64,000 nucleotides of DNA from Hexactinellida sp. DTS-2022 (taxonomy: Eukaryota > Porifera > Hexactinellida), in contig JAPNXP010000014.1 of the NCBI GenBank assembly GCA_028753945.1, forward strand, positions 2,604,001 through 2,668,000, written 5' to 3'. Shown here piece by piece: positions 1 through 64,000 of this stretch (its first letter is position 1; the number at the start of each line of letters is the position of its first letter). The position numbers and the translations under genes are program-made. Below the pieces are notes generated by a model. That model saw nothing but the letters and a program-made list of their open reading frames with translations. It made no database searches and had not been told where the DNA came from.

Positions 1-224
1 TGGAAGGGTGTGAAAATCGCATAACTTACATTCCACAAATATTTTCGATAAACCAATATTACCGTTGGACTCCCAAAATATGACTTCCTATATGACAATA
101 ATACATTTCCTGTGTCTAGCATTAGCGGATTACGGGATATCAATAAGTAACAATACTGTTTTAGGCCTACGCTAATTTTACCGTAAAACGAAGTTTACAG
201 TCCCTATATTAAAGAAGTCCCTGC
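1..224 (-). repeat. Dispersed repeat, cut by window edge
   Basis: Matches the reverse complement of 54225-54430 almost base for base. It ends at 224 in the terminus that reads CAGGGACTTCTTTAATATAG on the other strand. The CAG end resembles hAT/pogo termini, but the other end lies outside the window, so no TSD can be tested. No coding sequence is visible. Confidence 0.6.
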
Positions 225-593
225 CATAATATAATAATAATATTACTTTGTAGAGTAAGATTCGAAAATTCGTGTATTTTCTCCGACTGAACCGTAAAAT
301 AATAATGTATGCGGTTGTCTGCGGGTCTAAATATGGTTTTATTTATTGGAGTGGATGAAGGACTATTGATTCATGTTTACATGATGCTGCATTTCTCAAT
401 CGCCCTCAATTGTCTATTTTGACTTTTGATGATCTAACAATACAAGTAAATTATTTTTAACTAAGGTAAATGTTTGAAGGAAATTGGTATAATTAGTTGA
501 TGAATTTGTACAAAGTTATTATCTTTATAAAGAGGAAATAAAATACTTTCGAAACATGTCATAACTTTGTTGTTACTATTTATATAAGCCTTA
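225..593. other. AT-rich, nothing recognised
   Basis: Low-complexity AT-rich sequence. I see no coding frame, terminal repeat or RNA gene. Confidence 0.5.
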
Positions 594-606
594 CAGTGGT
601 CGGCAA

Positions 607-768
607 CAGGGTTTCACTATACCCCCCCTGAAATTCTTTTGATAAAAAGGACCCCCCTCTCAAGGGGAGGGGGTTTAATTAACTATAGCGAAATGTTAAT
701 TACCTCCCCCTAACTTCTATTATTGGACTTCGTTAACCCCCCTGAATTAAAGTCTAGATCCATCACTG
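607..768. mobile_element. hAT MITE nested in the terminus of 594-1793
   Basis: Ends CAGGGTTTCACTATAC and (other strand) CAGTGATGGATCTAG. It is bounded by an exact 8-bp TSD GTCGGCAA at 599-606 and 769-776. It sits inside the terminal inverted repeat of the outer element, just 13 bp from its end. 162 bp, C-rich, non-coding. Confidence 0.85.
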
Positions 769-948
769 GTCGGCAACCTTTTGAACATACGGGCCAGATT
801 GATTAATTTACCGCATTTTCGGGCCAAGCGATTTACCATCCTTTAGTCTTACTCCGAATTGTTCCATTGTAGAATTGATGATCATGAGTAAATTTGAATT
901 GACTAATAGCAATAATGTTACCACACTATAATTTATAAAAATATTGTT

Positions 949-1429
949 CACCCTCCCCATTCTGAACCTCGCTAGTCCGAACACAGATACAAAATTATCA
1001 TTCGTAAAATTTTGAATTTTTTTTAACATTACATTGGAATTGTGAAAAATTGTCTTAGAGTTGTATTTGGGTAGTACATTAGATGTCGAAAATTAGCACA
1101 CCGGTTCTTAGAACATATCGGATCTAAGAACACTATTTGGAAAACGGTTTACATTTACCCTATATAAGAACATTCCAGTTATAAGCACATTAAGTGAAGT
1201 TCCCGGAGATGTGCTTATACTCTGCATCCAACGTACCATGTTAAATGTTTAGTTTGGATTAAAAAGGCTTTGGACTTGTATGGTTTGGATTATTAGGATT
1301 TCAGGATCTCATTTATAGAGGCTTATATAATCGTATTAGTTGACTATTCCATACGAATTCACAAATCGGAACAGAATTTAAAAAAAATCGGAACACCTCT
1401 CTTCCGGATAGCGAGGGTGTATTGTATTT
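949..1429 (-). mobile_element. pogo-like (TA-TSD) MITE fixed inside the hAT composite
   Basis: The right end reads on the other strand CACCCTCGCTATCC and is followed by TA. The left end is CACCCTCCCC with TT where TA is expected. Homologous to 12882-13177 and 21734-22064. It lies at the same internal position of the hAT element as 12882-13177 does in its host. It is longer than those copies partly because 1077-1233 lies inside it. Confidence 0.7.
1077..1233. mobile_element. TA-flanked MITE nested in 949-1429
   Basis: This 157-bp block is absent from the sister copies 12882-13177 and 21734-22064. It starts CATTAGATGTC and ends, on the other strand, CGTTGGATGC; both ends carry GCACA near CCGG and are flanked by GTA. 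TA duplications at 1075-1076 and 1234-1235 fit a Tc1/mariner/pogo-type insertion. Confidence 0.6.
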
Positions 1430-1459
1430 TTGGATTCATTTGAATGAATGAATCGGAGG

Positions 1460-1694
1460 CAGGCCTTCATCTGGGTGCGCGGCGCGCACTCAGGGGTGCG
1501 TGATTTTAAGGAAAATGCTGGAAGGGTGCGTGAAATTGGAATTAATTGGGTGCGCAGTGCGCACCCAGAGTATTTTTAATACTAAATTTGGTCTTTTTTT
1601 GGTAAATATGCTATTTTTGGTCTATTTGGGTGCGCGATTGTAAAATAAACATTTCCTAGGGTGCGCGGATCTCTTATTGCTAGATGAAGTCCTG
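1460..1694. mobile_element. hAT MITE, CAGGCCTTCATC family, copy 1
   Basis: Starts CAGGCCTTCATCTGGGTGCG and ends, on the other strand, CAGGACTTCATCTAGC. The 8-bp TSD ATCGGAGG is exact (1452-1459, 1695-1702). Copies at 60973-61208 (nearly identical) and 5330-5514 (diverged). The interior is repeated GGTGCGCG motifs, strikingly GC-rich against its surroundings. Non-coding. Confidence 0.92.
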
Positions 1695-1806
1695 ATCGGA
1701 GGTAATGATGAGCATGTTTATAGAGAGCAGCAGGCCGGTTCATTTCGCCTTGTGGGCAGATCTGGCCCTCGGGCCGTGGGTTGCCGACTCCTGATATTAT
1801 AAGCTA

Positions 1807-2187
1807 CAGTGTTCGGAAAAATACCGCCCTTTTCTAGAAAAGACCGGGCAGGTGGAAAAAACCGCCCTTTTCTGAACTTTTCTGCCTTTTTCTATTGATT
1901 GGCCTACGCGTAATTAATAAGCGTATTTCGGTGTACTTAGTGGTTAATCCACTAACCTTTGTATAACATTAGGGATCCACTCTCAAAAGTCCTAAATTTA
2001 ACAATCGTTGGTGTAGAATCTCTATAAAATATCTGTCTCATGCATATAGAAGCTGACCATAAATGGGCCTCTAGTGTTGCCATATATGGTCATAAGTGTT
2101 TTTTCCCCCAATTTAACTGCCCTTTTCTGGGGTGGAAAAAAACGGTTTTCCGGTTTTTCCCGGGGTGGTCTTTTCTGGCAAACACTG
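1807..2187. mobile_element. hAT MITE
   Basis: Starts CAGTGTTCGGAAAAATACCG and ends, on the other strand, CAGTGTTTGCCAGAAAAG. Exact 8-bp TSD ATAAGCTA at 1799-1806 and 2188-2195. Its left TSD begins only 6 bp after the end of the previous hAT composite. The CCGCCCTTTTCT motif recurs near both ends. 381 bp, non-coding. Confidence 0.92.
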
Positions 2188-2195
2188 ATAAGCTA

Positions 2196-3195
2196 TCCTA
2201 GAGATTGAAAGACAAAATGGTATTTATCAACTTAAATTTAAACCAGCAAGCTGATATCATATCTATGACTTTCAGTTAGGTGAAATTTGAATGTATCCCT
2301 AATGATTCTCCGCTATTGAAAGTTTTTTTAAGTTTCCGACTATGCTGAAAGCGAAAGAAGTTAAACAATTTAATTTTATCAACCTTAATTTTCACATTTT
2401 TCACCAATTTTTACCTCTGTGATAACACACATGATAAACTGTTTCGCTCGAAATTTCACTAGTGAAAAAGGTATATATAAAGTTTAGTAGTAATCAAAAG
2501 GAATATTACTAAGATAATTTAATGATTATGTTTAACTATATCGTCGAAAGAACTATAGAGTTACTATTAAAATTTTAATGTAGCGTCCACTTTTTTGTGG
2601 AGCGCCGATCCTTTTAAAGTTGATGAACTTTTGCCGTACCGCCGCTAGATTTTTTCAGAGCACGCTCAACGCGGTGCGTTCTTATTTGCTGCAAATAATT
2701 TTAGAATGAATTGCTAATTTTGCTATATTGGCGCAGAAATTGTTGGGTTTATTTGAATATTTTTTTGATTGAAAATGGGAGTGAGCTGCTTATGGTATAA
2801 TAATCGCGTAGGGGAGCACGCTACAAAAAATGGCGAGTTCTTTTGAGAAATATCTTTGGCGTTAGTTTCGATTTTATTGAGGAGACTATTATGATCACAA
2901 AATTTCATCTCTTCCGTTGGGAGTTATTCATTCATAACAATTTGTATACCTAAATTTGTGTTTATTCATGCACTACATGACATTGTTTATTGAAATAATT
3001 ATCAATATCATATAAAATGAGCACTTCTCAAAGTTAGACATCATTGGGCCTCTAAGTCTGAGAACCGTGATATCCCAGATCTCAACACCATGCTATATTT
3101 CGTAGCTATACATTGAAAAAATCCGACAATTCAAACATCTATAAGACAACTTTCAATAATATAATTTATACCTAGTTGATAATTTAATTTCTGCA
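2196..3195. other. No recognised feature
   Basis: AT-rich sequence with a short GC-richer patch near 2590-2690. No frame longer than about 60 codons, no splice-flanked coding block and no terminal repeats recognised. Confidence 0.4.
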
Positions 3196-3197
3196 TA

Positions 3198-3382
3198 CAG
3201 GTAAACCTCCCAAAGCGGCACCTCCGAGTAGCGGCAACCTCCGAGAAGCGGCACAAAATCATTCTCCAGATGGGTGCCGCTATGGGAGTTTAACCTTACG
3301 AGCAACCTCCCAAAGCGGCAACCTCCGAGAAGCGGCACAAAATCATTCTCCCGATGGGTGCCGCTTTTGGGAGGTTTACCTG
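3198..3382. mobile_element. pogo-like MITE with internally duplicated unit
   Basis: Ends CAGGTAAACCTCCCAAAGCG and (other strand) CAGGTAAACCTCCCAAAAGC, flanked by TA (3196-3197, 3383-3384). The interior holds a near-complete direct duplication of the block CCTCCGAGAAGCGGCACAAA. The frames across it are by-products of this repetition. Confidence 0.85.
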
Positions 3383-3384
3383 TA

Positions 3385-3703
3385 TTTCGAATTTATAGTC
3401 TTTTGTCTCAAATTTTTTAATATCGGCGAAATCAGTGAGACTAGCTCAAAAATACACTTGATAACACTATGTGAATCATTAATGTAACATCTACTGACAC
3501 TACTGCTTAAATATGAAGATTATTCAACATGGGAGACCTTGTTTATAGTGTCTATCATAGTTTAATTCTCTTTGGTTGGCCAAACTTCGTCATTAAAAGA
3601 ATGGTGCCTAGATAAATGTGATTTCATATTAAGAGCTGATATTTTTAATTAACCTATATATCACCAAAGAATATCAGATGATCTTAAATGAAGGCAATAT
3701 AGA
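3385..3703. other. No recognised feature
   Basis: AT-rich spacer between two MITEs. Nothing seen. Confidence 0.4.
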
Positions 3704-3711
3704 AATCCAAT

Positions 3712-4075
3712 CAGTGATGTGCTCCGTTACTTTATATCTCCCGTTACCGTTACTTTATTTCTTCAGTTACCGTTTATCCGTTTACCTTTATTCAGTACAG
3801 TTTACCTTAATGTAACGGTAACTGATTTAAAATGACATTGTAATTGCAATGGAATAAGTTTAACGTAGTAACGGTTACTGTGTTACGGTAATTTAGTGGT
3901 AAGGTGACTGATTAAAGATATCGGTAACTAGTTAAAAGTAACGGATTTCCGTTACCGTTACTTTGTTCCGTTACCGTTACTCGGCGACGCCCGTTACCGT
4001 TACTTTTTCCATTACAGTTACTTGTCGACACCCGTTACCGTTTACTCCGTTTACTAGTAACGGAGCACATCACTG
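3712..4075. mobile_element. hAT MITE filled with CCGTTA motifs
   Basis: Inverted ends CAGTGATGTGCTCCGTTAC, with an exact 8-bp TSD AATCCAAT (3704-3711, 4076-4083). The interior is mostly repeats of CCGTTA / TAACGG in both orientations, likely subterminal transposase-binding repeats. Superficially telomere-like, but confined to the element. 364 bp, non-coding. Confidence 0.93.
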
Positions 4076-4083
4076 AATCCAAT

Positions 4084-4512
4084 AGAATAATTCATACCAT
4101 AGGATTTCCGCAATCATTAATAGATCAACTCAGATAAGTAATGCTATCGATAGTTTCAGGTGCTGATGTACACACTAGCCTGCAATAAATGTAAAATGAT
4201 CGAAGCCGATATGAACTATGAACTATATAATGACCGTTCATTTCATCGAGAGATAACTCAATATACAAGTATAAATATTGAGAATAATTTCCTTGACATG
4301 TGACTGAATTGATTCGATTTAGTGTCTTGTCGATGAGCATAAAGATTTTAATGGAACCAAAATTAAAGTCGAAGCACACTTTCAAGAGATCAAATCATTA
4401 GAACCCATCAAAATACGATCATACCCTAATTGTATTCAAATGAATCTAACCACAAAAGAGAGTAGAACAGATGCGTATTAGTGCAGTGGGATAACCATAC
4501 AATGGTTCATTC
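4084..4512. other. No recognised feature
   Basis: AT-rich. The longest minus-strand frame (4125-4385) has no homology I recognise and no splice context. Confidence 0.4.
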
Positions 4513-4889
4513 TTTGATAAAAGCACAAATTTTGCACACATGTACTTTGATGTAGTGCGAACATTTTGGATATTGAGGCAATTGAAAGAGGGCCTATATC
4601 AGCGAGCAGCGACCTTTCCCACTTGATCGAAATTCATTTGAGCGAAACCCGTTTGAGCGAATCCATTTGACCGACGAACTCTTTTAGCTAACCCCCAATT
4701 AGCGAATTAAGAAATACAATGTATAAGGAATTTAGATTGATTTAATGGGTTAGTGGAAGATCAATATATTAATGAAGAATAATACATTAAGAAATCTGAA
4801 AAAATTAAAACAAAATATTAGTACCGCTCATTATTATTTTTATAAAATGTGTTAGTTGACTACAATATGCTGTTAAAGTGCAATATTTG

Positions 4890-6340
4890 TGGGTTAAGAC
4901 AAATTGTGTGCTATTCCAAGTTGAAACCCTTCCACATTCTTATTCCCCATAATATATTCCCTTGTAATAATGTCAATTATTTCATTGATTTGCTTATACT
5001 TAGTGCTATTTGAGTGTCGTTTGATATTGCCAGCTTCAATTTGGACTAATTGAGTTCTGTTGCTCCTTACTCTCTGATCAATTTTGAGATGAATTCGTAA
5101 ATATTGGCATGCGTTTTCTCAATGGCGCGTTTTAGACGCAGGTGCCAACTTTCAAGGTTGATATTTGTCCTCCGTTGAATTCCATACATATTCCAAAGAT
5201 TGTGATCAACATTGTTAATCCAGTGTTCTCGAAGTATTCAAAAAGACTTTCTACCTCGAAAGGACAATGCTGTTTTATGTCGTCAAAGGTTTGAGGGATA
5301 ATATCCTCCTGAATAAATACTATCGCAAGTAGGGTTTCATCCAGGCGTGTGCAACGCGCCTGCAGGCGCGTAATTTCAAAAGGAAACTTTTCTAGGCGCG
5401 CGAAAATTGAGAGATGCTCCCATAGACTTAATACAAATTGAGTATTTTAGGCGCGTGTGAGCGAGCTCAAACTTAATCTAGGCGCGCGGAAAATTTTGGC
5501 TAGATGAAAGCCTGATCGCAAGAAGTATTCGAATATACATTCTACGACCTTCGTGTTGTATATAGATCGGTGATAAACTTAATAATTGTACACACCTATA
5601 ATATGCTTGACAAAAATGAAAGTACACCCACAAATACGAGTGGTGGGAAACTCTGTCTATATACTTGATATTAAACCACTTTCAAAATCACAAGTAAATT
5701 ATGTAGGCATCAAAAGTACATCTAGGCTGTCAGCTTTATCTTTGAGGGAAGAATATGTTGCTAGTGTTTTAGGGGATAGTAGACAATAAACCAATTGAAT
5801 GAGTTTGTCGCCCTCAAAGCCATGAATAGTGAAAACCTGGGTATATATTTAGTTACACACATAAATGTACCATCAGAACATCAATGAGACTTGGTAGAAA
5901 GCCTACGAATATTTTCTGCTGTACTAAAAATTACTATGTCATTATTGGCCGAAAAAAAACGTTTGAAATTACAACCTGCAATAGTTTTTCTTAGTTGACT
6001 TGGTATATTAGTTCAGCTCGCGACATTGGAAGTGTAGGGATATGGCTAAGCCTTTCACAATCCAGGAAGAGTCAATTTGATTGAACAAAGGAAATCGTGA
6101 TGCATCAGTATGATTTTGTGAAAGCAATGCAGAAGCTTCATTATATAATACAGTGATATGAGTTACTTGAGTTCTAACTTTTATCTTAAGATCACAAATA
6201 ACTTCTTCAACCATCTACTCTCTAGATCCGGATAGCAATGGTATTTATTAGTAGTAAAATGCTCGATGTCTGTATTACCTTGGTCGTTATTTGTATATAT
6301 ATACTCCCGGTACGACATCGCCATCGCTTTTTCGTATTGC
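4890..6340 (-). pseudogene. Decayed MULE transposase
   Basis: On the minus strand the pieces run in the order of animal MULE transposases. A FLYWCH-like block comes first (about 6230-6340; KKRWRCR, then a late HxH/HC-type patch). Next is an N-terminal spacer (6008-6214; VTHITVLYNEAS), then the MULE domain core with DGTF (about 5880-5960). The C-terminal signature is HNLWNMYGIQRRTN...LESWH...ANIYEFI (about 5100-5230). Frames are broken by several stops and shifts and by the nested hAT MITE, so it cannot be functional. Catalyses cut-and-paste transposition in intact relatives. Confidence 0.72.
5330..5514. mobile_element. hAT MITE, CAGGCCTTCATC family, diverged copy
   Basis: Left end TAGGGTTTCATCCAGG, right end on the other strand CAGGCTTTCATCTAGCC, with exact 8-bp TSD ATCGCAAG (5322-5329, 5515-5522). 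The interior carries AGGCGCG repeats. Inserted in the MULE transposase gene. Confidence 0.88.
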
Positions 6341-7419
6341 TCGCATTAGATTTATCAAATCTATATGAATAACAATCGAAACTTGAGCCTGATAATTATT
6401 CGTGGTTGTATAACATGATGCCATAAATTTGTAATAAGAAAAGTTCTCTATGATTGATTAATTAACTTGTATCCTCAATTTATATATGCCAACAATAGTG
6501 CATTGCTTAGTTTACACACTTCCATTGTTGAACATTATCACATTAATTACTTAATTTATATTCCTTATACATTGCATTTCTTAATTCGCTATTCTGAGGG
6601 TTTGCTAAAAGAGTTCATCGCTCATCTACTACTTCGCTCAAATGGGTTCGCTCAAATTCATTTCGCTCAAGTGGGGACGAATCATATCAGCCATGGCAGC
6701 TCGCCAAAGTTACCACGTCCGATAGTGTTCGCCTGACTTGTCCCCCATTAATATTGTTCAAATTTAGTCATATCGTCTCTTTATTGTTGATTTCGGGTTC
6801 GGAGTAAAATTACCGATAATTTGATATATAACATGACCATATTTGGAAGAATAATTCCATAGCAATGCTGGAATGTATCAGGAATGTGTCAAAGATTCCA
6901 TTCTCCAATTTTGTCCTTACCCAATCATGTGACCCCTCTTTCGACTCCATTCAACTACCTGAGTATAGTTATATACACCTACCGACTCTCTAAAACGTGA
7001 TTTGATAAAATTATTTGAGATTTACCATGATTTACCATAAATATCGAAGAATTCTATCAAATCACGCTTTACCTGGTCGGTACTTCCAAATGTGGTAATG
7101 TGATATATCAAACTATCGGTAATTTACTCCAAAATCAAATTCAAAAATAAAGAGACGATGTGATTATTTGAACTGTTTTTTTATGGGGACAAGTCGGGCG
7201 TACACTACCGGACGTGGTAACTTTGGCGAGCACTTATGGCTGATATAGGCCCTCTTTCAATTGCTTCAATATCCAAAAATGTTCACACTACACAAAGTAC
7301 ATGTGTGCAAATTTTGTGCTTTTATCAAAAAAAAAGAAAAATCTGTTCAAATGTTGATGCTATCCGCCTGAGCTATATAGCCAAACATATAATGTGTTGG
7401 TAATTTATGGTATTTAAAT

Positions 7420-7963
7420 TAGAGCACTCCGCGGGGCGGATTAATAAATGCGGGTTTCGGGACCCGCAACCCGCGGGTTCTTGAGGGTCAAAGGATCAGA
7501 ATGTTTGCGGGGCGGGTCGGGTGCGGGTCACGGAATCGTTTTGCGGGTCGTATGTGGGTCAGAGATTCTTACTGTGGGTTGGTGCGGGTCAGCGCGGGTT
7601 TGCGGATGAGTTCTCGCTAAGGATTATTTGGGGTCGCAGTGTTCACTAACTGTAACAATGCATCCCTCTATAGTTCCTAAACAAAATTAATGATCAATAT
7701 AATCTTAAGATGGCAGAAGTCTTGCGATGGAACGAATTGTACGGTGAATTATTTCGTAATCCCGAATAATAAACTCGTAATTCTTCAAATTTTCGGCCAA
7801 AATATATTGCCGTCTTCTTTATTCCTTAAGGATGTATATATTTTAGTTTCGGGTTGGTGCGGGTTCATTTGTTTATATTGTCGGATTTTCGGGGTGGGGA
7901 GGTCAATCACTAATAGATGCGGGGCGAGTGCGGGTCCCGCATATGACCCGTCGCAGAGCTCTA
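7420..7963. mobile_element. GC-rich hAT-like element
   Basis: Ends TAGAGCACTCCGCGGGGCGG and (other strand) TAGAGCTCTGCGACGGGTCA. The flanks ATTTAAAT (7412-7419) and ATGCAAAT (7964-7971) agree at 6 of 8 positions, consistent with an aged 8-bp TSD. The interior is full of GCGGGT motifs near both ends. Frames of up to 98 codons here come from the GC-rich repeats. Confidence 0.65.
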
Positions 7964-7971
7964 ATGCAAAT

Positions 7972-9904
7972 ACAAACATGCCTTAAATAGTGTAAATTTG
8001 TTACTCAGTTTCCAATTTTTATGGAAATGGTTGCCAATTTTTTTAAGCAAAAACTAGACGATCAAAATACAATCCGTTCATAAATAACAGTCAAAAGTCT
8101 GGATTAAGCATCTTTCATACGTTTCCCTTAAATGATGTATTAATGTTGACATCTTCCAAACAGTATAGGGAAGTAGTGGGGTGGGGCAGCATATCAATAT
8201 AATTGTTCAATTTTTGATAAAGCATGAATTTGGCAATGACATAGATAAATATATTATTGAAAGATAAGGATATGGGGGCATCGCGAAATTTTAATATTTT
8301 CAAGAAGGCGGCCAAAGGTTGTCGGAAAGAGTCGGACCAAAGCCCTCTCTCGCGATAACTTGTTAAATGACTTCGTAGTGTTTATGTACGCATAGTCATT
8401 CTCAAATAGTTGTGCTAGTGAAGTTATAGGGGTTACTCGATAGGGTAGAAACAATTTATGAGAATGGAATGTGTTACATTCCAGGGGTTGTACGGAATCC
8501 CCCATCCCAAACATGTTTATGTGACCCCTATAATGACTGGAGAATTTATGCTGATTACGAATATCAGCATTAACAATTGATTAAACTTCAATAGGAAGAG
8601 TTAATTGCCTTTTGCATACCTCTATGCACTCCAGTAGATCCACCACGTGCTTGGAGTAGTACGTACTTCAGCTTAGTATGTCTGTGCCAATTTTCATGCT
8701 TATATCAAAATCTGAACTATTACGCCAATGTGGCTGATATGTTACCTCACTAATTGTTTAAAACTCCTCTGTATAATTTCTATTTCAGCATTGCCCAATT
8801 CGTTCTGGAATTGTTAATGCTGAAAGGTTAATTCCTTAACCTCTTCAAAATCAATTTAATTTTTGACTCTCTTTCAGGAAAAGCGAATAGGAAATCTTGC
8901 TTTCAGAGTGAGCTAACTTGGCTAATCTTGCTCTTTCCGGAATTATATAGTTGACAAATATCTTAAAAGACGCATAACTACATTTAAAGGGATAAAAATA
9001 CAAATAACTTATGTAATTTACCAGATTTGTAAAATGGATTGTTTTGGTTGAAATGACTTGCACCCTTATGCTCAAAGCTCTGAATCGATTGTACAAGGTT
9101 CTGTACTAGCACTAGCACTCTGTAGCACTCTATTGTTTCTGGCTTCCAGGGGATGTCCCCGTGGACCCAAATGGGGGGCTTACAGCGCCCCCCAGACATC
9201 CAGCTGGCGATGGAATTACTTGTTATAACGTGGATCCACAAACTTTCCCCCAGAATATATTTTTTATGAAATCCTAACTGAGAATTCATATGAACCAAAA
9301 ATTATCTAAGCTGTATGCTTAATTTTCTTCTGTTTTATTAAGTTCAAGTTAGTACAAAAATACACTGTTAGTTAGTATGTATAATGTAAAGCACAAACTA
9401 AGATTTATTGTTTTTGCTGTTATTATTTGGTCCAAAATCCTTAGTATTTTAACTTTTCAAGAAAAGTAAGGTTTAATTAATATCCCGTAGGCTAAATTGC
9501 TCTTACAAATTAGATTAATAGTTTATCGAAATTACTTACAACAACAACAAAAAACCTCCACCCAAAAAAATAAATCCCTTTGCCAATTAACAGGCAGGCA
9601 TCCTGATCCCCTGGAGCCTGGAGGGTTTACCCTGGAAAACCAGCTATCTACTGAACCAGGATATTTCCCACAGATGGCACCTTAATCAGGAATCTTTCGA
9701 CGGATTTTAAAATGTATTCAAAAAATATATATATAAAATAAATACTAATAAAAATATATAAATTAAATTAAAACAAAACAAAACGTTACTTGACACAAAC
9801 AATACGAATACACTGCTACAACTAGTTCATCGCACCTCCGAATCTTCCGCCTAGTCTTCTTCAACTCCAGGTGTTTTGGATCTAAAGGGGAGACTCAGAC
9901 CGAG
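7972..9904. other. Mostly unresolved; dispersed repeat at about 8390-8645
   Basis: A block at about 8390-8645 shares short stretches (GCATAGTC, ACTCGATAGGG, GCTGATTACGAATATC, CTCTATGCACTCC) with 36086-36270, 55190-55310 and the flank at 58288, so it is a dispersed repeat of unknown class. The rest, including frames at 8254-8514 and 8984-9298, shows no recognisable protein. 9722-9785 is AT-rich and may be the 3' tail of the LINE that follows on the minus strand. Confidence 0.45.
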
Positions 9905-9929
9905 GGGTTAATGGTGTATTATTGATAGT

Positions 9930-10990
9930 TAAATAACCCATGCGGGATCAAATAATTTTTAAATCGGTTAGTCTTGACTTTGGGGAGCGGAAGTTACGCT
10001 TATTTCGGAGGGAGTACCTGGTGTTAATAGGTTGTGGTAAAAGGTAATGTAATCTGCTTGAATTCAAACAAATGGTCGAGAAGAATCTTTTAGCTAATTT
10101 CTCCCTCCGAGCAGATGTCTTAATTTTAATTTGTGTTTAGCGCATGCCAACTCGTATGTCAAATTCGGTTCGATGATCTTCATCGACCTCCTCTGAATAC
10201 TTTCGAGCTCAGCATAAATCGGCTACGGTCAGGGAGTTATGCCAAACGGGGCACGAATATTCAATAACCGGCCTTATTACAGCTGTTTAGAACATCAGCA
10301 GGTCTAGGCTATCTAGCCCAGCCCTACGAAGCTGCCTTAGGTGGTAGAGGCGTTTAGAGGCCTTGGAGTATATATAGTTGGTGTTATCGGCCCAGGTTAG
10401 CTTGTCATTAATAAAAATACCTAACAATTTAAAGGAAGACACTCGCTCAATATCCATCCCCAGGATGGTTAGAGGCGGGATAGCTGTTGGTTGTTTATGG
10501 AAACAGATGACCATGCCTTTCGTTTTTCTAATGTTGGGAACCATGTTGTTAGCAGAGAACCATGAGGTGGTAAGGCCCATGATGGATTGCATTGAGCTAA
10601 CACTCCCCTTCCCAACCCTGATCGTTAACGTTGTGTCGTCCATATACTTGTGAGTAGCACATGGAGGTGTCAGGTCATTAATCAGGACAACGAAGAGTAG
10701 CGGCCCAAGCCATGTTCCTGTGTATAGGTCCCTTTCTAATGGACCCAGTCAGAGAGCTCCTGACCTAGTCTCACCCTTTGGGACCTGTCGGAAAGGAAAG
10801 CCCTACCATCTGATGATGATTCCGGGTAATTCGTACATCTTACATTTGTTGATCAGCACTGTGTGGTCAACGTGGTAAAAACCCTTTCGGTAGTCCAATA
10901 GAACTACGTGAGAGGCCATCCTTTCATCTTCAGCGACGAGCCAGGTATGAACCATGTCAACCAAAGCATGAGGGTATGCTTCCACCAGCG
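9930..10990 (-). pseudogene. LINE reverse transcriptase, decayed
   Basis: The minus strand shows reverse-transcriptase blocks in order: LLDYRKGFYHVDHTVL (about 10850-10910), GTWLGPLLFVVLINDL (about 10675-10725) and the catalytic YMDDTTLT (about 10620-10645). Then WFSANNMVPNIRKTK and SFKLLGIFINDKLTW (about 10390-10560), and the RPVIEYSCPVWH tail (about 10225-10265). The first catalytic aspartate (LLDY) and the DD pair are visible. Stops and frame changes separate the blocks. In living relatives this enzyme copies element RNA at a nicked target site. Confidence 0.85.
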
Positions 10991-11072
10991 ATGAGGATCA
11001 CAGTTACGGAGTAACTGGATCCTCTGATGGTAGCATGTGGCTCTGATGGTTTTAGCATCCCTAATCACTCTA

Positions 11073-12098
11073 TTACGGAGGCTTCGGATGAGTGTTATAT
11101 TGCCAGACATAAATGCATACTGCCGCCGATTGATTAGGTAGCGGAGTAACCCAAGGCTTATCGGTGGAATGGCGCCTAACCTGTTTGATAGGGAGGTGTT
11201 GTCCAATGAGAGAAACCATTGAATTCTGAAAGAATTCGAACCTTGACTGGCAAGTTGATTCAAGGTATATTAGTGTCCAGTCTAAGTTAGAAATGGAATA
11301 TGTTAGAGACTCCTTATCGCGCAGGCTATTCGCCCTCGTGACAAGGGCATTTATTTTTCCCTTCTCAAACTTGAAGGAGAAAGCTGGTTCTAAAATGACT
11401 GCGTTATGGTCGGAATGAGAAGTAGATGCGAGTACAACTGGCTCACAATATAAGGTACTCATATTAGTGAATATCTTGTCAAGTACTGCCCTGCCGCGGA
11501 TTGGCCGTCGGACTACCTGCCTGAGCGGGTAATTCCTCAGGTGGGTGTCGTTAAGTTGGTTAAAATCGCCGATTAGCATAACGCCTGCGTGAGGGTGTTT
11601 TCTAAGGGTGTCATCAACGCCGGCGACAATATGATTATTGGTGATTTAATCGCATGCATTGGGCGGAACGTAAATACCGACAATCAGAATATGTGAGTAT
11701 TGGCGGGGCATACATTTGTCCTCAACCAAGACCCAGAGAGACTCAACTTCATTACACTCCAAATAATCCAGTCTGTCATACGGAATATTTTCTCTAATGT
11801 AGGCTAGCACACCGCCGTCTTTCTTTTCCACTCTGTCCCTCCTCTCACAGGAGTATCCATCGATTGTAGTAATGGATGGAGGGACCGTGTCGGATAGCCA
11901 TGTCTCAGTGACGCCGGCTATATCGACACAGTGGAAATCAAGGAGGTGGATAATTTCTTCTAATTTATTCACCACGCTCCTAGAATTCAAATTCAGGATA
12001 GTGGGAAGATGCCAGTTGGTAGTAGGTATACAGACCAGGTTATTGAGGTTCACTATAAGAAAATGAATTAATACGATTAAGCTTACGCTCAGATACAT
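11073..12098 (-). pseudogene. LINE APE-type endonuclease, decayed
   Basis: Two minus-strand pieces. 11646-12098 holds LNSRSVVNKLEEI, the catalytic glutamate in VTETWLS and the IYVPP strand. 11073-11579 holds GDFNQLND and TSHSDHNAVI, the last two catalytic boxes. The set (N, E, GDFN, SDH) is that of apurinic/apyrimidinic-like endonucleases of LINEs, which nick the target DNA. A stop and frame change separate the pieces. Confidence 0.88.
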
Positions 12099-12260
12099 CA
12101 GTCACGATGACGGGAATAGGTTTCTTCTTCCGTCTGCCTGCTCGCTTCCGTCTGTAGGGGCGGGGCTGGTGTCTCAGGATTCGTCCGGGGTTGAGTGGCG
12201 TATACAAGGGTGTAGAGGCAGTGGCGGAATGAGTCTGTTGGAAAGGGAGAGTAGTAGGGA

Positions 12261-12310
12261 GTAAGGTGGCATAAGGTGGCATAAGGTGGCATAAGGTGGC
12301 GTAAGGGGGC
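12261..12310. repeat. 10-bp tandem repeat
   Basis: Five units of GTAAGGTGGC / ATAAGGTGGC, the last altered to GTAAGGGGGC. It lies in the 5' segment of the LINE, where it yields the repeated MPPYATL peptides in minus-strand frames. Confidence 0.9.
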
Positions 12311-12400
12311 TGGGAGAGCGGTGGCGGAGCACGGAGTAGATAAGTCCTCGCTGAAGTAGTAACATCACAAGGAGCACAAACACCTAGACAATAATAGGGA

Positions 12401-12783
12401 CATCTGGCAGCCAGTTAGGCGCTGATAATTAGCTAGGCTTTACTGTTTAGTTTTTATTGAAGAGTTGTGTAAAGTTTAGTAAAGCCAACTAGACGGACCA
12501 ATAACAAATAAATGATTGGATAATATTTTTCTCTATGGGATCTGTTATATTATATATCAATGTATTTTATGTATTATCTACTTATCATAACACAGTGGAA
12601 ATTTTTAGAGTACTAGATTGAAATACACATTTTCGTCGCAGATACCCACATGTAAAGTTTTATTGACTTGTGGGTTATTTATAGCTAGAAACTGAAGGGA
12701 TTCATCAAAAATTGTATTTGTAAACTCCTAGATGTAGCTCTCGACGATCAATTGAATTCCATTGAAAACAAATGTTTTGGTTG
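12401..12783. other. No recognised feature
   Basis: AT-rich spacer between the LINE and the next MITE. Nothing seen. Confidence 0.4.
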
Positions 12784-12791
12784 GTTAAGAG

Positions 12792-13359
12792 CAGGGGTCG
12801 GCTACCCCCGGCACGCTGCTCTCTATAAACCTGCTCATCGTGACCCCCGATTCTATCATTCAAATCAAATCCAACATCATACACCCTCGCTAGAGGTGTT
12901 CCGAATCAAAAAAATCTGTTCCGATTGTGAATTTGTACGGATTAGTGAAGTAATACGATTTCTATAATCCTCTATAAAATGAGACCCTGATAATCCGAAC
13001 GAAACTAGTCCAAACCTTTTAAATCCAAACTAAACATATAACATAGTATACTACCTAAATACTTCTCTAAGACATTTTTCTTAATTACATTGTAATATTC
13101 ATATTTTTTCCAAATTTGTACGAAAAATAGTTTTTGATCAGCTGTTCGGACTAGCGAGGATAGGATTTGCGAGGGTGTACAATATTTTTATAAATAATAG
13201 TGGTATTATTATTAAGAAAAGTCAATGATATTTAGTCATAATTTTACAATTCTACAATGGAACTTACGAGTATGACCAAAGGATAGTAAATCGCTTGGCC
13301 CGAATAATGCAGTAAATTACTCAATCTGGCCCGCAGGCTGAAAAGGTTTCCGACCCCTG
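12792..13359 (+). mobile_element. Composite hAT MITE, copy 2
   Basis: Ends CAGGGGTCGGCTACC and (other strand) CAGGGGTCGGAAACC, with exact 8-bp TSD GTTAAGAG (12784-12791, 13360-13367). Same family as 594-1793. Carries the pogo-like MITE 12882-13177 at the corresponding site. 568 bp, non-coding. Confidence 0.93.
12882..13177. mobile_element. pogo-like MITE inside the hAT composite
   Basis: Begins CACCCTCGCTAG and ends, on the other strand, CACCCTCGCAAATCC, flanked by TA (12880-12881, 13178-13179). Same family as 21734-22064 and 949-1429. 296 bp. Confidence 0.85.
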
Positions 13360-13367
13360 GTTAAGAG

Positions 13368-13892
13368 TGTTACAATAATAAACTATAATTATTATTCATA
13401 AATATTTAACATGGGAAAGATATTTTAAATAAGTTAGTTAACATTCACTAATAATCAAGTCAACAAAGGTTAAATTCAAATTTCTATATTAAGGATGGAC
13501 TAGTCATCAGTTTATCTTGGCTTCCTTGTTTTAGATATGTCTATTTTATATTAAAAACACTAAAATCCGCCGGAGACTGGACACGCTACTTGCCATTACA
13601 ATGAAGGAGGGGACTAAACATAATTGTATTGTCCCATTCGTATAATTTCCTTTAGCGACATTCCATAATCAATTTATACTCGAATTTAATTATAATATAT
13701 ATTAGATATAATTACACCATGTATCAGAATTACTCTTGCTGACAACCTACCAGTAGTTGTTATTTACAGTCACTAATAATATTTTCCACCTGTACCACAA
13801 GTATACATAGTAGGAATATGCAGGCCACTTTGGATACGTCGTCTAAAGATGGCCCAAGAATTTGGTATAACAAATTATAACCAACTTGATAT
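13368..13892. other. No recognised feature
   Basis: AT-rich sequence. The minus-strand frame at 13760-13954 runs into the Helitron-like repeat and is not a gene. Confidence 0.4.
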
Positions 13893-14267
13893 ACACTATA
13901 TACGAGCCCTTCTTTCTCGGTCGCTTTGCGACAGATCGGTGCTACGTACCTCAAGTTAACGGCCGCTATGCGGCCTTACTCCTCACCCTTTCTGCCATGG
14001 AAAATGGTAGAAAGGGACGTTATAATTTTAATTAATTTGTTTACCTATTTTGTGTAAACAACATCAACAACAAATATTCATATTATGAATTTATAAATGC
14101 GAAATTCGTATTCAGCATACTTGTTTACCTATTATAACATTTGGATGTTAGTCTCTATCTCAGTTATAAATGCGGTTTCTACTCCCCCATCACTTTAATA
14201 CAATCTGGACAAACAAACACACACACACACACAAACACACAACAATCGAGATTTAATAATATAGATT
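13893..14267 (-). mobile_element. Non-autonomous Helitron-like element, copy 1
   Basis: On the minus strand it begins TCTATATTATTAAATCTCG after an A. It ends past the hairpin GTCGC-AAA-GCGAC in GGGCTCG, before a T. The TC start, 3' hairpin and A/T insertion context without TSD fit Helitrons, although the last four bases are not a clean CTRR. Copies at 25315-25682 and, enlarged, 20190-20750. Contains an (AC)n run at 14218-14232. Confidence 0.55.
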
Positions 14268-14349
14268 TAAGATTGGTTTGATAAGGCACACATGAAGTTT
14301 GCAACTTATTTCCATCTTGTGTTTGTGGCACAAATTATTCCTTGGTACG

Positions 14350-14453
14350 AATATTTTTGTAGGTAAAGGTATTGTAGGGGGGGGGGGCGTAATACCCTTA
14401 GAAAATGCAAATTCATCAACCAACATGGGGTTAAAAAGTTTAAGAACCCCTGT
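14350..14453 (-). mobile_element. hAT MITE fragment (CAGGGGTTCTTAAAC family)
   Basis: On the minus strand begins CAGGGGTTCTTAAACTTTTT and matches the first part of 25885-25995, including the AAGGGTATTACGCCCCCC stretch (here a run of about 12 G on the plus strand). The other end and TSD were not found. Confidence 0.6.
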
Positions 14454-14651
14454 TATAGAATATATTTCTTGCAATGCATCTTTTTTATATTGACATATGT
14501 ATAACTTGTGAAACTAGCTTATTATGGAAATTAGTAATTATTTATTATTAGTGAACGACCGAAACCAGTATTTTACCGAAGCCGAATTCGTTATTTCGTC
14601 CACAATTTACAATACAACACATGCTCTTTTTAAAATCATCATAGTTGTATT

Positions 14652-15046
14652 TTACTGTGCCGACTATACTATAGTATAGTGCAGGGTTTTTTTTAAGGTT
14701 GAGACCTTGGTGCAAATCAGCGCGGCCTTGGTGTAACTCAACACTGCATCGGCCGGGGTCGACCCTTAATCATGGTGTAATTCTACACTGCAGAGGCCAC
14801 TGCCGATCCGAATCGTGGTGTAACTCCAAAAAATCTTGGTGCAAATTTTACACCAAGATCGGCCTTAAAAAAAAGCCTGGTATAGTGGCCCAGTTCTAAT
14901 CTTACTGCTTTGGTAAGTTATTACTGTGCCGACTATACTATAGTATAGTGGCCCAGTATTGGTCTTAGTGCTTTGGTATATTATTACTGTGCCGACTATA
15001 CTATAGTATAGTGGCCCAGTATTGGAATCACTGCCTTTATTATTAT
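14652..15046. repeat. 63-bp tandem repeat, three units, first split by a MITE
   Basis: Units start TTACTGTGCCGACTATACTA at 14652, 14921 and 14984. Subtracting the 198-bp MITE and its 8-bp TSD, unit one is also exactly 63 bp. Each unit carries the perfect 18-bp palindrome ACTATACTATAGTATAGT. A short microsatellite, (ATT)n-like, follows. No known repeat recognised. Confidence 0.9.
14682..14879. mobile_element. hAT MITE inserted in the 63-bp tandem array
   Basis: Ends CAGGGTTTTTTTTAAGG and (other strand) CAGGCTTTTTTTTAAGG, with exact 8-bp TSD GTATAGTG (14674-14681, 14880-14887). The interior repeats TTGGTGTAA / TTACACCAA-type motifs. The target lies within the palindrome of the first tandem unit. 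Confidence 0.93.
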
Positions 15047-15761
15047 TATTTTTATCATTTCTCCGTAGATGGTACCCTGCCCTCCCCTTTATACATTAAG
15101 GGCTAAAACTTGGCATGTAGGTGCGGAGTGAACGTCTAATTTGCACCTGGGGTTACGATTTCCGTTCAAAATTTCTTAACACCTATTTAATCTAATTAAA
15201 CCTCATAACATTAAATAATAAATAGTTAGCTTGATAAAATTTGCATATTTGGATAGAGAATTAAATTCTACACCTTTTCACAGTGTACGAATTTTCAAAT
15301 TGGGCTTAGTTTGTGCCACAATTGAGTTGAAAATTTCTTTTGTTTACTCACACTTCAATTTCAGTAAAACTGTTAAATCTAATTCTTTTGTTTCAACTTG
15401 TAGCAATTATATTGATTTAACTTGTTAAATCTTACTCTATTGATTCAACTCGCGATAATTATATTGATTCAACTTATATATTCCAGCTGGCTTCTATTTA
15501 ATTGTAGTATTACTATACAATGGATTAAATAAAATCTAATAATATAAGGAATTTATTGTCTTTACTCAAATCACCGTGGATAACATTGCTAAAATAAATA
15601 ACTAATAATATAATTTATTATCAATACATAATGAATGAATGGCATTAAACTCTAGATGGTTTATGATAGAAACAAACTTCAAACTTATCTACCCTTCCTT
15701 GTGACAACGACCAATTAACAAATGGTTCTTCACACCTTGGGCGTTGATGACTTGGCAAAAA

Positions 15762-15879
15762 AATCCAAAATTGCAGCCTGCGCCGACAGCATATTCCTTT
15801 GGAGGCACTATCAATAAACCACCAACAAAATATAGTGCCACCAAGGAACATGCGTCGGCACAGGCTGCAATTTTGGATT
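15762..15879. repeat. Long imperfect hairpin 1
   Basis: Arms of about 50 bp begin AATCCAAAATTGCAGCCTG and close in the inverse sequence, around a loop of about 20 bases. It could be a small foldback MITE or a structured RNA precursor. No TSD evident. Confidence 0.8.
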
Positions 15880-16663
15880 TTTGTTATTAGTCCGTATCGT
15901 CTCCACAAAACAGAGCATAATTAACTAAGAACTGAAATTTTCAGGACAGGTGTCTCATGGGTTACAGATGTGCACCTGGTATCACGATTTTTATAAAAAA
16001 AATTTTTCCACACATTTTTACACCTGTTTAATGTCTGAAAAGGAACAATAAATAGTGCGCGACTATTCAATTTATATGCATTCGATAGATAATCAAATTC
16101 TACACCTTTTCACAGTACACGAATTTTTAAATTGCGCTTCGTTTGTACCACAATTGAGTTGCTAATTTCCATTGTTTACTAACACTACAGTTCAATTGAA
16201 AGTGTTAAATCAAATTATATTGTTTCAACTTGTGATAATTATGTGTTGAAATATTAATTATTATAATTATTATATATACAAATTAGCAAAATTTCATTTA
16301 TCTCAGAAATGATACAAGATAGAAACAAACTTCCAATTTATCAATTGATCCTTATGCCACGTACACCTCTACAAATGCGTCTTGACACCATGAAGTGATC
16401 ATGACATCATCAAAAAAATGTGTTTTCACAATTTTGTGAATTATATATTTCGAATGGGTTGGTCGGTTTTGGAATTTAGGTGATCACCCAATTCGCACAC
16501 AGAAAATGCTGAGTCATCACTTATTTATATTCTACTGAAACTTGAATATCTTTGAAATGAAGTGAGCTAAAACGAAACTTCCAACTCACTAAGGGTCGTT
16601 GCCTTTTTAACAACTTTCTAAAATAATTTAACACCTTCAAAGTGATGATGACATGGCGAAAAC

Positions 16664-16779
16664 AATCCAAAATTGCAGCTGTGCCGACAGCATGTTCCTT
16701 TGGAGGCACTATCAATAAACACCACCAAAATATAGTGCCACCAAAGGAACATGCGTCGGCACAGCTGCAATTTTGGATT
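16664..16779. repeat. Long imperfect hairpin 2
   Basis: Second copy of the hairpin at 15762, with arms starting AATCCAAAATTGCAGCTG. Differences between copies are partly compensatory (for example GCCTG opposite CAGGC in copy 1 and GCTGTG opposite CACAGC in copy 2), which keeps the stem paired. Confidence 0.8.
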
Positions 16780-17567
16780 TTTTAACATATTTAAGCAAAT
16801 TTTTAATTAATGTATTTTATAAAAGTAGCTTTTTTAATAAATGATATCAACTTTGGGTAATTTTCTCTACAAAACAATGTTTACCGCATTTGCTGGGAGT
16901 AATCTGTTCTTTCATCTGATACGATGTCACCAGCTGTTGAAAATGAACGTTCGATATCAGTGGTGGTTTGTGGCGTAGTAATATTAATTATTGCTTGTTC
17001 AGCGAGTTTTTATTCGTAAATATTTGTTGATTTAGAATAACCCTTCCATAATTCCAATCAATCCTCAGTTACAGTAGCATTTAGATATTTATCAACTTTG
17101 ACTTTTGCATTAATAGAATAATTGAATGGTCCTGGCAAGTACTAGTACATTGACTACTTCATACTGCTATTATTCTCTCGATTAAATTGTGAATGAAATA
17201 TCATGCTCATCAGCTTTAAATTTGTCATCACTTATTGGAGATTTAGAAGATGAATTAACAGATTTCGCTACTTTAGAAATTAAGACAGATCTTGCATGTT
17301 GAAAATTTGATTTATCTTTGAAGAAATATTTGTTAATCGTCGATCAAGTAAACAGGAGAGGTTATAGTGCTCGCAGTTCTCAATCTCTCTAAATCTTCCA
17401 ATCATAGTGCCTTTCACACTGTTTTTCTTTTTAATTATTCCAAGATCTTCAGTTGTTGTTTCTAAACCGCGTATGATTGTAAACACAAAGGGAATAGTTG
17501 AGCTGATTCATCCTTCTTGCGGAGATAACAACTTTTTCCTCTTCAAAGCACTTTGGACATGTAACTA

Positions 17568-17761
17568 CAGTCAGGTCTGCTTATTATGAACAAGATTTCG
17601 TCTGCTTAATATGAAGATTTTTTATTATGAACAAACCCTACGTTCCCAATTTAACAACTTAAATAGAGTTTGTATTAAGTGGAGTACGCTTATTATGAAG
17701 TCTCTCTATTACGAACACAATTTTTGGTACCTTGAATGTTCATAATAAAAGAACCTGACTG
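17568..17761. mobile_element. pogo-like MITE, TTATTATGAAC family, copy 1
   Basis: Ends CAGTCAGGTCTGCTTATTAT and (other strand) CAGTCAGGTTCTTTTATTAT, TA on both sides. 194 bp, the same length as the near-identical copy 47721-47914. Internal copies of CTTAATATGAA repeat the terminal motif. Confidence 0.93.
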
Positions 17762-17900
17762 TATTTTGTCACACAGTGTCCATTAATCAGATGAGAACTA
17801 GATATCTAAATCAATTTATAATAATGTAGCGGCAGTTGCAGGCTTGAGATAGATAGATATTTCGTGCATGTAATATGTACTGTTCCATATCGTAACTATA

Positions 17901-18629
17901 CAGTCGACTCCGCTTAATAGAGCCACATCGGAACCAGGTTGTTTTGATCCGATTAAGCAGAGAAACCGATTACCTTATTATAGGAACCGATTACCTTATT
18001 ATACCTTATTTAATCGGGAGATTAATATTCCTGAAATTTTTTCTAAAATTTATTCGCGTTAATTTCATGTATTTGAAAATGTTCAGCTCCAATTCGCGTT
18101 AATTTCATGGAGCGTTAATTTCCTTGCGTAATTTCATGGCGCGTTAATTTCCTATAATAAGGTAACCGAAAATATTGTAGGCCAAATGTAATTCTGTCCT
18201 ATAAATCCTATGAAATTTTGACCGGATTAAGCTGAGAAACCGATTAACCGGTGGCTCTACCTTATTATAGCAAATTAACGCGTCATGAAATTAACACGAA
18301 GGAAATTAACGCGAATTGGAGCTGAACATTTTCAAATACATGAAATTAACACGAATAAATTTTATAAAAAATTTCAGGATTATTAATCTAATGATTGAAT
18401 TCTATTATTGTACCCAAATAGGCTTCCAATCTACTTGATAGACATGGTATATCCTTTCGAACTAGTTGCACATCTGAAAATATGTAGCTCGGAAGTTTGT
18501 CCATCCATTGTATAATTTTGCTAAATAGCAGGAAATTAAGGTCATGGGAATTAACGCTCCATGAAATTAACGCGTTTTGGAGAAATTCGCGTTAATTTCC
18601 TGAATTAAGATATTAAGCGGAGTCGACTG
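17901..18629. mobile_element. pogo-like element with internal inverted blocks
   Basis: Ends CAGTCGACTCCGCTTAATAG and (other strand) CAGTCGACTCCGCTTAATAT, flanked by TA (17899-17900, 18630-18631). The interior holds about 130 bp at 18005-18172 inverted against 18252-18385, with repeated CGCGTTAATTTC motifs. This is probably a second foldback element inside. Confidence 0.85.
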
Positions 18630-19190
18630 TATTTTGAATGAGAGATATTCTCGTCTCTCTTTCCTACTGTTTGTAGAATTGGGAATATAATATATTGGAT
18701 TGATTTGCATGTGTACATTGCTTTCTACACTTCTAAATTAACGACTCGACACCAGTCATTGAGAATAATTCACTTTTGATGACTAACTGGAGGGAATCAT
18801 TGAGACAAGGACAAGATTTTAGCAAGCAATTAGTCTCATTGAACGCTGCTGTTACATTTCGAGCGTTGGCATAGTTGAATTTTGTTATTTATATCCCATT
18901 TTGAAATAGTATCTTCTATTTTTTTCAATAAATGTTTTGTGCAGTATGGCGTTCATCGATTGAAACACAAGAAATATGAAAATTTTACGATGCCAGTCAC
19001 TGATATAATGAATAATAATTCCTAATAACCATGATGATGGGCTGACCAAGCATCCAATGCGAGAGAAACAACTATTGGATTGTCAACTTCTAACTTATTC
19101 TTTAGTGATTTTCTATCTTGATATAACTTGGATCGAGTATTCTTTGACCCTTTTCACTGTTGAAAACCAAAACTGTTTTCCTCTCTACCC

Positions 19191-20189
19191 AATCAGAAAT
19201 CGTTGCCTCATATAGATTTATTCTCTACCTTTTAGAGTCCTTTTAGAGTCTAAAATCTAGACATTATATTGAAGATTAAATTCTCATTCCTCGATATTTC
19301 TGTAATATTTTTATATTTTGTTCACTTTGAGTCGGAGTTTCTTGAGTCAAATAGATTAGTTCCTTTAATTCAACTGGTTGTTTAGATATTATATGTTTTT
19401 TTATACCCGAAGTACATAGTTTGCTTTTTTTTTTAATCCTCAGATCCTCGAGAAATGTTTACACTACAGAACTTTCAAATAGTTTTTTTAATCAACTGCA
19501 CTCGTTGAAAATAATTGTCAAAGTGAAGAACGAATACTGGACATTTTGCTAATTAAGATTCGAGTACACGCCGTTCATATATGTCTAAGATTCTACTATT
19601 CAAAGCCTCTTATTTGTACTATTCTTTATCAATTGAAAAACTATTTCGACAATGGCATTGCACATCTATGGTTTACCAATTGTTATACTATGTAGATTGT
19701 GTCTGTTATTCTTTATTTGCACACTTGATAAGTATTCTTTGTTTACTACAATTTAGCATGGTTTCTGTGAAGCCACCGATGACGAAATTCAGCAAAAACG
19801 AAACCGAATTTTCGGCTTAAATACTTTCGTCGTACACTATTATTATTATTATTATTAATACTTGCGCGCGCTTCGCTAGCTAGATCGCTTTACGCAGAAC
19901 ACAACCGGCGATTGGTGTGTTGTTTATTAACTTCTAACATTGATTATACTACGATTGCTCGGTCGTTCGCAACGTGTCGCACTCCACACGACAACTTCGC
20001 GGTTTTTGTGGTAATTACACTAGGCATTTCGTGCCTCGCAAAACTATTATTTTTTCAAAATATTAATTGTTCTTTTTGGTATTATCATGATTACGTCACA
20101 TTGTGACAATGAGTATATGTATATTTGTGACATACAAACAAATATATGTATACACACATACACATATAAAAATTAATTGTGTTTTAATG
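19191..20189. other. Unresolved; Helitron-type 3' end near 19860
   Basis: The minus strand at about 19860-19890 reads AGCTAGCGAAGCGCGCGCAAGT, close to the Helitron 3' terminus seen at 26953, followed inward by a GC-rich patch. The remainder, including frames at 19581-19820 and 19912-20106, has no recognisable protein. (ATT)n at about 19840-19857. Confidence 0.4.
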
Positions 20190-20750
20190 GTAACGATCCC
20201 TTCGGTCTCGGTCGCTTTGCGACAGATCGGTGCTACATACCTCAAGTTAGCGGCCGCTGTGCGGCCTTACTCCTCACATTTTCCACCATGGAAATGGTAG
20301 AAAGGGACGTTATGATTTTGATTTTCATTAATTTGTTTACCTATTTGTGTAAACAACAACAACAACAAATACTCATATTAGAATTTTATAAATGCGAAAT
20401 TCGTGTTCAGCACACTTGTTTACTTATAATACCCATTGAAAGCTAACTTCTAGATTGATTTTGAATTTTCATTAAATTGTTTAGCTATTTTGAGTAAACA
20501 ACGACAACAACAACAAATATTCATATTATAAATTTTTAAATGCGAAATTCTTGTTCAGCATACTTGTTTACCTACATTACCCGTTGAAAGCTAACTTCTA
20601 GGTTGATTTTGAATTTTCATTAATTTGTTTACCTATTTTGTGTAAACAACAACAACAAATGTACATATTAGATTTGAAAGTTAGTTTATATCCCAATATT
20701 AATTGCGGTTTCTATTCCCCCATCACTTTAATACAATCCGGACAAACAAA
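20190..20750 (-). mobile_element. Helitron-like element, enlarged by ~148-bp tandem units
   Basis: Shares the GGTCGCTTTGCGACAGATCG hairpin end and the ACTTTAATACAATCCGGAC block with 13893-14267 and 25315-25682. It contains about 2.5-3 tandem units of 143-148 bp starting GATTTTGAATTTTCATTAA (about 20313, 20456, 20604). The 5' terminus is missing: the match stops at ACAAACAAA. Confidence 0.6.
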
Positions 20751-21260
20751 GTATGAGTGTGGAATATATTATATCGTAACTGTAAGCTTTTGGCTCTTAG
20801 AGTTGCTACTCTAAAGTTACATAATGACTGCAGCGCAATAATCAGGAAATTTAATTTTATTAGACACTGTGACGAGGCAACCAGTGACCAAACCTGCAAA
20901 GCAGGATTAGTGACCAAGTGGGGTTCATTTTCAATCCCTCCTTGGTATTCCATGCATCGAATATGCTTTTGGCTGATAACTATAAATACATAATTAATTG
21001 TGAAAGTTTTCCAACCATATACTCGCATATATTCCTGTTAGCAAATGTATAAGATGCTACAAATGTTTCTTCTTTATATTCTTAATAATCGAGAAATTAA
21101 GAAATCCGCAAGAATATTATTGTGTCTCATAAATCATATTAATAGTAAATATTATCATGATTAAGACGGTTTGGAACTTGAACTGAATACGTCCCATCTT
21201 ATAAATATTTTCAACACTGCATATTGCAGGGGTTCACGAACCGACTGAATAAACCCAATT
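20751..21260. other. No recognised feature
   Basis: AT-rich. Frames at 20723-21028 (minus) and 20757-20993 (plus) overlap each other and match nothing I know. Confidence 0.35.
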
Positions 21261-21340
21261 CAGTTTATCACAAATTGACTCCTGCAAATCTCTCTTGACA
21301 CAGTTTATCACAAATTGACACCTGCAAATCTCTCTTGACA
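21261..21340. repeat. 40-bp tandem duplication
   Basis: Two copies of a 40-bp unit starting CAGTTTATCACAAATTGAC, differing at one base. It lies at the edge of the hAT remnant that follows. Confidence 0.92.
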
Positions 21341-21720
21341 CAACGCTCTTGTGCTAGCCATCTTGTTGATAATGGTTGAACAACCTTTGCTTTGCAAACT
21401 TCAGAACTTGTTCCATTGCCAACAGAGCAGATGTTCTTTTAGTGCTGCTACAGAAAAAGCTATAGACTTCCAAGAATTGACAGAACGAAATATACGACCT
21501 TGCAGTTGACAGACACTGACTGCGCTACAAGTTGTAAACAGTGTGCATGACAATGGACATAGTCGAGATAACGATTATACTTTTCCCTGGTAATCGCTTC
21601 CAGACCACTAAATTTTCCGCTCATATTAGATACTCCATCAATCTACAACATAGACAGTTCGCCTGCGTTTCGATGGAGGTGTTGCGCTAGTTGGAGACAG
21701 TAATAAAGCATCTTTTGTTG
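21341..21720 (-). pseudogene. Second hAT transposase remnant (DUF4371/TTF-finger type)
   Basis: The minus strand contains DGVSNMSGKFSGLEAITREK (about 21580-21650), VHCHAHCLQLVAQSV (about 21530-21575) and a later STRWLAQ block (about 21350-21375). In TTF-type hAT transposases these read YDGASNMSGKY, VHCYAHCLNLV and DTRW. This is a different hAT lineage from 16880-19190. Fragmentary, with stops between blocks. Confidence 0.75.
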
Positions 21721-21733
21721 AGAATTCTAAATA

Positions 21734-22064
21734 CACCCTCGCTAATCCGAACAGAGGTGTTCCGATTCAAAAAATTCTGTTCCGATTAGTGAATTCGTTC
21801 TGAATAGTGAAGTGATACATTTTCTTTAGACATCTACAAAATAAGATCTCGATAATCTGAATCAAACTTGTCCAAATCTTTTGAATCCAAACAAAACATT
21901 TAGTATATTACCTAAAATACTTGTCTGAGACTTATTTTAAGTATAATTTCAATGTAATATACAAAAATTTATGATTTTATTACACTTTTATTCGAGAACT
22001 ATTTGGGATCTCCTGTTCAGACTAGCGAGGGTTCGGATTAGCGAGGTTCGGATTAGCGAAGATG
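21734..22064. mobile_element. pogo-like MITE (CACCCTCGCTAATCC family), free copy
   Basis: Starts CACCCTCGCTAATCCGAAC and ends, on the other strand, CATCTTCGCTAATCCGAAC, flanked by TA. Same family as the MITEs embedded in the composite hAT elements at 594 and 12792. Confidence 0.85.
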
Positions 22065-22192
22065 TACTTTAGTACTTTAATTCAGTTAACTGTTAACGTG
22101 TCTAAATTTTCGAACAATAACTGCCATATGACTATGCAATTCTAATTCTTAGTATCAGTTACTAAAATATAATATTCGTGTGTTTGATTGTA

Positions 22193-22472
22193 CACTCCAA
22201 CCTCCCTTATACGGGCATTGTGGTCCGGAGGGTGCCCGTATTTCGGAATTTTCCAGGATTTGGGAAATACAATGGCTGGTACACATGGAATCCATATTTT
22301 CAAAATCATTCAATATTTAATACTGATTTTTTATCGGGTTGTGGATAATATGTCATCTGCTATATAATTTTGCATTAAACTCCACTATTGATTAAATGAA
22401 TACATAATTAGTTTGTCTTTACACCAAAAGGGTGCCCTGATCTGGAAGATCCGGATGACGGAGGTTTGAGTG
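22193..22472. mobile_element. pogo-like MITE
   Basis: Ends CACTCCAACCTCCCTTATAC and (other strand) CACTCAAACCTCCGTCATCC, flanked by TA (22191-22192, 22473-22474). It lies in the intron just upstream of the JIP exon. 280 bp. Confidence 0.88.
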
Positions 22473-22551
22473 TATATCTAAAGTTATTGAAGATTACATC
22501 AAATATATTTACTTTGTGATACCAGATTTATTATACTTATATTTCTTTTAG

Positions 22552-23018
22552 CAACTGAAGAAGAAATAACTACAGTCTATCCTCTGAGTAGTCTTAGTTT
22601 GAACAGCAATGAAGATACTAATTCAACTTCTCCCAAGGTTTCTTCTATGCAATTCTCTAGAATATCGCCATTTTGCTCCATTGACAAATTTCAACTGTCT
22701 TTTCATGGCCATACTGGACCAGTTCGCTTTATTCTTTCTGCAAGTAAAACTGTTGTTCGGTCAGAGGGATTTGATGCAATCGATGGTCAGCTTGAGAACT
22801 TCTTTACTGCCACATCATTGATTGTTAGTGGTGGAGAAGGCCATGTAGATTATCGAACTTCAGAAGGGGCTATTGTTGGTGGGCCTGATATGCCCTTAAG
22901 ACTAAAAAATAATATCGACCCAACGGTTGTTGTTACCGACCGAAATTATTTTATTGTTTGGCACGCAAAACGACGAAATAATATTTCACCATCAATAATT
23001 CAACCCAAATCTGACTAA
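22552..23018 (+). CDS. Last coding exon of a JIP3/JIP4 scaffold protein
   Basis: JIP3/JIP4 (Sunday driver, UNC-16) are cytoplasmic scaffolds that link JNK-pathway kinases and vesicle cargo to kinesin-1 and dynein. The frame runs to a stop at 23018 and ends in the C-terminal beta-propeller-like region. ISPFCSIDKFQLSFHGH aligns with the vertebrate FIPYCSM..QLCFHGH box, SLIVSGGEGHVDYR with LVISGGEGYIDFR, and DRNYFIVWH with the terminal SHLIVWQV. A polypyrimidine tract and AG at 22550-22551 give a good acceptor. The exon begins with two bases of a split codon, then TEEEITTVYPL. The frame has no internal ATG before the conserved region, so this is an exon, not a whole gene. Upstream exons were not found in the window. 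The insert between the HGH and SGGEG boxes is of a length usual for the family. Confidence 0.85.
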
Positions 23019-23676
23019 AATAAGCAATTTGATTTCTCATTTATGCTAGAGTTCATCAGATATTCTACCATTAATCTCTAATATCCATGAGATGTATCTT
23101 ATCCCACTCAACAATCGAAATATTGTTTCAATTCCTTCTTCATCTCTAAATCAAATTAATTTAGTAATATTTTGTTACTGGATATTGTACATTTCTTATT
23201 TATTATGTATTATTTCTATAAGTTGTATACAAGAAAATATGCACACAATTTATATTTTGAGTAATTTGTTACTATTTTTAGACTAAATGATACATCTACA
23301 TTAAATTTGTTAAATTTAGGATCCTACCCTGCTCTACTAAGATCAATTTCATAACTCTAAAGTAAGTTTCAATTTATACGAAGTATTATTTGCTGAATGA
23401 GAGCATATCACCCGTAGAAAATCAACTTTGAATATGGTAGATTCCACCAAGAGTGACGTTATCAACTCAAATTGTTTTCAGGAAAGATATTATTTAATCT
23501 AATTTAATTCAAATTGCTTCAGACACGTAGTTATATGCTTACTTACAAGAGAAACTGAGTACACTCGTTATCAATTAATTATGCATATTGAATCCTGTAG
23601 ATTCTTTTGGCCACTACGATAATTCGCTGGAAAAAATTGATGATATTTTACTGCTACAAAAAACTATATGCTAGTA
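23019..23676 (+). other. Probable 3' UTR of the JIP gene
   Basis: AT-rich sequence directly after the stop codon. A variant polyadenylation signal ATTAAA lies at 23300-23305; a canonical AATAAA appears only near 23865, beyond a MITE. No other feature seen; small frames here are not genes. Confidence 0.4.
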
Positions 23677-23830
23677 TAGTGGAGTTGCTTTATTAGCAAC
23701 TCGGATTTGCCACTAAATATGGTTGCTAATAGGAAGTGAAATTAAGTATTATCACCCTTGGGACCCGAAAAGCGGTTGCTAATATAGCAATATTGCTAAT
23801 AGGCGAGTTGCTAATAAACCAACTCCACTG
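23677..23830. mobile_element. pogo-like MITE
   Basis: Ends TAGTGGAGTTGCTTTATTAG (first base T where C is usual) and (other strand) CAGTGGAGTTGGTTTATTAG, TA on both sides. 154 bp; GTTGCTAATA motif repeated inside. Confidence 0.85.
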
Positions 23831-23832
23831 TA

Positions 23833-25314
23833 TATATATTTATATATATAAAAAGGCAATAAACTCGGTTTTGATAACCAGCAGAGGAGCCGTAGATTAT
23901 CCATAGGGTCTTAATTTTTAGAATATTATTCAAGATTTAAATATTGGATTCATATTATAGGGACAACATAAATGGAATTTCGAATACGACCTTATACAAG
24001 GCCGGGTTCACCAGCACTGAATGAGGTTGGTATTCTAAATCAGTTCTATTGGAGGCTCGAGAAAAGAAATCCGAATATTACAACTATCAAAGCCATTTAT
24101 ACACAATTTGAACACAAAAAAAAACGATAGAAAATCCTCGGTGTCTAAAACCCCCAATTTCAACATTTTCTTCATTTTTAATAGTTACTTTATTGGATTT
24201 TGTTCTTGTTTTACTTCAACTTAACAAATTAGATTGAATAATTGTCCTGGTTCCTAGACGGGTGCAGAGAATCTGGGGTACAGATTCAACACTGAAGCTT
24301 AACTCAAGCATTGGGATCGAGCTGACCCGCTCAGCCTTGAAACGGAAAGAGAGCTTCAGTCTGCTAGACGACACGGAGAGTCGGAGAGTGAAAGTACGAT
24401 CGCCTTCTAATGGAGAGAGTAAATATCCACGTGATTAGGTTCTCAGAGACGCGAGCAAACTGCTAAGCGCCTCAATAGGCAGTGTGAATGTCACATGGAA
24501 TAGGAGATATTTAATATATATATTTGCTTGTATAAGTGGTTGATAAATACACTCTCAAATTCCATCGACTCTAGTTTCATTTGCGGCTTTAATAATTCTA
24601 AAAATACAAAATATTTGAATTCATGCTAATATGGTGAACAAGCAATCTATCTGAATCTGTTTATTCAAGCATATTCATTGAGAGTATACTGAATAATAAT
24701 TTCAATTAATTTTGTTGATATTCTTACAGATTTCAAATTTGACAATGATTAAAATCACTGTTTAAAATGAACCCAAAGATCTCAAATTGGTAATTTTAAG
24801 CTAGCGGGAAACGTGCATATTAAAGAACCAATATAATTATTAGGAAATCTTAGCTCCCAAATCTGTGCAAAAATTGTATGTTTTATCGCATTCCTTTATC
24901 AAATTGTCTTGCTACTGCTTTATCCTGAATGTATTTTGAATTTTTTGACTCGATTTTCTGTATTAACCCAGTTATTTAGATAGTTTATCTTTTAGTAATA
25001 CAATAACTTTTCAAGATATTTAGTACTTTCTATTTCTTTACTTATGCGTAACTTCTCGAAAAACAATTAATAATTCATGGTGCCTATAAGATGCATGAAT
25101 AATAACCAAGATTGAGCAAATTTTACACAATATTTGTTAGAATACTATTTAAGCGATCCCAGATTGCAATAACCCGTCCAGAGAACGGATGCAAACTCGT
25201 TACATTCACACAACGTCATTATTAAATTGCTTAGTTGAAAGTAATGGTAATATATTAACATTTCTTTGTAAAAATGCATTATTAGATGAAAGTAGTCAAT
25301 TATATATATTCACG
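23833..25314. other. Unresolved, possible old repeat at 24240-24600
   Basis: A GC-richer stretch at about 24240-24500 followed by GATAAATACACTCTC looks somewhat like a solo long terminal repeat, but no matching pair, primer site or convincing TG...CA ends were found. The rest is AT-rich without recognisable content. Confidence 0.3.
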
Positions 25315-25682
25315 AGCACTTCGGTCTCGGTCGCTTTGCGACAGATCGGTGCTACGTACCTCAAGTTAACGGCAGCTACGCGGCCTTAGTAAACAATTGA
25401 TTACATATATAGTAATATATACTTATAATAAGCGTTTAAGCTTTTTGTTTGGCATACTTATTTACCTATAATACCCGTTGAAAGCAAACTTCTTGGTTGA
25501 TTTAGAATTTTCATTAATTTGTTTACCTATTTGTGTAAACAACAACAATAAGTTGTTAACTTATCATAACATTTGGAAGTTAGTCTCCCTCTCAATTGTA
25601 AATGCGGTTACCATATTCCCATCAATTAAAACAATCCGGACAAACGAACAAAAACACAACAATCGAGATTTTATAATATAGA
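25315..25682 (-). mobile_element. Non-autonomous Helitron-like element, copy 2
   Basis: On the minus strand starts TCTATATTATAAAATCTCG after an A and ends after the GTCGCAAAGCGAC hairpin in GTGCTCG before a T, like 13893-14267. Similar length (368 bp). No TSD, as expected for rolling-circle transposons. Confidence 0.6.
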
Positions 25683-25884
25683 TATATTTATACAGTCAAC
25701 TCCCGTTATACCGAATTGCTCGGGACCGTGGTTGCATTTCGTTATAAGCGGACTTTGTTATAACGGCTGTTCGATCTTAAAAAGTTCATTACAAATTGAA
25801 TTTCGTTGTAACCGGAGTTCATGATAAACGCATTTAGTTATTGGCAAAATTCGTTATAACCTGAGTAAAATCAATAGATTAGAG

Positions 25885-25995
25885 CAGGGGTTCTTAAACT
25901 TTTTAACCCAGTTTGCATTTTCTAAGGGTATTACGCCCCCCCCTACAATACCCTTACGCCCCCTAGGGGGGCTTCCCCCAGTTTAAGAACCCCTG
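25885..25995 (+). mobile_element. hAT MITE (CAGGGGTTCTTAAAC family)
   Basis: Inverted ends CAGGGGTTCTTAAACT. Flanks GATTAGAG and GCTTAGAG form an 8-bp TSD with one mismatch. Related fragment at 14350-14453. Contains a run of nine C. Confidence 0.88.
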
Positions 25996-26018
25996 GCTTA
26001 GAGGGAAATGGGATTTAA

Positions 26019-26699
26019 GGTTGCAGTATACTTTTAAGCACTTTTTCTAAAGTTTTTTGCAGATTTGAAAGATCTTTTTTGTTTTAGATTCCCTGCTGCG
26101 AGATCTATCCAAAGATGCAATAATATTCGACCTTGGTAACATGGAGAAAATTTAAATTTTTTATAAACACACTTTCTTGGGATACACAAGTTTTTTCCTC
26201 TTAATGATTAAGACTTGTTTCCTGTTTTATTACATAGAGAAGCTTCTAATATATCATGTGAATGTACAACTTCTTTTTGATTACTTATGAGTCCAATTTT
26301 TCATCAATAACAGTCGACATCACTTTTTTTATCATTAGGAAATATAATATAATTAGAAAGAAAAGTCACAAATGAAATTCGCTACATAGACAAGATAGAA
26401 CTAATTGAGAGCTGTCCAAAACCGTTGAGATTTTGTTTCTAGGTTGTATATGAAGGCAAAATGTGTTTCCCAAATTGACAAAAGTTGCGGCTGGAGATGG
26501 CGGTGTCAGAAAAAAATGAGCCCCTACAGGAGTGGCTTAGGTGGAGGTCACAAAAAAGTCGGTATTATTAAAAGTTTTCTATATTTTTCTACAAAGTTTG
26601 GAATAGAGATGCGGCATAGGCTGTTCTATCCAGAAATGAAATAAAACCTATAAGTGGCAAAATACCCGAAATTGGTAAATTTAAAGGTATACTGCAACC
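26019..26699. mobile_element. TTAA-flanked element (piggyBac-like TSD)
   Basis: Inverted ends GGTTGCAGTATAC followed by YTTTAA, with TTAA at 26015-26018 and 26700-26703. A TTAA duplication is the hallmark of piggyBac-type insertion, but the ends lack the usual CCC start and no transposase is present. The 66-codon plus frame at 26444 is not a recognisable gene. Confidence 0.65.
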
Positions 26700-26952
26700 T
26701 TAAACGACTTCGTTATATCGATTTCTATGTGTGTTAGAAGGATTTCTGTAATGTATGTTAGAAGGATTTCTGTACCATTGAATGACTTCGTTAAATCCGA
26801 CTTGGTTATAACGGGTGTTGACTGTATATATTTTATGTATATTTATACCGAAGTTAAATACGTAGTGCATTTTGTATTTCATACAATTAATGCCAAGATT
26901 AAGAGTAAATATATAATAGCAAGAATTTCTAAATTTTCGCATTTATTTATAT

Positions 26953-27078
26953 ACTAGCGCGCTTCGCTTGCTATGTCGCTTCGCTCCAGTATACAACTAC
27001 ACACTCCAACCGCTTTGCGGTTGGTGTGTGGTATATATAAATCTAAAATTGTTTAAAAGCGAATATAAGCCTAAAATA
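26953..27078 (-). mobile_element. Helitron 3' terminus
   Basis: The minus strand reads AGCAAGCGAAGCGCGCTAG before T, a classic Helitron 3' end (CTAG, insertion before T). A strong hairpin AACCGC-AAA-GCGGTT lies about 50 bases inward. The element continues to higher coordinates, interrupted by the MITE at 27079; its 5' end was not located. Confidence 0.65.
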
Positions 27079-27265
27079 CAGTAGAGCCTCTGAACAACGG
27101 ACACCTTGGGACCGGAACCGTTGTCCGTTATTTAGAGGTTGTCCGCTATTTAGAGGTTGCTTTTCTATTAGACATATGCTAAATAAATAAATGCGTGCCA
27201 CGAGGGTTGTCCGTTATTTAGAGGTTGTCCGCTATTTGGAGTGTCCGTTATGGGAGGCTCCACTG
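27079..27265. mobile_element. pogo-like MITE, GAACAACGGAC family, copy 1
   Basis: Ends CAGTAGAGCCTCTGAACAAC and (other strand) CAGTGGAGCCTCCCATAACG, flanked by TA. 187 bp, nearly identical to 53185-53368. The TTGTCCGTTATTTAGAGG motif is repeated inside. Confidence 0.93.
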
Positions 27266-27267
27266 TA

Positions 27268-28564
27268 GTCCAATATAACAATTTGAAATTTTAGTGATAC
27301 GTCATTATGCGACAATGAGTAAGCATAGTGACAATCTGGTGTGACCAATGTGTCCGCATCATTATATACGTGTTATATTATATTTCTAGAATTTTATCTC
27401 TTATAGGGCGGGTATTATGTGCGATTCAGTAAATTTCATGCCTCTCAAAATGTGACAATGACGTCATAACTTGTCGATGCGTGAGAAATTTTGGGTCGAA
27501 ACCTCAACTTGTTTGTGGGTGCCAAAAGTTACCCCTATATGCCAAATATCACATTTGGAAACCGTCCAGTTTCTTCAATCAACTCGGAATATGCAAACAT
27601 TAAATATGTTGCAGTGTTTGCGGGCACACTGCTGTATATCCGCACACAATCAGTGGATTCGTGTATTATACCTGGCTTGCTGAAACATGTTATTAGATGA
27701 TTAATTGTGAAAAGGAGTATAATATATTAAAATGTGCAGAAATATTAACTGGGCTGTTTTAAGTTTCGCGTGTGGAGTATCAGGAGAATGAAACTCCTAG
27801 GTGTTCATTGATATAATGTAAGTCTATTCATAAAATGTGTGCGGGTATACACCAGTGTGTGCCCGCACACACCATGTGTGGGCACATACTGCATTATATA
27901 TATATATATACTACATACATATAAAGGTTTGTGTTTTGAAGGCTATTTAAATACTAAGAAATAACATTAAATTTCTTGCTATAATTATATATTTTGTTAT
28001 TTTGATTTTAGGCCAATTTCAGCTGTTATCCATCAAGTTGCTTTTGTGTCGCTACCACGTGCCACTCGCATAAAATGGAATGTGTATGTATAATGTATTT
28101 CACTATTAAATATACTTAATGTTATAAAATTAGCACCTAGAGTATTCGCCAATATGTTATTCAACCTTAAACTGAAATGAGAATTTGTTTATTCAAAATT
28201 GCATTTAATGATCTTAAATAAATATTGAAATTAGCTCATTCGTGACATAAGGCCAATTGAAAATTCAGCCAGAAGATTGTCCGTCTCTTCACTGGCAGAT
28301 TTGGCCGTAACTTGATTCCATACCGACTTATAAATGAATGAATTAGCATACAAATCAACCCGTTTTGTCAACTGTCAAATGTCTGGTTTCTCCGACTTCC
28401 AGCATGCTATCATATTTTCTCTACTTAACAAGACTTTCGTCAGATTGACCGTCAGTCCTCAAACTGAAAAGAAATACTCAAACCTCCGAAAAACGGACTT
28501 CCCAGATACAGGTACTTGCGTCAAACGGGAACCTTTATTGGCGTAAAGACATGCTAAATATGTA
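27268..28564. other. Unresolved, possible Helitron interior and a weak exon candidate
   Basis: 27290-27700 shares a GACAATGAGTA patch with the region after the Helitron-type end at 19860, so it may be Helitron interior. At 28011 a TTTTAG acceptor precedes a short open stretch (to about 28090), but I recognise no protein. (TA)n at about 27896-27910. Confidence 0.3.
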
Positions 28565-29131
28565 CAGTCTACTCCGCTTAATTGGGACACATTTGATCCA
28601 GGCCTCTTGTCCCAATTAAGCGGAGATCCCAATTAACCGAAAAATTGTTGAAAGTAGTGATCTACTTACGATTCTCAACCATTTTACATTTAAACCTGTT
28701 ACAACTATTCCTCCAATGCCTGCAGATCCTTTATTATACTCAACCCCATAGTATGAGACTTTTTATTCTGTGGAGACTTTTTATTCTGTGGACCATTTGA
28801 ATCTTCCCCTGAACCACAAGGTCATAGACTCTGAGAAATTTCAATTTTACGGAAATAAAATGAAAATACACCCTAATTAGATATTTTGTTATCCCTTTAT
28901 CAGAATTGACCAAGATTATTAGAATTTGTTCCGTTTAATCAGAATTTTATATTGTCCGAGTACCAATTTTGAACATAATTTGTTGAGTTTGTCCCGATTA
29001 AGCGGAGTTTGTCCCGATTAACCGAAAATATTTAGTATTAGTTACTATGGAAAGGATTTGGTTCTTGGGGAGTTGTCCCAATTAAGCGGTTGTCCCGATT
29101 AACCGGTGTCCCAATTAAGCGGAGTACACTG
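28565..29131. mobile_element. pogo-like MITE, CCGCTTAATTGGGACA family, copy 1
   Basis: Ends CAGTCTACTCCGCTTAATTG and (other strand) CAGTGTACTCCGCTTAATTG, flanked by TA (28563-28564, 29132-29133). Inner copies of CCCAATTAAGCGG occur near both ends. A second copy lies inverted at 63105-63612. Confidence 0.93.
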
Positions 29132-29133
29132 TA

Positions 29134-30440
29134 TTAAGTTAACGAATATAGGAGTTTAAATTACAAAATTCTACAAAAAATCATAAATTATCCCCAATCC
29201 ACTAAAATACTGTTTTATATTTGAATGTATGTAGAAAATATGGATTAGACACTGGGATTGCAAATGTACAAGACATTGAATGTTTGAGATCCCAGCAAAT
29301 TCATTTCCGCGCACCCTCCGGAGGACAGTGTCAGGATAAGAGAAGTTCAGGTGTATATATAGGGCGACTGACGCATAGTGGCTAAAAATGGCTGTCGGTA
29401 AGGAAATGTATTGTTTTCAATTTTGCATATCGGGTATTGACATCAAAGAATCGCTTGGAGAAGCCAAATTTTAAATAGTTAACTCGGAACTTTCCACCGG
29501 AGCACTAAATGTATTAATAATCACCTGTTTATAATGAAGCTTACGGGAATAACGAAGGAATTTACAGGTCCCAATAACGAGTTGACTATAGGACTTTGAT
29601 ATTTAGCGTTATGACGTCATGTTGATATATTTTTTAATTCTAAATGTGTAGCGAGATGGAATGCACTGTCGACATTTGTAATTTCAGTATAAATATCATT
29701 TGATGTTTTCAAATGATATTTATACGCCTTGAATTGTTTCACTTCTTGACGTAATGCACATTTTGTTAATCTATCTATACTATTAATAGGATGCTTGAAG
29801 AATAATGTCTGCATTAAAATTCCTGTTGTAGAAAAACGTTTCATTCGGCTAGTGTATCACTGATAACTCTCCCTCTTGTCACTGCTGTAAACCAGTGTGC
29901 AAAGAGGTCAGTTATCGTAGCTAGAGAACGTTGGCCTGCAGAACAACAAAGAGGAACTTTTGAACTAGATTATTAGCACTTAATTCTTTATATGGTATTA
30001 CACACATTATCTCAAAGATTATTGAAGTTAGGCCTAGAAAATGTATTATCAATGAATAGGAAGTTACCAATTGCGGATAGATCAGTACTAGCATAGTTTA
30101 CATAAAATCGATAGTTTTTGAGTTATGGCTCGTTTTAAGAAAAATGCATTTCCCTGGAAACCGAGGAATGTGACAACATTCTATTTATAATTTCAATATT
30201 TTTCATTCAACTAGTTATGGACATCCTCATGTTCCAATTTTGAACATTTATAACGCGTTTAACTATGTTAAAAGCAGGCTATAAAACACGATAATTCCCA
30301 CTAAAAATAGCGATTACGTAATCAAATGGTGATATACACAATTCTAAAGGGTGTTATGTATGCCGTGATATCATGTTCCTAATTCCTATATAATTATAAT
30401 GCATTTCTCAGGTCTGTCAATACTAGCTATTGAGATAAAG
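29134..30440. other. No recognised gene; contains a short perfect hairpin
   Basis: AT-rich. The frame at 29617-29844 (minus) spans the hairpin at 29687-29725 and matches nothing I know. Confidence 0.35.
29687..29725. repeat. Perfect 17-bp hairpin, 5-base loop
   Basis: GTATAAATATCATTTGA, loop TGTTT, then the exact reverse complement. No flanking duplication or T-run seen; may be a MITE core or chance palindrome. Confidence 0.9.
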
Positions 30441-30445
30441 ATATG

Positions 30446-31584
30446 CACAGTGGGCGAGAATGACAATTTAGGGGAAATAGGCATTTTAGTAGCAGATAGC
30501 CAATCATGAAGTATTATTGACATATAGTTTAACGATAGCTGGGATCTCATTGGTTTCATTGAAAATGACGTATCTAGTCTCCTAGTAAAGTTATTAATGA
30601 TTTAATGTGATTTGGTAACAATTATATTTTTGGTCGGTTAACAGTCCTTTATTATTCACCCATGATTATTGATAAAGTATTTTAACGTGGGAAAAATAAC
30701 TAAATCTAGTCTTACCCCAATAAATTTAATAATGCAACAAATTTAAGCAGGTTAGATGTTTACTGGGTGAGATTCTCGCAAGTATAAATACTCCTAGCAT
30801 TCTTAGATATTTTTATAACGTAGTTCTCTGTTTTTGATTATAGCTAGCTCACAAAATATCCTCCCAACCATATAAAACTCACTTATTGGAATTTTGAGAG
30901 CCTGGTTGAGTTCATAGGCTGTTGCCTGGTTGCTGGTTTTGCACTAAATATATGGTATACTATTTTTGAAATATTTTTAGATTCTAGAAGGTAAGTAGGG
31001 TAAACATAATGCATTACTATATGCCCAAGCAATATGCAAAATTTGACCTATCCAGCTTATAAGTCATGAGAAATTTTTGCGGAAGGTTGCGGAACCCTAC
31101 AGTTGATTTCATATAAACGCTAATAGACCCATGTATCTATTGGAACTTGAAAACGATCTGGCCACGACTGGCCACTTTGAGTTTCGACACTTTATAATGA
31201 GTTACTAGGTTGTCCGAATTACTAATTAAGTAATAAAGTTGAAGTTTCTAAGTATACAAAAATATAGTTCAAATGTCTTCGAAATAGGCGCATTCTTTAA
31301 GAAGAACATATTATGTACAATTCCTGGAAATTTTAGAAGAATAACTCTTATGATAAAGAAGTATAGGAAATAAGAAATCAGTAGTTGAATTTAACCACAA
31401 ATAATTCAAAGTTTAATAATATTACGTCATTCTATAAGAATTCACAAAAGTGTCTAATAATTCGATATTAGCATCAATCGCTCAGTTTTATAAGTTCTAG
31501 AATATGCTTGTTACTATTATCCTATTTTCCATTGGATTCAAGCTACTTAAAAATTGACTCTAATTCCCGTGACTTCCCACTGTG
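30446..31584 (+). mobile_element. CACAGTG-ended element (Transib/RAG-like), copy 1
   Basis: Begins CACAGTGGGCGAGAATGACA and ends, on the other strand, CACAGTGGGAAGTC. 1139 bp, internally homologous to 37462-38622 (shared GAAGTATTATTGACATATAG, TAGTCTCCTA and TTATTGATAA patches). Flanks share only TATG, so the TSD is degraded. Non-coding. Confidence 0.65.
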
Positions 31585-31589
31585 TATGT

Positions 31590-31900
31590 ATGTTAGCTAA
31601 TAATCAATGGCCTTATGTAATCAATGGTCCAGCAAAATCTATTCAGTATTAAGGCCTTATATAACGAAGGTCACGGCTCATTATATAGTTAATGAGCACA
31701 TACTACGTTATTATAGACTATTCATTGAATTTACCATGGATTACTTCAAGTTTAGTGCTTAGATAAGTCAAATCTAAAATATACTCTCTAATATTTGATA
31801 TCATGCTTAGTATAGTTTAATAACGAAATGGTTGCATTCAACCATATTACGAATACTTGAACGCATACAATTAACTAATAATACTAAAATACATACAATT
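31590..31900. other. No recognised feature
   Basis: AT-rich spacer before the P-type transposase remnant. Nothing seen. Confidence 0.4.
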
Positions 31901-31905
31901 CGAAT

Positions 31906-34072
31906 TCACTTTGACTGCAACTTTCGTAGCTTTTTATTCGATCTTGTAGGATTGTTTAGGCCACGTTTAGAATTCAAATTTCTTATTTTATTCTTCAATA
32001 AACAATTAGTAGTAACAGAGAGAATTTGAGCCAGATAGTACATAAAAGATTTCTGGCAGTCATGACATTCATTTCTCCAGAATTCGAAACTAACAAATTC
32101 TATTCTTGATATCGCTAATTGAATTAGAACCTTTCTGTCTGATTCAGCAATGAATTGTCTCAACAAAATGGGTTCTGTTCAAGAATAGTAAGTATTTGCC
32201 ATTGAATAGTAACTTCGCTTATTACATCATTGGATGAGTATTTAAGTCCACCCCGGTCAGCTAAGTGAATTAGTTTAAGATCGGACTCTTCACACTCGAG
32301 AGAGAAAATATTCTAGTTCAGTGAGTAGAGATACACAATGATCACAATATATAGTGAATTTAGACTTCTTTGAATAAAGCATATTCTTACAAATGTTCTG
32401 AACTGCATATCCACCAATAATAGCCAATGCTTGGCGGATTTCCACTGTAGGTGAGAATTCAAAATTTTCATGTAGAAGAGAAGAATAAATGTTCAAGTCT
32501 GATTGGCGAACTCCTGCATCCTGTTGAACTGAAAAACCTCAAACGAATTCCTTTAGTGACGACTCATATTTGCCATCTTGGGCTTGGTACAACTTCAGAA
32601 TGTTACCAATCTTGATCCGTCGCTCACTCTCAAGAACTTGACAAAAGGAAACGTTGTATTGGCAACCAGATAATAGCCGTTAAACGCCAAAATGCTTCTC
32701 TAGAGAGTCGTTTTGTAAGAATCCGGTTAACACATAGGAAAATCCACATTCATCGCTGGTCAAATGATTGATAATTTTAGGAATGACTTTAGTAGTGTGA
32801 ATTAAGCTGGTAAAGGTCTGTGGGTTAAGTTTGCAGGATTTTCCTGTACAGCTATGTATTTTCCAGTTCTCAAGCCAAGATCAAAATTTTGCAAGAAATT
32901 CAAAACGTTCATCTTTGTGTTTGAATACTTTGGAATCAGAATCACGTAGACGAATATCTTTAGCAGGACAATGAATGTTGCACATCTTCCAAAATATGGA
33001 TATAAGATCGATAAATTGATGAGTCTGGTTGAAATTTTGTTTCTCTGGTTGAATACAAAGATAGCGTTGCGTGTTGATTGATCCCAAACTGCTAGAGCTA
33101 AGGGTACACTTTGTATCTCAAAGGTTGATGGCCAGACTGCTTGTGAAGTTAACTTGTGGGCTGTCTTAGCATTTGAAAACTCGAACTTGTACAAGTTCCT
33201 GATATCCTGGAAAGAAGCCGTTACTAGTTGATAAGGAAAGGTATTATTGAAATAATCAGTATAGATGGGGAAATAAGCGTGGTAAGGGGATCTTTCTGAT
33301 TTATCCAGTTATTCCGAATACATTTAACAATATGTACTGGATCGAACATCAAGAATATAGCTCGAGTGGGATCTGCTAGGTTCGCAAAACTAAACTGCAA
33401 GTAAGATGAATTAGCTAACGATTTGAATAAACTCACGTTCAACTGGTAATCGTCAGTGCAGATTGTTATTACCTTTAGGCCACAACTTTCGATGTCTATG
33501 ATTACTTGATTAACTACTGGAAGTAATTCAGAAGATTTAGCATTACAACATGGAAGGAGTCTTACAATTTCGGACCATTTCGTGAAGAGACTTGAAATTT
33601 GAAAAGCCAAAACAGTTTTAGCTGGATCCAGGTCAGAAGATTGGCTGACAGACGTGATGGAATCGGGATTAATAAAAGGCGACCAAAGATTCTTCCTCCC
33701 TTGTAGGTATACTTAGACTGTACGTGAATTTCATCAAGTTTTAAAATAACATGTCTTTTGAACTTATCAAAATTCTGGCACTCAACTTTCAAATAATCAA
33801 CAAAATTTGTATCTAAACCAATGTTAGAATAGATTCTTCTGAGTGTTGAAGGATGGGGTAAACTAAGACAATTCAATGATTGCAAATCTGTAACAACCAG
33901 AAGATATTAATTGAGCTTTAAGGGAGAAGACTAATGTCAAGACGTTATGGCCACGTCTTGTTTTCGGCATATCTAAGTTTTCGAGCTGACAGAGAATATA
34001 CGTATTGCAAACGATTAAGTAAAGTTTGAGAATCATGTATTGTGGTGTCTTCGTTACACAGTGGTCCAGCAT
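31906..34072 (-). pseudogene. Decayed P-element/THAP9-type transposase
   Basis: Minus-strand blocks in order. LPHPSTLRRIYSNIG, then HVILKLDEIHVQ with the first catalytic aspartate and YKGGRIFG (33562-33885). Then ITICTDDYQLNVSLFKSL with the second aspartate and FDPVHIVKCIRNNW (33224-33610). Then AHKLTSQAVWPS (32802-33194), LQNDSLEKHFG with the catalytic glutamate and SGCQYNVS (about 32650-32745), and a C-terminal IIGGYAV...CDHC block (32290-32496). This is the P superfamily, related to human THAP9. Frames are broken in several places; an N-terminal THAP finger and termini were not found. Confidence 0.85.
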
Positions 34073-34079
34073 CTTCGAA

Positions 34080-35091
34080 GAGGCAAAAAATTGACCACGT
34101 CAAATCGTTTCGAAACTATTATAATCGATTTCAGCGGAGTCGAAAACCCTAGAATCCGTAATTTTTTGATGATCAAACGTAAATATATTTGGACTATGCT
34201 CTGGTAAACCTTGACTTGCAAACAGAATTTAATAACAATATTTTTTGAAATTTTTCTATCTTATTTTTGTGTCTTTTCTTATTTGGAGGATTTTAAATTT
34301 GGAAGGAATGTTTCTAAATCAATTTTAAGTGTACTTTAAGATAAACACAACATCAGAGCTCTAAAGGATGAGTGTAAGTAGATATTAGTACATGAAGACC
34401 TAAAAAGAAATTAGTTGATCGATAGAAGTTTATTGTGTAATAACTTTTGACGCGTTTCAAAGCGTTAGATGAAATTAATTTCATTTGAAAGATCATTATA
34501 TTCTGAAAAGATATCATATAGGGTTCTGGGTAGCGCGGAGGCGCGCGGATGGTCGTTTAGCAGCTGGAAGGGAGTGCGGTACACATCATTTTAAGAAGAA
34601 AAAATGTATCGAAAAATATTTTTTTATTATGGTTAAATAGAAAGTGTAAAATACTCGTACAATAACACGCATTATAGTAACGAATGGATTGATTATCTAC
34701 GCTTGTATAAATTTGTAAACGAACTCCTGGAAAAATATTTCAAATCATGATTTAAATGTTTCAATTCCATTATTGAAACCATGAACTTGATACGCTTTTA
34801 ATAATTAATGGTTAATAATTGAAGTTTAATAAGATCGTGAATAAAGCCAGTGAAGATTCATTGAAACACAATTGTACTGTAAATCTTCAAAGCCATAAGA
34901 TAACCATATAATAATAAATGCATTCGTTTAATGAGGATATAAATAGAATAAATAATAAATCAATACATTTGCATTTACAACTATCAATTTTGCACGTACA
35001 GTAACCAACGAGACAAGATAATGAATAATCTAGGAGCATACAACCTCTTAAAAGGACATAATGAAATGTAAATGATGCCACAAATGATTTT
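34080..35091. other. No recognised feature
   Basis: AT-rich, with a short GCGCGGAGGCGCGCGG patch at about 34533. No gene, terminal repeat or RNA recognised. Confidence 0.4.
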
Positions 35092-36030
35092 TTGGAGATA
35101 TTTCAGCTACCTGAAACAGAGTATGAACATTTTCGCTACCGTTTTAGGGACTTAATTTCAGAGCGAGTGCGATTTCGTAAAAATGGTAAATTGGACAGCT
35201 GGAATGATACTCCCTTTCAATCCCAAAGCGAATTACTTATCGATGACCTAGAATTGTCTAAATGTTCAATTATCTCCGGTAAATCAATAGATACTGGAAA
35301 AAAAATCTTCATTGAAGAGAAAGTCCTAAAATCTAGGAAACATATCTGCACTGTAACGAAGGAATCTCTGAAACACAGACTTAATATCCTCCTAGATCAT
35401 ATTGCTTTTATTGCTGAAAGAGAGTCAGTTACTGCAAAACAAATAGCAGCAATGTCACTGGAGCTTATTGCAAATAAGGATTATGAGGAAAACTTCGGAA
35501 GTTTGCAAAGAAATCGCTGAAACTGGGGTATTAGCAGAAACGAATTGCAAATTACAGTTTGATAAGGCAGCGCATTGATGGATATCCTGGAAATAGGTAA
35601 CGAAAATACACTGAATTGCGAGTCATTTGTAAACCAGAAGGTTTTACAATCCCCACATACAATAAACTAGCCACTTATAGGCGCGAACTGGCACTCTAGT
35701 CATATTGAAATTGTGAACCATCGTGATGGTTATCCAATTGGGGTAGGTATCGCGTACTCGAAAATTCTAACTTTTACAACCGAAAGAATGTCAAAACAAT
35801 TGAGTATTGATACTACCAAATTTCCATTAACAATAGATGTCGCAGATGGCCTAGATGGATCAGGCAGCTATAAAGTCTATAATCAACTTCAGACTAACAC
35901 AGATTTTTCAACAAAAAATTTCATACTCTTCGCTTTTAAAATCCTCAAGATAACATCCAAAAATTGTGAAATATTATGGTCAAACGATACTCCTAATTCT
36001 CCTTATGTTACTAGACCTGAAGTCCTGCAG
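35092..36030 (+). pseudogene. RAG1/Transib-like transposase fragment
   Basis: Two frames, 35092-35520 and 35713-36030, with partly readable sequence between (a CKPEGF-type block). The second holds FPLTIDVADGLDGSGSYKVY, then TKNFILFAFKILKI, then NDTPNSPYVTRPEVL. Vertebrate RAG1 has the same order around its first catalytic aspartate: a CDGMGD loop, a FSFT strand, then KPNSELCCKPLCL. The shared D-G-x-G loop and PNS-P-L box argue for the RAG1/Transib group. It is cut off at 36030 by a Harbinger-like terminus, so the other catalytic residues are absent. No termini identified. Another DDE family with a similar loop cannot be excluded without a search. Confidence 0.55.
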
Positions 36031-36085
36031 GGCCCGTATTCACTAAGATTACTTAGTACTTAAGTACTAAGTATATACTTAAGGT
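36031..36085 (+). mobile_element. Harbinger-like terminus
   Basis: Starts GGGCCCGTATTCACTAAG, followed by a CTTAGTACTTAAGTACTAAG palindrome. The first ~55 bp match the reverse complement of the terminus ending at 58287. It interrupts the RAG1-like frame. No 3-bp TSD could be paired. Confidence 0.55.
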
Positions 36086-36505
36086 TATTTTCTGCATAGT
36101 CGTTATCAGACAGTGTTCGCTGTCTGAAGATGGGTCACTCGATAGGGTTGCTATCATTTTTGACAATTGAATGTTCAAAAATCCACCGTTGTTAAAGAAA
36201 TTAATTGAAATCTAACATGGTCATGTGATTGTCTGATTAACGAAAATTCCATGCTGATTACGAATATCATATTTATTTAATATGCCCACACTCAAACATA
36301 CTGGAGTTTCTCGTAATATGCTGGAATAAAAAAATCTGAAAATAGAAAATAAAAATAATATAATAAATCCCTCCCTTGTCTTCAGATACAATAAAATGTA
36401 CTTAGCTTTAGGGTATACATAAATAAAACTCGTTGTTCTTTCCTAGTTTGAGAAGACAAATGAATCATGGTTACAAATTTTAATCTGTAGGCTTTAAAAT
36501 AACTT
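36086..36505. other. Dispersed repeat plus 3' sequence of the next exon
   Basis: 36086-36270 shares GCATAGTC, ACTCGATAGGG and GCTGATTACGAATATC with about 8390-8580. 36300-36505 lies downstream of the stop of the minus-strand exon 36506-36609 and would be its 3' UTR. Confidence 0.4.
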
Positions 36506-36609
36506 TCAATTCGTACGTAATTCTGCGACATATTGCTCAACCAAAGGTAATCTGTCCTTCATTGTACGTCGTACCGCCCTAGCGCCGATGCAGTCGCGGA
36601 TAAAATTCA
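36506..36609 (-). CDS. Terminal coding exon of an unidentified host gene
   Basis: Reading the minus strand, a TTTCTTTATAG acceptor at 36610-36620 is followed by 104 bases. These are two of a split codon, then 33 codons (NFIRDCIGARAVRRT, MKDRLPLVEQYVAELRTN), then TGA at 36508-36506. Composition is clearly more GC-rich and codon-like than its AT-rich surroundings, and the predicted end is a charged, amphipathic helix. I do not recognise the protein. No upstream exon identified in the window. Confidence 0.55.
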
Positions 36610-37081
36610 CTATAAAGAAAGATAAATAATATATTTCAAAATAGTTATTGAATAAGAAACTTACATTTCTTGTATCAAAGTATCAATTTTTATAAAACAA
36701 TCAATTTTGCACATATTAATACGCTACGATTGAATTATAATTGTAGTATAGATTGAACAATGTACTACTACAAGAACAAACATTTAGCATGACAGGAACA
36801 TTATAATGTATAGTGCATTCACATTACATAAGAAACATAACTCACAATTTCAACAACAAACATAAATGTATTTCCGGATACATACAATTCGTGATGTAGC
36901 AGATTTAATAATTAGCTAAAAAAGTTCTCGTATAATGACATTTTTCCAGAGATTTCAAGGAATTTCATGACGATTATGCCATCAAATTAGTAAAGCATCA
37001 TACATATCTGGTATAGCAACTTCCAGGAGGATGCAAGGCCACTCAAAATATTTTTTAGAATTTCTTCCAAATTCAAATTCT
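36610..37081. other. Probable intron, nothing else seen
   Basis: AT-rich sequence upstream (minus strand) of the exon 36506-36609. Confidence 0.4.
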
Positions 37082-37213
37082 AGTATAATCACAGGCGCCG
37101 AAACTCTCCAGCGCCAGGGAGGGTGTAACTTTACATTAAAATGTGAAAGGTCAAAAAAACTATTCCTATGGTACATGGACGCAAAGTTTTACAAGTATGA
37201 GGTTAAAGTTGGG

Positions 37214-37367
37214 CAGAGGCGGCGCGGCTTTTGGGGGCCCTCGGGTGATCGACCTTTTAGGGCCCCACCTTTTTTGGAAGCCCCCAGTCCCCTACATAAA
37301 TTCTTTGTAATCGGTTGAGGGGCCCGCGGTTGAATCAATCAATGCGGGTCCGGCCGCGCCGCCAATG
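37214..37367. mobile_element. hAT MITE, GGCGGCGC family
   Basis: Ends CAGAGGCGGCGCGGC and (other strand) CATTGGCGGCGCGGCC, exact 8-bp TSD AAGTTGGG (37206-37213, 37368-37375). 154 bp. Related ends at 42071-42192 and 57304-57618. Confidence 0.92.
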
Positions 37368-37461
37368 AAGTTGGGGGGCGCTGAGCGAGTTTTGCGAGCG
37401 ACCTTTTGGGGGTTCTGGGGGCAAGCCCCCCAGAAAGAAATGGACTGCGAAATACCTAGAA

Positions 37462-38622
37462 CACAGTGGGCATTTTCAGGGGTATAAGTGGAAATAGGAA
37501 AACTATGCTAGATAGACTCTAATGAAGTATTATTGACATATAGGTTATCGGTAGCTGCAAACCGAATGGCATCATCAAAAATGATATATGTAGTCTCCTA
37601 ACAGTAGTTTTGGACGATCAATGGTAAATTCATGATTTATTATATTTTTGGTTTTGTAACAATCATATATTAATCACCCATTATTATTGATAATACATCT
37701 TAAACTTGGGTAAAATAATTGAAATGTTAGCCTTATCCAGGTATTCTATATCTCATTGAATTTATAGAAGGGTAGATGGATGCTGAGTGTAACTATCGCA
37801 GATGCAATTACTCTTAGGAAACCCTAGATAGTTTTAGGTAGCATAGTTGTATACTATGGAACATTGCTAGCGCCTATATTTCTTCCGGATCTCATAAAAT
37901 TATTTACTGAAATTCAAAAAAATGGATGAATTTCTAACTTGGTATGCTGATTGAGAGATTTGACTTTAAAATATCATAAACTGCTTTGTTATTCATTATC
38001 ACTATCAGTTAATGGAAGAAAAAAACTAAATTAATTGGATAAATAGTGGAGAAATTCAATTTACATTATATGAATTTTCTGAGGGGACAATGGTAAATTG
38101 AAAAAATCATTCCGGGGCGGGTTTGGGCGGATGCAAAACTAATATAAATATTTTGCTAATATGTCGATGTAACATTTAAAAGCATTAGAATATGTGACCA
38201 CGACCGAGCACCTAAAGTTTTTGAACCAAAATGCCAAATAAATTTCCGTCCGAAATCCATAAATCCTTCCATAAGATATTGTAAATTTAGCTTCAATTCC
38301 ACAATGAAATTATATTTATAGCAATGACATCAAGAAGTTACAGTCTTGAGTCTTGATATAAATTACATATTGATAGTATGAATCATCATTTGGGTAGAAA
38401 TCGTACAAGTTTGATTACGATCTTAATATCACAACAGAATTATTGATAGAAAATATATTTAGATCAGTCATTCCAATTCATATTATTCGCTACCCCGATA
38501 GTATATGACTTCAAAAATTAGTATTTCTAGGTTTGAAACAATGGTGAATCTGAATAAATATAAAAGTTCGTAATCCAAGGGTGTTGACAAATAACTCTAT
38601 TTCCCCTGGTTTGCCCACTGTG
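37462..38622 (+). mobile_element. CACAGTG-ended element (Transib/RAG-like), copy 2
   Basis: Begins CACAGTGGGCATTTTCAGGG and ends, on the other strand, CACAGTGGGCAAACCAGGGG. Flanked by exact 5-bp TSD TAGAA (37457-37461, 38623-38627). 1161 bp and homologous along its length to 30446-31584. A 5-bp TSD with CAC-type ends is the Transib pattern. Non-coding. Confidence 0.78.
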
Positions 38623-39082
38623 TAGAAATCGATTTGTTTTGAATGAATTATGTATATTTACTGTCCTAAATGATATTGTAAATTGTATTTTTAATCCAGA
38701 GGGAACTGTAACACCCGCACTAATAATGTTACCCCCATTCATTTTTATTTGGGGCGCACGCCCCAACGCGGACCCCCTTGTTTCCGCCACTGTTATGGTG
38801 GCTGAAAATCATTATGTTGGACGGGCATAATTGTATACATATATAAATTATCCAATGTTATTTAGAAAAACTCCTTATGGAAATATAATTTTTCAATGGG
38901 TCTACGTGTATGTTTTATACTTGTAATATTATAAGAATATGTCTAATATACCCTCCCTGACCAGGAGGGGTATATCTTTCCTGACTGTTTCCTCGCCAGG
39001 GGGGGGTGAAACCCTCCCTGACAAAAACCAGGGAGGGTGTAACCCCCCTGACCCCCCCACTTTCGGCGCCTATGAGTATAAT

Positions 39083-40439
39083 GGTAGTGTATCAAAACAT
39101 TTCGAAGTTATTTCCATTCCGCCTTAACATTAATACAATCCGGACAAACAAGCAAATAAACAAACACACAACAATCAAATTCTAATAATAAATATACAAT
39201 ACTTCTTTGAGCTCTGTCGCAAAACATTCGGTCCGTATTGTTTTTTCTACGTCCGGACCAAAAACAACAAGAACCAATGTTTTGAGACAGTTCAACATGC
39301 AGGTGACGTGACAGGTCAACAAAGTCTTCCATGTTGACCAGTCTTCTAAGTATATAATAGAGTTCAACAATTATATCAAATTTATTCTAAGGAGCTACAA
39401 CAGAGGAGGCAATTTCGATAGCTAATCATCTTTAGCTATTCTAAAATATATAAGGTAAACCCACACTCCCCCACGAATATTATTCTCAAATATTTCGAAC
39501 GTTTATTCGAATGTTCGTTGCAGGCCTAAATTAAATTTTACATTAAAAAAAAGTAACAATACTCGTACAGTGCAAATGATAACTCATCGACTCTTCCATG
39601 GGTGTTGGTCACGAAATGGATTATAGACGAATAGGAAGTCGGGTATTGCGAGTATTTTGAGACCTACTTTTTGATTCTAGCACCTCGGGTGTCTAAGAAA
39701 AAATAGACAAGAAAACGTACCCTCGCATGGTATTATAGGCCATAAAGTATCACATTTTCACTTTTTGTTATTTTTTTTGATGAATTGTAGATTATTTTAG
39801 TCAGTGATTGATTGGATAAAGTATTGAAAACAACAAACTTACTAATGTTGAGGAATACAGAATTGAGAATCGTTAAAAGTGGTGAAACCAATGTTTTGGT
39901 TTAGAAAATAGCTCATAACAATGAAAATACGATTGGTGGAGACTCAAAACAAATTACAAACGTTAGATATGGTAGTTTTGCTGTACTTTTACCACAAATA
40001 ACAAATCGTGTTTTGTTGTATCTGTAAGGTAATTTCCGATTTATTTCCATGCGTGGACACCCTTAATAATTTTTAAATTTTTTTAAAATGTCGCCATTTT
40101 GTGATTTAGTAGTCTTTGGGGTATGAAATATATCCCTATATTAGTATTCCTATTATAAAATTATTAGAAAATAGGAAGAAACTGAAATTTATGATATTTG
40201 AAAAAAATTTCATTTTACCATAAATTGTTACCGTCATCATTAAATTGCGCCTAAACAGCTTAACCACAAATCTGATATTCTCAAAAGTGGTTCTAATGGA
40301 CTCGCAATGGTTGATTACCCCATATACAACCCAAATAACAACAATAGGAGGCATAGTTTATCCTAAAATGAAAATTAGAAACTGGCCTTCTCGTTTTATG
40401 GCCTTCTCGGTGACATATCTAGCCGTATATTAAGTAGGC
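39083..40439. other. Mostly unresolved; Helitron-like 5' fragment at 39110-39195
   Basis: 39110-39195 matches the 5' part of the Helitron-like elements (TTAATACAATCCGGACAAAC and AACACACAACAATC). About 39590-40130 shares GATAGGAAGTCGGGTATTGCGA with 58890-58915, a diverged dispersed repeat. No gene recognised; 40138-40439 may be upstream Helitron coding DNA, too decayed to read. Confidence 0.4.
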
Positions 40440-40983
40440 CATGACCTAACTAACTGCATGGTTCGTAGTTAATCGAAAATACCCATTGCCCTACAACTCA
40501 CTGTAAATGAAAACAAGTTCTATGGGACATGTTATCGTGATAACACGTGTGTATTCTGCTCATCCAGGGAGGCACCTCGTTTCTACCTAAATATAGTTTC
40601 AAACCATGTCACAGGCTGCATGAATTTTAATGGTATGCTTGCTCTCACTGATGGCACGGTATGTGACACCTTTGAGGAGGCTGCTATAAGACCATGTCTG
40701 TTGGAGGATGATCAAGCAGCTGATCAGTGTTTGGCTGAGGTTAACTAACTATTCATGACCTATTTGTTAAGCTACATCTAATCCATTCGATCTTTGGGAT
40801 AAGTACAAAGCCTCCTCACTGAGGACTTCAAATGTCGTACTACTACTATATTTGGTAATGTTGAACTCAACGAGCATATCTTAAATATTGTTTGGTTGAT
40901 CTTGAGTACCGACTGCAGAAACATGGAAAGTCTACCTGATTACCCAGGTACGCCGATCGTTACCAACATAGGGGCCGATCTTA
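40440..40983 (+). pseudogene. Helitron helicase fragment
   Basis: The plus strand shows REAPRFYLNIVSNHVTGC, then LALTDGTVCDTFEEAAIRPC, LLEDDQAADQCLAEV, NPFDLWDKYKAS and LLTEDF blocks. Helitron Rep-helicase proteins have this series (GERFYLR..., TFREAA..GLLEDD..., NP..LW...L.ED) just ahead of the Pif1-type helicase core. The blocks lie in more than one frame with stops. It is cut off at its 3' side by the hAT element 40992-41688. No HUH nuclease motif found here. Confidence 0.75.
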
Positions 40984-40991
40984 GTAGGAAC

Positions 40992-41688
40992 CAGAGATGG
41001 AACTGGTCGAGGTTTTCATGACCCGACCCGACCGGACCTGTGCAGTTGGAAATTTGAACCGACCCGACCGGCCGTTCGACCGGTCAATCATAGCAAGCAA
41101 TAATTTATAAATAATAGAATAAGAATCTACTGTAGTGTCATGTCATATAATTTAGGAATGAATATTATGGCCAGACATGGGGTCAAGTCCTTTCAAAAGG
41201 GCTTAAGTCCGGACTTAAGTCCTTTACTCTAATTCTTTAGAAATCCACACCGTATTTATTTGAATAAGTGCCCCGGCGCTTTTTTTTTAGTTTTGGGCTT
41301 GTTATGCCGATAAATCTAACTAAATTTCAGTCTTCTATATACACACACTCATTATTTGTAGAAATTATCGACCATATTTTGTATTCATCTCTTCCAATGC
41401 AAGGGCTTTAAAAGGACTCGAAGCACTTCTAAAAAGGGCTTAAGTCCTTTTGAATGGGCTTGACCCCATGTCTGAAATTTATGGCCATAGACCATTTATG
41501 CAAGCCTCATTTAAGACTACTAAGCTCTCAAGGGCTATTGGAGCCAGATTCAATCAAAACAAATTATGACATTATGATATCGAATAGATCATATAGAGAT
41601 CTCGACCGGCCGGTCAGGGTTCGACCGGTACCCGACCCGACACGACCGATCGACCGGTGCCGGTCAGACCCGACCGGTTCCGTCTCTG
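40992..41688. mobile_element. hAT element with CGACCGG repeats
   Basis: Ends CAGAGATGGAACTGGTCGAG and (other strand) CAGAGACGGAACCGGTCGGG, exact 8-bp TSD GTAGGAAC (40984-40991, 41689-41696). Subterminal regions are packed with CCCGACCGG motifs. Holds a nested hAT-like MITE at 41172-41474. Inserted in Helitron coding DNA. Confidence 0.92.
41172..41474. mobile_element. hAT-like MITE nested in 40992-41688
   Basis: Ends CAGACATGGGGTCAAGTCC and (other strand) CAGACATGGGGTCAAGCCC. The flanks share TTATGGC, but on the right it starts five bases after the CAG end, so the TSD is imperfect. AAGGGCTTAAGTCC motifs repeat inside. Confidence 0.7.
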
Positions 41689-41696
41689 GTAGGAAC

Positions 41697-42062
41697 CAGT
41701 CTTTGAGTGGGGCCAGTGGGCCCTCTAGCGGATCCCCACGTGTGCTTACTAACGTGAGTAATTCATTCAGTGATAATATCTTTATCTGGATTCCCAACCT
41801 AGTCAATCTCCCATTTGTATTCTTTTTGCCAGATTTGATGTTTGATGGTATTTTAACAGTTCCGGTAATATTAGGGATATGGATTTGCTCAATTGTTCCA
41901 TTAATTAATTGAGTCCTCTTATCAAAATGAGGATTGCCAGTAGTATTGGGTTATCTGCTGAACCAATTTCAAAGACTGTATAATCATTACATCGCCCTCT
42001 TATGAATAATTTGATGCACTAGCAGCACTACTACTATTGACTGGAATATATACAATATATAT
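41697..42062. other. No recognised feature
   Basis: May continue the Helitron interior interrupted at 40992; the plus frame to 41912 has no domain I recognise. Confidence 0.3.
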
Positions 42063-42070
42063 GCTCAAAT

Positions 42071-42192
42071 CAGAGGCGGCGCCAGGATTTTCAGGTAGGG
42101 AGATTTGGGGGGCCCACACTGTACAACAATGTTATTCTAGGGGGGGAAGCCTCAAAACAGGGGGGGCCATGGCCCCCCTGGCGCCGCCACTG
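42071..42192. mobile_element. hAT MITE, GGCGGCGC family
   Basis: Ends CAGAGGCGGCGCCAGGA and (other strand) CAGTGGCGGCGCCAGGG, exact 8-bp TSD GCTCAAAT (42063-42070, 42193-42200). 122 bp with G-rich runs. Confidence 0.94.
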
Positions 42193-42229
42193 GCTCAAAT
42201 ACATTTCATATAGTATTGGTCTATTAGGC

Positions 42230-42840
42230 TAATCAACCGCAGCAAAAAATTATGGTCTCAGCATATCCATTGTTTCACTGTAGAACACTTATACATACAT
42301 GATGATAACATCGTCTCGTGAATTTCGATTTTACAAATATTTTTTGAGATATTTGATTTTTTAGATTTCGCTAATGTTAAATACCCAAGTTGCGCCAACA
42401 TTCCCACAGAAGTGTAAATACAAGATATCAAGTTGAATGTTATTCTATCGTATAGTTCATGAATAGATCTGTGATTTGTCGGGTTGTATAAGCTCTAACA
42501 AAGTTAGAAGTATTTTTTTTTTGATGTTAAAAAAAAATCGGTCAAAAAAGCCCTCTTTTCTTCGATTTTCATGAAATTTCGTAACGATTAGGTCATAAAA
42601 TGTGAAGAATGCATCGAAAAGCTTATACAACCCGACAAATCACAGAACTACTCATAAACTATACGAGAGAAAAGGATTTAACATGATATCTGGTATATAA
42701 ACCTCTGGGCGAATGTTGGCGCAAACTCACTTTGTCCGTTTTGGTCATTTTTTGAAAAATTTGTCATAACTAGGGGTTAATATTAATAAAAAAAGCAAAA
42801 ATACCAAAAATTCTAGTTCTAGACCGATTTTCGAGATTTT
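42230..42840. repeat. Self-complementary dispersed repeat, copy 1
   Basis: Matches the reverse complement of about 54460-55065 over some 600 bp. Each copy is itself a broad inverted repeat around CTGTGATTTGTCGGGTTGTA and its complement. No TSD or coding sequence found; class unknown. Confidence 0.7.
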
Positions 42841-42883
42841 TTTGTGGATCTATATACTACATATATAGAAGTAGTGTTTAAAG

Positions 42884-43446
42884 CAGGGGTGCCCAAACTA
42901 TGAGTCGCGAATCAAATGTGATTCTTTTCCTGAAAAATATGATTCGCGAAACATTTGCTTCTTATTTTAATATACTATAATTTTTGAAAACAGCATTTTA
43001 CTTATTTTATCGTAAATACAATTATTATTGAATACAGTTAAAATTTATGATTCTACAAATATAATTAAGTTATTTCAATATTTTAAATCGTTCGTTTATT
43101 TCTTCCAAAAATCTTTGAGTAACTATTGTAACTTTATTCATGGAAGTCAAGGAAGATTGTGTGAGCGAAAATATATTTTGTTGGTATTTCTTTACAACAT
43201 TTAATGGACTCATTGACAATTTTGTATCCAATTGCAAGCAGTACCAACCATCACATTGATAAGAATTATATATTATTTATTTATTATAATAAATATATTA
43301 GAAATACATTTGATAACACCTGCTTTTTGTTTATTAATATTATTTGTTAATTAGGGGGTTTATGGAACCTCATTGTGGTCTATGATTCGAAAATTATATA
43401 TCATTTGAAATGTGATTCACCACATGAGAAAGGTTGGGCAGCCCTG
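42884..43446 (+). mobile_element. hAT MITE (CAGGGGTGCCCAAAC), inversion breakpoint copy 1
   Basis: Ends CAGGGGTGCCCAAACTATG and (other strand) CAGGGCTGCCCAACC. Left flank GTTTAAAG (42876-42883), right flank CACTACAC (43447-43454): the two do not match each other. They are the exact reverse complements of the flanks at the opposite ends of the inverted copy 56744-57217. 563 bp. Confidence 0.93.
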
Positions 43447-43594
43447 CACTACACAATTGCTAGTTGCAAAGGAATGCATGCATTATTATTTATTCAAATA
43501 GAGAACTTAATTATTATTTTGAATTTTGTATCTACCATTCTAACGATAAATTAACATTCCAAGTAACCATAAATCCATCAATTGTTTGTTGATA

Positions 43595-44084
43595 CAGTGG
43601 AACCTCTATAAGTGGGGGAGCATGGGACGGGGAAAATTCAATTGCCCCCCATTCCCCGGTTATAAAATTCAATTGGAAAAACATTACATATGCTATATTA
43701 TACAAAATATTCATATAACACACACATAATGCACGTTCTAGTTCTTATTTGTATATTATGACAATTTAGTTAAACTGCTGATCTACACTAGGTGATTTCT
43801 TCTAAAAACATCAGAGTAGATCAATTGAAAATATTTTTTCTTTAGAACTTTAGAGTCGATTTATTGGAAATATTGTATTATTTATAAGAATCATGTTAGG
43901 ATTTGTCCATACCCCCATTTATGGAGGTTGTTTTGTATGGAGATAAAAACTCCTTGAAATTTATGGTCCCCCATTCCCCCGCTTATAGAGGTTCATTTGT
44001 ATGGATATAAACGAATATGGTAAAAGATTCCCCACTTATGGAGGTTCCCCATTTATAGAGACCCCACTTATAGAGGTTCCACTG
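43595..44084. mobile_element. pogo-like MITE
   Basis: Inverted ends CAGTGGAACCTCTATAAGTG, flanked by TA (43593-43594, 44085-44086). The TTATAGAGGTTC motif recurs inside. 490 bp. Confidence 0.93.
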
Positions 44085-44154
44085 TAACTAATTACGCAAT
44101 TAAGTATAAATCTGATTAAAATCTGATTCATTCAATCTCACAAAATTCCTACAA

Positions 44155-45566
44155 ATGGCACAAATGATTCCACTATTTCTAGCAGAAGAAGAAGAAAACT
44201 CTTCATCTATGGCACGTCCAAGAATTTTAGGGATATTACTGATCCCTTAGATTGTTATGATGATTTGGAACTTGTTCAACGTTTCCGCTTCTCTAGATCA
44301 TCAATTTCAAGAATCACTGAGTTAATAGCTCATCGTTTAAACTTTACAGATCGTTCCCATGCCGCTCCCCACATTTACAGGTTTGTGTTGCACTTCAGAT
44401 TTTTGCTTCTGGAACGTTCCAGATAATATGTGGAGATGGAGTTAATGTAAGCCAGTCTTCAGCTTCTCGCTATATTCATGATGTTTCACAAGGTTTTCAG
44501 GATATATACAACCAGTATGTTAGTATGCCAAGCTCAGCTGAGAAGGCAGAAGTCAAGAAATTCTTTACGAAATTGCACATTTTCCAGGCGTCCTTGGACT
44601 AGTTGACGGGACACATATACGCATTCAAAAACCATCTGAAAATGAAGTAGATTACGTGAACCGACATTTTTACCACTCAATTAATGTCCAAGTTATATGT
44701 CGATCGGATGGTATATTTAGTGATGTGTTGGCAGTAGCGTAACTAGGTAGGGGCGAAGGGGGCGGCATTTTGACATTTTGTTTACCATTTTTTCTCACAA
44801 TTGCACGAATTACATGCTAATAAATATCTCTTTGAACCATTTCAAGTTAATTTTCCAGGTTTTTTCTTAACGATTGCAGTTGTCACCCGACAACTGGTGG
44901 CAATATATTAGCTGTGTACTTCATTTTTTAAATACACTGTCTCCTGGATGAGTATGATGAGTATATTAGCAAATATTTATGCTTTGTTTGTTTATAAACT
45001 AATTAGTATTTTTTGTTTGTCGGGGGGGGGGGGGGGGGGGGGGCGGAGTTTTTGATGCTTGCCCCCAGCGGCACTTTACCACGTTACGCCACTGTGTGTT
45101 GGCTCGTTTTCCTGGATCTATTAACGATTCTCGCATTTGGAAGCTTTCCCGGGCTGGAATATATGTTGAAAACAACTTATTAATCGGGGAGGACATATTA
45201 GGGGATAGTGGTTACATGCTAAAGCCCTACTTACTGACACCCTATCGACAACCAGCCTCGACTCCCCAATTCAATTATAACTATGCTCATAAGAAAACAC
45301 GTGTTATAATTGAGCAAACATTTGGAAGATGGAAACGTAGATTTCATTGTCTTCATGGCGAACTTCGGATGACTCCAGATAAAGTATGCATGATAATAGT
45401 TGCTTGTGCAGTATTGCATAATATGGCAATTATGTGGAAACAACCTCTATTAGATGACGAATTCTCCAATGTAACTGATCCGAGTGAGCTGTTTGAGGTT
45501 GAGGATACTGGCCATATGGCTGCCAAACATTACCGAGATCAATTCTCCATTCATAATTTCAGCTAA
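44155..45566 (+). pseudogene. Harbinger (HARBI1-like) transposase, split by hAT MITE
   Basis: The ATG at 44155 opens MAQMIPLFLAEEEE. Further blocks: [28 protein letters not shown] with the first catalytic aspartate (about 44595-44635), ARFPGSINDSRIW with the second (45104-45142), and VIIEQTFGRWKRRF with the glutamate (45303-45344). Between the first two blocks sits the hAT MITE 44732-45094, which splits the frame inside its TSD. There is also at least one small frameshift near 44215, so it is inactive. The C-terminal half (45096-45566) is still open. Intact relatives perform cut-and-paste transposition with the Myb-like partner. Confidence 0.9.
44732..45094. mobile_element. hAT MITE in the Harbinger transposase gene
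   Basis: Ends CAGTAGCGTAACTAGGTAG and (other strand) CAGTGGCGTAACGTGGT, exact 8-bp TSD TGTGTTGG (44724-44731, 45095-45102). Contains an uninterrupted run of about 20 G near 45022-45042. 363 bp. Confidence 0.94.
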
Positions 45567-45698
45567 TATTTCAGTAACAGTATTGTATATTGACATATAA
45601 TATTGTTAATACAGTATTATCCGCTTAATAGAGCCACTGTTAATAGATTTCACCGTTTAATTGGGTCAAATTAACCCTGTCCCGAGGTGACTCTAGAG

Positions 45699-46027
45699 CA
45701 GTGGTTCCCAACCTGGGAGGAATTCCTCCCTGGGGAGGAATTTGGCCATCCTCGGGGAGGAATTCCACATAAGTATACTTAGATATATAAATTAAATTTT
45801 CTGGATTACTTTGTCTCACTGAATGAATGATTTAATCACTTGAGTAGTTAAAATACCTAGTAATGATAATATTAACAGTTCTCATGGCAGTATTATTTAT
45901 ACTTCACTTAGTTTTTCAGTTATTTCCAAACCAAAATTCTACATTGTAGTGCTGGGGGGAATTATAGCAAAAATATAGGTTAGGGGGTAATATCCTGACA
46001 TTTTTTGGAAAAGGTTGGGAACCACTG
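45699..46027. mobile_element. hAT MITE between the Harbinger genes
   Basis: Ends CAGTGGTTCCCAACCTGGG and (other strand) CAGTGGTTCCCAACC, exact 8-bp TSD CTCTAGAG (45691-45698, 46028-46035). GGGGAGGAATT repeats inside. Just upstream, 45612-45690 is a one-ended pogo-like fragment starting CAGTATTATCCGCTTAATAG. 329 bp. Confidence 0.93.
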
Positions 46028-47720
46028 CTCTAGAGTCTAAAGGCATTTGAATTAAGTTAGGGATGTAATGCAACATGGCATAATATGTATGGAATGCTAT
46101 TGTATTAGCTTGCTTTATTCTTTTAACTTTAAAAAGAATATTCTCTTTGAAGTTCCTGCGATTTGCGTGCTTGAGAAATATCGTCGAGTACAACTGCATC
46201 GGTTGTTGTTATTGCAAAGTATAAATTAAAGTGAATATTTGAACTCAGCTAAAGAAAATGGAAAAACCTCGAAAAAGTAACTGGTCCAAAGAGGAAGAGT
46301 ATACACTCATTGACGCAATTCAATCCTCTGGTGATTTACTCAGAGGTACTGGGCACTGCGCTGACCTCAATAGGAAGAAGAAATCACTGTGGAGTGATAT
46401 GGTAGGAAAGGTTAACTCGATCCATGGCAACAATAGAGATGTTAAAGACTTGAAGAAAAAATGGAATAATTTCAAGGGAGCTGCAAAGTCTCATGTGGCT
46501 AGTGGTCGTCGAGAATCAAGACAGACAGGAGGAGGACCAAATGCAGTTGGATAGATAAATGACGAGGATATAATTATCCCTTTCTGCTGACAAAGACTTG
46601 TCAACCACTGCAACGGAGAGGGTAACTGATATGCTAGAGGGTACACCAGCATTTAGTGGAATTACGGGTAGTGTTTTGACGAAAATGGCCCCCCCTACGA
46701 AAATGATCCGGGGAGACCATTTTCGTCAAATTTAACGAAAATGGCCCCCCCCCCTAATGCTTTTAGATAAATTTATGTTACATCATTGTGGTATGAAATC
46801 CTAGTAGTGCATAGTTCTTTTTCCCATTTATTGTATAATAAATTTATGTTATACTTATTGTGGTATGAAAGCCTACAAGTTTATAGTTCTGTTTTGACAT
46901 ATTTGTTCCTGATACAAATTGGTTATTTAACAAATTAGTTACGGCCTAAATTTAGTGTAAATCATTTCTATGGGTTTGTCTATTCCATAGCAAATTAGTT
47001 CCGGCTAAATTTAGAGCAGTAATCACACTTAGACGGTTTCCATATGCTCACTTAATTAAGTACCACTTCTTCAAACCTAATGTCAAAAATAAGTAGTAGA
47101 TAAAATACAAATATATTTTTTATGCAAATTATTGCAAATAGGGGTTAGAACCGGATATAATTATGAAATTGAATCCGGAAATTTTTTCAAAATGCCAGGG
47201 TTCAATACTTCATTGGATAATAGTTTTTCTATTTTAATTAATTGACATGACAACAGTTAGAATACTGAAACAACCCAGCAAAGCGGTCTCGTTTACTCAT
47301 TGTATTATTATTAGTTGTTTCAACTTAACAGCAAACATTGCACCCACCCAATATACATTATTGACAATGATATGTAACTGGATATGTTACTGATATACGT
47401 ACTATACTAATAATAGTGACTAAATTATGTTAATCTTTGATGATGAGAATAAATCTCGCCCCAATAATTTCTGAAATCGCCGCCTATGCTTATTTACCTA
47501 TTTTTCAAATTTTTGTCAAAGACAACAACAAATATGAATTTCCAGATTCTAAATTCGAAATCATCATACTTGTTACCTATTAAACCCGTTGGAACTTGGA
47601 AGCTGCCTGCCTCTATGTGCATTTCGAATTTATAAACTTTTTTATTATTTTGTAACAGCAACAATAAATAGTGGACTCCCCAGTTATAACGAAAACGGAT
47701 ATAACGAGAGATAATGAATA

Positions 47721-47914
47721 CAGTCAGGTCTGCTTATTATGAACAAGATTTCGTTTGCTTAATATGAAGATTTTTTATTATGAACAAATCCTACGGTCCC
47801 AATTTAACAACTTACATAGGGTTTGTATTAAGTGGAGTTCGCTTATTATGAAGTCTCTCTATTATGAACACAATTTTTGGTCCCTTAAATGTTCATAATA
47901 AAAGAACCTGACTG
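47721..47914. mobile_element. pogo-like MITE, TTATTATGAAC family, copy 2
   Basis: Ends CAGTCAGGTCTGCTTATTAT and (other strand) CAGTCAGGTTCTTTTATTAT, flanked by TA. 194 bp, identical in length and nearly in sequence to 17568-17761. Inserted in Ginger. Confidence 0.94.
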
Positions 47915-47993
47915 TATAATGAAAATAGTTCTTAGTTCCATATACGTAATACTACAGTTTGACGTTTCAATTTATTGAATAATAAAGAAATGA

Positions 47994-48944
47994 TTATAAA
48001 CAATTATTTTTTGTTATATTTGTAAGAAGATGAATAATAATATTTACGCGGCCTATAAAGTTCATCTCTCTATTTTCAAGTTTGTTTAATTTTGGCCTTT
48101 CCATCCCATCATACGAGTACCAAATACCCTCATGTCTAACTCTCATGCAAAAATGTATTCCCATGTGGATAGTAAAGCCGAGTAGTGAGTAGTGCAACGC
48201 ATTATCTTTATGTGGGATCGAAATCGTGCCATTGGGCATGTATTAACAAATTCAATTCCATGAATATAGCCACCCCAAGTAACACACAAATCCTCCAGGG
48301 AGTTGTTCGATGGAAAAGGTGCGTTAACAAAAAGTTGCGGCTGGGTTAACTCCTTTTCAGGTTGAGGACCGTTTATCATCATTTCAGACAAAACTGGGTA
48401 TAGAACCTTTGTAGTGTAATCCATGCTTTTTTGTTGCCAATGTGTCGTAAATTCAAAATCATCTTTAGTATATTGGAGCACGGGTATCTTGATTTCAAAG
48501 CTCTCTAAGTACCATTGTATTAGTATTTCAGTCATCTCCTGACTAATGTCAAAATCCATCAAACTCGTTTCAGGTATTTTAGTAGGTGGAAAATGTTCGT
48601 CTCCAATCGAATAGTTTCCTAAAGGAAAAATGAAGTCTTTTATCAAGTTCTCGATGGAATTCGTTGAGTGGAATATTAGTCTTAATGGATTTTATTATTC
48701 GATCTTTCATTGAATTGAGAAATTCGATTACTTCTTCTCGTGATTTACTTGTCACATTGGTTTCAAACGTTGACTCTTCGGCTCCAGTAAAAGGAGACGA
48801 TGGGATCATGATATCTTCATCTGATATTTCTTGTTGGATTTTATGATCGTCTGTTTTGGTATCCAAACGGTGATATTTGCTTAGTGGTACATCTGTGTTT
48901 GTTTTAGGTGGTATTCTGTAAAGTTTAACTTTTGATCTCATCAC
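47994..48944 (-). pseudogene. Ginger C-terminal coding region, protease-like motifs
   Basis: Downstream of the integrase on the minus strand, open stretches run 48579-48944, 48143-48646 and 47994-48239 in changing frames. A WGGYIHGIEFVNTC box and, further on, GIHFCMRVRHEGIWYSYDGM resemble the cysteine and histidine boxes of ubiquitin-protease-like cysteine peptidases; Ginger1 elements are known to carry extra cysteine-peptidase domains. The spacing here is shorter than in a working enzyme. Assignment is tentative. Confidence 0.5.
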
Positions 48945-48962
48945 ACGTCGAGTAGATTTATT

Positions 48963-50470
48963 TCAAAGAATCTGAACATTAGTACGATTCGCTTTAATCA
49001 CAGGGTATGGACCGATCCATTTGTCCTGTAACTTTCCTCCCTTTTTACCCCGATAAACATTTTCAATCAATACATTATCTCCGATCTCAAGTCTAGCGGA
49101 TGCGACTGGGTTTAACTTCTTGTCAAACTGCTGTTTTATAAGTTTTTGAGAGTGCAATAGCTGTTCTCCAGCTTTTTGGCTATTCGACTCTTGGGCTTCG
49201 CACATGAAATCAATTAAGTCTTCAACCTGGTCCTCTCCAGCCCACTGATCTAAGGAAGTTTCTTCGGGGTACTGATATGCCTGGTTTTGTGCTTGTATAG
49301 GTAGTCGAGGCTTTCTGGATCCATGCATCAACTCAAAAGCTGAGAAATTAGTTGTTGCTCGTGGTCTAATATTGATAGAGAACGTAATCTCTTCTAGGAA
49401 AAGAGACCAGTTTTCATTCTTTTCGTTTAATGACTTTACTAGAGCTTGTTTGATGGCCTTGTGAGACGACTCAACTAATCCATTTGTCTGAGGATGGTAT
49501 GGAGTTGAAAAGATTAACTTGGAGTCATAAGTTTTGTGCAGTGCTTGGCATATTTTATTCGTGAATTCAGTTCCATTATCAGGTATTATTCGAATTGGGG
49601 CTCCCTGTCTACAGTATATCGAGTACAATCCTCTTGCAACTTCCGTGGCTTCTTTAGAAATGAGTGGACGGGTTTCTATCCACCTGGTAAAATGATCGAT
49701 CATTGTCAAAATATATTTGTAGCTATTTGATTCGATAAGCGGACCTGTTAAGTCCATTCCCACACGATACCATACTTTAGTAATGATTGGTAACGGTTTC
49801 AAAGGAGTAGTAGGACTTTTCAAGCTCGATTGATTTTTTTGACAGCGAACACATGTAGTAACATACGTTTCGATATCTTTGTACATGCTAGGCCAATAAT
49901 AACGGTCTTTAGCTATGTTACACGAGTATCTAGCACATTGGTGTCCAGCAGTGCTCGACAAAATGAAATTTTGATGGTGGCTAATTAAGCCACCACCTCA
50001 CTTTTTCTGGTTGCTAAAGAATAAACAACGACCGATTTAACAAACCACTGATGACTTAACAAAGTTCTGATGCCGTAAAACAACACTAATATTAGTCACA
50101 AATTATGACACGAAAAATATAATCTACACAAAGTAAAATAATCCACAATTTATGGTAGATTAGTTAAGCCACCAAAGGCAAAATTTGGTGGCTTATATAA
50201 GATTTTTGGTGGCTAACGCCACCAAACCACCTAATTTGTCAAGCACTGGTGTCCAGATTTATCATGAACTTCTTTGAAAATGTCCTCTATGTCACTGCGT
50301 CTAATAACTAATAACTGACATCCTACTAAGGATCTGAAAAGTTTTCCTGCTACAAGTTCGTATCTAGCAGCTTTCTTGCGAATCATTCTTTTCTGTTCTT
50401 TAGTAGAAGGATTCGGGTATGATTTTGAAAGTAGATAATTTGAAATTGATTCATAGTCGATGGAATTCAT
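48963..50470 (-). pseudogene. Ginger integrase-type transposase, split by hAT MITE
   Basis: The N-terminal piece (50249-50470) includes HDKSGHQC, part of the H2C2 zinc-binding module. It is separated by the hAT MITE 49949-50248 from the main piece (48963-49948), which opens with the rest of that module (YYWPSMYKDIETYVTTCVRC). The rve/DDE core follows: GMDLTGP, IRIIPDNGTEFTN and YHPQTNGLVESSHK hold the D, D and E. A C-terminal basic domain includes DKWIGPYPVI. The core is uninterrupted. No gag, protease or reverse transcriptase sequence is present around it, which argues against a retroelement. Confidence 0.9.
49949..50248. mobile_element. hAT MITE in the Ginger transposase gene
   Basis: Ends CAGTGCTCGACAAAAT and (other strand) CAGTGCTTGACAAATT, exact 8-bp TSD GTGTCCAG (49941-49948, 50249-50256). 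GGTGGCTTA-type motifs near both ends. 300 bp. Confidence 0.95.
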
Positions 50471-51385
50471 GGTGATTTGTAAAAGATTCCTAAATGCACT
50501 GTGTTTATTTAGCTATTAGCAAAGCTTTTATGCATGCTGTAATCAACAAGAGTCTACTAACTCCATTTAGTTACTTACGAACAATACATATTCTATAATA
50601 TTCAATAAAATGAAACGTAAATGTGTATTACGTATATGGAATTAAGAACTATGCACTACTAGGATTTCATACCACAATGATGTAACATAAATTTATTCTG
50701 ATAAATGGTTAAAAGCATTAGGGGGGACCATTTTCGTAGATGGGCCATTTTCGTTAAATTTGACGAAAATGGTCCCACCGGACCATTTTCGCAGGGGGGC
50801 CATTTTCGTCAAAACAGTAGTATAGACTTGTTCGAAGGACCATCAAATTCCCTACCTGAAGAACTTGTCATTGAATCAAGTTCCATGATCCTCGACGCAC
50901 CAGAAGTACTTGTAAACAATAGTTCTGCTGTTGGAATACGTACCCGCAAACGTAAGAGGAGCGCCGAAAAATCTTCAGTGAGGTCATTATCAGCCTCTGA
51001 TCTACTTCCTCTACAGCAAGAGTTCTCTGCAAACAAATGGAGGTTTTCTCAGCACAATTAGCCTTAATAGAGGAGGAGAGGGAATACTATCGGCTGAAAA
51101 AACAGAAACTTTTAGAAAAAAACAACTAAAGTAATAATTGTTGAAAATAGAATAATAAACTTCCCCAAAAGTAAAGCAAGTACTACTAGATATATAATAC
51201 AATGTTCTAATTAAACACCAACGTCTCAGGGTCAATAAAATAAAATTCTTATAAGTTAAGTCAACTTAGTAGGTTACTTAAGTTTTGTACTTAAGTATGT
51301 ACTTAAGTATGTACTTAAGTACACACTTAAATCTTAGTGAATACCAATCTTAGTGAATACGACTTAAGTACGTACTTAGTACTTA

Positions 51386-52702
51386 ACGTACATATCGAGT
51401 CACTTTTCTGCTTAACAGATTAGGAATAAATTCTGAATAATTAATTTATTGAATATTATTCAACGAATTAGTCAGCTTCTATGCTGATTAATGGATCCAA
51501 CTTAAAGGGTCAAATTCAACATACTCCAGTTATGCCTCACTCTATCACAGTTGATTTGATTTAACTACAAAGAAAAAAATCATCTCTAGTTTCAAGATTA
51601 TTTAAATTTATAACCACCACTTCCTTTGTGAATTGCAATAAATGCTCATACTCAAACAAGATCTAAAAAGTTTGTCACACAATTGTGTCAGTTTGTAAAA
51701 TGTGGGCTAGGTTCAGAACCTACAAGTTGATAACCATTGGCCACTGCTATTTATGTATATACAATAAATATATAATGGTGTCCTAGTCAACTACGTCATG
51801 GGGTTTTACCATAGGTGCTCTAAATTCCCTAAATAACATTCCTTCATTTTCTAATGCTACTACATCCCTTCATAGCACAAAGATAAGATTATTAAGTTCT
51901 CCAGCAGTCCAAGTGAATAACAGAATAGAAATGTACTTAAATTAACCTCAAGCAATAAACAAATAAGTTTAAATTGCTTGAAGATTACACAACACTACCA
52001 GTTGTACTCAATTTTATCTCTAGCCCTTTATCCTAAAAAGTATCTTTTAGCCTGGGTTTAAACAGTTGAGGGTAACTGTCTACCTGTCCATCCAGAAGAC
52101 ACACAGGCGCACAGACAAAGCAATAAAATGTCCATTAATCCCGTTTTTGTCAACGTAATATCGAGAGCGCTGCAATGCATCTACTTTTTTGGTTTGCAAT
52201 TAATCGACAATTTCTCTTTCTTATTTCAAGAAGTCAAAATGTGAATTATGTCTTCTGGTATTATCAGAACATAAACTTCTCGAAATCACAGAGCCCAAAA
52301 AAGCAATTACGTTTTGATATCACTACTTGACAGAAGTTCTCTTAATGGTCATCTGAAATCTTACTCGAGGCTATTATTTCTCTTTGGAATATATTCGTAA
52401 AATCGAGCAAAACGATCATTAATGCAAACACTAATAGCTGGGCCCTCTCGCAGGATTCTCATCCAACTGGTTAACGATTTAATCTAAGAAATTCAAAGTG
52501 AATCATGGAGAGAGGTGTGTGTATAATATGTAAAGCGCTAGCTTGGGAAGTATTGTGAAAGGAATTTATATCTACTACCAATTGCATTTTATCTAATAAG
52601 GTAATTAATGTAAATTCCCAAATAACATCATGAAGTGAAGAGAAACGTAAATTAAAGAATCTTAAAGTACAATTAAACTTTGCGTTATGTTTCATTAAAC
52701 TA
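51386..52702. other. No recognised gene
   Basis: AT-rich. No frame, terminal repeat or RNA gene recognised; the minus frame at 52471-52713 runs into the next hAT element. Confidence 0.4.
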
Positions 52703-53104
52703 ATTATAATCAAGGTTGAAACCGAATACTGATATATTTGGTTGAACCGAATATTATTTGCCGAATAGTTGATATTTGGTTGCCAACCTGATATATATCA
52801 CAATTCGATATTCGGTCTCCCGACCGAATATTATCAGTATTTGTATTCGGTTGCCGTAACCGAATATTACTGTATTTGGATTCGGTTGACTTAACCGAGT
52901 ATTATTAGTGTTCGTAATCTACAATGTATTATAAAGCCATTAGTAAATGAGCCTAAATCACAAATTAATGTCACGGTATGGTAGAAGATTCCAATTTTTC
53001 GCGGTCCTAATTAATTTATTTCCTAAATAATATTCCAAAAGGAGCGTCTCGCGCTCATGGATAATTCTCAGGTATTCGATTGACGTAGGCAAATATTATC
53101 AGTA

Positions 53105-54023
53105 CAGGTATCCCTCTTTTTACGCGGTAGATGCGTTCCTTGAAAAGCGCGCGTAAAAAGAAATCGCGTAAAAAAAACGTTCTACAGTAGAGCCTCTGAA
53201 CAACGGACACCTTGGGACCGGAACCGTTGTCCGTTATTTAGAGGTCGTCCGCTATTTAGAGGTTGCTTTTCTATTAGACATATGCTAAATAGATAAATAC
53301 GTGCCACGAGGGTTGTCCGTTATTTAGAGGTCCGCTATTTGGAGTGTCCGTTATGGGAGGCTCCACTGTATTCTCATAGTAACACATATTAAACCAATAG
53401 ATGCGTTTCCAAATATTATCAACATCGAATAAAATTTTAAATACCTAGTGTTTAAACACTCAAACCTCCAACATCCGGACCTCTCAGATAGCCAAGGTTT
53501 CCGTGTGTATGTTAATCCCATAGGATTTCCAATATGGGATTTGAATGGAAAGTATTTTAACCTATGGGAATCCTGATAGAAACCAACTTGTGATAATACT
53601 TGGGAATTCCCACAGAAAGGGAATTGTGTTGTGAAGGGAATTAAAATTCCCTTCACACCGGAACCCTACACCTTCGGGTACCTCCCACAACCGGGTATCT
53701 TTAGTGTGTATAGTGAAGCAAATATGTATACATTTTACCAAAAATATATTTGAATGAATTAACTTTATGACAAATACATATCCCTAACTATCTACTATCC
53801 TTAAATAATCATTTTTTGTTTTTTTGGAAATGTAGAACCGCTTTGTTACCACTAAGTCTTAAAAAATATCTAAAATCTCCATAAAAAAGAGAATTAATTG
53901 TATGAAATCATAGATAAACCGCGTAAAACGAGTTGAGGATCGCGTAAAAAGTTTTGGTTATAAAAAATTGCCCGCGTAAAACGAAACGCGTAAAAGAAAA
54001 CCGCGTAAAACGAGGTATTACTG
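53105..54023. mobile_element. pogo-like element, nested
   Basis: Ends CAGGTATCCCTCTTTTTACG and (other strand) CAGTAATACCTCGTTTTACG, flanked by TA (53103-53104, 54024-54025). CGCGTAAAA motifs repeat near both ends. A CACTCAAACCTCCAACATCC stretch at about 53458 suggests a further, unresolved insertion of the 22193-type MITE. Confidence 0.88.
53185..53368. mobile_element. pogo-like MITE, GAACAACGGAC family, copy 2
   Basis: Ends CAGTAGAGCCTCTGAACAAC and (other strand) CAGTGGAGCCTCCCATAACG, TA both sides. 184 bp, nearly identical to 27079-27265 except for a small internal deletion. Innermost of three nested elements. Confidence 0.94.
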
Positions 54024-54224
54024 TATTCGTATTCGGTTGACATAACCGAATATTATCAGTATTCGTATTCGGTAACTCAACTAAATATCAGTATTCGTAT
54101 TCGGTAGGGCAACTATTCATGAATATTGATATTCGGTTCAAGCGGTTTCAACCTTGATTATAATGAATAAAATTCAGTTATTTTCTTTATTAGTAAGAGA
54201 TTAAATGATTTATATTGTATCAGG

Positions 54225-55065
54225 GACTTCTTTAATATAGGGACTGTAAACTTCGTTTTACGGTAAAATTAGCGTAGGCCTAAACAGTATTGTTACTTAT
54301 TGATACCCCTTAATCCGCTAATGCTAGACACAGGAAATGTATTATTGTCGTATAGGAAGTCATATTTTGGGAGTCCAACGGTCATATTGGTTTATCGAAA
54401 ATATTTCCAACGGTCATATTGGTTTATCGAAAATATTTTTTTACTAAAATCGGTCTAGAACTAAATCTTTTGGAATTTTTTTAAAAAATATTAACCCCTA
54501 TTATGACGAAATTTTTCAAAAAATCACTAAAACGGACAAAGTGAGTTTGCGCCAACATTCGCTCAGAAGTTTATATACCAGACATCATGTTAAATCCTCT
54601 TCTATAGTATAGTTTATGAGTAGATCTGTGATTTGTCGGGTTGTATAAGCTTTTCGACGCATTCTTCACATTTTATGACCTAATCGTGACTAAATTCCAT
54701 GAGAATCCAAGAAAAGAGGCGCTTTTTGCCCGAATTTTTTTTTAAACATAAAAAAAAAATACTTCTAAATTTGATAGAGCTTATACAACCCGACAAATCA
54801 CAGATCTATTCATGAACTATACTATAGAATAACATTCAACTTGATATCTTGTATATACACTTCTGTGGGAATGTTGGCGCAAACCCTCTAGGGTATAGGA
54901 ATTTAACATTAGCGAAATCTAAAAAATCAAAAATCAAAAAAAGTATTTGTCAAATCGAAATTTCAATGGTTGTTTCATCATATACTATGTATAAGTGTTC
55001 TACAGTAAAACAATGGACAAACTGAGACCATAATTTTTTGCTGAAATTGATTAGCCATATATGGA
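54225..55065 (+). repeat. Dispersed repeat pair: copy of 1-224 joined to copy of 42230-42840
   Basis: 54225-54430 starts CAGGGACTTCTTTAATATAG and matches 1-224 inverted. 54370-54440 doubles a 32-bp piece (CCAACGGTCATATTGG...). From about 54460 it matches 42230-42840 inverted, including the CTGTGATTTGTCGGGTTGTA inverted pair. No partner terminus or TSD found. Confidence 0.65.
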
Positions 55066-55413
55066 GATTCTGAACAAGTTGACTATCTCGAACAATTATA
55101 CCAAGTGATAATTAAGACGGTCCGCATGTGTATAACTAGCTTCAGGAAGCTTGAGTGGAGCCCAACAAGGGATCAGTCGACAGAATGACAAAATTTGAGA
55201 ATGGAATTTCTATGACATTCCCCATCATCAAAGAAATTTCTCTCAAGTGACCACTTGAACGATGGCCAAATTTAATTTATGTTGATTACGAATATCGGCA
55301 AACAAGTTGGATTGAGCAAGCTAGATGAGCTGTAACACCTTTAAAATAAGTCCCCTAAGTTGTAAATTGTGCCTGGCACATTGAATTTTGAAGTTGGCAA
55401 TATATCCAAAAAA
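55066..55413. other. Dispersed repeat fragment
   Basis: About 55190-55310 shares GAGAATGGAAT and GTTGATTACGAATATC with the repeat at about 8390-8580. No gene seen. Confidence 0.4.
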
Positions 55414-55418
55414 CACCA

Positions 55419-56472
55419 CACAGTGGTTTATTTGGACCATTCACAGGAATTAGGTATTTCCAGGTCAGATAGACCTATCAAATGTATTATATACCAATAA
55501 GTTATCGATACCTGTGAATCAATTTATGGACTCAGAAAATTAGTACGGCTTCTTATTTTTAAGTTATGACGTCATAGTATTTTTTAGACTCCCATAGTTT
55601 CCACAAATATTTGCCAAATTTGTATTTTCAAATAAACTAGAGCTAATTAATTTATGTGCAACTCTAAATAAATGCATGGTGTAGATATAAATTAACTTGA
55701 TAATGTAATTCGAGATCCTAGGCCTGTTAAATAACCAGTTTTATTAACATCAACGATTCGACCAGTTTTTCTTGATCCAATTTTGGCATTTGATCACCCT
55801 TGCGTTTTCTATTCCATTACAGCAACCTGTATAGATTCTGCAACCCGTATACTTCTAAATTATTCATTGTAGTTTACTAATAGATGAAATTTCGATAAGA
55901 AAAATTAAAATCTTGGTATATGAATTTTAAAAGCCCCCGTATATAGACAAGTAGATTTTGGTTTGCGCGGGGTTGCGCGGGGTTAGAAAGTGGTTAAAAC
56001 AGAAGTTTATTAGGTCATTATAAGATAAAAACGTGTCTGGGTACACGGCACTTGACGGCACCACAAAATTAGGCACTTCCTAAAAAGGTATATATCTGTC
56101 CGGACTTTTAGTTGAAACATATTTTGTAATGATCCACTACACTTAGAGTTGACGTGATATATATTTGAAACTCAACTGTTTTAGGATGATCTAAGGTACA
56201 ATAATATGTATTGAAAGTCTTAGGTCATAATGAAAGAAGCCTACAGAGAATATGAGCATGATCTAAAGCAAGATTATGAAACCACAAAATTCAAAAATAA
56301 AATGATTCTGTTGTGTCATGATTTGATGCATTATATCTCCTAAACCCTTTCGAATTTTTAGCTGAAATTTATCTTTCCTACGTTTTAGCTTATGCTTAAA
56401 ACGATAAAAATGGTTTAGTGTGATTTGAGAACATTGAAATTTTGCACTACTTCCTGTCAATAAGCCACTGTG
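55419..56472 (+). mobile_element. CACAGTG-ended element (Transib/RAG-like), copy 3
   Basis: Begins CACAGTGGTTTATTTGGACC and ends, on the other strand, CACAGTGGCTTATTGACAGG. Exact 5-bp TSD CACCA (55414-55418, 56473-56477). The terminal repeats share CACAGTGGYTTATT and a CAGGAAKTAG block. 1054 bp, distantly homologous to 30446 and 37462 by internal AGATAG and GTATTAT patches. Non-coding. Confidence 0.8.
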
Positions 56473-56743
56473 CACCATTTGCCTTGAAGAATATCCTACA
56501 AAGTTTGTAATTCTATAAAAGCCTTTTTCGTTGTAAGCGACTGGACTATCGGGAATTGTTGTAAGCTTGACATGAATACAACTTCAGATGCTGCTTCAGC
56601 AGTTCAATTTCGGTTAAATACCAAATATTACGTGGAATTTTGCTTGATATAATCAATCAACATCAGTGAATACTGTTAGGCTAATCAATCTCAGAAAATA
56701 AAGTCAGAAACTATCACTGATTTTACAGTTTATTGCTTTAAAC

Positions 56744-57217
56744 CAGGGCTGCCCAACCTTTCTCATGTGGTGAATCACATTTCAAATGATATATAATTTT
56801 CGAATCATAGACCACAATGAGGTTCCATAAACCCCCTAATTAACAAATAATATTAATAAACAAAAAGCAGGTGTTATCAAATGTATTTCTAATATATTTA
56901 TTATAATAAATAAATAATATATAATTCTTATCAATGTGATGGTTGGTACTGCTTGCAATTGGATACAAAATTGTCAATGAGTCCATTAAATGTTGTAAAG
57001 AAATACCAACAAAATATATTTTCGCTCACACAATCTTCCTTGACTTCCATGAATAAAGTTACAATAGTTACTCAAAGATTTTTGGAAGAAATAAACGAAC
57101 GATTTAAAATATTGAAATAACTTAATTATATTTGTAGAATCATAAATTTTAACTGTATTCAATAATAATTGTATTTACGATAAAAGAAGTAAAATGCTGT
57201 TTTCAAAAGCACCCCTG
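56744..57217 (-). mobile_element. hAT MITE (CAGGGGTGCCCAAAC), inversion breakpoint copy 2
   Basis: Reverse-orientation copy of 42884-43446. It appears identical over several hundred bases but lacks about 90 bp near its CAGGGG end. Left flank CTTTAAAC (56736-56743), right flank GTGTAGTG (57218-57225), mismatched to each other but exact complements of the opposite flanks of copy 1. Confidence 0.93.
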
Positions 57218-57303
57218 GTGTAGTGAAAAATATTCATCAAGATGCTGTGCTTCTTCTAGTAAAACCGTTATAGTAGGGTCCTACTATAGTTTTAGACTAT
57301 AAG

Positions 57304-57618
57304 CAGGGGCGGCGCAGCACAGCCCCATTGGGGGGGCGAAAAGGGGCGGACCAATGCACTGGAGGGGCAAACCCAATAGTTGTAGACATTCCAAAATTCA
57401 CATTCAAACCAAAATCGATATTTTTAATGACAAACTTAGTTAAATAATCTGTCCTATAATAGTTTACGGTGGGGCATCTCAGCAAAACCTCTAATTATGG
57501 ACTGCCTGTCCATCAGTATAGCATTTCCGCATTAACATTAAGTACTCCTATAACAGACAAGCGAAATCCCGCCCCCCCAACAGGGGGGGCGGGCGGCTGC
57601 CCCCCCGCGCCGCCACTG
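57304..57618. mobile_element. hAT MITE, GGCGGCGC family
   Basis: Ends CAGGGGCGGCGCAGCAC and (other strand) CAGTGGCGGCGCGGGGG, exact 8-bp TSD ACTATAAG (57296-57303, 57619-57626). 315 bp with poly-G/C runs near both ends. Confidence 0.94.
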
Positions 57619-57626
57619 ACTATAAG

Positions 57627-58137
57627 TGAATTGAATTCGTTCTGATAGAGTTCCGTCCGGCCGGAAAAAAATATAGAAAATAAAAAATATATATATAGAG
57701 GAAAATATAGAGGTTGTATTCTCCTAAGGATGTTCTTTCTATATATCAATTAAAATGAATAGGTCGCTAATCAATTCTCCGTTTTATTAACGGTTTTCTT
57801 GTACGTAAATCAGCCATCCTCTCCATATTGTAATTGTACTCTTATGGTAGACTGAGTACTATATAATATATTACGTAACTATACTGCTCGATAATGACTG
57901 TTATTGATTGGTTATAGCTTCAAAGTGAATTTGTGTTTCATACAAGTACAATGAAAACACTTGGAACATTTACAGTTGATGATTATGATGTCAATTCTAC
58001 TATTCAAAATAATAAAGTAAATACTTCACTAAGATAAAATGTAATTTAAATATTGAATTATCAATACTACGTTGAATATTACGTATAGAGAATGAACAGT
58101 GTACTATAAATATAATTGAAAAATATAAATTTAATTT
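57627..58137. other. No recognised feature
   Basis: AT-rich; nothing seen. It would be Harbinger 5' sequence if the un-inverted order proposed in the findings is right. Confidence 0.35.
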
Positions 58138-58287
58138 CGTACTTAAGTACGTACTTAGTTAAGTATGTACTTAAATACAACAATATTTCTTAGTGAATAC
58201 GACTTAAGTATGTACTTAACTAAGTACGTACTTAGTACTTAAGTATATACTTAGTACTTAAGTACTAAGTAATCTTAGTGAATACGG
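58138..58287 (-). mobile_element. Harbinger-like terminus
   Basis: Reverse complement begins GGGCCCGTATTCACTAAG and continues in a dense series of ACTTAAGTACGTAC-type palindromic motifs. Matches 36031-36085 and resembles 51285-51385. The flank after 58287 (CTCTATGCACTCC) matches the dispersed repeat at about 8620, which gives an empty-site comparison there. Confidence 0.6.
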
Positions 58288-59023
58288 GCCCTCTATGCAC
58301 TCCGGAGGAAATTAGCCACTAATCTAAAAACCCTGCTAATTAAAGATACGTATTCTACGAATGATATGGCTGTCATTGGTTAGAATCATTGCATCACTCA
58401 CTGACACTCAAATAATCAGTGTTAATAGATTGATTAAATTTTAAAGTCACATTTCGACTGCCAATTTTGCATTATTGGACGAATTATGTAAATTTGCGGT
58501 CAAGACGAAAATTTTGCGTGGTATATGTTAGTTTGAAAAAAAAACCCGAATTACATATGTCCTCATTAGTTTATACTTGGTTTCAAACAATTTGGACCAA
58601 ATTTGCAATTGTTGAACCAAATGTAAATTTATTTTAATTTATTTTTCACACTATTATGAGCGTAATCCGGTGAATTTATAGGATAGCAATCTTTTCGAAA
58701 ATGGTTTCAATTGTTCTTCTAATGGGTTTGCAATAGTACATGGATGTGATTGGAAATTCAGTGCTAAGCTCTAGAGTCAATATTTAATGAGTTATAAATT
58801 TGCTAAATCATCAAAAAGTGGCACATTCCAGTGCCCATATAAGGTCATTTTGAAAACGGCGTGATTTACGGCCATAAAATGTATTATCGCCTGATAGGAA
58901 GTCGGGTATTGCGATCATTTTGCGCTCAAAATTTTATATATTGGTCACCGCTTGTCTGAGATTCAAAATCGAAAAATGGCCAGGACCACCCAATGAGTTG
59001 AAAGGTCCGAAAAGTTTAAATGG
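58288..59023. other. Dispersed repeat fragments, no gene
   Basis: 58288-58310 matches the dispersed repeat at about 8620. 58890-58915 shares a 22-bp stretch with 39632-39655. Otherwise AT-rich without recognisable content. Confidence 0.4.
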
Positions 59024-59025
59024 TA

Positions 59026-59185
59026 CAGTTGAAACCGGATATTTTTAACAATCGGATATATTTGACACATTTTCTTGTAAATAATTAATTATTGTTGTTG
59101 TTGTAAAATCGGGTATTTTTAACAATCGGATATTTTTAACAAATTTTCGTGAAAAGAATGTGTTAAAAATATCCGGTTTCAACTG
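59026..59185. mobile_element. pogo-like MITE
   Basis: Inverted ends CAGTTGAAACCGGATATTTT, flanked by TA (59024-59025, 59186-59187). ATCGGATATTTTTAACA motif repeated inside. 160 bp. Confidence 0.93.
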
Positions 59186-59187
59186 TA

Positions 59188-60866
59188 TAGGGTTCACAGT
59201 TTATTTCCAAATTCTTTGAAACCAAGTGTAAACTAATGAATGTATGTATATGGGAATGATCCTTGAACTAAACTTTACAATGCAAACTTTCAGAGATACA
59301 GCCCTTTGAAGTGAGATTAGGCACCTTGACAGTCCAAATCTGACTTCAAATGACTATAACTCCGAAGTTAATTTTTGGAATGTTGAAAATTTTGGTTTAA
59401 AAGCTAAGTAAATATGTAAATATACTTTTGTATGAATAACAACGAAATTGAAATCAAATTATGGTAGTGCGAGCCTGCAAACTTTTTATTCCATTTGAAA
59501 AAGTCGCCGTTCATCATGTCCTTCACATTCCTGGAACTTAGAGTGGTCACTACAGGAAAACTAGATTTCAGATACACATGAAATTTCAATATAGCTATAC
59601 ATTATAGGGTTCTATCTAAAAACAATCTAATCTCAAATTATCTGAAGAGCATAATGCGGCCGTAATTTATAATACTCTGAATTTGGCCATATAACAGACG
59701 TTTCCCAATTTCACTTAGCCCTAGTGAGTTCATTTGTACTCAGAATTAAGCCAAATTTTGTTATATTATCCTCCCGAGTATTATAACTAATAAAACGAAA
59801 TAAACTCAATTATTTTAAAAATAAAAAATAAACCATAGCCTTAAATATCCATCAGAGCCAGTTTTGAATTCCATAATTGTTTTATGGAAGACCTTTAGTG
59901 GCATCGAAAACAACAAAGACCTGTTGGCGAAACTTGTAAGTTGACCTTCTAGAAAAATACTAGTTGAACTTTCGTTGATGTATTTGGAAGATAGTGATAA
60001 TTGTGATCCCAGTATTTGGAAGCCTACTTGTATTAGCTGTGGTGTGTTTAGTTGGAATATCTTATCAAAACTCGTCTTTACCGCAGCGTATTGTTTTCTT
60101 GCAAATAAAGTTAAGAATTATAACTCGCTGGTTCTTTCAAAAAGTAGAGAAAAGCGTAAATTAAAGAAATTCTATTAATTATGTGTCTACTTATTTGTAT
60201 TACTCTGTTTATTCTTATTTCTATTATGTAGTTAAGTGTGATTGTGTCACTGTTAAGAGCGAGAGAGAAAGAGGCGAGAAAAAAAAAAGCAAATAATTGT
60301 GTATTATTTAATGTAGTATTAATTAGAAATTGTACTGTTTGTGTTTATTATTACTATTAAATTATGAAAATCCAATCAGCTAATACTAATTACGGGCTAG
60401 CAGGGCTGAGTTATGTTTACGACCTAGATACGCATAAAGAACTTTTTAGTTCAATATACTGAACATTAAAAAATTAAAATTTACCATCTTCTTGTGCATC
60501 CCTGGTACATCTACGGTCAGGCCATATATAGAGTAGGCTATGGATGAATTTATTTTCAATCAATCAGATTGCAGCCCCTGAAAATCTTCCCATTATGCAC
60601 AGTATATTTATACTAATTGAATAAGTTAGCTGATCCATACTAATAAACCCTCGAATTTAATTGGCTAACATATTTTGTCCCCTTTAAATGTGAATATTTC
60701 TCTTCAAAAACAAATAGATCATCTTCGCAGTACAAAATTACTCCTATATACAAATTTTCAGCTTTCTGGGACTCATAGTCTTTCTAATTAATTCTAGACA
60801 AACTTTTAACATATAGACGAGCGAGCGTAGCTAGGGAGAAATTTTTTTGGAGTGTACCGGGAATCT
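59188..60866. other. No confident gene; possible terminal exon near 59975-60178
   Basis: The plus frame 59975-60178 has a hydrophobic stretch (WNILSKLVFTAAYCFLANKV) and a basic end, but no convincing splice acceptor and no family I know. About 60815-60834 reads GAGCGAGCGTAGCTAG, similar to a Helitron 3' end, but is followed by G rather than T. Confidence 0.3.
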
Positions 60867-60972
60867 CAGGGTTGCCAAAAGGTCCCGCATTGTCAGGTCA
60901 GGTCTTACATACAATATTTACGTTCAGGTCAGATCAGGTCTTGGTGGTAAAAAAATTCATACAGGTCAGGTC

Positions 60973-61208
60973 CAGGCCTTCATCTGGGTGCGCGGCGCGC
61001 ACCCAGGGGTGCGTGATTTTTAAGGAAAATGCTGGAAGGGTGCGTGAAAATGGAATTAATTGGGTGCGCTATGCGCACCCAGAGTATTTTTAATACTAAA
61101 TTTGTTCTTTTTTTGGTAAATATGCTATTTTTGGTTTATTTGGGTGCGCGATTGTAAAATAAACATTTCCTAGGGTGCGCGGATCTCTTAGGGCTAGATG
61201 AAGGCCTG
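60973..61208. mobile_element. hAT MITE, CAGGCCTTCATC family, copy 3
   Basis: Inverted ends CAGGCCTTCATCTGGGTG and (other strand) CAGGCCTTCATCTAGCC, exact 8-bp TSD GTCAGGTC (60965-60972, 61209-61216). Nearly identical to 1460-1694. Inserted within a CAGGTCAGGTC array. 236 bp. Confidence 0.93.
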
Positions 61209-61435
61209 GTCAGGTCAGGTCATTGACATTCTCAGGTCAATTCCAGCTTAATTTCAAGTCAATTTCAGGTACTAGTACTAGTCTCTTATATTATATTTAT
61301 ATACTAGTGAATAGTGAGGTTTATACAATATAGAGCATCAATTTATTAATTGGGTGTCGTTGATCAGCAATTCCCACCTAATTTTTCGATGCGCTCATAA
61401 TTTGCTGATATCAATACTTAAGCGCGTCATTTTAT

Positions 61436-61945
61436 CAGTGCTGCCAACCCTCCCGATTTCGGCGGGAGGGTCCCGCTTTTTCATGTTTCCTCCCGCTCTC
61501 CCGCCTCCCCTCTCAAACCTCCCGCTTTTTGGATGATTGTACGTATATGTTGGTGAACTTGTCTTTTTCCTATAGAAATATGTCAAAATGACTTTAACAA
61601 TCTAATTTTAAGTATATAAGAGTGCTAATCAATCTCCAAAACGAGCCTTCGAGTCTATGTAGTGAGGAGGGAAAGGGGGGGGGGGGGGGGGGGTGACCCG
61701 CATCGGACCATCTCAAACTTGGGAGGTATGTAACAAAATGCCATCTGCTACAAATATTTCAATATGAGAGGGTAGAAACGCCTTTTATAATGCCTATAAT
61801 GCCTTTTATTCAGGTATTCTTGCTAATTTAACTAAAATACTGACCTCCCGCTTTTTCTCCCGCTTTTAGAGTATCAACCTCCCGATTTTAGATGAATCTC
61901 CCTCCACAGGTCCCACTTTTGGGATATTTTAGGTTGGCAGCACTG
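61436..61945. mobile_element. hAT-like MITE with CCTCCCG motifs
   Basis: Inverted ends CAGTGCTGCCAACC. The flanks share an exact 6-bp TTTTAT (61430-61435, 61946-61951), shorter than the usual 8. CCTCCCGCTTTTT motifs near both ends and a run of about 18 G near 61677-61694. 510 bp. Confidence 0.8.
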
Positions 61946-62226
61946 TTTTATGCATAAATACACTCCATTCTGAAATCATTGCGCGGCAAATGTCATGGCG
62001 CGTTTAACGCACTTTGTGGGAAAGAGTGGCGTTGATAAATCTGACAAATAAATCCAACCGAGTTGACCCTTTGATAGACTAGGTCCAGCCAGGTCAAGTC
62101 AAAAAAGTTCAGGTCAGTTCATGTCAGGTCAAAATCATGCAAGATTAGGTTCAGTTCAGAAAATAGTTTCAGGTCACTCAAAGGTCAGGTCAGGTCAGGT
62201 CATGACCTGACCTTTTGACTAGCCTG

Positions 62227-63102
62227 TCAGGGATATGACTCTAATATTTTGGTAGGTATGATAAAGTCACCTCGTGACCAGTTTGCTTTGACCCGTTTAA
62301 TTAATACGAACACTATTTCAGCTCCTTCAAACCCTTTCAATACAATGTTATCGATCATACGAAATCCGGAAAAAGGCGAACACATTTTGACGGTCCCCTG
62401 GTGTTCGTACTAACGAGGTACTACTGTACGTAGTTGGCATATTTCACAAGAAAATAATTAAATTTAGGAGAAACAAAAAGAGAATTATTCGTAAAAGAGA
62501 ATTTAGATGAACATTCTAATTTTTGTATTAAACTAATTGTATCGTGACTAAACACAACATAATAAGTGTGGTGTTAATAGAATGTAAACTGAAAAAATAG
62601 CCTGTAGTGGTTTAATTCCATTTCGACTGAATCCAGGTTCAAAAATATAGATGGGAATTTCGGCGGCGGAAAATTCGTGCACTGAGTAGTTTTAGGATTA
62701 AATTCTCTATCGAGTGCATATGAATTGAATGTTGGACACTATTAAAATTCATTTGACAATAAACAGGTGTAATAAGGTGGCCAACAAAAATTAATCAAAA
62801 ATCGTAACCCAGGTGCACATCTGAAACCCATGAGACACCTATCCGAAAATTGGGCTTTTAGTTAATAAAACTTCTGTGGAGAGAACACGGAGTAAACAAT
62901 ATACCAAGTCAGTCATTTTAGAACTGGCACACTACTTAGTAGTCCGCGGAGTAAAAGAGGAGAACTCGATGACCACCAGGCGTGAGTTTCTGGATACTTA
63001 TTTTGCCGAACATTGTTTGAGGAATAAAAATAGCTCGAGAGAGATAATTCAGAAATATTAGTTCAACATATCCTGTAGTATATAGTCCAGATTGGTTCAT
63101 AA
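62227..63102. other. Inverted partial copy of the 15100-16260 repeat at 62620-62880
   Basis: The reverse complement of 62620-62880 matches the head of the 15100/15950 repeat (GTGTCTCATGGG, CAGATGTGCACCTGG). The plus frame 62876-63061 is unrecognised. 62260-62430 ends in CGTTAGTACG...TACTACTG-like sequence, possibly half of a decayed pogo-like MITE. Nothing else seen. Confidence 0.45.
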
Positions 63103-63104
63103 TA

Positions 63105-63612
63105 CAGTGTACTCCGCTTAATTGGGACACCGGTTAATCGGGACAACGCCCCAAGAATATAATCCTTTCATTAAAAGATATTACTAAATTTTCGGTTAAT
63201 CGGGACAAACTAAACAAATTTGGTTCAAAATTGGTGCTCGCTCAATAGAAAATCATTTTGATCAGAACAAATTCTAATAATTTTTGTAGATTCTGATGAA
63301 GGCAGGACAAAAACATCTAAATATTGTCTATTTCTTTTTGATTTTCGTAATTTCGAAAATTACCAGAGATTATGACCTTGTGGTTCAGGGATAAATGAAA
63401 CGGTCCAGAGAATATTAAGGCTCATTCTATGGGTTTGAGAAGAATCAAGGGTCCGCAGGCATTGGAGGAATTGTTGTAACAGGTTTAAAACCAAAATTTG
63501 TGTAAACCACATGTAAATCACTACTTTAGAAAAGTTTTTCGGTTAATTGGGATCTCCGCTTAATTTGGAAGAGGCCTGCAACAAACGTGTCCCAATTAAG
63601 CGGAGTAGACTG
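63105..63612. mobile_element. pogo-like MITE, CCGCTTAATTGGGACA family, copy 2
   Basis: Ends CAGTGTACTCCGCTTAATTG and (other strand) CAGTCTACTCCGCTTAATTG, flanked by TA (63103-63104, 63613-63614). Inverted relative to 28565-29131, with small internal deletions. 508 bp. Confidence 0.93.
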
Positions 63613-63614
63613 TA

Positions 63615-64000
63615 TTTGTAATTTATTCATGAAGTGTTAGCTTGTCTTGATTTATCATTCATCTGATTATAAATTTGATAATTTTTGCTATAAGAAAAAG
63701 CTATTCTTTTTGTGCATAATTTGTTGTTATTCATAATGTTTATGAGTAAATAATGGCATTCTCAAAATGCAACAGTCTCCTTGCATGTTTAGTGAATTAA
63801 TTAAATTAACCATAAATGATGCAAGATGTCTCATCCAAGATATTTCCCCTGTGTATATTTCATCGTTGTATGCAATAGTCACATTGTGTCGGGTGGGCTC
63901 AAGTGTATTACTATTTCCCAAATATTCCTATTCATATACTAGTTATATAATATCTTGTATTTCACAGTAACAAAAAAATATTTGTGAATGTAATTTAAAT
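63615..64000. other. No recognised feature
   Basis: AT-rich to the window end. Overlapping plus and minus frames at 63727-63970 match nothing I know. Confidence 0.35.

Follow-up and report, generated by a model that had tools for sequence, protein, structure and literature searches.

The closest described counterparts of the rearrangement reported here are the Galileo inversions of Drosophila buzzatii, namely 2z3 and, seemingly, 2j and 2q7 as well (PMC2775673). According to the accessible part of that report, two class II elements, copies of the P-superfamily element Galileo, lie in opposite orientation at the inversion ends with exchanged 7-bp target site duplications (TSDs), while the targets are single copies in the ancestral order. 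The Galileo inversions are visible on chromosome maps, their ancestral order comes from un-inverted chromosomes, and their proof is provided by chimeric element copies (PMC2775673). In hybrid-element insertion, which starts from one MITE on sister chromatids, the TSD pattern is the same as in ectopic recombination, as far as the excerpted account goes (PMC2775673). When it starts from one site, this process, described for the P element and, as sister chromatid transposition, for Ac/Ds, predicts exchanged TSDs and identical copies (PMC2775673, PMC8225341). Finally, the Ac/fAc elements of maize, which belong to the hAT superfamily, are found at inversion breakpoints with 8-bp TSDs; in the portion of the text available, the TSD is newly made and the intervening piece is lost (PMC8225341).

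Here we describe an inversion of 13 kb in a hexactinellid sponge, located in a 64,000-nucleotide stretch of DNA that was analysed as a whole (the window). It resembles the Galileo inversions in the opposed class II elements at its ends, the exchanged TSDs and the single target copies in the ancestral order, but its elements are non-coding hAT MITEs, ~0.5 kb long and with TSDs of 8 bp, its copies are too alike for chimeras to be read, and its ancestral order is deduced from host repeats split within this one genome. The exchanged TSDs are those predicted by hybrid-element insertion from one site, and a hAT transposase frame is present; in this case, however, the event was unobserved and identity of the copies at birth can only be deduced. 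In contrast to the Ac/fAc inversions, the TSDs are exchanged and nothing is lost. A literature search of titles and abstract openings, with most subscription papers outside its coverage, returned no hAT MITE inversion with exchanged TSDs; the inversion cleanly exemplifies a type of rearrangement that is already known.

The window is free of Ns and contains two hAT-type MITEs in opposite orientation, namely copy 1 and copy 2 (Table 1). Copy 1 is flanked by GTTTAAAG on the left and CACTACAC on the right, and copy 2 by CTTTAAAC and GTGTAGTG, respectively. The two flanks of copy 1, with their order swapped, are the reverse complements of those of copy 2, i.e. the 8-bp TSDs are exactly exchanged. 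Chance was set aside as the source of this exchange, since the probability of agreement over the sixteen bases is ~2e-10; counting the central TA of both sites as given raises it to 6e-8. The sequence-only reading had given these coordinates and flanks, which are exact on rechecking, and had noted that flipping 43447-56743 gives a matched 8-bp TSD at each MITE, as it does.

Each MITE is inserted within an older dispersed repeat, and the inversion cuts both of these repeats in two. The first, X (~720 bp), has one piece on either side of the left breakpoint once the segment is flipped, and the rejoined repeat gives a match over 720 columns at 98.9% identity. The second, Y, is a Harbinger-type element of ~3.3 kb whose pieces run from 51391 to 43447 and from 57218 to 58291; it is collinear with its counterpart L053 across all seven blocks only after flipping. 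On the assembled sequence, the inversion proposed by the earlier reading is strongly supported, since the TSDs are exchanged and the two host repeats split at the breakpoints are both made whole by flipping the same segment. The ends of the window copy of X yield no clean pair that could be its own target duplication, and a search for the inner TIR of the window copy of Y gave no match within 5 errors. An ORF-unrelated match is located at 36018.

Table 1. Positions of the MITE pair, the inverted segment, the split host repeats and the insertions nested in Y within the window.
Feature	Position	Strand	Matching locus or evidence
TSD half a, GTTTAAAG, outer flank of copy 1	42876..42883	+	
hAT MITE copy 1, full length (563 bp), with private substitutions at 14, 17 and 21	42884..43446	+	
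TSD half b, CACTACAC (reverse complement of GTGTAGTG), inner flank of copy 1	43447..43454	+	
TSD half a', CTTTAAAC (reverse complement of GTTTAAAG), inner flank of copy 2	56736..56743	+	
hAT MITE copy 2, 474 bp, lacking element positions 10-98	56744..57217	-	
TSD half b', GTGTAGTG, outer flank of copy 2	57218..57225	+	
Inverted segment, 13,297 bp	43447..56743		Exchanged TSDs and two split host repeats
X left, ~660 bp, internally palindromic, outside inversion	42226..42883	+	L028 980-1638, 98.8%
X right, ~69 bp, same copy, flipped inside inversion	56675..56743	-	L028 1629-1697, 100%
Second copy of X, 87% identical, inside inverted segment, not involved	54446..55059	-	
Y block 1	50818..51391	-	L053 2534-3079
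Y block 2; + strand frame 46243-46554 matches Myb/SANT	46028..46672	-	L053 3076-3734
Y block 3; most of DDE_Tnp_4 frame (45003-45566, + strand)	45095..45696	-	L053 3729-4329
Y block 4; start of DDE_Tnp_4 (44542-44742, + strand)	44085..44732	-	L053 4321-4979
Y block 5, adjoins copy 1	43447..43594	-	L053 4978-5125
Y block 6, outside inversion, adjoins copy 2	57218..57303	+	L053 5118-5203
Y block 7, 81% identical, ends in CTTAGTGAATACGGGCCC	57618..58291	+	L053 5195-5810
Ginger-like element (4145 bp) in Y with termini TGTTTTGACG..CGTCAAAACA and a matched GTAG target duplication of 4 bp	46672..50816		
hAT-like MITE in Y, matched TSD CTCTAGAG	45699..46027		
hAT-like MITE in Y, matched TSD TGTGTTGG	44732..45094		
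mariner-like element in Y, flanked by TA on both sides	43595..44084		
hAT-like MITE in Y, outside inversion, matched TSD ACTATAAG	57304..57618		

The other insertions nested in Y serve as internal controls. Matched target duplications are present in all five, and the possibility that this stretch is generally poor in clean TSDs was rejected on this basis. The frame of the Ginger-like element matches Integrase_H2C2 and rve (Pfam scan, 12 of 34 frames); against PHROGs, this integrase frame finds phage transposases and a single other family, of unknown function, and nothing else. The inverted segment had been described as holding a Harbinger/Ginger nest, which is too simple: the Ginger-like element is nested in the inner part of Y, and the MITE interrupts Y at the point where it inserted.

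The joints were compared with the rest of the genome in whole-genome DNA searches, a match being counted as crossing a junction if it extends over at least 15 bases on either side. Among the matches listed, the junction of the re-inverted empty site A is crossed by 34 of 40 and that of site B by 15 of 47, while the joints as assembled are crossed by none (0/46 and 0/40) and are overrun by at most 6 bases. The counts refer to matches listed, from the best 40 of 89 and 40 of 682 candidates for the re-inverted sites A and B and 40 of 100 and 40 of 419 for the assembled joints, and copy numbers are therefore at least those given. It should be noted that two entries each in the site A and site B lists are the window's own halves, and that most of the site B matches that fail to cross are hits on the mariner-like element with which this query begins.

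The targets are single and free of the MITE in the aligned loci: GTTTAAAG is exact at site A in 8 of 9 (10 given) and GTGTAGTG at site B in 9 of 10. In the locus alignment, which comprises loci from the MITE query and the re-inverted queries with six loci of the window itself dropped, the re-inverted joints are crossed by 9/11 and 8/10 matching loci and the assembled joints by 0/20 and 0/16. This comparison is biased toward the re-inverted joints because its loci were brought in partly by the re-inverted queries; the separate searches with the assembled joints are its fair control. Neither joint shows bases lost or gained, and the ancestral order is continuous over both, as shown by paralogous copies of the host repeats rather than by orthologous chromosomes.

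The MITE family itself has clean insertion sites. Among the 23 further copies detected in the genome, a single one is truncated; the remaining 22 have matched TSDs, always with a central TA, and exchanged TSDs occur in none; a family generally without clean TSDs was rejected accordingly. Most of these copies have the TIRs CAGGGGTGCCCAACCT and CAGGGCTGCCCAACCT, with single differences in the rest. The assignment as a hAT MITE follows from the 8-bp TSD, the TIRs, the lack of coding sequence (the longest frame within copy 1 or copy 2 is 68 aa) and ends shared with a transposase-bearing element, L014. The latter is a 2.6-kb element on C11 with GTGTACAT as TSD on both sides and an unbroken frame of 590 aa (stop to stop), in which Dimer_Tnp_hAT scores 22.8 bits (cut-off 21.4; E 7.9e-05). 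L014 may be the transposase source of the MITE family; a search for solved relatives of its putative transposase gave none at E 0.01.

Copies 1 and 2 agree in 464 of 465 shared columns, the sole substitution being A/C at position 121, and all differences between them, including the three substitutions of copy 1 and the gap of copy 2, fall within the first 121 positions. The earlier description of the copies as identical over several hundred bases is not quite exact, given this substitution, the 5' differences and the deletion; an identity of 100% given by a similarity search is a rounded value. Descent of the 5' end of copy 1 from another subfamily, and the deletion of copy 2 as a subfamily trait, were both rejected: the pattern of copy 1 at 14, 17 and 21 and the deletion of copy 2 are each found once in the genome, even when 2 mismatches are allowed. 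The two copies belong to a young subfamily of six, whose members differ pairwise by 1-3 of 465 bases. The other four (L002-L005) differ from copy 1 by 1-2 of 465 bases, so the identity of the pair lends no support to conversion, and the suggestion that the copies are kept fresh by it is unneeded. A T at position 163 is present only in copies 1 and 2, all 23 others having G, and was found in 2 of 11 matches in a whole-genome pattern search.

Ectopic recombination in the organism between two inverted MITEs is the cause that we favour, with moderate confidence. At first, two hAT MITEs of the young subfamily would have lain in opposite orientation at a distance of 13.3 kb, one (copy A) inserted in X at the target GTTTAAAG and the other (copy B) in Y at the target GTGTAGTG. 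An intrachromosomal crossover between them, i.e. non-allelic homologous recombination, would then have inverted 13,297 bp, swapped the inner MITE halves together with their TSD partners, and parted the halves of X and Y. We infer that both MITEs were in place beforehand, that they recombined by a crossover, and that the inversion arose in the organism rather than during assembly. The T at 163 common to both would then mean that one copy arose from the other by local transposition, or that a conversion tract accompanied the crossover. That nearby siblings can arise by local transposition is supported by a trio on C5, in which neighbours are also closest relatives (48-102 kb apart, with 3-5 differences within the trio and 8-15 to the other five copies compared). 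It is not the rule for all neighbours: a pair on C7, 24 kb apart, has 27 differences in 465 bases. The chimeric structure that such a crossover would leave is unreadable here, since the copies differ at one aligned base and their changes all lie in the first 121 positions, with no variant 3' of position 121.

The sequence-only reading had named homologous recombination as the simplest history. It is the likeliest cause, but hybrid-element insertion gives the same TSD pattern and is a possible, clearly less probable, alternative. In this process, a hAT transposase would join the ends of a single MITE, in X or Y, on sister chromatids in one step, with an outcome that the consulted part of the Galileo report calls 'strikingly similar' to that of ectopic recombination and with identical copies predicted (PMC2775673). 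It directly predicts the T at 163 seen in no other copy. A further point against the crossover is that ~0.07 MITE pairs this close together, in either orientation, are expected by chance among the 25 copies found. A source of transposase may exist in L014, which has the same ends and a putative hAT transposase frame, and alternative transposition of hAT elements is described as causing inversions in maize (PMC8225341). On the other hand, the natural Galileo case that could be resolved, 2z3, is attributed to ectopic recombination in the excerpt considered (PMC2775673). Furthermore, hybrid-element insertion requires all present differences between the copies to postdate the event, namely three changes in 8 bp in copy 1 and, in copy 2, a single change and the loss of 89 bp; for comparison, L002-L005 have 0-2 private substitutions each, and L005 also a 6-bp insertion.

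An assembly error, in which the true order is un-inverted and a 13.3-kb piece was flipped at two inverted repeats, would leave an identical sequence signature, and the assembled letters alone are no bar to it. We nevertheless regard it as unlikely: the window is gap-free, the assembly consists of 18 contigs for 112.4 Mb, and the near-identical stretch common to the joints is 465 bp, shorter than usual long reads. In addition, site A has a unique inner flank (query 216-306), which among the matches listed occurs only at the window, with no second, un-inverted version among them. Finally, reversed-ends transposition between two MITEs of one chromatid, although described for hAT elements in maize, generates its TSD anew and drops the DNA lying between the elements in the part of the report available (PMC8225341), and breakage and end joining beside MITEs would be expected to lose or add bases, whereas both old target sites are complete and X and Y rejoin without loss, so that either is highly improbable.

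Taken together, this small inversion is unusually well documented, in that two independent lines of evidence, the exchanged TSDs and the split and restored host elements, agree to the base; both were obtained from one assembly, with no relative needed. Since the identified content of the segment consists of mobile elements, we claim no effect on the organism. If hybrid-element insertion were the true cause, the shared private base would mark one parent element, and the locus would be a natural inversion by aberrant MITE transposition, told from recombination by the identity of the copies. Haplotypes of the locus could separate ectopic recombination from hybrid-element transposition. More generally, MITE pairs with crossed TSDs, checked against intact host repeats, could list inversions and their ancestral order genome-wide.

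We re-read the two hAT MITEs, copy 1 (42884-43446, +) and copy 2 (56744-57217, -), from the window (G000:C6:2604001-2668000, in a genome of 112.4 Mb and 18 contigs), which is free of N throughout. Both elements and their four 8-bp flanks are as the sequence-only reading had described them. When each element is read in its own orientation, the order is GTTTAAAG-element-CACTACAC for copy 1 and CACTACAC-element-GTTTAAAG for copy 2. Chance was rejected as the origin of these exchanged flanks, its computed probability being negligible. A genome search with the MITE gave 39 matches, representing at least 25 copies, the two window copies included. A perfect 8-bp TSD with central TA is present in 22 of the 23 other copies, the remaining one (L015) having lost its 3' end, and exchanged TSDs were found in none of the 23. 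The other close copies, namely a pair on contig C7 (24 kb apart) and a trio on C5 (48-102 kb), have normal TSDs.

Independently of the TSDs, an inversion predicts that the outer left flank of copy 1 continues into the inner flank of copy 2, and that a corresponding continuity exists at the opposite end. Flanks joined in re-inverted order (43447-56743 flipped back), with the MITE and one TSD left out, were searched against the genome, crossing being defined as at least 15 bases on either side of the joint. At site A, the target in host repeat X, 34 of the 40 matches listed cross the joint (best C1:6088191, 99%). At site B, the target in the Harbinger-type element Y, 15 of 47 do so (best C18:4855146, 98%), and the non-crossing matches listed are mostly just the mariner-like element at the query start. 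The window's own halves account for two matches in each of these lists, and an un-inverted version of the locus was not seen among them. In the genome search with the joints as assembled, none of the 46 and none of the 40 matches listed cross; they reach at most 6 bases past the joint and many start or stop exactly at it. Single, uninserted targets also exist: of 10 loci given for site A, 9 align across it (L038 fails to cross) and 8 of these have an exact GTTTAAAG, with a single change in L039; at site B, GTGTAGTG is exact in 9 of 10 aligned loci. Because the re-inverted joints are matched elsewhere, the assembled joints are crossed by none of the matches listed, and the targets occur single and uninserted, we infer that each MITE once lay within an older dispersed repeat, and 13 kb now separate the two halves of each repeat.

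X is a dispersed repeat of ~720 bp with an internal palindrome. Locus L028 matches its separate halves (42226-42885 at 98.8%; 56743-56675 at 100%) and the rejoined X over 720 columns at 98.9%. X is concentrated on C11 (15.6 of 112.4 Mb), with 27 of the 40 matches listed (40 of 89 candidates scored); matches of the Y query do not cluster there (5 of 47 listed). Two X copies, L034 (C11:4770081) and L036 (C11:3771693), lie ~1 Mb apart; their opposite strands and identical 25-base flanks on both sides suggest an inverted segmental duplication on C11.

Y is about 3.3 kb long. Seven blocks of the window align with its C7 copy (L053 2534-5810), the last at 81% and the others at 93-98%. Block order and strand are simple only once 43447-56743 is flipped. 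Five insertions, all with matched target duplications, account for the gaps between these blocks. The inner blocks contain DDE_Tnp_4 and Myb/SANT domains, which are read from the opposite strand relative to Y's direction as given. Names such as Harbinger, Ginger-like and mariner-like are assigned from domains, ends and TSD length by comparison with those families. The L053 blocks qualify the earlier statement that the inversion holds the Harbinger/Ginger nest: four fifths of Y's blocks are inside, and Y's end is outside.

Coordinates and target duplications of the elements compared
Feature	Position	Strand	Details
Y blocks inside inversion	51391-50818, 46672-46028, 45696-45095, 44732-44085, 43594-43447	-	match to L053
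Y blocks outside inversion	57218-57303, 57618-58291	+	match to L053
Ginger-like element	46672-50816		target duplication GTAG; Integrase_H2C2 and rve domains
Three hAT-like MITEs nested in Y			matched TSDs CTCTAGAG; TGTGTTGG; ACTATAAG
Mariner-like element nested in Y			matched target duplication TA
hAT element L014	L014 501-3141 = C11:4946630-4949270		matched TSD; unbroken 590-aa frame

Thirty-four frames of at least 65 aa overlap 42000-58000, of which 12 (3 + 9) were scanned against Pfam and four match DDE transposase, integrase or Myb/SANT domains. These frames gave no hint of a host gene at either breakpoint, at a length threshold that short-exon genes would escape. Elsewhere in the window, broken frames at 33224-33906 match the TNP-like RNase H N-terminal domain, one scoring 35.9 bits and the next 19.3, below the cut-off. 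Other broken frames, at 10287-12101, resemble a non-LTR retrotransposon and match reverse transcriptase below the cut-off. Further inverted repeat pairs, 37-234/54210-54406 and 28640-29004/63193-63538, are 96-97% and 77-87% alike and lie 34-54 kb apart.

L014 is a 2.6-kb element that shares its ends with the MITE family, and is likely an autonomous relative. Given these ends, its matched TSD and its 590-aa frame, unbroken from stop to stop and containing a hAT dimerisation domain, the family can be classed as hAT MITEs, with L014 as a possible transposase source. Copies 1 and 2 differ at 1 of 465 common bases. Copy 2 lacks element positions 10-98, a deletion of 89 bp that falls in the same region as copy 1's three private substitutions (positions 14, 17 and 21). 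The substitutions occupy an 8-bp stretch close to the 5' end (42897-42904), occur in no other copy and form a pattern unique in the genome by pattern search. Both copies have T at 163, compared to G in all 23 others; in a whole-genome pattern search (at most 1 mismatch), only these two of 11 matches have the T form. Over 465 bases, loci L002-L005 show 1-2 differences from copy 1, 2-3 from copy 2 and 1-2 among themselves, and the subfamily that they form with the two copies has evidently spread recently.

Such an inversion is of a kind known from Galileo in Drosophila, in which ectopic recombination between opposite-orientation elements yields exchanged TSDs (PMC2775673). We consider ectopic recombination between the two MITEs the probable cause; the odds here are judgements and were not computed. 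The inversion would then be younger than both MITE insertions, and the common T at 163 would have arisen by a local hop beforehand or a conversion tract during the event. Local hops are a plausible source of nearby siblings, since the three C5 copies, in a comparison of eight short copies, are closest to one another (3-5 differences, versus 8-15 to the other five). The C7 pair speaks against this: its members, which differ at 27 of 465 bases, are not close. Four pairs of family copies lie within 60 kb, versus 0.32 expected by chance.

Hybrid-element insertion from one MITE, in which the inversion would coincide with one insertion, is less likely, although the common T at 163 fits a single parent element. 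As set out in the Galileo study, insertion from one site has a strikingly similar outcome, but with copies identical and not chimeric (PMC2775673). This distinction discriminates weakly here, because all differences between the two copies fall within the first 121 element positions, making chimerism invisible. An assembly error is improbable, and the remaining explanations together scarcely credible.

Taken as a whole, the sequence carries a real and very clean signature of inversion of the 13.3 kb that lie between the two MITEs. The surprise is small; the interest lies in the quality of the evidence and in the choice between recombination and hybrid-element insertion.
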